In this document: positions 1 to 31,612 of the stretch, in pieces
Numbering within the stretch: position 1 is the stretch's first letter
Layout: each line of letters begins with the position of its first letter
From: a virus
Length of the DNA: 31,612 bases
Direction: 5' to 3' (one strand)
IMG/VR virus record: IMGVR_UViG_3300017757_000067
Span: 1-31,612 of that record
Made by a program: the position numbers and the translations under genes
Notes under the pieces: model-generated
The model's input: only the letters and a program-made list of their open reading frames with translations
What the model was told of the DNA's origin: nothing
Databases searched by the model: none

Positions 1-1622
1 ACACTAACATCAACTTCCGATCCTTCATATTTAGCTACTATATCATTAATGTTTTGCTGAACTTGTTCAAGCTCTATAGTATTATTACTTTGTTCTAATT
101 GTCTTTTCCTAGTTTCTAACTTAATAAGCTCGGCTCTATCTTGTAAATCAGAAACTCTACTATCAATAGTCTGATCTATCTTTATACCGTTTATTCTAGT
201 TTGAACTTCTTTGTTAACTGTAGGCGAGTTTTCTATTGTTATATCAGCTGCTATAAAAGTATCATCTTCCATTATAGTCAACGCTCTATCAAACTCTTTA
301 CCATTAAGTTTTTGACCATTAATTTTATAAACAGGATTTTTAGTTGTAGCAGACTTAGCTAAGTAATAAGGCGTAAGTGTTTTATCAGCAAAACCCTCTA
401 GTAGTATTTCTTTGACATTGTACTCTTGACCAGCTGCTTTTTGCCCTAAATATTCAGAAGTTAAACCACCAACTGTTTCCGTAGCCGCAACCGTTGACGC
501 GGCTGCAACGTTAGCAAATCTACTTGCTGATGATTTAGCAACAGCACTTCTAGTAGCAGCATACGTGCCTGGCAAAACCAAAGCTGTCATACCATCTATT
601 GCGCCTATTGTCATACCTCTTTTTAGAGCCTTGTTAGTTATATCATTATAAAGATCTTCATCTTCAGCTACGTTTCTATAAAAATCCATACGGCTGTCGT
701 CCGACATGTTCGACCAATCTAAACCATCATTTAAGGCTTTGTCTCTAACTAAATCAGCTGTCGTAAGACCAGTCTCCATTGTAGCAGACGTTGCTGTCAT
801 CATACCAGCAATAAAGCTAGTACCTACACCAAGAAGCTTTGAAGCCCCAGGCATAACTCTTATCGCGCCTTGTCTAGCCGCTACACCCGCGGCACCACCA
901 GCTAAAGCTTTTTCCCAATTTTGTACAGCACTATAAGCCTGCATGCTTAACGATTGAGACATATAATTAAGCATAGAAGTAGGATTTCTCCATGTAGCTT
1001 TTACAAGCGCTTCAGCTGCATTACCTGAATTAGCATACACCTCGTTAAATTCATCGTCCCAAGATAGCATTGTATCTGTAGGTCCGTATTTTTCAGCTTC
1101 TCTACCTTTACGTACTAACTCAGCAAGTTCTTCTTCAGACATATTTTTACCCTTGCTATAGTATTTTAATTTAGAAGGTAATGTTTTAGCTTGCTGTATA
1201 CCTAACATACTGGCTTCAATTATTTCACCAATTCTCATACCAGACGTAGCTCTGTAAGCATCGCCTAAAAAAGTTGTTAGCTTACTTTTACCTAATACAT
1301 CTTCGACTATGTAAGCCTTTGGATTAGATTCTTGTGAATCCGAAGAACCAGTCTCCGAAGATGAGCCCGTATTTTCTTGTTGATTGTTTTGGGACTGACT
1401 CGTCCCTTGCGACTTTCCCGGCGAAGACTCCTCACTTTTTTTCTTTTTCCAAAATTCTAATTCATCTGGAATCCAACCTTCTTCACCTTTCCACCAGCTA
1501 GTCTCTTGCTTTACTAAGGTAGGATTATACTTCGCATACTTTCTTAGAAATGCTTGTTCTTTTTCTGGTGAAACATTTTTTGTAATGGACTTGCCATTAA
1601 CTGTCATTGTATATTTTTTCAT
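1..1622 (-). CDS. Large internal virion/ejection-type protein, N-terminal 540 residues (runs off left edge)
   Basis: The frame is open from an ATG at 1622 to the window edge, giving 540 residues with no stop; the rest lies outside. The N-terminus (1-60) is charged and aromatic. A Ser/Gln/Gly-rich linker follows at about 63-100, then a mostly helical body. Two Gly/Ala-rich hydrophobic stretches (about 240-285, and 335-400 with GAIDGMTALVLPG) look membrane-active. The end (about 485-535) is a charged coiled coil. Such architecture is typical of phage internal or ejection proteins (T7 gp15/gp16 analogues, crAss-like cargo proteins). It is last in the array, after two other internal-protein candidates, which supports that role. 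No enzymatic domain is visible in this part; one could lie further downstream. The start follows the upstream gene's stop by 32 bp and has no Shine-Dalgarno. Function is inferred. Confidence 0.75.
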   Translation of the reverse strand, partial: MKKYTMTVNGKSITKNVSPEKEQAFLRKYAKYNPTLVKQETSWWKGEEGWIPDELEFWKKKKSEESSPGKSQGTSQSQNNQQENTGSSSETGSSDSQESNPKAYIVEDVLGKSKLTTFLGDAYRATSGMRIGEIIEASMLGIQQAKTLPSKLKYYSKGKNMSEEELAELVRKGREAEKYGPTDTMLSWDDEFNEVYANSGNAAEALVKATWRNPTSMLNYMSQSLSMQAYSAVQNWEKALAGGAAGVAARQGAIRVMPGASKLLGVGTSFIAGMMTATSATMETGLTTADLVRDKALNDGLDWSNMSDDSRMDFYRNVAEDEDLYNDITNKALKRGMTIGAIDGMTALVLPGTYAATRSAVAKSSASRFANVAAASTVAATETVGGLTSEYLGQKAAGQEYNVKEILLEGFADKTLTPYYLAKSATTKNPVYKINGQKLNGKEFDRALTIMEDDTFIAADITIENSPTVNKEVQTRINGIKIDQTIDSRVSDLQDRAELIKLETRKRQLEQSNNTIELEQVQQNINDIVAKYEGSEVDVS

Positions 1623-1654
1623 ACTTATATCGTTAGTTACCCGTTAATAATTAT

Positions 1655-2947
1655 TTATGCGTATTCGTTTTCGTCGTCGAGAGCTTGTTGTTTTAAATCC
1701 TGAGGAATATTATTTTTAAACTCTCTTTCCTCATATATTGTAAAGTAATCTGCTAAATATCCTTTTAGCATTTTTTCATCTTGCATTATTTTATCTACTA
1801 TAACAGCGGCATCTTGCTTAGATACCTTACCATCATTAGTAGGATCAAATTGTTTAACAACATCATCGCTAATACCAAGATCACCGTACTGCATTGTTGT
1901 TAATTTTTCTGTCAAGTCTTGCTCAAAAGAAGTATCGCCATGCATTTTTTTAGTAGCTAATTTATGAACGTCAGTACTCTCAACTACCTTTAGATATCTA
2001 CCGTGAGCCTCGTCCCTATCAAAAGTTGTGTTATCGCCAGGTTTTAAGTTCTTAGCTTTTTCAGCCCCACTGACTATATTAGTGGATAGGGCAGTCGCTG
2101 CTTTATTATCTTTAGCTCTACTCTTTACGTGATTTTTTATTTCATCTACTGTAACAAATTTTTCTTCATCATTCAATAAAGCCTCTGCTTCTTCTGGATC
2201 TAAGTATTCTCTTTTACCAGTTGTAGAATTATAATGTAACGTTTTATCCCCGTTCTCTTTAGCTTTTCTTATCCAATATAATTTAGCTGATCTTTGATAA
2301 TCTTTAAATCCAGCTTCATCATTGCTATACTTATTACCAAATTTATCTGTTTTATATTTACCATCTTTAGAAACAGTAAATCTATCATCTTCCCAAGAAG
2401 ATTTATAGCTCTTTAACTTGTTATTACCATTTTCATCTTTAACAACAAACTCTTGTAAAGCGTCGCTACTTAAAGCGTAACCAACTCTACCGTTCTCATC
2501 TTTAGTAGGCTCGATATCTCCTTTTACTATTTCTTTTATTGTGGTGTCATCTATATCTTCTGATTTTATTTCATTAGTCTCGTCAGTTATAATTTCAGCT
2601 ATCTCTTCTCTATCAGCTTCATTTTTTTTAAAGTCTTGTGCTTCTTCCATTATCTCTCTTTCAAAATCCATACGTTCTTTTTTATTTAAATAAACATACG
2701 CGCCTCTTCTTTGTTTAAATCTTTTATATAACTTTTGGTATTCTTCATCAGACAAGCCTTCTTTCCCTAATTGGGTTTTCATTATATCATTAAACTCATG
2801 GTTTCTTTTCTGTATAACTTTACCCATACCCTCAGCTAGAAAAGCTGCGGTTGCGGTAGCCGCTTGTGATGCCATTAAGTTACCAGCTTTAGCGCCGGCT
2901 TTTGCTTGAGCTACCCTAGCAGCTCCTTCTACTAATTGATTATTCAT
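1655..2947 (-). CDS. Putative internal virion protein with a dockerin-like Ca-binding loop
   Basis: This 430-residue hydrophilic protein is not recognised by name. The N-terminal 40 residues are Ala/Gly-rich and helical; the rest is acidic and charged. Residues 368-379 read DPTNDGKVSKQD, which matches the dockerin/EF-hand calcium loop pattern D-x-x-x-D-G-x-V-x-x-x-D, with Asp instead of Glu at position 12. Only one such loop is evident. The gene starts 13 bp after the stop of the 316-aa gene, behind an A/T-only leader. Its position between a gp14-like protein and the very large partial protein suggests an internal or ejected virion component, or a partner of one. A soluble regulatory role cannot be excluded. 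Confidence 0.75.
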   Translation of the reverse strand: MNNQLVEGAARVAQAKAGAKAGNLMASQAATATAAFLAEGMGKVIQKRNHEFNDIMKTQLGKEGLSDEEYQKLYKRFKQRRGAYVYLNKKERMDFEREIMEEAQDFKKNEADREEIAEIITDETNEIKSEDIDDTTIKEIVKGDIEPTKDENGRVGYALSSDALQEFVVKDENGNNKLKSYKSSWEDDRFTVSKDGKYKTDKFGNKYSNDEAGFKDYQRSAKLYWIRKAKENGDKTLHYNSTTGKREYLDPEEAEALLNDEEKFVTVDEIKNHVKSRAKDNKAATALSTNIVSGAEKAKNLKPGDNTTFDRDEAHGRYLKVVESTDVHKLATKKMHGDTSFEQDLTEKLTTMQYGDLGISDDVVKQFDPTNDGKVSKQDAAVIVDKIMQDEKMLKGYLADYFTIYEEREFKNNIPQDLKQQALDDENEYA

Positions 2948-2960
2948 ATTATTTTATTTA

Positions 2961-3911
2961 TTAATCTACTTCTGGTTCAGGTAATCCTTGGCCAAATCCA
3001 GCGAACATTGTTGCTGCTCCACCTATACCACCAGTTATAGCATCCATTTTAGCTTGCTTAGCGGCGGTGAGTGAATCTTGATCTGCGGCAGCTCTTTGTT
3101 GGGACATACCAAATAATGTTTCTGTTTTGTATTGCTCCTGTTCTCTAGACATAATATCACCTTGTCTTTCTAAACCCTGTAGTCTAGACGCCTCATTTCT
3201 TTCAGCCATTTGATTAGAGGCTTCTTGTCTACCTATATCAGCGGAAGATCTTTGAGAAGCTAGTTGACCTTCTCTAGCCATCGTTTGAGCTAAGGCCGCA
3301 ACTCCACCTCCTCCTGCAGCTCCACGTAAACTATCTAGTATATTAGATTGACTTTGTTGAAATTGTTCTTTTTGAAATTGAGATTGTTTTTGATTTATAG
3401 TTAGATCTTCCATCGTGTTTTCCATATTAAGATATGGGTTACTAGTATCTAAGTTTCTAAAGGCATCTTCTTGCCTTGCTCTTTCAGCCTCTGATTTCTT
3501 AGCTTGTTTCTTAGCTTTTCTTTCTGCTTTTCTAGCTTGTCTAAAACCTATAACACTACTAGCTAAGGATAAACCTATACCTAAAGGTGTTGCGGCATTT
3601 TCCATAAAGCTAGAAACTCCACCAAGAAAACCTTTACCACCGCCGCCTCCAGCTAAGTCTGGTATATTAAATCTGTTAGGAGTAGACTGCAGAGCATTCT
3701 GTCCCATTGATAACATGTTTTGCATGAATCCACCTGATTGAGGTGCTGGCGCTGGTGCTGGTTGGGGTTGTGGACCATATGCTGCGGGCGGTTGTTGTGG
3801 TGGCAACATAGGTATTTGCCACATATTACCACCTCCACCTTGAGGCTGCTGTTGCCCAGGTGGTAACATAGGTATGTTCCATTGAAAATTGTAAGGACTA
3901 TTATTGCTCAT
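2961..3911 (-). CDS. T7 gp14-like internal virion protein (inferred)
   Basis: This is a 316-residue protein. It starts with a Pro/Gln/Gly-rich disordered segment (1-65) holding two copies of WxIPMLPP (11-18 and 31-38). A hydrophobic, membrane-competent segment follows at about 105-123 (TPLGIGLSLASSVIGF), then a highly basic helix (RQARKAERKAKKQAKKSEA). Next comes a long Gln/Ala/Ser-rich helical region (160-290) and a short Gly/Ala-rich hydrophobic tail (about 291-307). Short Gln-rich helical proteins with one hydrophobic patch, next to very large internal proteins, are characteristic of podovirus inner-core proteins such as T7 gp14. The family assignment rests on architecture and position, not a catalytic motif. 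It has a 49-bp upstream region containing a promoter-like element. Confidence 0.75.
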   Translation of the reverse strand: MSNNSPYNFQWNIPMLPPGQQQPQGGGGNMWQIPMLPPQQPPAAYGPQPQPAPAPAPQSGGFMQNMLSMGQNALQSTPNRFNIPDLAGGGGGKGFLGGVSSFMENAATPLGIGLSLASSVIGFRQARKAERKAKKQAKKSEAERARQEDAFRNLDTSNPYLNMENTMEDLTINQKQSQFQKEQFQQSQSNILDSLRGAAGGGGVAALAQTMAREGQLASQRSSADIGRQEASNQMAERNEASRLQGLERQGDIMSREQEQYKTETLFGMSQQRAAADQDSLTAAKQAKMDAITGGIGGAATMFAGFGQGLPEPEVD

Positions 3912-3922
3912 ATTAAATAATT

Positions 3923-3941
3923 TACTATATTATAATTACAT
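3923..3941 (-). promoter_or_regulatory. Promoter-like element, copy B (upstream of the internal-protein genes)
   Basis: The plus-strand sequence TACTATATTATAATTACAT reads ATGTAATTATAATATAGTA on the coding strand, ending 11 nt before the ATG of the 316-aa gene. It matches 18 of 19 positions of the element at 15966-15984. It contains TATAAT, so it could act as a -10-type box, although no convincing -35 is visible. Both copies lie in intergenic DNA at the start of a gene block. Promoter function is inferred from conservation and position. Confidence 0.5.
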
Positions 3942-3960
3942 TTATTATTATTTATTTACA

Positions 3961-4320
3961 CTAACTACTACTTTCCTCTACCTCAAAAGCTGTCGCGTGA
4001 AGCTCTGCGTTTGATGTTGAGTTGTTTCTAAACTGTGTTGTAGCATAGTATCCAGTTATAGAACCTATTTCTACTAAATTGTTTTTGCTGAAAAATACAA
4101 AGTCATTAGTTGTAACAGCTTCAGCAAACTCACCCTCGATTAATATCGTAAGTGTAGTAGTTGTAGATGCTTCTGTTATAGCTGTTATCGTTCCAATTAA
4201 ATTTGTTTGACCTGCTACTGTAAAGCCTCCAAGTGTAGAGGTATTTACAAAATAAGCGACATCGCCTATCTTACAAGACATATTTATTGGAGCGCTGAAT
4301 GTTAAGTTTAATGTTGCCAT
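3961..4320 (-). CDS. Small beta-rich virion protein, unknown function
   Basis: This 119-residue protein is predicted to be almost all beta-strand, rich in Thr, Asn and Ile, with no signal peptide or membrane segment. The middle reads as alternating strands (LIGTITAITEASTTTTLTILIEG). The C-terminus ends in an acidic/serine tail (EVEESSS). It starts 1 nt after the stop of the 470-aa gene, so it is probably translationally coupled to it. Small beta-rich proteins in this position are common in marine phage structural modules. It may decorate or plug the tail, or assist the internal proteins that follow. No specific function can be assigned. Confidence 0.7.
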   Translation of the reverse strand: MATLNLTFSAPINMSCKIGDVAYFVNTSTLGGFTVAGQTNLIGTITAITEASTTTTLTILIEGEFAEAVTTNDFVFFSKNNLVEIGSITGYYATTQFRNNSTSNAELHATAFEVEESSS

Positions 4321-4321
4321 A

Positions 4322-5734
4322 TTAGCTGTAGTTTACTATGTTATCTAAATTTACGTTAACTATCGTGTCAAGAGTATTAAATTTTAAATCCATATCAATA
4401 ATTAATTTATATGAACTTGTGCCACTTCCAGTAGATCGCACTGTAGTATTAATAACCGCATCACCAGAAGCCGTAATAAAATTACTAGGCCTTGGCCCTG
4501 CACTTGTTTTATTTGTACACGTTCTACTAGTTAAAGCAACTGTTAGCCCTACTAATCTACTTTTTTCTTTTCTATTTCCAAAACTAACTGTGTGTGTTGC
4601 CCCAGCTGATTCACCGTTTATTTGAACTGTGCCGTCAGTTGTAGTAAAATTAAGTGTTACTATTGAGCCTATGTTCTGTGTCAGCGCGTAAGTAGGATAC
4701 GTAGAGGTTATTTTAGAATCCTTGGTTCCAGTTGTTTCTAAATTTAATTTGTAACTAGTTGACCTTCTAAAAGCTACTTTTTTATTATCTGCTAACGTAA
4801 GTTTTTTTGAAAGTGTACAAACATAAGTACTGTCTATTGAAACTACTTTTATTGTTTCACCACTATTGATTCTTCTATTATTAGTATCTGTTACTAAAAT
4901 CTCATCTCCAACTTGAACTCCAGTTAAGCTATCAAAAGTAATCTGCTTTGCATTAGTGACACCACCGCCTACATTAACAGCAGTTTTAAGTACAACAGGT
5001 GCTTTTGGAAACTTTTGTTTGTAAGTATAATAACCTTTGTTATTTAGCTTAGAAGAAAAAACACCTTTCTCTCCAGAAGGTAGTATACTAAAAGCATTAG
5101 CATCTGTTGTTATAGAAGTGTCACTAGCGTTTAGTGTGCTAATTTCAAACGGCGTGTTAGGCGAACCATATAATTTTATTTTTCTTTCGCAACCGGTTAA
5201 AGGAATAGTTAAAGAACCCGGATATATTTTTCTAATAGTATTAGTTGAAACGACCGGTGATTTAACTATAGGTATAGTTACATCAACAATTACATCTTCC
5301 GACTTAGGTATTTCTCTTTCTGTTTTACATATTAAATCATACGTATTAACTGTATCTGTTTCTTTAATAGATATAATAAATCCTTCTATGTCTTTTCTTA
5401 ACGTAGAGTTAAGCTTATTAGTAAATTTATAAGCATCTGTTTTATTACCAACAACTATAGTAGCTACCTTAACTGATTTATTAAAGGGGACTATCGCATC
5501 AATAGTGTATGTTGTTACTTCATTTACAGTTCCAGTATCAGTTCTACTTAAAGAAGAATTAGATGTATAACTTTTAGTAATCAAACCATTAACGGGAGAG
5601 TTTCCATAATTTAATTTCTTGTATTTTGTTTTAAAATCTTGCTGTATAGCCGTGCCTGAAACTACAAACGTAGTAATGTTTTTAGTCTTAGCTTTTACTT
5701 TTAAATTTAAATTAGTTGTTGTATTTAGTGCCAT
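4322..5734 (-). CDS. Beta-rich tail/fibre-like structural protein
   Basis: This 470-residue protein is dominated by Thr, Ser, Asn, Val and Lys in an alternating pattern that suggests consecutive beta-sandwich domains. Around residues 250-310 there is a compact strand-rich domain (VGDEILVTDTNNRRINSGETIKVVS). Its first residues are not a signal peptide. It begins 1 nt downstream of the 484-aa gene and ends 1 nt before the 119-aa gene, in a tightly packed tail cluster. The composition and place after the giant hub gene fit a tail appendage or fibre-attachment protein. It shows no recognisable lyase or peptidase motif, and I do not recognise the family. Confidence 0.7.
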   Translation of the reverse strand: MALNTTTNLNLKVKAKTKNITTFVVSGTAIQQDFKTKYKKLNYGNSPVNGLITKSYTSNSSLSRTDTGTVNEVTTYTIDAIVPFNKSVKVATIVVGNKTDAYKFTNKLNSTLRKDIEGFIISIKETDTVNTYDLICKTEREIPKSEDVIVDVTIPIVKSPVVSTNTIRKIYPGSLTIPLTGCERKIKLYGSPNTPFEISTLNASDTSITTDANAFSILPSGEKGVFSSKLNNKGYYTYKQKFPKAPVVLKTAVNVGGGVTNAKQITFDSLTGVQVGDEILVTDTNNRRINSGETIKVVSIDSTYVCTLSKKLTLADNKKVAFRRSTSYKLNLETTGTKDSKITSTYPTYALTQNIGSIVTLNFTTTDGTVQINGESAGATHTVSFGNRKEKSRLVGLTVALTSRTCTNKTSAGPRPSNFITASGDAVINTTVRSTGSGTSSYKLIIDMDLKFNTLDTIVNVNLDNIVNYS

Positions 5735-5735
5735 G

Positions 5736-7190
5736 CTATATTAGTGTTGGATATATATTTGCAAATATTTTATTTCTTCTATTAAATTGGTAAGAGTCTT
5801 GTGGCCCATATCTACTAATAGATAAACCACTTTTAAATGGTATAGTAACCTTAACCGTCTTATCATCTATTTGGGTAAATGTTATATTATTAAAATCTAA
5901 GTCACTATTATTTTCTGATTGGTCTGATACTGATGTCACTATGCTACCAAAGTTACAATCTATATTAGATGAAGGGGTAAGTGATGGCGTGTATTGATAC
6001 GCTGGATCACCTAAGAGATAATAGTCATTATCATTATTTACCCAAGATAAAATTCTCCAAATATTTATAAACTCTGAGCTAGCTATTAAGTTATAATTAG
6101 GGTTCTCACCTATTGAAATATACCAAGATAAAGAACTAGGTAAGACAGGGCCTCCAGGTTCTATAGAGGGATAATCCTCTAAAGATAAATATCTAGTATT
6201 ATTTGGGTCAGGGCTAACTTTAAATTTATATGTTGACTTATTATTACCACACACGGGTATATTATCATTAGGGTGAAACTCGTTTACTGGTCCGTAAGCT
6301 GGATTAAATTGCATTCCATTTAATGGAGTAGTAGCAATAATTTGCCCACATAAGGTTGAAAGTGTGTTTGGTGCTGCCGCTGTTGGGTCATTTTGAAACC
6401 CATCAAAATAAAAGTTGTCTCTATAAAATGTATAGCAAGTTGGTTGAAAACTATTCAAGCATCCATCTGTGTAATTATTTGGAAAATTATTTTGTTGAAA
6501 ATTACCATTCCAATCATAAGGTGGCCACACATTTGATTGTGCAACATTAGAATTTATATAATTTTCATTGTTGTGTGCATTAAAGTAAGAAGACGCATAA
6601 GATTCACTATCGTAATACTGCGCAAAGAAAAAAGTATAATCTTCTAGCAAACTAAAATTTGTTATATAAAAATCAGTTTGGTAGTTTAGTATTGTTGTAC
6701 CAGTCTCATCGGGTACAGGTTGAGGGTCGCATATCAGCGCTTGACCTTCTAAATCTACTGATACAGTATAGTTATTATTGGGCATTTCAAAATCAACAAT
6801 TGTCATTTCAACTATAACATTATTATCACAACTCTCCCAATTGTCACCTAAAGAATCATAGATTCTTATCCAAGCAAAATCTTGGTATACCTCTGAATTT
6901 GAGTTCACAAAAAGAGTAGTTATATTATTGCTATATCCATCAGCTTCTTGTGTACTTTCATTAAAACTACCACCTGCAATACTTATCATAGTTCTATCTA
7001 TCCTGTAACCAGGTAAAGGTTTTACTACTAAATAAAATGTGCCTAACGTTCCAGGCGCACCACCACTATATATATTCTGAAATCCAGTTGGCGGTGTTTG
7101 TATTTCTAATAATCCGTTACCTACGCTGTCACCCGGGAACTCTTCTGCCGTGTATGAATCTACTGGTTGACAATTTATTAAACTAGCCAT
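5736..7190 (-). CDS. Asn/Tyr/Asp-rich putative tail fibre or receptor-binding protein
   Basis: This 484-residue protein has unusually high Asn, Tyr, Asp, Phe and Pro, little Lys, and many NN and DN pairs. That composition is typical of exposed beta-rich adhesive domains. The N-terminal 130 residues look like a beta-sandwich. The central part (about 130-330) is loop-rich and aromatic, with four scattered Cys (such as DGCLNSFQPTCYTF). The C-terminus (430-484) ends with a strand-rich, basic segment. It starts 2 nt after the stop of the 2178-aa hub gene. Position and composition suggest host recognition, but no family is recognised and it could equally be a tail-tip protein. Confidence 0.65.
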   Translation of the reverse strand: MASLINCQPVDSYTAEEFPGDSVGNGLLEIQTPPTGFQNIYSGGAPGTLGTFYLVVKPLPGYRIDRTMISIAGGSFNESTQEADGYSNNITTLFVNSNSEVYQDFAWIRIYDSLGDNWESCDNNVIVEMTIVDFEMPNNNYTVSVDLEGQALICDPQPVPDETGTTILNYQTDFYITNFSLLEDYTFFFAQYYDSESYASSYFNAHNNENYINSNVAQSNVWPPYDWNGNFQQNNFPNNYTDGCLNSFQPTCYTFYRDNFYFDGFQNDPTAAAPNTLSTLCGQIIATTPLNGMQFNPAYGPVNEFHPNDNIPVCGNNKSTYKFKVSPDPNNTRYLSLEDYPSIEPGGPVLPSSLSWYISIGENPNYNLIASSEFINIWRILSWVNNDNDYYLLGDPAYQYTPSLTPSSNIDCNFGSIVTSVSDQSENNSDLDFNNITFTQIDDKTVKVTIPFKSGLSISRYGPQDSYQFNRRNKIFANIYPTLI

Positions 7191-7192
7191 AA

Positions 7193-10100
7193 TTAATCGT
7201 TATTTATATTATTCTCAATTGTAAATGTATTAGTCGTTGGTGGTGGATCTGGTAGTTCAACTATAGTTGGTTTACCTATACCTTGAACTGTAAACTCTTT
7301 AGTATCTAAATTATCAAGTGTTGTTTGAACACCACATACTTTATTAAACCATTTGTTTTCTTTATCAGCAAACCAAGTTATTTTACCATCTTGAAGATCT
7401 GTTTTTATATCATCAACCCACCAACCTTTTTTACTTGGGAATATATTGTAGTAATTATCATCAGCTAAGTCCTGGTCTATTCTAGCTTGTGAACCTTCAT
7501 AGTTCATAGCTTTAAAAGATTTAACCTGACCGGGCACATCGTTAAACATAACTGTTAACGTTGATTCAGCATCTGAAGTTAATTCTTCTGCTCCATAAAA
7601 TAAGTTTCTATTATTAACCTCACCATCACTATCAAATTGATCAACGTAATGTTCGTATATTGTACCTTTTTTTACTGTTAAGTATCTACCAGTAATAGAT
7701 AAACCTTGGTCTGGTTTAAAAGATTTAAAACAAACCCAGCCTTTTGAACCCTCGTTAAACGCTACTGTTTTCTCGTTATTAATACTTAAATTATATTCTC
7801 CATTGACCCCATCAAAAGTACCAAGAAGTTGTATGCCATAACCAGTTGCGCCTATTATATTTTCTCTAAACCAATTTTTCATACCAACATTTGATATAGG
7901 TGTTAAGCCGTCTTGCGATAATCTTAACACAGCACCTCTTTGTGAATCAGTAAAATAGATTCTATATTGGTCAGACGCTAAAGACTCAGGGCTTCTTGAT
8001 ATACCATATCTACCTTTGAATGTAGATACTTGACCTAACACTCTATCAGTAGCGGTTAATTGTGGCTTGCCATCTGCTAAAAATACAGCTTCCTTATTAG
8101 CTATTACAGCTAATACTCTATCTTCACAAAATACAACAACGTTTGTTTCTCTACTTTTTAAAGCTTGGATTGTTCCGTAATCCGGGTTTAAATCTTTTAT
8201 AATCTTTTCACCCATGTTAAACTCGTTAAGATCATTAACACTAGACGTAGCATTATATAATCCTGAAAATATTAAACTACTAGATCTAAGCTCTTTACCA
8301 TACTCATCTACTGTTGTTGAAACTTTAATACCGTTATCAATCGTTGGCGCGTTAAAGTCATCTCTTATTCTATCTGATTCCACACCATTACCAAACGAGT
8401 AGCAGTTATGCCAACCTAATTTTACCTTGTATTTATAAACATCTTTGTCTATTTTATAATAACCAGTAGGCGCTTTTATAGTCACACTTAAGGCTGATAT
8501 ATCAGATGTCACCCAAGAGTAATCAGATAATACAGGTACAACACCAGCGAAAAAAGAAACAAAAATTCCAGGAGGTATACCATCTCCAGTTATGTTCATA
8601 CTTTCCGTTAAACTTAGCATTGATGTATCAGCAAGAGAGGTAATATTAAAAAAGTTGTTAATAGACATTGTCGTTGTGTAAGCAGTTTGAGGAACGTACG
8701 TAACATTATTTCCAGTTGGCTCAACATAATAATCTTCAACAACACTTCTAGTTTGTAAGCCACTACTATGCTCAAATAGTATAGTATCACCAATCCCTAT
8801 GTTATCTACGTGGTTAACAACATTGCCGTCACTATTAGTAGATATTACTTTTATTATTGAATCATTTTCTAAATACTCAGCCCCACCTACTATTATATTA
8901 CTAAAAGAATTACCTTCATCATCTGATGTTAAATCGTCTATTTCTGTGGCACCACTTACTGGGCTAAATCTTTCAATTGACACTTTAGATTTTAATGGAG
9001 CATAAGCTAAAGTATTACCTTCTTTTAATTTTAAAGGAAGAGCATGTGTAGCTTCATAGTATAAATCTAATCCCACGTCTTCTTTTGGTTCAGTTTCCCA
9101 AACGGCTCTATCTTCTTCTACCTCTACGATTTCACCACCTGATGCCGTTTGTGGCATTAATATAGCTATCCTTATTTTTCCAGCAGTACCATCGTGCTTA
9201 GCCCAACCTCTTGGATCAAATAACTCAGGGTCAATACCATCGGCTGTAGCTAGATTCGTTGCTGGATCTACTCTTCTAAATTCAAATCTTATAGAGTGTC
9301 TATTACATAGAGCACCCTCACCAACGGCGTTACCTGTTTGTTCTTCGTTACCACAATGCCCACATCTTTTTTGATTTTTATAAGACTTAGGTTCATCATC
9401 ACCATCATTACTAAATACACCAACTCTTAATACTGGTATATCAAAAGCACTCCAACCAACAGCTATTTCATCTTCTTCACTAGCGTTTAAGAAATCAGTA
9501 CCTTGAAGCTCCCAACAGTTTGCGCCAGGGTTGCCATCAGCATCTACGCAATCCGCGTTCTCCCCACCAAAATTAACATTGTACTCGTTATTGTCGTTAT
9601 CTTGTACTTTTCTATTAGTTGATATTAATCTTGATTTATTATTAACGTTACCAGTTCCATCTGAATTAACACCAGCTTTAGTTAAATCTCCAAAGTTTTT
9701 AATGTTTGTTGTATACTGCGGTGGTATAGATATACTAGGATCAGTTACGTCCTTTGTAATAACTTTGTATATATGTGGTTTACCTTCAGGAAACTCTGGA
9801 TCACTTAAATCAGATGTATCATCTAAAAATTTAAAATAGGTACCAGCCGCATCTGGGCCAGCAAAGTAATTATACAAACCAGTTGCGTCAACATCGCCTA
9901 ACCCACCATTCCAACCCGAATTACCGTTATTAGTACCAGAGGCATTACTAGGTATTTGACTTAATACCATTCTACCTAAAGTACCTTCACTAGCATGCCC
10001 TTGGTCTAGCGCCGTCGGTTTGTAGTTGTAAATAGAAGGAGCTGTATCAGAATAAATACCGCCCTCCGCAGCACTGTCATTAGAGATAAACATGTTACCA

Positions 10101-13100
10101 GTGGTATCCGTAGTACCTTGTTCATCTGAGTTCATTATATCAGTACTGAACTCTTGTAGTATATATCTATTAGCCCTAGCACCATCTAAAAAAACACATG
10201 TGTTAGCAGCTAGGTTACTATCTTCTGGGCCAGCTTCACCCCAACCATTACTATGATGAGTATGGAATCTTTTAAGATACCCCCAGTAAAGTTTTGTTTC
10301 TCCAGCGTAGTTAGCCGTTTTACTTTCACCATCAAAACTACCTATTAGCGGTTGCTCGTAAGTTAAAACCGATGGCACTACGTCGTAGTTTACTACATTA
10401 TAAGCTGAAGCATTACAACCTAAAGCAAAATAAGCAATTTGCCTAGAATCATATGTATCGTTCTGCATGGTAAAACCATCGTACGGTTCTGATTCAGAAA
10501 ATTTACCAAAACCCCACCATTCACAAGGTTTCGTTGGATCAGTTAGTATATGAGCATTACCCCCAGTGTATTCACCTATTGTAAACTCATTATATATACC
10601 AGTGCCACCAAACGTGTCAACGTCACCCGCATTTTCTATAGTTGAGTATGGCCCTTGTTGCGCTGGATTAAATTGCTGCGTGTCAACATAAGCTATATCA
10701 TACTGAGCTATTTCAGAATATGCAAATTGATTACCAGTTGTCATTTCTACTGAAGCTTCAGTTACCTCATCTTTTTCTATTAATACAAAAAATCTACCAT
10801 CAAACTCCGGTTTGTTTTCGACAACTTCTTCTCTAAATTCAAAATAATACTTTAATACTTGTTCATCATTTATTGCAAAGCCAGCAGCACCAAATCTATC
10901 TATCATATCAGCTGAACCTAGAAACGAACTATCATAAGTTACAGCGCCGTTGTCATTTGGCTTAACGTAGTGATGTGTTACTTTTTTAAACTCACCACTA
11001 ACTATTTGATTAAAAGTTCCACCTGTAGAAGGGTTTTCTGTTCTACCCATAACCCTAACAAGTAATTGTCCTCGTAAATTATCTCCATATGAACTTAAAA
11101 AACCTGACCAATCACCACTATCAACTATAATTTGAGTGTTAGTAGCAGAGGTTAAATTAAATGGTTCGTTTATTTGAGGGTCTTGTGCTCCAATAGCGTC
11201 ACCATTTAAAGGAACTAAACCCATGTTTCTAGTGTCTGTTTTTATATAATCAGGCGCTTCAGCTTTTATATCTATTATTTTATACCTAGCCTCTTCTAAA
11301 ACTGGTTCTCCAGTACCGTGCGCTTTCTTTAAATATAAATAAGTTTCTAAATCAACTTTGTTTCTATCGGCCGATGGAAATGATAACCATATATTACCCT
11401 CATCTCTAGCATCATACCATCTGTCTAGTACTAAATTATAATACTCATTAGAAGTTTCCTTAACATAGTACTTAACGTATTCCATCCAGGTCATACTTGA
11501 AGGATCACTACCAGGCATACCAGGTTTATCCCAAACTTGTTTTACAGAAAGTTTATTAGCCATAGCACATAGCTCTTTAGGAACTATTACGTCATCTGTT
11601 TCTGCTATGTACTCCGCTGTATCTACACCTATATCTGTTATTTTATTTGACGCTATTACAGGGGTTTCTCTACCATACTTATCGCCAAATACCATACCAA
11701 CCTTATAATCTCTAATAGTTTTTACAGATCTTTTAGGTTGAGCATTAACGGTTTCGCTTACAACATTTTGATCTAATCCGACTGGATATTTTATATCAAA
11801 CCCTTGTACAAAATTACCATATAATATTCTACTACCAGTTATCTCCTGAGCTAAAGCATATCTTGGCACATTGTCAAATGTTCTTAATAGTTGATTTGAC
11901 GGTAATGTTCTATATATAGATTCAGTTGTTATTTCTAAGCTACCTGTTTCTAAAGAATCTTGCGTATCATTATTAACATCTAAAGTACCGTCAGGTGTAA
12001 AAAGTTCCCACTCACCATCTCTTATTTTCTTAATACTTTTTATTGTATATATATTTGCTGAGTCAGTTGATTTATATAATATTTCTACATCAGTAATATC
12101 TAAAGCTCTTTCAGTATAGTAAGGTATAAAATCTTTTATAGTTAATTTTTTTATAGTATTAACCATTCCTAAGTTATAACCTTTTATAGGGTCATAATCA
12201 AATAAACCTGGATCAAAAGCTAATTCAGACCAAGGAGAGAAAGCTGAATACTCGCCATCTTCGTATTTATATCTATAACCAAATCTAGGAAACTTTAATT
12301 CAAATTTAGATTTTTCTACATCTATAACTTTTAAAGACCAAGACTCCATGCTACTATCAACAGGCACATTTGGCGTAGTTAATATTTCTACTTTAATAAG
12401 ATTAGTAGGAATGCTAACTTCTGCAGCACCCGGTAAATCCCCTATATAACTTACAAATTTAATTTTAAATGTACAAGTAGCAAAGCCTTCTTCAACATCC
12501 TCTTGACTCACAACTAATACATCTCCGGGTTGAAGAGGTACTTGACTTAATTCTGGCGTAGCTATACCATATGTAGTCTCAGTATCACCCTCAAAGCCTG
12601 AGCCCATAAGTACAGTGTTACCAGGTATTATATCATCGTTAAAGAAAAGATTAAGAAAAATAGAAGAGTTTATAGTGCCATCCTCGTCTGTTGTGGTAGT
12701 GTAATATTCGTCTAAAGTAAATTTTAATTCAGCATCATCTCTAACTTCTATCTTTACAGTTGGTGGTGTTTTAGGCGCGGGCCTTAACACCGTTATATGT
12801 TCTTCTAATAAATCACTACTAAGATTAGTTAATTCTAAACTAGCAGCATCTTCTAACTCTTCTGTATTAGGATTAGTAATAAATAACTTTGTGTGAGTTA
12901 TGCCGCCAGCATCAGTACCTTCTTTACATCTATCAATATTTATTTTTTTAGGTTCAGTTATGCCATCAGTCCAAAATAATAAATTATCTATTATGTTAAT
13001 ACCGTTTATTAATTGCTTTTTACTAAAATTCAAAGCTCTAGGATGTGTAAATCTAGCATGCGTAAAGTTAGCCCACGTTGCTTGAGTTGTATCTATCTCT

Positions 13101-13729
13101 TCATATAATCTTAAAATTGAAAGACCTGTAGCTTTTCTTTTTATTTTAACAGTAGCAAAGTTATCAGGATTTGTACTATCAGTAAACTCTATAGTCATTC
13201 CTTCCCTTACTTTGCCATACAACAAAGATGAAACATTTATATTCTGCACAGTGCCAGTTGGTGGAGCCGTCCAGAAATAAAAATCAGAAGAGGCATCTGT
13301 ACTAATAGGTGTTTGTAATCCCCATCTATCCACTATGACGGGTGTATTTACACTAGTAGAAACGTTGTGTTCTACTATTGTATCTATTTTTATTATTTCA
13401 GTTGTTGAAGAGTAATCAGCGTTTATAAATTTATCTGTTGTGAAAAAGAAATAAGCTGAATCTGTTTTTTCTCTACCAATAGAACCTATACAAAAGAAAT
13501 CAGCATCTTCAAAATTAGAGTCTGCGATATCACCTGTAGAATGACCAACTTTTACGTTGCCTTGTAAATTCTGTATAACACCCGCATCCCCAATACCATC
13601 GCCACCATCAGACGTCGTGGTTCTAATTTGAATATTATTTGCGTCTCTATATTGACCTTGAGGAACTAATCTCTCATCAAGGTCTTTATTCATTTTTCCA
13701 GCCGTAAAACTATGCTTAATTTCTCCCAT
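7193..13729 (-). CDS. Giant tail hub/muzzle-like (stabilisation) protein
   Basis: At 2178 residues this is the largest gene in the window. The N-terminal motif FTAGKMNKDLDERLVPQGQY (8-27) is a hallmark of a tail-tube or stabilisation protein family of podoviruses and crAss-like phages, as I remember it. The body is strand-rich and modular. The C-terminal third (about 1830-2060; ETNVVVFCEDRVLAVIANKE, YGISRSPESLASDQYRIYFT) reads like repeated beta-propeller blades. A CxxC...CxxH cluster at 1456-1478 looks like a zinc knuckle. A proline-rich patch (PDPPPTTN) lies near the end. It follows two ring/connector proteins and precedes fibre-like genes, which fits the distal tail assembly. The start follows an AAATAAAATAAAATT leader, with no Shine-Dalgarno. 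Confidence 0.8.
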   Translation of the reverse strand: MGEIKHSFTAGKMNKDLDERLVPQGQYRDANNIQIRTTTSDGGDGIGDAGVIQNLQGNVKVGHSTGDIADSNFEDADFFCIGSIGREKTDSAYFFFTTDKFINADYSSTTEIIKIDTIVEHNVSTSVNTPVIVDRWGLQTPISTDASSDFYFWTAPPTGTVQNINVSSLLYGKVREGMTIEFTDSTNPDNFATVKIKRKATGLSILRLYEEIDTTQATWANFTHARFTHPRALNFSKKQLINGINIIDNLLFWTDGITEPKKINIDRCKEGTDAGGITHTKLFITNPNTEELEDAASLELTNLSSDLLEEHITVLRPAPKTPPTVKIEVRDDAELKFTLDEYYTTTTDEDGTINSSIFLNLFFNDDIIPGNTVLMGSGFEGDTETTYGIATPELSQVPLQPGDVLVVSQEDVEEGFATCTFKIKFVSYIGDLPGAAEVSIPTNLIKVEILTTPNVPVDSSMESWSLKVIDVEKSKFELKFPRFGYRYKYEDGEYSAFSPWSELAFDPGLFDYDPIKGYNLGMVNTIKKLTIKDFIPYYTERALDITDVEILYKSTDSANIYTIKSIKKIRDGEWELFTPDGTLDVNNDTQDSLETGSLEITTESIYRTLPSNQLLRTFDNVPRYALAQEITGSRILYGNFVQGFDIKYPVGLDQNVVSETVNAQPKRSVKTIRDYKVGMVFGDKYGRETPVIASNKITDIGVDTAEYIAETDDVIVPKELCAMANKLSVKQVWDKPGMPGSDPSSMTWMEYVKYYVKETSNEYYNLVLDRWYDARDEGNIWLSFPSADRNKVDLETYLYLKKAHGTGEPVLEEARYKIIDIKAEAPDYIKTDTRNMGLVPLNGDAIGAQDPQINEPFNLTSATNTQIIVDSGDWSGFLSSYGDNLRGQLLVRVMGRTENPSTGGTFNQIVSGEFKKVTHHYVKPNDNGAVTYDSSFLGSADMIDRFGAAGFAINDEQVLKYYFEFREEVVENKPEFDGRFFVLIEKDEVTEASVEMTTGNQFAYSEIAQYDIAYVDTQQFNPAQQGPYSTIENAGDVDTFGGTGIYNEFTIGEYTGGNAHILTDPTKPCEWWGFGKFSESEPYDGFTMQNDTYDSRQIAYFALGCNASAYNVVNYDVVPSVLTYEQPLIGSFDGESKTANYAGETKLYWGYLKRFHTHHSNGWGEAGPEDSNLAANTCVFLDGARANRYILQEFSTDIMNSDEQGTTDTTGNMFISNDSAAEGGIYSDTAPSIYNYKPTALDQGHASEGTLGRMVLSQIPSNASGTNNGNSGWNGGLGDVDATGLYNYFAGPDAAGTYFKFLDDTSDLSDPEFPEGKPHIYKVITKDVTDPSISIPPQYTTNIKNFGDLTKAGVNSDGTGNVNNKSRLISTNRKVQDNDNNEYNVNFGGENADCVDADGNPGANCWELQGTDFLNASEEDEIAVGWSAFDIPVLRVGVFSNDGDDEPKSYKNQKRCGHCGNEEQTGNAVGEGALCNRHSIRFEFRRVDPATNLATADGIDPELFDPRGWAKHDGTAGKIRIAILMPQTASGGEIVEVEEDRAVWETEPKEDVGLDLYYEATHALPLKLKEGNTLAYAPLKSKVSIERFSPVSGATEIDDLTSDDEGNSFSNIIVGGAEYLENDSIIKVISTNSDGNVVNHVDNIGIGDTILFEHSSGLQTRSVVEDYYVEPTGNNVTYVPQTAYTTTMSINNFFNITSLADTSMLSLTESMNITGDGIPPGIFVSFFAGVVPVLSDYSWVTSDISALSVTIKAPTGYYKIDKDVYKYKVKLGWHNCYSFGNGVESDRIRDDFNAPTIDNGIKVSTTVDEYGKELRSSSLIFSGLYNATSSVNDLNEFNMGEKIIKDLNPDYGTIQALKSRETNVVVFCEDRVLAVIANKEAVFLADGKPQLTATDRVLGQVSTFKGRYGISRSPESLASDQYRIYFTDSQRGAVLRLSQDGLTPISNVGMKNWFRENIIGATGYGIQLLGTFDGVNGEYNLSINNEKTVAFNEGSKGWVCFKSFKPDQGLSITGRYLTVKKGTIYEHYVDQFDSDGEVNNRNLFYGAEELTSDAESTLTVMFNDVPGQVKSFKAMNYEGSQARIDQDLADDNYYNIFPSKKGWWVDDIKTDLQDGKITWFADKENKWFNKVCGVQTTLDNLDTKEFTVQGIGKPTIVELPDPPPTTNTFTIENNINND

Positions 13730-13733
13730 AATT

Positions 13734-15041
13734 TTATTTTATTTGTTTACCAATTCCTTTTAAAATCTGCGTAAATTCCTCTATCTTAATATTTGATAAT
13801 CTTATCTTTGCCTTTCTAGTTTCAGCAAACTTTTCTTTTTTAAATCTTTGTACTATAAATGGTGGTATGTTTGATCTTGTGGATAATATACCATAAGCTA
13901 TCCACTTGTAACAAGCTTCTTCACAAAACTTATGTACAACCATTTCAGAGTCTGTACCTAAACCATCACTAACATAATGCAATGTTATAGTCTGTCCAGC
14001 TAGCGCTGAACCAAATTTTATTAAACCTCTTAATTGATCTATAAAAAAACTACCATTCATCTGGGCATACTGAGGGTCTAAACCATATCTTCTTCCTTGA
14101 GGAGATATCTCAACATCAGTAGTATAATTAATATCGTATAATTGGTAATTAACTGGTGTTTGATTTTCAAAGTTTTGAGAAGTATCACTTGGGACTTGCT
14201 CAACTATGTTATCACCAGCCGCTGTGCCAGCATTAATAACATCTAAATCAAAGTTAGATGAAGATACTGAGCCATTTGATTGATAAGTGTTTTCAGTGTT
14301 AGTTACTGTTGTCGTATTAACTGAGTCATCATTATATGTTATTGTTAACAATCCGCCACTCTGAGTAACAGTGTGATGCCCAAAATCATTTATATATTCC
14401 ATTAACTGAGTAGCGGCTGTAGTTTCTGTCATTGAAACGTCGGTATCAATACCAAAAACTGGACCTTGACCAGTTGGATTAGTATACTCATTAAGAAGAT
14501 CAGCACTAGACTCAAATCTAAAATGAACTAATCCTTGAGTTCCTTGCGCCGTCTTGTAACCTAATGTTAAAAATTTTCCATTTAATACACTTACATTATC
14601 TGTTATACTTGAAAATGTAACTGTAACAACTCTTTTTTGTTGGCCAAAGTCATAAGTGCCATCTGTGTTTTGAGTTATAGCAAATGGATCAGAAGTTTTA
14701 CTAGCTGGATATAAAGGTCTCTCTATTCCGTCGGTACCAATTCTAACTAACTTAACATAATTAACATAATCTTGTGGGAGTATCATTGATAAAGTATTAG
14801 GTACTTCTAGCTCTTGAGATTTAAAAGACTTAAGCACATCATAAGATAATTCCTGCACAGCTCTCATTGCGTGAAACTGTACGTCAGTTCTACTTATTTT
14901 ACTTATTATTTTATTCTCGCCAACATACACAAACATGAAAGCATTTATAATGTTCTCTAATGTGGTAAATTGATAATCACCGTAATTAGCAGAGTTACTA
15001 GAATCATAATAAGCGTTTTGTGTTTGTGATAATAATCCCAT
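13734..15041 (-). CDS. Tail ring/connector protein (crAss-like type)
   Basis: This 435-residue protein has the segment QFHAMRAVQELSYDVLKSFK followed by LPQDYVNYVKLVRI (about 55-107). This reads as a helix-rich adaptor entering a beta domain and resembles a family of crAss-like and marine-phage ring or head-tail connector proteins. The middle (150-320) is a Thr/Asn-rich beta insertion. The C-terminus returns to helices (CEEACYKWIAYGIL...RFKKEKFAETRKAKIRL), consistent with packing against the portal or neighbouring rings. It starts 2 nt after the 245-aa gene and ends 4 nt before the hub gene. The exact ring position is not determinable from sequence alone. Confidence 0.75.
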   Translation of the reverse strand: MGLLSQTQNAYYDSSNSANYGDYQFTTLENIINAFMFVYVGENKIISKISRTDVQFHAMRAVQELSYDVLKSFKSQELEVPNTLSMILPQDYVNYVKLVRIGTDGIERPLYPASKTSDPFAITQNTDGTYDFGQQKRVVTVTFSSITDNVSVLNGKFLTLGYKTAQGTQGLVHFRFESSADLLNEYTNPTGQGPVFGIDTDVSMTETTAATQLMEYINDFGHHTVTQSGGLLTITYNDDSVNTTTVTNTENTYQSNGSVSSSNFDLDVINAGTAAGDNIVEQVPSDTSQNFENQTPVNYQLYDINYTTDVEISPQGRRYGLDPQYAQMNGSFFIDQLRGLIKFGSALAGQTITLHYVSDGLGTDSEMVVHKFCEEACYKWIAYGILSTRSNIPPFIVQRFKKEKFAETRKAKIRLSNIKIEEFTQILKGIGKQIK

Positions 15042-15043
15042 AG

Positions 15044-15781
15044 TTAACTATTTTCTTGTTGTTTTTTTAATTGTAAATCTTGTATACCAGCTTGTTGTAT
15101 TTCAGGCTTTTGTATAGTGATACCAGCCAACATTAATATTCTTGAAACTAAATTTTCTTCTTCACTAGCATGTAGTTGAAAGTTAGTAGAAGTTCCAGAG
15201 TTATATAAAGCCTTTTCATTTGTAACAACATATCCCCATTTTGGAGTAGATGGTGCGGTGTAGTAACTAACCTCAAAACGTTCTGCATCAAGAACGCCAT
15301 CAGCTGGATCAGAAGTATCAACATTATAAGTTGTAGAATCAGCGGGAGGATATACTGTTACAGACCCAGAGTCTTCTCGAACAAACACAGATCTTTTTAA
15401 AGTTGCCTTTGTTAATGGGTTATTTTCAGTATATTGTATTTCGCTTTTATTAAGAGGTGTTACTTTAGTACCATTTGCTCTAGTGATGCTTATTATTTTA
15501 TATATAGTAGGCAAAGCTAACGCTGCAGCCGTAACATCAACATTAGTATCAATATGAAATGTATGCAGCTTTTCTTCTAACATTTCTACCTCGTCAGCAT
15601 ATAATAATTGATTATTAGGCTTTCTTGTTGAGGTTTTAAACCCATGAAAATAATTATCATATATTTCGTTTTGAGCTTTATCAGCATATAAGTTATATTC
15701 CTGTGGTGTTATATAACCTCTTTGTTCTTTATTAGCTATAGCTAATACCTTTTGATATACGTTGTCTATACTTACAGCCAT
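15044..15781 (-). CDS. Head-tail adaptor/ring protein (crAss-like type)
   Basis: This is a 245-residue protein. The N-terminal helical segment VYQKVLAIANKEQRGYITPQ (8-27) followed by EYNLYADKAQNEIYDNYF is a signature of a conserved ring/adaptor family in crAss-like and marine podoviruses, recalled and not searched. A beta-rich middle (80-200) includes SGSVTVYPPADSTTYNV. The C-terminal helix (EENLVSRILMLAGITIQKPE) is typical of adaptors that contact the portal clip. The short amphipathic tail ends QLKKQQENS. It begins 2 nt after the stop of the 55-aa gene and ends 2 nt before the next ring gene, so the three are probably translated together. Confidence 0.75.
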   Translation of the reverse strand: MAVSIDNVYQKVLAIANKEQRGYITPQEYNLYADKAQNEIYDNYFHGFKTSTRKPNNQLLYADEVEMLEEKLHTFHIDTNVDVTAAALALPTIYKIISITRANGTKVTPLNKSEIQYTENNPLTKATLKRSVFVREDSGSVTVYPPADSTTYNVDTSDPADGVLDAERFEVSYYTAPSTPKWGYVVTNEKALYNSGTSTNFQLHASEEENLVSRILMLAGITIQKPEIQQAGIQDLQLKKQQENS

Positions 15782-15783
15782 AG

Positions 15784-15951
15784 TTATTTACTTTTATAAT
15801 AAGGAAATTGAGCGTTCAGCCAGGTTTTTCTTTTATCACACCCGCAATCTTTGTAACCTGTAGCTTTCATAGCTAACTCAGTTAACCCTTTTATACCAGT
15901 CGCTTTGGTAAATTTTTCCAACGTGTCTCCAAGTCCTTTTGATTTATTCAT
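15784..15951 (-). CDS. 55-aa conserved-looking CGCDKR protein
   Basis: An ATG at 15951 opens a 55-codon frame ending in TAA at 15784-15786. The protein begins MNKSKGLGDTLEKFTKATGI, has a helical, basic N-terminal half and ends with YKDCGCDKRKTWLNAQFPYY. The paired Cys with basic residues and the LNxxFPY ending resemble small proteins I remember from marine phage structural operons. The stop is 2 nt upstream of the next ATG, the same tight spacing as real neighbours, and the frame fills an otherwise unexplained gap after a terminator. It is preceded by the promoter-like element at 15966-15984. Function is unknown; a metal- or DNA-contacting head-completion role is conceivable. Confidence 0.75.
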   Translation of the reverse strand: MNKSKGLGDTLEKFTKATGIKGLTELAMKATGYKDCGCDKRKTWLNAQFPYYKSK

Positions 15952-15965
15952 ATTAGTGTATTTTA

Positions 15966-15984
15966 TACTATATTATAGTTACAT
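15966..15984 (-). promoter_or_regulatory. Promoter-like element, copy A (upstream of the tail block)
   Basis: The plus-strand sequence TACTATATTATAGTTACAT reads ATGTAACTATAATATAGTA on the coding strand, ending 14 nt before the ATG of the 55-aa gene. It includes TATAAT and lies just downstream of the terminator at 16011-16041, where a new promoter would be needed. It differs at one position from the element at 3923-3941. It also has inverted ACTATA/TATAGT arms, but copy B breaks that symmetry, so a promoter box is favoured over an operator. Confidence 0.55.
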
Positions 15985-16010
15985 AATAAAGTGGAAGGTT
16001 AGCCCCTAAA

Positions 16011-16041
16011 TAAAAATAGCCACCCGTAATGAGTGGCTATT
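16011..16041 (-). terminator. Rho-independent terminator after the 275-aa gene
   Basis: On the coding strand the stem AATAGCCACTC pairs with GGGTGGCTATT around a 5-nt loop (ATTAC): 11 pairs including one G-T, followed by a run of five T (16012-16016 on the plus strand, overlapping the stem end). It begins about 18 nt after the stop at 16060. It separates the head region from the tail block, which begins with its own promoter-like element. Confidence 0.85.
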
Positions 16042-16059
16042 AATACTAGTTAAAGATTA

Positions 16060-16887
16060 TTATTTGGATCTTTTTTCTATTTGAGTGTATATCTCCATAC
16101 CTTCATCAGTTTTAAACCAATGAGCTAAGGCTGTATACGGGTGCTCATCAAACGGTACTGTCATTAATTTTCTACCAGTAGACTTCCATTTAAAATGACG
16201 TTGATCTCTTGATAAAGATATTATTCCGTTTTCAACAGCTTTAATACCAAAGTTTCTAAGTTGAACATTTTCATCTTTCGCTAATTCTAAGAATAACTTA
16301 GGGTTATCTCTAGCAAATAGTAGTAAATCTCTTTTAAGTTCCTTAGAACTCATCTTAGATACCTCAGATCCTTTCTCTGCCCTCATAATAGCTTCAGCCA
16401 TATCAATGTCCATTTGTCTAGCCATTAGTATTGCATCAGCCTCCATTTCTAACCAAGTTATTTCTTGCTCAGCTATTTCAACTGGCTTATGCTCATAAAA
16501 TATCTTGTCTTTATGTGGGTGATATAGAGAAAGTAGCTTTTGTAATATGGTTTTTTCTTTTTCAACAAATAAACTTCCTGCTCTAAAAACAATATGTTCT
16601 AACCTTTGGTCACCTTTCATCTCATCAACAAACACAGTTCTTTGATTTTGACAATATTTAAGTTCTCTTTCGTAACCCTTTTCTTCGTCAAACCAAAATA
16701 TGTTTGATGCTTTTATAGATCTTGATAAAGGTTTGTATTTATCTTTTAAATAATACATCCTATCTTTTATTTCCCATTTTGGTTTAGCTTTTTCTTTAGG
16801 AGCTTCAACCTTAGGTTGTTCTTTAACAACCACTGTTTCATTAACTACAGGTTCTTCAACCTTAGTTGTTTCTTTTTTCTTTGCCAT
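16060..16887 (-). CDS. Conserved-type protein downstream of the capsid gene, unknown function
   Basis: This 275-residue protein has a disordered Lys/Glu/Val/Pro-rich leader (1-38) and then a charged alpha/beta body. Segments include KDRMYYLKDKYKPLSRSIKA, LQKLLSLYHPHKDKIFYEHK, MDIDMAEAIMRAEKGSEVSK and a C-terminal RKLMTVPFDEHPYTALAHWF. I remember closely similar proteins from uncultured marine phages, always without an assigned function. There is no catalytic motif, signal or membrane segment. The gene stands alone between two terminators, so it should be expressed from its own promoter or from read-through past the capsid terminator. A head-completion or virion-associated role is plausible from position only. 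Confidence 0.75.
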   Translation of the reverse strand: MAKKKETTKVEEPVVNETVVVKEQPKVEAPKEKAKPKWEIKDRMYYLKDKYKPLSRSIKASNIFWFDEEKGYERELKYCQNQRTVFVDEMKGDQRLEHIVFRAGSLFVEKEKTILQKLLSLYHPHKDKIFYEHKPVEIAEQEITWLEMEADAILMARQMDIDMAEAIMRAEKGSEVSKMSSKELKRDLLLFARDNPKLFLELAKDENVQLRNFGIKAVENGIISLSRDQRHFKWKSTGRKLMTVPFDEHPYTALAHWFKTDEGMEIYTQIEKRSK

Positions 16888-16902
16888 AATATAATATAAT
16901 AT
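16888..16902 (-). repeat. (ATATT)3 leader directly before the 275-aa gene
   Basis: Three tandem AATAT units (plus strand) abut the start codon of the 275-aa gene, which has no Shine-Dalgarno. An unstructured A/T leader like this suits initiation in Bacteroidota-type hosts. It is the third case of a pentanucleotide repeat immediately before a start codon in this window. Confidence 0.6.
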
Positions 16903-16907
16903 AAATT

Positions 16908-16944
16908 AAAAAAAATATAAGGGCGATACTAGACCGCCCTTATA
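16908..16944 (-). terminator. Strong rho-independent terminator after the major capsid gene
   Basis: The coding strand forms a perfect 10-bp stem, TATAAGGGCG with CGCCCTTATA, around a 9-nt loop (16926-16934), followed at once by eight T (16908-16915 on the plus strand). It lies 12 nt after the capsid stop codon. A terminator here would keep capsid mRNA abundant and separate from the genes below it. Confidence 0.9.
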
Positions 16945-16955
16945 AATAAATAGTC

Positions 16956-18494
16956 TTACTTCATCATCATGAAATTGTTAGCACCTTGTACTATCAAACA
17001 TCTTTCAGTTAAGAAGTGTAACTGCATTGCATCTAACGCTGATGTAGCAGCTCCAACAGAACCAGTAGTCCAAGTTTTCATCTTTCTATTGTCTGTTTGA
17101 GAAGCTCTATATCTTACGTGTAAGAATGGTCTCTTTAAGTTTTTACCCATAGTTTGGTCATAAACTGTAGAAACACCAGCAGGTATCATAACTCCTCTAA
17201 TAGCTTCAGCAGCATTAGCGTCGTTAATAGAACCTCTAGTCGCTTTATCATTTAAGTATCTAAAGTCAGATTTGTAGAAGTCATAAGAACCTCTTCTAAA
17301 TCCTGAGAAACCTAAATTTAACGCCATATCTTCGTCATTGTCGAATACCCCGTAAGAAGTACCTCCAGCTCCGTAAGAATTCATTGAAGCCAACATGTCA
17401 TCCATTGCTAAACTAGTAGCTCTGTTTACAAACATCATGTATTCCTCAATAGCTCCTTGCTTATCGAATTCAGCTAATATAAGATCGAATTCAGCTAAGT
17501 CAGTAGCAGCGTTAACGCCAGAAATTCCAGAAGTAATATTACCTCTTTTGTTAATAGCTTGGAATAAACCTTCAGTTCCAAAGTTACCAGCTGTAGCAGC
17601 AGTTGTATGAGGTAAGTTATTACTACCATCAAGTAATGAATCTGTAGTACCTAATTCAGATTCTAACATTGCCATTTCTAAATAATCATTAAATCTAGCT
17701 CTTGTGTCAGACTCAGCCTTTAAGTACCATAGGTATCCAGATTGACCTTGCTCAGAAGCAACTTCTACCCAACCAATTCTACCCGTATCAGAACCTGATA
17801 CTTCGTAGTAATCTTTCATGATAATTGGTTTGTTAGTAAAAGTTTTAAACTGAGGCTCGTTAGCTCTTCTACTATCAGTTTGAGTAGTAGCAGCACCACC
17901 AGTCATGTAAGAAACTCCTTTTGAGAATTCAGAACCGTAAACTAGTATAGTGCAAGAACTACCATCATTACTATCAGCGATAAGACCAGAACCAGAGCCA
18001 GCGTCGTAAGGAGCTACATCAATAGTTGCTGTAGCAGCAGCAGCTGTAACAACTAAACATTTGTGTACTCCAGCAGAGTTAGCTATAATAACTGTATCAT
18101 TAACTCTAATACCGTGATTAGTAGTTACTGCGTTACCATCGATATCTGTTTCAATAGTTACCATTGTAGTTACGCCTGTACCAGCATCCGCGCCGTCGTT
18201 AGTGTCTCCAGTAACGATCTTTCCTTTGTATGATAAATGAAGTCTACCTTGTTCAGACCAAATAACTTGATCAGAAGACATAGACTCTTCAGCCCCAACT
18301 TTAGATAAGAAACCTGAAATAGTTCTCGGTCCGAAAACCTCAGCTTCTTTCTCCATAAGTTCAGGCAAGTATTGTTGACCCCAGTTTGCACTAGCAGCGC
18401 CAGTACTTGTGAAGTCGATATAGTTTGTTGTAAGTGCAACTTGCTGTGAAGCAGGTACACTATTTAACAAACCACCGGGATTTGAAATTGCCAT
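16956..18494 (-). CDS. Major capsid protein
   Basis: This 512-residue protein is assigned as the major capsid protein from its place after portal and scaffold-like genes, its size, and its own strong terminator. The N-terminal arm (about 1-60) leads into ELMEKEAEVFGPRTISGFLS, typical of HK97-fold N-arm/E-loop regions. A beta-rich insertion (80-190) with Gly, Ala and Thr could be a surface domain. The later part (GRIGWVEVASEQGQSGYLWYLKAESDTRARFNDYLEMAML) and the C-terminal segment (LKRPFLHVRYRASQTDNRKM) look like the P- and A-domain core. It resembles capsid proteins of crAss-like and marine podoviruses as I remember them. Its leader is A/T-only (AATTTATAATT pattern). Confidence 0.85.
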   Translation of the reverse strand: MAISNPGGLLNSVPASQQVALTTNYIDFTSTGAASANWGQQYLPELMEKEAEVFGPRTISGFLSKVGAEESMSSDQVIWSEQGRLHLSYKGKIVTGDTNDGADAGTGVTTMVTIETDIDGNAVTTNHGIRVNDTVIIANSAGVHKCLVVTAAAATATIDVAPYDAGSGSGLIADSNDGSSCTILVYGSEFSKGVSYMTGGAATTQTDSRRANEPQFKTFTNKPIIMKDYYEVSGSDTGRIGWVEVASEQGQSGYLWYLKAESDTRARFNDYLEMAMLESELGTTDSLLDGSNNLPHTTAATAGNFGTEGLFQAINKRGNITSGISGVNAATDLAEFDLILAEFDKQGAIEEYMMFVNRATSLAMDDMLASMNSYGAGGTSYGVFDNDEDMALNLGFSGFRRGSYDFYKSDFRYLNDKATRGSINDANAAEAIRGVMIPAGVSTVYDQTMGKNLKRPFLHVRYRASQTDNRKMKTWTTGSVGAATSALDAMQLHFLTERCLIVQGANNFMMMK

Positions 18495-18511
18495 AATTAT
18501 AAATTTTTAAA

Positions 18512-19693
18512 TTAATTTTTCTTTTTATTACTCTTTATTCTAAAAGATCTATTTTTTATATCAGCAGCAGATTGACCTAAAACTTTATACTTAACACCAC
18601 CAACGTTTGTTTCACTGTGAGTTTTTCTAGGTTCTAAATTAATATTTTTATCTTTAGCAACTCTATCTTTGATTGCATCAGCTTTACCTTGCTCATAAAA
18701 ATGTTTAGCAACCGCATCAGCATTCATAGCTGTGAACAAAGATCTATGATAACCTTCAGCATCTTCAATAGTTGATTCGTCATCACCAACAAACTTGTCA
18801 ATGAAATTATTTAAATCGCTTTGAGTTTCTTTTACTTTGTCCACGTCTTTAACGTTAAACCTATATTTTTTATCTCCGACATTATATTCAAAACCTTTGA
18901 AATTTTGTCCAAAGAAACTATTGGTTTTATTTAAAAACGTTCTTTGACTTGCACTAGATCTTTCTTGTTGATTTTCTAGATCTTCGTTATACTTATGATA
19001 GAAATTAATAGCATCTTGTTGTTCTTGGGTCAACTTTGACCCTGCTTTAATCTCTTCATAATACTTAGACTTTTGCCCGTCTAAATAGGCTTTAGCCTCG
19101 GCAACTTGCTCTTTAAGGGCTATTTTCTTTTTACGTATAGTTTTCTCATCATCTACCTCTTCATCAATACTAAACTTATCTTCTAATAAGAAGTTTCTTT
19201 CTTCAGCTGATAAATGAGATTTAGTAGTTCTGTAGTATTCGTCTAAAACATCTGAGTCGTCCATGTTAGAAGTATCTCTATTTAAATTTACATAATCTTC
19301 TAAATCACCACCAGTTTCTTCCATAAACTCTACTAGTTTCTGTATATTCTCCGGTAGCGGTTCTCCAGTAATCTCAGACTCAGCGACAGCTTCTTCAACA
19401 GCATCTTGAACATCTTCAACTTCCTGTTGAACTTGCTCTTCTTCCGTAACCTCTTGTATTACGGGTTGCTCTTCTGATCCTTGCTCTACTTGTTCTTCTA
19501 CGTTTTCTTGTTCTTCAACAACTTCTTCTTCAACTGCTTTTGGCTCAGCGTCTAAATTAACTTTAAAAACGCTTTCGTCTTCTGCACTATCAAACATAGT
19601 GTTGTCTATTACTTCTTCAACCTCTTGTTCTATAGGTTGTTCGTTTTGTTCTTCAGTTATTTCTTCAATAACTTCTTTGTTTTCTTCTGTCAT
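18512..19693 (-). CDS. Scaffolding-like acidic protein
   Basis: This 393-residue protein has an extremely acidic Glu/Gln/Val-rich first 110 residues (repeats of EEV and QEV). A helical charged middle (about 150-250) follows, with KKKIALKEQVAEAKAYLDGQ, and the C-terminus is basic (SFRIKSNKKKN). It sits between portal and capsid, the usual place of a scaffold. Acidic helical body plus basic capsid-binding tail is the classic scaffold arrangement. No protease motif is seen. It ends 17 nt before the capsid gene and starts 34 nt after the portal stop, behind an A/T-rich leader. An alternative is an internal or minor head protein. Confidence 0.7.
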   Translation of the reverse strand: MTEENKEVIEEITEEQNEQPIEQEVEEVIDNTMFDSAEDESVFKVNLDAEPKAVEEEVVEEQENVEEQVEQGSEEQPVIQEVTEEEQVQQEVEDVQDAVEEAVAESEITGEPLPENIQKLVEFMEETGGDLEDYVNLNRDTSNMDDSDVLDEYYRTTKSHLSAEERNFLLEDKFSIDEEVDDEKTIRKKKIALKEQVAEAKAYLDGQKSKYYEEIKAGSKLTQEQQDAINFYHKYNEDLENQQERSSASQRTFLNKTNSFFGQNFKGFEYNVGDKKYRFNVKDVDKVKETQSDLNNFIDKFVGDDESTIEDAEGYHRSLFTAMNADAVAKHFYEQGKADAIKDRVAKDKNINLEPRKTHSETNVGGVKYKVLGQSAADIKNRSFRIKSNKKKN

Positions 19694-19727
19694 AATAAAA
19701 TTTTATAAAATATTAAAAATTAGGAGA

Positions 19728-22106
19728 TTATATATTAGCGTCTCCCGTTATAGTATCATTACCTGATGATTCAAACTTTTTAAGTGAATCACCCCCAGTT
19801 CTTTGGTCTATCATTTCTTTTTGATGCATTGCTTGCATATTAACTCTTTGGTCTCTTCTATCTTCTCTACTGTTCTCCATTTGACTATTAGTCTGTTGCT
19901 TTAATACTTCCATTTGAGAATTCAATTGAAACTCATAAGCCATTAATTGCTTTTTAGCTTCAACTTCAGCTTGTAAGTACTGAGCTTTAGTTTGACTTTT
20001 TATTTGTTCTAGCTGTGCGTCAGCCTGCATCTTCGCTTGATTCTTTTGCATTTCAGCTTGTGCCGCCGCTTGAGAAGCTTGAGCATTAGCCTGAGATTGT
20101 GCTTGCATATTTTGTTGTTGCATCTTCTGATCTCTTTCTTGTTTCTTTTTTCTTTTTACTTTTAATAGTTGATTCGCAAGTTTTACGTTTCTTATATTAC
20201 GTAAGTCAATAGCATCATCTAAATCAATACCGCCTTGCTGTATAGATACTTGTATATTATTTTCTAGCATTTGCTTTTCCTCTTCATCTGGCATTAGTTC
20301 TATAAATATACCAAAATCATAAAGGTGTAGCTCAGACATTTCTTTTAATGTTGCAACATTGTGCGCACCTAAGGCTCTTATAAAAGCATCTTTAGTTGGT
20401 GAGTACTCTATTATATCTGCTATACGTAAAGACAAACACTCCGCTACCTCAGCTGTTATAAATAACATTGATTGCAATATATGTCTTGTCGCTGTATTAG
20501 AATTAGCGGCTGCCATTTTTTGAACACCAACCAAAGCATTACGATCAGGTGTACTAGCGTCTCTTGCTTCATTTAACCCCGTTACATCTCTTATCATTTG
20601 TAAGTAATAGTTATAAGTAGATATTAAACTTTGTAACTTACCACTATTAACACCATTACTTATTTGTTGTATAGGTATTTTACCAGGATTCATATCACCT
20701 TCAGATGTAAAACTCCTACCTATAACACTACCAGTTTGGAAGAACATGTTTAAAGCTTCTTGCGGATTATAGTTTGTTCCATTACCCAAATCTATTTCAG
20801 CCAAACCATCAGCATCTAAATAAACACCGTCTGGCACCATACGAGCCATAACTTGTTGTAGCTTTAAGTGAGTTAGTTGTATCATATCTGCAAAGCTAGT
20901 TATTCTACCTACTAAACTTTCTATTCTACCTTCATACATTCTAGGCGCTACAATTTGATAATTCATTTTAACTCTACTAAAATCAGAGTCAGATCTCATC
21001 ATGTTATCACACATTTGCCAAGAAAGTATTTTGTCAGCACCGACAACATAAACACCTTCATATAAAGTCTCAATAACTCTTTCTAATTTATGAAACTCGC
21101 CATTCATACTTTCTATAGGTGGATTAAATGAATCGTCTTTTTCTATTACCTTTTCAGCTCCAGTTCCCATCTTCTTTAACTTATAAACATTATTCATGTG
21201 TGTTTTATAGTTAAAGTACAAAACTTGAATTTTATTTTTATCATAGTTACTTACGTAGTCTACTGGGTTTTGCCTTTTATCTGTTATCTCTTTTATTTCT
21301 TCTTCAGATAATTTAGGAAATTGTTTAACTAATTCATTAATAGGTATTTCTTTTACTTCACCAACGTAATATATATCTTCAAAATAAGGAGAGTCCGTGT
21401 GTGAATATATTAAATTAGCTGGATCAACATATTCAGCTTTAGCGCCACTACTATAATCAAAAGTAGTTTTAGTTGCTCCAATACCTAAAACAGTTAAATC
21501 ATATAAACATCTTCTTCTAACTAAATCATAATCACTTCCTTCTAATAAAACATTTAATGCTTGCTCCTCAGCTAACTCAACAGCTTGTTTGTAATCTAAC
21601 TGCATGTGTAACTTTAGCTCCTCTTCTGAATCAGGTAATTTTTCAGGATCGTTTTCTTTCATATCTATATCATACTGTTGTTGTACTATAGCATCAAAGT
21701 TCTTAGCCCTCATGTCTCTAAGAAGAGACTCCATGTATTCAGTTCTCTTACTAACACCATATTCATCTTGTGAATAACAATTTATTTGGTAACTTCTTTG
21801 AGCCATACCATTTACAACAATGTCAACAAACTTAGGTATAATAGGTACAGGTTTCCAATCAAGATTTAAATAAGATAAATCACCATTAATAGATAATTCA
21901 TTTTTATATTTTTGTATAGGTTGTTCTCCTCTAGCATACAATCTTAATTTATGAAAATTATTTTTGTAATCATTAAATTTATGTGTAGCGCCTGAGAACC
22001 ACTCGTGTCTTATTGCTCTTGCAATTTTTAAACCGTAATCTTCTTTAAGTTTTTCTAAATCGCTAACAGCTTGTGATGGAAAATGTATTGAATGTTGTGG
22101 GTTCAT
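19728..22106 (-). CDS. Portal protein
   Basis: This 792-residue protein is the head-vertex ring through which DNA is packaged. The N-terminal half contains SYLNLDWKPVPIIPKFVDIV and VNGMAQRSY (about 78-105), followed by long helices with LLEGSDYDLVRRRCLYDLTV, which resemble crAss-like portals. The stem/wing region extends to about 640. The last 145 residues are an unusually long Gln/Ala/Met-rich helix, probably the barrel or an extended internal coiled coil. Its ATG overlaps the TerL stop by 4 nt (ATGA), so translation is coupled to TerL, as is usual for packaging genes. Size is large compared with T7-type portals but normal for the crAss-like group. Confidence 0.85.
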   Translation of the reverse strand: MNPQHSIHFPSQAVSDLEKLKEDYGLKIARAIRHEWFSGATHKFNDYKNNFHKLRLYARGEQPIQKYKNELSINGDLSYLNLDWKPVPIIPKFVDIVVNGMAQRSYQINCYSQDEYGVSKRTEYMESLLRDMRAKNFDAIVQQQYDIDMKENDPEKLPDSEEELKLHMQLDYKQAVELAEEQALNVLLEGSDYDLVRRRCLYDLTVLGIGATKTTFDYSSGAKAEYVDPANLIYSHTDSPYFEDIYYVGEVKEIPINELVKQFPKLSEEEIKEITDKRQNPVDYVSNYDKNKIQVLYFNYKTHMNNVYKLKKMGTGAEKVIEKDDSFNPPIESMNGEFHKLERVIETLYEGVYVVGADKILSWQMCDNMMRSDSDFSRVKMNYQIVAPRMYEGRIESLVGRITSFADMIQLTHLKLQQVMARMVPDGVYLDADGLAEIDLGNGTNYNPQEALNMFFQTGSVIGRSFTSEGDMNPGKIPIQQISNGVNSGKLQSLISTYNYYLQMIRDVTGLNEARDASTPDRNALVGVQKMAAANSNTATRHILQSMLFITAEVAECLSLRIADIIEYSPTKDAFIRALGAHNVATLKEMSELHLYDFGIFIELMPDEEEKQMLENNIQVSIQQGGIDLDDAIDLRNIRNVKLANQLLKVKRKKKQERDQKMQQQNMQAQSQANAQASQAAAQAEMQKNQAKMQADAQLEQIKSQTKAQYLQAEVEAKKQLMAYEFQLNSQMEVLKQQTNSQMENSREDRRDQRVNMQAMHQKEMIDQRTGGDSLKKFESSGNDTITGDANI

Positions 22107-24340
22107 AATTTACTTTTAATTATCTTAGATGAAAATCCTTTATTATTATATTTTAATATTCTTAAGTTTAATGGTTCTTTTTTTACTTTAGGATTTGGTC
22201 TATATAAATGTCTGTTGCAAGCCATGATAGCTAAGCCAGAACTTATTGAAGCATCATGCTTTGTTCTTTTGTTTATATTAAATCTAGACCAATCGTTTAA
22301 AGTGTCGTTAAAATACATTGTACCATAAGTGCCATCATTTAATAATCCAACGTGGTCATTGATATACATCTCAATAGCGGCAGCGTGAGCCTGTTTTATA
22401 TCTTCACTAGAATTAGGCATTCCACCAACTTCTTTTTCTGTAACAGATAGTTTATTCCAAATCTTATCTGGTCTATTCATACTGAATCCTCTATATCCTC
22501 TTCTTCTTAAATAATATAATAATCTTGGTTTATTATTCTCAGCAAGTATTGGCATGCCGTAAAATACTAGTGCCATTAAAACATCCTCAAAAAATATTTC
22601 AGCTGTTTGTGGTCTTGCTATATACTCAAGGAAAAAAGTATTTGCTGGAGCATCTTCCATTGAAAACTTTGTTAATCCATGCAAAGCACCTTTTGAACCT
22701 CGTTTATCTACCGTTCCAGATATATCATATGAGTCACATCCAAACGCCCCTATGTGTTCATTACCTGGATATCTTACGCCATTTTTATTTATAACGTTAT
22801 TTTGTAATTTTATTCCTGGTACCCAACTAACATTAAATCTACCGTTAGGGTCTGGGTTAAATGTTACTTGAGTATCTTTAACACCATTAGTCCATTGAAA
22901 GTTACCAGGCGTTATTACTGAAGTATTTCTATTACCTTCGTTATAGTCTATTTGTTCGTATATTTTTACTAAGTTAAATAAACTATTTCTTGTCTCATCT
23001 CTAAACGCGTGTTCTTCAGTTCTTGGAAACTGACGATAAAATTCATTTAAAGCATCTTGATCGTCTTTTAGTCCATCAGCTTCATTCTCCCAGTGCTCTA
23101 TAACACCTTGGTCTATTTCTACGCCGTGTGGATCAAACGTTTCTTTTTCAGGAATATTAAATACGGGTTGTCCATATTCATCAATAAATCCTTCATAGTT
23201 CCATTCCATAGGGATAAACAAAGAATATAATCCTGACCTAGTTTGTCCATTACGGTTTCTTTTTGTAACATCTGAATTATTATATAAGTTTTTAAAATTG
23301 TCCCCTCCTTTATCTAATGCGTTACTAGTACTACCCATCATACATTTACCAACTACCCTACTACCTAGCCTTAAACAAGTTTTTGTAACTCTCCAATTAT
23401 TTTTTATATTATCAGGTCTTTCCCATTTACCACTCTCATCATGCACTAATAGATTTAATTTTTCACCATCATAACTATTATCACCTGTATTTTTCCAGTC
23501 TATAGTTGTATCTAATCCCTGTATATCATCTATCTCTTCTCTTTCACGTATCTTTTTACGAGTAAACTTTTTAGCCGGTACTCTATAAGCGAGTTCAGAC
23601 TTTGGTCGGTCCATACCGTCTTGTATTGGCTTAAAGAAAAACGGGTAGTTAATACTAATTGGTACTACTTTATCTGTAAACATTTTCTTTGCATCAGCAC
23701 CTGATTTAGATAATATACCAAATCTACTATCACTAGCTAGTGTGGCTTGATTAACAGTTTCAGCTGAACTCATAAATGAAAAACCAGAACGTCTATTTTT
23801 TAAGTAACACATTCCGTAACTTCTGTTATCTGATTTACAAGCTTCCCAAAATATAAAGAACAATCTATTTGCCTCTCTATAATCTGGAGCGCCGACATCA
23901 ATCTTACTCCATTGTAAGTACATATAATGTGTACCTGTTATATAGGTTGGTTTACCATTATTCATAAACCAGAAACCTTCTTCTCTTCTTTTAAACTCTT
24001 CGTCTATATATGCGTAGTTATTTTGTTTAAAATCGTCAGGGTATTCTTGCCAATCAAATACAGTTTTAATTCTTTTGAAATTAGAATTAACTGAAAACTG
24101 TTTCCACTTTTGTTCTTCTTTTATTTTACTACAACTATATATTTCTTTGGGCTGTTTAGGTAAGGCTATTTGAAAACCCTGTATTTCAATTATATCACCT
24201 ATCATTCCTGTTTTGGATATACAAACTATATCAGCTTCTTTATTATAACCGTATTTCCACTTTTTAGATTTATTAAGTCTTTTAACAGTGTTTAACTTTA
24301 TAGGTTTTACTATCCTATATAACTTTTGCTTGTAACTCAT
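22103..24340 (-). CDS. terL: Terminase large subunit
   Basis: This 745-residue ATPase/nuclease powers DNA packaging. The ATPase half has a Walker A-like LKNRRSGFSF (180-189), a Walker B with catalytic acid LNLLVHDESG (295-304; D301, E302) and a coupling motif GKCMMGSTSN (331-340). The nuclease half (RNase H-like) shows AFGCDSYD (532-539; D536 likely metal ligand), EIFFEDVL (581-588) and a final acid in KHDASISSGLAIM (694-706; D696). The N-terminal lead (about 1-120) is longer than in T7-type enzymes, as in crAss-like TerL proteins. It overlaps TerS-like and portal genes by 4 nt (ATGA) on each side. All motifs are present and no frameshift is seen. Confidence 0.95.
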   Translation of the reverse strand: MSYKQKLYRIVKPIKLNTVKRLNKSKKWKYGYNKEADIVCISKTGMIGDIIEIQGFQIALPKQPKEIYSCSKIKEEQKWKQFSVNSNFKRIKTVFDWQEYPDDFKQNNYAYIDEEFKRREEGFWFMNNGKPTYITGTHYMYLQWSKIDVGAPDYREANRLFFIFWEACKSDNRSYGMCYLKNRRSGFSFMSSAETVNQATLASDSRFGILSKSGADAKKMFTDKVVPISINYPFFFKPIQDGMDRPKSELAYRVPAKKFTRKKIREREEIDDIQGLDTTIDWKNTGDNSYDGEKLNLLVHDESGKWERPDNIKNNWRVTKTCLRLGSRVVGKCMMGSTSNALDKGGDNFKNLYNNSDVTKRNRNGQTRSGLYSLFIPMEWNYEGFIDEYGQPVFNIPEKETFDPHGVEIDQGVIEHWENEADGLKDDQDALNEFYRQFPRTEEHAFRDETRNSLFNLVKIYEQIDYNEGNRNTSVITPGNFQWTNGVKDTQVTFNPDPNGRFNVSWVPGIKLQNNVINKNGVRYPGNEHIGAFGCDSYDISGTVDKRGSKGALHGLTKFSMEDAPANTFFLEYIARPQTAEIFFEDVLMALVFYGMPILAENNKPRLLYYLRRRGYRGFSMNRPDKIWNKLSVTEKEVGGMPNSSEDIKQAHAAAIEMYINDHVGLLNDGTYGTMYFNDTLNDWSRFNINKRTKHDASISSGLAIMACNRHLYRPNPKVKKEPLNLRILKYNNKGFSSKIIKSKL

Positions 24341-24609
24341 TTTGATCTACCTTCTGCAAAACCTTTAAACTTAACTTCTTTCTTATCCTCAATTTTACCT
24401 TCAAGCATATTCTCTTCTTCGTTTATACGATTAAGTATTTCAAAGGCGTCAAATATAGCTAACTTTTTTGTAGCAGCGGCGTTCTTTAATCTATCAGCTG
24501 ATATATCATCATCTGAATCTACAATAGCTTCTTTAGCTACTTTAATTAATTCTTCAACCGCCTTATGCCCAGCTTGGATTATATTCTTTTTCGTTTCCTT
24601 GATATTCAT
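24337..24609 (-). CDS. Small terminase-like protein (position and shape)
   Basis: This 90-residue helical protein starts MNIKETKKNIIQAGHKAVEE, followed by KNAAATKKLAIFDAFEILNR and ending KGFAEGRSK. It lies immediately upstream of TerL and overlaps it by 4 nt (ATGA). Its first 47 nt overlap the end of the 193-aa gene, and no later Met can serve as start without removing most of the protein. A small helical protein in this place is usually TerS, but there is no clear helix-turn-helix and TerS proteins are usually longer. It may be a reduced TerS or a TerL accessory factor. Confidence 0.7.
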   Translation of the reverse strand: MNIKETKKNIIQAGHKAVEELIKVAKEAIVDSDDDISADRLKNAAATKKLAIFDAFEILNRINEEENMLEGKIEDKKEVKFKGFAEGRSK

Positions 24610-25144
24610 ATTTAATTGTAATAAATTTATTCATAACCCTATAAAGCCTTTGATTATCTATAACAAACTCAAATTCACTGCCAGGTTGAAAACCAACAAG
24701 ATCTTGCTTGTTATATTTACCGTCAGTATATTTTATAATACCTATTAAAGGCCTTTCTTTTTCTAAGCTAAAGTTATTAGAAGACTCCAATGGTTTAACA
24801 AAACAATAACCAGGTGTTGATACCCATTTATTATTTTGTTTGTATAAAAAAACTTGGTCTAAAGAAATAAAATACTTATCTTCTTTCCAGTATGATCTAC
24901 TATTTTTCTCTCTACCCTTCATATCATACCATCTTCTAAAAACATTATGATGAACTATTATCTCATCACCCACGTTAATGGGTGATTGAAATAATAATGG
25001 AGTAGCGATTACTTTTGCTTTTCTATTAACAAACTGATGATTAGATATCTCTGTATTAAGTATTAATTCTTTGTCATCAAATTGTTTAACATTATCATAA
25101 CGCTCACCAATAGGAGAGACAATAAAATCTTTGTAAGCATTCAT
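24563..25144 (-). CDS. Tandem GroES-like (co-chaperonin fold) protein, inferred
   Basis: This 193-residue protein is beta-rich. Residues 36-103 read as a GroES-like barrel: a hydrophobic strand KAKVIATPLL, then INVGDEIIVHHNVFRRW (matching the VGDxVxF step of GroES), and the closing strands KYFISLDQVFLY. Residues 112-178 repeat the pattern: GYCFVKPL, then GIIKYTD, GFQPGSEFEFVIDNQRLYRV and MNKFITIKY. GroES proteins open with a similar V-V-K-P strand and close with Y-x-V...I strands. This suggests two co-chaperonin-like domains in one chain, separate from the ordinary GroES at 27957-28214. The assignment rests on pattern only. The start shares one nucleotide (TAATG) with the 74-aa gene. Confidence 0.5.
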   Translation of the reverse strand: MNAYKDFIVSPIGERYDNVKQFDDKELILNTEISNHQFVNRKAKVIATPLLFQSPINVGDEIIVHHNVFRRWYDMKGREKNSRSYWKEDKYFISLDQVFLYKQNNKWVSTPGYCFVKPLESSNNFSLEKERPLIGIIKYTDGKYNKQDLVGFQPGSEFEFVIDNQRLYRVMNKFITIKYEYQGNEKEYNPSWA

Positions 25145-25368
25145 TAATATTCTAAGTTATACTCAATTGATATAGCCATATTCTTATTAAAATCTTTCCA
25201 AGGTATAACAACCTTGTCTTTTTTAATGTAAATAGAATATTTGTCTTCTTCTTCTACTATATCACAGATTTTATGTCCGCCATAAACTTCTTGGTTTACA
25301 GCGTAATGCATGGAATCGTTTTTATAATCTTTACCTATAGTAATTTTTCTGATGATATTATTTTTCAT
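25144..25368 (-). CDS. 74-aa conserved-looking small protein
   Basis: This short beta-rich protein contains ITIGKDYKNDSMHYAVNQEV and ends IPWKDFNKNMAISIEYNLEY. I recall near-relatives in marine phage operons at the same place, without known function. It overlaps the 93-aa gene by 11 nt and hands over to the 193-aa gene by TAATG, so the three form a coupled translation unit. A small adaptor or a partner of the 193-aa protein is possible. Confidence 0.7.
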   Translation of the reverse strand: MKNNIIRKITIGKDYKNDSMHYAVNQEVYGGHKICDIVEEEDKYSIYIKKDKVVIPWKDFNKNMAISIEYNLEY

Positions 25369-25639
25369 CTTTCTTTTCTTTAGGCCAGTTGATAGTTCCG
25401 TCGTCTAAATTAACGTCATACGTGCCATATTCTTTAACTAGCATTTGTTGTAATGTTTGAATACCTTTTTGGGCTTCATCTAAGTTATGTAGTAAGTGAT
25501 GCTTTTGCGCTTCAATTTTCCCTACATTAAACTGTAAAGCGTTTATAGTATTAACAACTTTCTGTAAATCAGCTAAATGTTTATCTGATATTTTATCAAC
25601 CTTAGGCTTAAGGTCAATAACTTTTTCTTTTTTTCCCAT
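25358..25639 (-). CDS. Small coiled-coil protein
   Basis: This 93-residue protein begins with a Lys-rich head, followed by an amphipathic helix LADLQKVVNTINALQFNVGK (23-42) that continues through IEAQKHHLLHNLDEAQKGIQ to about 75. It ends in a short strand YGTYDVNLDDGTINWP and a charged tail. Heptad-like hydrophobic spacing suggests a dimeric or trimeric coiled coil. It has an A/T pentamer leader and is the first gene of the coupled set with the 74-aa and 193-aa genes. Function unknown. Confidence 0.75.
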   Translation of the reverse strand: MGKKEKVIDLKPKVDKISDKHLADLQKVVNTINALQFNVGKIEAQKHHLLHNLDEAQKGIQTLQQMLVKEYGTYDVNLDDGTINWPKEKKDEK

Positions 25640-25661
25640 AATTTAATTTAATTTAATTTAT
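25640..25661 (-). repeat. (TTAAA)n leader before the coiled-coil gene
   Basis: On the plus strand, three TTTAA units (25642-25656) continue as TTTAT, directly before the start codon at 25639. No Shine-Dalgarno is present. The same pentamer is repeated before groEL. Confidence 0.7.
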
Positions 25662-25665
25662 TTTA

Positions 25666-26253
25666 TTATTGTGCGTAAAAATCTACAACGATATTTCTAA
25701 CAAAGAATATCGCATCTGATGATGGCTTGTCACCGGCGCTAGTAAAGTGTATTACTAAATCTTGGTAAGCGTTTTGACCAATAGTTCCACTAGCTCCAGG
25801 TTGAAACAAAACAACAACATCTTGATCTATAGATAATGAAACGTCTGCTCCAGTAACGTTATCTAAAGAGGGATTAGCTTGTGTACCAGCTCTAAACCTA
25901 GTATTAACATCATCAGTTCCACCCCAACTTGAACCATCACCTCCTGAGCCATTCTTTAAGTATATCTCCATACTTACCTCAAAATGGTCAGTTGTGTTTC
26001 TAGTCCAACCAGTTGTTATGTTTCTAACGAATATTCCAGAAGGGCCAGATGTTTGGTTAGTATCATAAGCTACCTTTAGCCAAGTGCTATCTCCTGAGCC
26101 ATCTGGTAAATTTTGAGCACCAGTTAACGTCATAGTTCCCTGCTCATTCCAAGGTTCCCAACTATCAACACCAGATGTGAAATCACTAGTGTAAGTACCT
26201 AATGGTAAACTAGCCGCCGAACTTCTTACTATTGAATTACCTAATCCTAACAT
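25666..26253 (-). CDS. Jelly-roll/carbohydrate-binding-like virion surface protein (inferred)
   Basis: This 195-residue protein is Ser/Thr/Gly/Asp-rich and strand-rich. The early motif TSGVDSWEPWNEQGTMTLTG and later HFEVSMEIYL, then VVLFQPG and the final VDFYAQ follow the order of a beta-sandwich of the carbohydrate-binding-module type. There is no signal peptide. It joins the upstream 118-aa gene through TAATG. A head decoration or minor fibre that touches host or environmental polysaccharide is likely. A purely structural role is the main alternative. Confidence 0.55.
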   Translation of the reverse strand: MLGLGNSIVRSSAASLPLGTYTSDFTSGVDSWEPWNEQGTMTLTGAQNLPDGSGDSTWLKVAYDTNQTSGPSGIFVRNITTGWTRNTTDHFEVSMEIYLKNGSGGDGSSWGGTDDVNTRFRAGTQANPSLDNVTGADVSLSIDQDVVVLFQPGASGTIGQNAYQDLVIHFTSAGDKPSSDAIFFVRNIVVDFYAQ

Positions 26254-26609
26254 TAGTCTCCTATATAAGCTACTATACTACCTGAATTAACATCTACCTC
26301 ATTCCATCTTCCGTATATTGTTACACCTTTTGGAAATGAAACTGAATCTACTGTTTTACCACCAGATCCACCATCTGTTGTTTCTGAGCCATCATCTAAA
26401 TCATTTGCAACAGTCGTGCTAGTATTTATATATTTAGCGGGCTCTGTTGAAAGTAATCCAGTTGTTGAATCAAATACTGTATCAGCTAACATTGTTATAG
26501 CAACAAATACTTTACCTGTTGGAGGTTTTATAGCATCACTACTAGCGGTAGTGTAAGCGCTACCTAATTGTCCAAAGCCGTAAGAGACTTCTGTTGAATT
26601 TATTCCCAT
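26253..26609 (-). CDS. Small beta-rich virion-like protein
   Basis: This 118-residue protein begins MGINSTEVSYGFGQLGSAYT and ends FPKGVTIYGRWNEVDVNSGS plus a short tail. It is Thr/Ser/Gly/Asp-rich, without Cys, and predicted beta. Comparable small proteins next to phage holins in marine genomes are usually called structural, but I know no function. It starts 2 nt after the holin-like stop and shares TAATG with the following 195-aa gene, so it probably acts together with that protein on the virion surface. Confidence 0.65.
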   Translation of the reverse strand: MGINSTEVSYGFGQLGSAYTTASSDAIKPPTGKVFVAITMLADTVFDSTTGLLSTEPAKYINTSTTVANDLDDGSETTDGGSGGKTVDSVSFPKGVTIYGRWNEVDVNSGSIVAYIGD

Positions 26610-26611
26610 AA

Positions 26612-27037
26612 TTATTTATTGTTATTTTGTTGTTCATTTTTCTTTGACGATCCTCCAAAGAAGAAATCGACTACCGTGTTTACTTTAGCACTCATAGCGC
26701 CAAATATAGTTGATATAAAGCTTATTTCAAATTCCCCTAAGTCTATATCACCCATCATAAAGAATCTAAACATTACAAAGCTTAAAGCAAAGTATGCTAC
26801 CGTGAATAACGTCGCAAGTATCTTTTGAATAATTGCATCGTCTTTATACATATCACGAGCGCTCTTTCTGTCTTCGACTTCTTTAGCGAAAGCTTCAGTT
26901 TCGGCTTCGAGTAATAATCTTCTGAGAGCAAGCTTAGCTTCATCTCTTTCTTTGTCTGTCGTAATAACTTTGTCAAGTATTCCTTCCGCATTATCTACTA
27001 CTTTGCCGAATAAGCCAGTTACAAATTTTCCTATCAT
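26612..27037 (-). CDS. Holin-like membrane protein
   Basis: This 141-residue protein has an amphipathic N-terminal helix (about 1-25, IGKFVTGLFGKVVDNAEGIL) and a long charged coiled coil (27-68, EAKLALRRLLLEAETEAFAK). One clear membrane span follows at about 72-93 (ILATLFTVAYFALSFVMFRF), and a second hydrophobic segment lies at about 104-128. A hydrophilic, Asn-rich tail ends the chain. This resembles 3TM-type phage and gene-transfer-agent holins, which release virions by forming inner-membrane lesions. No lysin gene lies beside it in the window. The ATG overlaps the winged-helix stop by 4 nt (ATGA). A virion membrane protein is the alternative. Confidence 0.6.
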   Translation of the reverse strand: MIGKFVTGLFGKVVDNAEGILDKVITTDKERDEAKLALRRLLLEAETEAFAKEVEDRKSARDMYKDDAIIQKILATLFTVAYFALSFVMFRFFMMGDIDLGEFEISFISTIFGAMSAKVNTVVDFFFGGSSKKNEQQNNNK

Positions 27038-27474
27038 CGTTCGTTGTCTTTTATCATATCATCGATAGACTTATTCATTACCTTATCGGTGTATGATTGA
27101 TTATTAAAAAACACACTCTTTTCCGAAGTAGGTATATCCTCCTCTCCTAATAATATTCGGTATATCCTACTAATTAAGTGTGAGCATTTAAAAGAGGTTT
27201 TGAATACAGAGTATTTGATGGTTGTTCTGTTTCTGTGTCTCCACGTTTCTATCCAACCATTCCTCTTTAGTTTCTCCCAACGGTTCTTATCCCAACTCAT
27301 GGTATATGTTCCGTCAATAAATTCTTGACGCGTGAATCTTCCTTTGCAATCTAAGTAAATAAGAAGTTCTAAATCTGCGTCAGTCAACCCGTAAGTTTTA
27401 CAGGCCCATTTTCTAACGAGCCTGTAATACTTAAGGATTTGTAAATCACGTAAATCGTGACTTGTTAATCGCAT
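27034..27474 (-). CDS. Winged-helix (MarR-like) DNA-binding protein, inferred
   Basis: The start chosen is the ATG at 27474 (MRLTSHDL), which shares one nucleotide with the upstream stop (TAATG). The longer frame from 27504 would overlap the 122-aa gene by 31 nt. The 146-residue protein has helical DLRDLQILKYYRLVRKWACK, then a turn into TDADLELLIYLDCKGRFTRQ, and a recognition-like helix/wing region (DKNRWEKLKRNGWIETWRHRNRTT). That order resembles MarR-type winged helices. A conserved-looking basic patch (FKCSHLISRIYRILLGEED) follows. It could repress a late promoter or bind DNA inside the head. No enzymatic motif is seen. Confidence 0.6.
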   Translation of the reverse strand: MRLTSHDLRDLQILKYYRLVRKWACKTYGLTDADLELLIYLDCKGRFTRQEFIDGTYTMSWDKNRWEKLKRNGWIETWRHRNRTTIKYSVFKTSFKCSHLISRIYRILLGEEDIPTSEKSVFFNNQSYTDKVMNKSIDDMIKDNER

Positions 27475-27842
27475 TATGCAGCTAGTGTAACAGCAGAGTT
27501 CCAAACAGTAACATTACCATCTGTAACACCTGTGTCAGCAGCACCATCTGCAACAACTAACCAACCGTCAGAATATTGAGGGCCAGTAGAGTATGCAGCT
27601 TGTACAAAAGCTTTCATAAATTCTCTAGAAGTAGCACCAGTGTGAGTAACAACAACTTTGTCGTTAAGATCAGTAGTTAATACATCGTTACCTATTTTCA
27701 TAGGCATGAAGTAAAAAGTTGTTTCAGCAGCACCAGTAGCATCAGTACCTTTTAAACCTTCTAAAGGATATACTACAGCTTCGCCAGTAGAGTCACCACC
27801 ATCAGCAGCGCCATCTGTTCCAAAAAAAAGAAATTTTCTCAT
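27474..27842 (-). CDS. 122-aa unknown, beta-rich, acidic
   Basis: This protein starts MRKFLFFGTDGAADGGDSTG and is rich in Gly, Ala, Asp and Thr. It has a central FYFMPMKIGNDVLTTDLNDK and ends GNVTVWNSAVTLAA. There is no signal peptide or membrane span. The Gly/Asp-rich stretch could bind a metal but shows no exact loop. It stands as the first gene after the only larger gap in this part (27843-27956) and overlaps the winged-helix gene by one nucleotide. I do not recognise its family. A small virion or decoration protein is a guess. Confidence 0.65.
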   Translation of the reverse strand: MRKFLFFGTDGAADGGDSTGEAVVYPLEGLKGTDATGAAETTFYFMPMKIGNDVLTTDLNDKVVVTHTGATSREFMKAFVQAAYSTGPQYSDGWLVVADGAADTGVTDGNVTVWNSAVTLAA

Positions 27843-27956
27843 ATTGTATTTTTTAATGATTAATAATTAATTTATGATTTTAAGTTTATTGTTTTTGGTT
27901 TATAGTTTACGTATAATCTACTTTAATAGTAATTACACGTTTTTAGCGAATAGTAA
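27843..27956. other. Intergenic gap between groES and the 122-aa gene, with a direct repeat
   Basis: This is one of the longer non-coding stretches (114 bp), nearly pure A/T near the start codon at 27842. Two copies of AATAGTAATT lie 24 bp apart (27925-27934 and 27949-27958, the second overlapping the groES stop). The segment 27919-27938 shares part of the 19-bp promoter-like element but with several differences. No hairpin plus T-tract is evident, so termination after groES is not supported. Confidence 0.45.
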
Positions 27957-28214
27957 TTATTCTACTATAACTATATCCCTAGCACGTATCACCCTGTACA
28001 TACAATCATTATAACTAATATCATGACCAGCAATAGCATCATAGTATATACTGTCCCCAGTTTTAACCACTTCCACCATGTTGCCGACAGATATAATATT
28101 AGCTTTTTTATATCTATTTGTTTCATCTGTTTTATCTGTTAATATAAGGCCACCAACTTTTTTCGGCCCCTCTTTTATTATATCAACTACTACGTAATCG
28201 TTAATTGCTTGCAT
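27957..28214 (-). CDS. groES: Co-chaperonin GroES (phage-encoded)
   Basis: This 85-residue protein is a GroES/Cpn10 homologue that caps a GroEL ring during protein folding. The opening AINDYVVVDIIKEGPKKVGG corresponds to the first strand and the mobile loop, whose LIL triplet (GGLILTDKTDE, 21-31) matches the IVL-type contact to GroEL. NIISVGNMVEVVKTGDSIYY is the barrel core, and CMYRVIRARDIVIVE closes it. The roof beta-hairpin is short, as in many phage co-chaperonins. It starts inside the end of groEL (14-nt overlap), so it is translated from the same message. This order, groEL then groES, is the reverse of bacterial operons. Confidence 0.9.
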   Translation of the reverse strand: MQAINDYVVVDIIKEGPKKVGGLILTDKTDETNRYKKANIISVGNMVEVVKTGDSIYYDAIAGHDISYNDCMYRVIRARDIVIVE

Positions 28215-29769
28215 TTTCTATTCTCATATTTGATATTACACAATCCGCTGACATAATGGTTAATGCTACACTTACAGCGTTTTTAAGAGCAGACTTAGTT
28301 ACAAGCACTGGATCAATAATACCAGACTCAACCATATTAACTTCTTTACTAGTTACTACATCTACACCTATACCTTTAATTGGCCTTGGCGCTACCTGCA
28401 TTAACCCAGCGTTATCAAGTATAGTTTTAAATGGTGACGATAGCGCATTAAGTAGTACTTTACCACATTTGTTAGCTTCTATTTCTTGACTAGCATTTAA
28501 TAAAGCTACACCACCGCCTGGCACTATACCTTCTTGTAGTGCTGCTTTAGTAGCATATATAGCATCTTCAACTCTATCTTTCTTTTCTTTTAATTCAACT
28601 TTAGAATTAGCACCTACCCTTATTATACCTACACTACCTGATAATGCTGCTAATCTATCTTCTAGTTTCTTTTTAATAAAACCGTTTTGCTCTTTAGCTA
28701 AATGTTTATTTAAATCATCTATCCTGTTTTCAATATCATCGTTCATACCTTCTAAGGTTAGTACAGTATTTTTATCATCAGTTACTGAAAACTCAGCTTC
28801 ACCTAAATGCTCAGGTTTCATAAGATCTAAATCATCGCCAAGCTCTTCATTAAATACTGTAGCTCCAGTAAGTATAGCTAAATCTTCTGTAGCATCTTTT
28901 TTAGTAGGACCAAAACCAGGTAAATCAATTATATTAACTTTAATATTACCTTTTACTTTATTCATAAGTAAAGCGGCTTTAACTTGTTGAGCTATTGGCG
29001 CTACAATAAGTAATGCTTTGTTATGTTTAATAATATACTCTAATACGTTTTGTATTTTTCTCATATTAGGTATTTCAGAAGAACATACCATAACCATAGG
29101 ATTATCTAGTTCACATGTTTGTTTATCTGTATTAGTTACAAAATGTGGTGACGTCAAACCACAATCTACTTTAACACCGTCAACTACGTCAACGTAAGTA
29201 TCCTCTGATTCGCTTTCCTCCATAAGAACAACACCGTTTTTACCAACAGTACTATAAGCCTTAGCTATAATACCACCTAGTTCTTTATCGTTGTTACAAG
29301 ATATAGCACTAACAGACTTTAACATGTCGCCTTCGACGTCAATAGATTTATTATTTAAATAACTAATAACGTCATCTAGCGTTTTGTTAACTCCATCTTT
29401 AATTTCTCTGATTGTAAGACCATCTGCGATTGCAGTGTCTATCTGTTGAATTAATGCTTCAGCTAAAACTGTAGCAGTTGTTGTACCATCACCAGCATCT
29501 TTAACTGTATTTCTGGCAGCTTCTTTTATGAGTGTAGCGCCCATATTTTCAACCGGGTCACGTAAGACTACGCTTTCTGCAACGGTTACTCCGTCTTTTG
29601 TTATGACCGGTTTGCCACGCTCATCTTCGTACACAACGCATTTTCCTGATGCACCTAATGTGGACTTGACCGCTTGGGCTAACTTATTAACTCCGGTGAT
29701 GATTCTATTTTTAGCGTCATCACCAAAGTCTAAGTTTTTTACTAACTCACTTGGTAAGTTGTATTCCAT
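28201..29769 (-). CDS. groEL: Chaperonin GroEL (phage-encoded)
   Basis: This 522-residue chaperonin makes the double-ring folding chamber with GroES. All three ATP-site landmarks are present: ITKDGVTVAE (D59, E. coli D52 equivalent), DGTTTAT (94-100, D94) and RVEDA (399-403, D402). The equatorial domain is followed by a full apical domain (about 200-380), and GGGVAL occurs at 418-423. It lacks the C-terminal Gly-Gly-Met tail of bacterial GroEL, ending in SNMRIENASN. Full length and intact motifs indicate function. The leader contains four TTTAA units (plus strand) and no Shine-Dalgarno. Likely clients are phage capsid or tail proteins that the host chaperonin folds poorly, which is inference. 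Confidence 0.95.
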   Translation of the reverse strand: MEYNLPSELVKNLDFGDDAKNRIITGVNKLAQAVKSTLGASGKCVVYEDERGKPVITKDGVTVAESVVLRDPVENMGATLIKEAARNTVKDAGDGTTTATVLAEALIQQIDTAIADGLTIREIKDGVNKTLDDVISYLNNKSIDVEGDMLKSVSAISCNNDKELGGIIAKAYSTVGKNGVVLMEESESEDTYVDVVDGVKVDCGLTSPHFVTNTDKQTCELDNPMVMVCSSEIPNMRKIQNVLEYIIKHNKALLIVAPIAQQVKAALLMNKVKGNIKVNIIDLPGFGPTKKDATEDLAILTGATVFNEELGDDLDLMKPEHLGEAEFSVTDDKNTVLTLEGMNDDIENRIDDLNKHLAKEQNGFIKKKLEDRLAALSGSVGIIRVGANSKVELKEKKDRVEDAIYATKAALQEGIVPGGGVALLNASQEIEANKCGKVLLNALSSPFKTILDNAGLMQVAPRPIKGIGVDVVTSKEVNMVESGIIDPVLVTKSALKNAVSVALTIMSADCVISNMRIENASN

Positions 29770-29773
29770 AATA

Positions 29774-29793
29774 TTTAATTTAATTTAATTTAA
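29774..29793 (-). repeat. (TTTAA)4 leader before groEL
   Basis: Four exact TTTAA units on the plus strand (TTAAA-type on the coding strand) end 4 bp before the groEL ATG. The stretch cannot form a stable structure and has no Shine-Dalgarno. It may act as an unstructured translation-enhancing leader or contain part of a promoter. Confidence 0.7.
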
Positions 29794-29812
29794 CTTGTGT
29801 AGATTTAAAGTT

Positions 29813-30391
29813 CTACTTCTTAAGTCTAGCAGCTTTTTCTTCTCTAGACTCCGTATTATATTTTTTACCTTTATAAGTAAAATAACCTTTTTCATCTCCG
29901 TAATGAGCAACACCAGCAGCTTTGTTTTTATCTCTTGCTGCTCTATAAGCTTCACTAAATGAACCGTACTCTTTTGGTTCTTCTTTCTTAGGCTCAACTG
30001 GTACCGGATCAGAAGTTCTTTTACCAGTTCCTGGAACTTTATTCCCTTGCTCGTCATATACTTTAGGTCTAGTAACTCTATGTTGCATGCCTAATGTTTG
30101 ACCTCCTCTTCTATCCACTAAATCAGCTTTCTTATCTTTACCAGCCTCTAAGTTTTCAGCCATGTCTTCTTTGACGCCTGCTCTGATTTCTTTAGATTTA
30201 GCTCTATTTTCTAGTCTTTGTAGTCTTCTTTCGCTACCACCTTTTTGTCTAAGGTTTTCAGCTTTGTTTCTAAGTTTGTCAGCTTTTCGTCTTTTACGAG
30301 CTGCTCTTCTTTGGTTACCCTTGGTTACAGGTACTTGTCCTTGCGAACCAGTACCTTCACCAAATGTCATTCCGTCTAATTTAAATGCCAT
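29813..30391 (-). CDS. Basic, DNA-binding-like protein with C-terminal KGKKY module
   Basis: This 192-residue protein has a Gly/Gln lead, then a very basic helix (about 26-80: RRAARKRRKADKLRNKAENL). A Pro/Lys/Glu-rich linker follows, then a C-terminal module (140-180) with FSEAYRAARDKNKAAGVAHY and FTYKGKKYNTES. I recall this F-S-E-A-x-R-x-A-R...GKxY ending in other phage proteins. The composition fits nucleic-acid binding, such as packaged-DNA neutralisation or capsid cargo. It lies 3 bp after the H1-like gene and precedes groEL. Function is not known. Confidence 0.65.
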   Translation of the reverse strand: MAFKLDGMTFGEGTGSQGQVPVTKGNQRRAARKRRKADKLRNKAENLRQKGGSERRLQRLENRAKSKEIRAGVKEDMAENLEAGKDKKADLVDRRGGQTLGMQHRVTRPKVYDEQGNKVPGTGKRTSDPVPVEPKKEEPKEYGSFSEAYRAARDKNKAAGVAHYGDEKGYFTYKGKKYNTESREEKAARLKK

Positions 30392-30394
30392 AAT

Positions 30395-31600
30395 TTATCC
30401 TGCTCTTCTACCTCCTAACGCTCTTCCTAAACCTACCGCTCTTCTTCTTCTTGTTTTAGTTTTAGTTCTTCCCGTTAAAAGATTTGTTTTAGTTTTAGTT
30501 ACTGTGTTACCTGTTTTTGTGGTAACTTTTAATTTCCTAAGGTTTCCTCCTTTTCCTTTCATCTTAACCTTCTTATCTAGTCCGCCACCAGCACCGTAGA
30601 ATCTCTCCTTTGCAACGCCTCTACCTCTTTTAATCTTTCTTTCTCTCGACTTACCAGTTTCAAGATTCTTAGCTTGATCAATTTGCTTTGTTCCACCTAT
30701 ACTTCTTCTTCTAACTAATCTAGCACTTTCACCTATGTACTTTCCGCTACCAGCATCTTGTACTCTTTTTCTAGTTACAGTATCTCTACCTCTAGTTCTT
30801 GTTGATTGAGCAACTCTAACTTTTCTACCTTTTCCAGAACCACCGCCTTTAGAACCACCTCCTTTAGAGCCACCTCCTTTAGAGCCTCCGCCTCCGGAAC
30901 CTCCACCAGATTTTCCACCACTTGTTTCGGTAGGAACTTGAGATCCTCCTTTAGGGGCTAACATATAACCTGTAGCACCCCAACCTAAAGCACTTAATGC
31001 TTTACTTTTAAAAGATCTTCCTTTTGGCTTTGCTATTGGCGCACCTTTTGGAGTAGTCTTTGGAGTAGTTTTACCTTTAGGAGTTGTCTTACCTTTAGGA
31101 GTTACTTTACCTTTAGGAGTTGCTTTAGGTTTAACTTTAGGTGTTACAGGTTTAGGTTTAACTTTTGTTATTTTACTAGCTGAAGCTTTAGGTCCTTTTG
31201 GTAAAGCTTTAGTAGCCTTGCTACTTTTACCTAGATTTTTAAGATACTTAACGCCTTTACCTCCGTATCTGATAGCGCCACTAATACCTCTAGCTGCTAA
31301 TCCCCAAGCTTTTTGTGGAGATTCCCCAGCCATATCATATGGTGCCATGTCTTGTGGCGATCCTTGGCCTTTCATTTTACCAGCAGACCCGACCATTCTT
31401 CCAGCTTTTGTCGATGCTCTGGATAGCCCTGATGCGCTAGCTGCGGCTCTGCCCGCTTTTCTAACAGACACACTCGTGCCTTTACCTTTACCTTTTAATC
31501 CTTTAGCTGCTAATCCTCCTAGCTTTGCTCCACCTCTTATTGCAGCACCTACCAATGGTGTTGGACTTTTAGATTTCTCTCCATACATCTTACCACCCAT
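30395..31600 (-). CDS. Histone H1-like, Lys/Gly-rich basic protein
   Basis: This protein of up to 401 residues is extremely basic and low-complexity. It opens with a Gly/Lys-rich N-terminus. The centre (about 140-190) has consecutive TPKGK(V/T) and KPKxTPKG repeats, as in linker-histone tails. A hydrophobic patch (about 205-216) follows, then GGGSKGGG repeats (about 235-255) and a C-terminus rich in Arg/Lys/Thr (KTKTNLLTGRTKTKTRRRRA). Its likely role is binding or condensing DNA, or packing as internal cargo. The start is uncertain: the frame is open for the four codons (GGT GGA GTA AAG) left before the window edge, and the GGAG could instead be a ribosome site. A true start further upstream is possible. 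Confidence 0.7.
   Translation of the reverse strand: MGGKMYGEKSKSPTPLVGAAIRGGAKLGGLAAKGLKGKGKGTSVSVRKAGRAAASASGLSRASTKAGRMVGSAGKMKGQGSPQDMAPYDMAGESPQKAWGLAARGISGAIRYGGKGVKYLKNLGKSSKATKALPKGPKASASKITKVKPKPVTPKVKPKATPKGKVTPKGKTTPKGKTTPKTTPKGAPIAKPKGRSFKSKALSALGWGATGYMLAPKGGSQVPTETSGGKSGGGSGGGGSKGGGSKGGGSKGGGSGKGRKVRVAQSTRTRGRDTVTRKRVQDAGSGKYIGESARLVRRRSIGGTKQIDQAKNLETGKSRERKIKRGRGVAKERFYGAGGGLDKKVKMKGKGGNLRKLKVTTKTGNTVTKTKTNLLTGRTKTKTRRRRAVGLGRALGGRRAG
30840..30884 (-). repeat. 15-bp tandem repeat encoding SKGGG units
   Basis: Three successive 15-bp units similar to CCACCTCCTTTAGAG (plus strand) encode GGGSK-type blocks in the H1-like protein, and the pattern decays into the next 30 bp. It probably arose by slippage within the coding region. 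Confidence 0.75.
31073..31126 (-). repeat. 18-bp tandem repeat encoding TPKGKx units
   Basis: Three 18-bp units similar to ACCTTTAGGAGTTGTCTT (plus strand) encode TPKGKT-type hexapeptides in the H1-like protein. Flanking diverged copies extend the pattern on both sides. Confidence 0.75.
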
Positions 31601-31612
31601 CTTTACTCCACC

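Follow-up and report, generated by a model that had tools for sequence, protein, structure and literature searches.

Phages that encode both GroEL and GroES are already known, and the phage collection used here holds 268 records with a GroEL match. GroEL was reported in marine Bacteroidota phages in 2017 (PMC5332604), and the passages of that paper considered here describe a "group 2" of uncultured phi38:1 relatives that, like the window analysed below, carry GroEL (Nishimura et al. 2017). Another paper, in the passages considered (PMC9611531), cites Marine et al. 2017 as linking the order of the subunit genes to viral GroEL phylogeny. No mention of a tandem Cpn10, or of changed groove or inter-ring residues, was found in these passages of either paper (PMC5332604; PMC9611531). 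The window, meaning the whole stretch of 31,612 nt of the IMG/VR virus record IMGVR_UViG_3300017757_000067, contains groEL followed by an overlapping groES, and a second co-chaperonin-like gene lies upstream of its terL. We read the pair, with a probability of about 0.8, as a working group I chaperonin that has long been inherited, large subunit first, in podovirus-type Bacteroidota phages and provides a dedicated folding chamber for phage proteins.

The closest described systems are those of Elemovirus (Flavobacterium phage vB_FspP_elemoA_7-9A, NC_055852) and MW202828, a metagenomic phage genome from a spring metagenome. Like the window, both have groEL before groES, the two genes overlapping by 1 nt and 44 nt, a related terL, a tandem Cpn10-like gene upstream of terL, and a GroEL that falls on the same side of the GroEL tree. 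Their GroELs are only about 37-38% identical to that of the window, the groove residues differ between the clades, and, unlike in the window, the Elemovirus pair and terL are on opposite strands. Since groEL precedes groES in the public annotation of these two genomes, and given the link made by Marine et al. 2017 as cited, the arrangement of the pair is not new in kind. What goes beyond the known outline is the clade-wide rewriting of GroEL and the predicted tandem double-Cpn10 gene, and these are the parts worth following. In Callevirus (Cellulophaga phages phi38:1, phi40:1 and Calle), GroEL, a single Cpn10 and the tandem gene upstream of terL are present as in the window, but the order is groES, a small gene and groEL, and in the larger tree these phages are placed alongside bacteria and the phages of ES-EL order. 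Pseudomonas phage EL also encodes a GroEL-like chaperonin (gp146), which is very distant (25.8% identity over 79%) and, unlike the window GroEL, is placed apart from group I in the literature; no GroES was found within ~2 kb of it. The GroEL/GroES pair of E. coli shares with the window the Cpn60 and Cpn10 families, the catalytic aspartates and the mobile loop. It has the opposite gene order, and the window differs from it by changed groove and inter-ring residues and by the lack of the GGM tail.

The large subunit, groEL (Cpn60; 28201-29769, minus strand), encodes a 522-aa protein placed in group I by its family matches and the trees. It matches Pfam Cpn60_TCP1 (PF00118) over residues 30-514 of 522 (E = 9.2e-55; 186.7 bits against a cut-off of 34.3) and PHROG 5725 (E = 9.4e-136). 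The co-chaperonin gene groES (Cpn10; 27957-28214, minus strand) encodes 85 aa and matches Pfam Cpn10 (PF00166) with E = 3e-11 and 43.6 bits (curated cut-off 21.1). Its AF2 model has a pLDDT of 87.6, and the best PDB matches, with TM of ~0.70-0.76, are solved co-chaperonins, those of human mitochondria, Mycobacterium, Thermus and E. coli. Both ORFs are open, with groEL first, and the end of groEL shares 14 nt with the start of groES (ATGCAAGCAATTAA; 28201-28214, minus strand), the groES ATG being located within the groEL stop region. A first-pass annotation, made from the sequence alone, had described a complete pair in this order, with the 14-nt overlap and a groES start inside the groEL stop region, and the ORF coordinates, the Pfam matches and the shared bases bear this out in every detail.

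The same annotation had pointed to an LIL mobile loop in GroES and to three intact ATP-site acids in GroEL, all of which we recovered by alignment. The loop reads GGLIL at residues 21-25 (28140-28154, minus strand), with G22 nearly invariant (33 of 34 alignment rows), and it coincides with a low-pLDDT block of the AF2 model, as expected for a mobile loop. In GroEL, the ATP-site aspartates D59 (29593-29595) and D94 (29488-29490), together with D402 (28564-28566), the residue of ATP hydrolysis, all on the minus strand, align with E. coli D52, D87 and D398, respectively. All three are invariant across the window clade, and GDGTTT is present at the position of the GDGTT motif. Values of dN/dS range from 0.06 to 0.16 for groEL against eight relatives and from 0.09 to 0.19 for groES in the seven of these eight where it was computable, so both genes are under purifying selection. 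From its sequence, the pair looks complete and functional.

Other sites of GroEL were compared between 24 window-clade sequences and 30 bacterial ones, using E. coli numbering. In the clade, L234 is replaced by Q in all 24 sequences, Y203 by H in 22 and L259 by K in 16, and we take this set to be GroES- and client-binding positions in GroEL. At the positions of the hydrophobic groove, the window GroEL itself has Y199L, Y203H, L234Q, L259K, V263L and V264M, with F204 and L237 kept, and the R197-E386 pair is changed in the clade as well. Mutations at the E. coli groove residues replaced here harm E. coli GroEL, which counts against the reading of the pair as a working chaperonin. Since the groove is rewritten in the clade, the lid of the phage GroEL is probably the phage's own GroES, to which the groove would be fitted, and not that of the host. 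A second set of changes lies in a shortened equatorial region (residues 428-460; 28390-28488, minus strand), where the inter-ring sites E434, R452, E461 and V464, presumably the positions joining the two heptameric rings of group I chaperonins, are deleted or changed. E434 is deleted in 24/24 members of the clade, and R452, E461 and V464 are not conserved there. In bacteria these sites are retained or conservatively replaced, apart from E434, which varies there too. The loss or change of ring contacts suggests that this GroEL may act as a single ring, or possibly as a weakly paired one. Neither the window GroEL nor the EL-ES relatives inspected have the GGM tail.

Gene order was scored by HMM searches over all loci gathered. 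The first-pass annotation had proposed to check the order in related phage contigs. In the 80 viral loci nearest to the window GroEL, groEL precedes groES without exception, and the overlap is exactly 14 nt in 70 of them. The other viral scans gave the same order in 78 of 78 new loci (mixed alignment), 13 of 13 (Elemovirus) and 77 of 80 (MW202828), so that it is common to more than 240 viral loci. Being present in all four scans, groEL-first is a trait of the phage clade and not a peculiarity of this contig, and neither the order nor the overlap is due to chance. Bacteria had been said to place groES first, which holds for 73 of the 74 bacterial loci of our sample with a detectable pair. The sole exception, from a Planctomycetia MAG (L096), has groEL before groES with a gap of 333 nt.

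Among the phages, groES comes first in Callevirus, immuto, DAC16 and MW202566 (the last scored by eye), and in further phages no GroES was found nearby. Panino has groEL first too, its groES being left unnamed in its record. In the MW202828 group, other genes often lie between groEL and groES, with gaps of up to ~2 kb, which indicates that tight coupling of the two genes is not needed everywhere. These insertions include gene cassettes in L208 (6672-8523) and other loci of the group, the one in L208 containing class II tRNA-synthetase-like pieces in two ORFs. Two close relatives of the window have an additional small gene separating groEL from groES (L031, 5637-6095; L280, 1892-2320), and that of L031 is 2OG-Fe(II)-oxygenase-like (E = 0.0023, below the Pfam cut-off). 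The overlap is thus dispensable. Promoters around the window pair showed no excess over shuffles (10 found, 10.5 expected), and no Bacteroidota-type -33/-7 motif was found directly upstream of groEL. Four terminator-like sites occur around the pair, two of them being both strands of one palindrome within groEL.

The careful GroEL tree was built from 65 rows and 529 columns, with the long-branch sequences of Dulem 41, phi14:2, MW202566 and phi40:1 left out. The window group (15 rows) forms one clade with a support of 100/99. A 100/99 branch separates the whole set of EL-ES viruses (window group, MW202828 group, Elemovirus and Panino) from all bacteria and the other phages. Gene order needs one change on this tree and the same count on a larger quick tree. 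The GroES tree (83 columns) also needs one change of order; the branching of the viral clades is not resolvable there, and the GroES of Elemovirus falls, with weak support, on the side of the bacteria (95/77, long branches).

With a single change on the tree, and with relatives that tolerate overlaps of 1 to 44 nt, gaps and inserted genes, the reversed order and the overlap could lack functional meaning, being one neutral ancestral rearrangement that was simply inherited and leaves the subunit ratio unaffected. The conservation of exactly 14 nt in most close relatives (70/80) speaks against this, though shared descent alone could explain it, and we hold the neutral explanation to be possible, at a little under even odds.

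Another explanation to be weighed was that a host groESL operon had been captured recently and its order rearranged afterwards, which we consider extremely improbable. Captures do happen, as the GroELs of other phages (DAC16-like, DAC_L406 and Vibrio phages) sit inside bacterial clades of the same tree, and for this reason the trees would have revealed one here. Instead, the window GroEL belongs to a deep separate viral clade. Its best bacterial matches are at ~42% identity and scattered over many phyla, the AU test rejects a grouping of the window-group GroELs with those of Bacteroidota (p-AU 4e-72), and the gene order is shared by the viral loci counted above. Nesting of both proteins within one bacterial genus, which the first-pass annotation had taken as the mark of a recent host capture, was not seen in the GroEL tree, the GroES tree or the AU test. 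The pair is therefore not a recent host capture, and an ancient capture predating the clade is possible or even likely. The annotation had argued against simple capture of a host operon from the reversed order. The absence of a recent capture stands, but it is the phylogeny that shows it and not the order itself, which is clade-wide and is also found in the bacterial L096.

Some further observations were made during these searches. Many of the phage GroELs of the DAC16 scan (L342-L421) fall inside bacterial clades, and 49 of the 80 loci had no GroES found nearby; some of these GroELs (e.g. L406) resemble bacterial captures or mis-called contigs. A contig labelled as a Streptomyces griseus MAG (L111) is probably misbinned, as its GroEL falls among those of Bacteroidota and phages. 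The Panino GroEL, used as query, found no relatives in viral contigs, and window bases 15000-31612 had no match among phage records in megablast.

The clade of the window is marked by terL, the terminase large subunit (745 aa; 22103-24340, minus strand; PHROG 6681, E = 3.9e-171), which is 64% identical to that of MW202828, the nearest, and 46% to that of Elemovirus. The 87 phage records with a related terL all infect Bacteroidota where a host is stated, the hosts including Flavobacterium (Elemovirus), Cellulophaga, Tenacibaculum and Maribacter, and a Bacteroidota host is thus likely for the window phage. The terL, portal and virion proteins match PHROG families, and groEL-groES is on their strand, beside virion genes. 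A 2178-aa protein (7193-13729, minus strand) matches the virion structural protein family PHROG 14478, and its C-terminus weakly resembles, below the cut-off, the C-terminal domain of the crAss-type muzzle (PF25729, E = 0.0053).

In the mechanism that we propose, the 522-aa GroEL would assemble into a ring and form an ATP-driven folding chamber enclosing unfolded phage proteins, and the 85-aa GroES would cap it through the GGLIL loop. Both genes would be carried on one message, where the groES start adjoining the groEL stop may lead to translational coupling. As groEL and groES adjoin virion genes and run in their direction, the chamber most likely serves the folding or assembly of phage proteins made late in infection. 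That the clients are virion proteins which the host chaperonin cannot fold, as the first-pass annotation had suggested, is conjecture. For the GroEL of the related phage phi38:1 (gp054), mass spectrometry gave a signal both from infected cells and from free-virion samples (PMC13288928); this supports expression, and the signal from virions could be a product of co-purification. The pair of Elemovirus, being on the strand opposite terL, indicates that co-expression with virion genes is not general.

The chaperonin could instead serve mainly the takeover of the cell, stabilising replication enzymes or stressed host proteins, and not the folding of virion proteins. The groEL and groES genes are located beside DNA polymerase and exonuclease genes in phi40:1 and immuto, and some phage DNA polymerase neighbourhoods are said to encode GroEL or GroES (PMC11348598). 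In the window, however, the pair adjoins virion genes of the same strand, an argument of position and not of function, and we regard the takeover role as unlikely compared with a chamber for late phage proteins.

The window has a second co-chaperonin-like gene upstream of terL (24563-25144, minus strand), encoding a single chain of 193 aa for which PHROG, AF2 and hhalign results predict two Cpn10-type domains in tandem. The protein matches PHROG 13932, "co-chaperonin GroES" (E = 3e-16), and its AF2 model is all-beta, with a pLDDT of 88.8. The best full-length PDB match of this model in Foldseek is the chloroplast Cpn20 (7ekq_R; E = 8.5e-4, probability 1.00, TM 0.57), and the further leading matches are all co-chaperonins. 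When the halves were compared with GroES profiles by hhalign, probabilities reached 76.5% for the N half and 92.7% for the C half, these being single-comparison values. In Pfam, the window protein has no match and the best of 63 relatives has E = 0.0014, while the C halves of the phi18:3 and phi40:1 tandem relatives exceed the Cpn10 cut-off. Chloroplast Cpn20 also has two Cpn10-like domains in one chain of ~190-200 aa; it is ~12% identical to the phage protein, whose second domain, unlike that of Cpn20, lacks a recognised mobile-loop motif.

We gathered 129 full-length members of the tandem family, and the gene adjoins terL in all 57 loci holding terL. At the mobile-loop position of the first domain, there is an LILN motif (residues 27-30; 25055-25066, minus strand), of which I28 and N30 are at least 90% conserved in 62 sequences. 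In the second domain we could not recognise a mobile loop, only a short loop without a hydrophobic triplet. Public records name the gene co-chaperonin or Cpn10 in several relatives, and no description of the two-domain nature of the phage protein was found in the literature searched. Cellulophaga phage phi18:3 (L435, KC821620) has the tandem gene at record positions 41458-42060 and a single Cpn10 at 31117-31338, with no Cpn60 match anywhere in its genome; in Tenacibaculum phage Gundel, none of GroEL, single Cpn10 and tandem gene was found.

The presence of the tandem gene in phi18:3 without GroEL indicates that its protein is not tied to a phage GroEL, and it may either use the host GroEL or have a role in the head or in packaging. 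We see an even chance that the protein is a packaging or head factor that has retained the fold alone and has no action on GroEL. The invariable position beside terL, the second domain without a recognisable mobile loop and the persistence of the gene in phi18:3 all favour such a factor, against which stand the conserved LIL-type motif at the loop position of the first domain and the leading PDB matches, all of them co-chaperonins. The phi18:3 protein, moreover, could use the host GroEL. Phage T4 gp31 works with host GroEL, and chloroplast Cpn20 forms a mixed lid together with Cpn10. A three-part chaperonin can also be conceived, composed of the altered GroEL, the single-domain GroES and a tandem co-chaperonin made with the packaging genes, where the tandem protein would enter a mixed lid, alongside GroES or in its place, and bring capsid or packaging proteins to the phage GroEL, or to that of the host in phi18:3. 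We offer this only tentatively and think it improbable.

A common explanation of phage chaperonins is that they are genes borrowed from the host, and this lineage shows the opposite. Here descent within phages has lasted long enough for the pair to have a gene order, a lid groove and ring contacts of its own. The phages concerned are marine and uncultured, and their cultured relatives, Elemovirus and Callevirus, make it feasible to knock out the genes and to test for clients. The conserved tandem Cpn10 gene next to terL, which persists even in a phage lacking GroEL, provides a concrete test of a phage-evolved double lid of the Cpn20 type.
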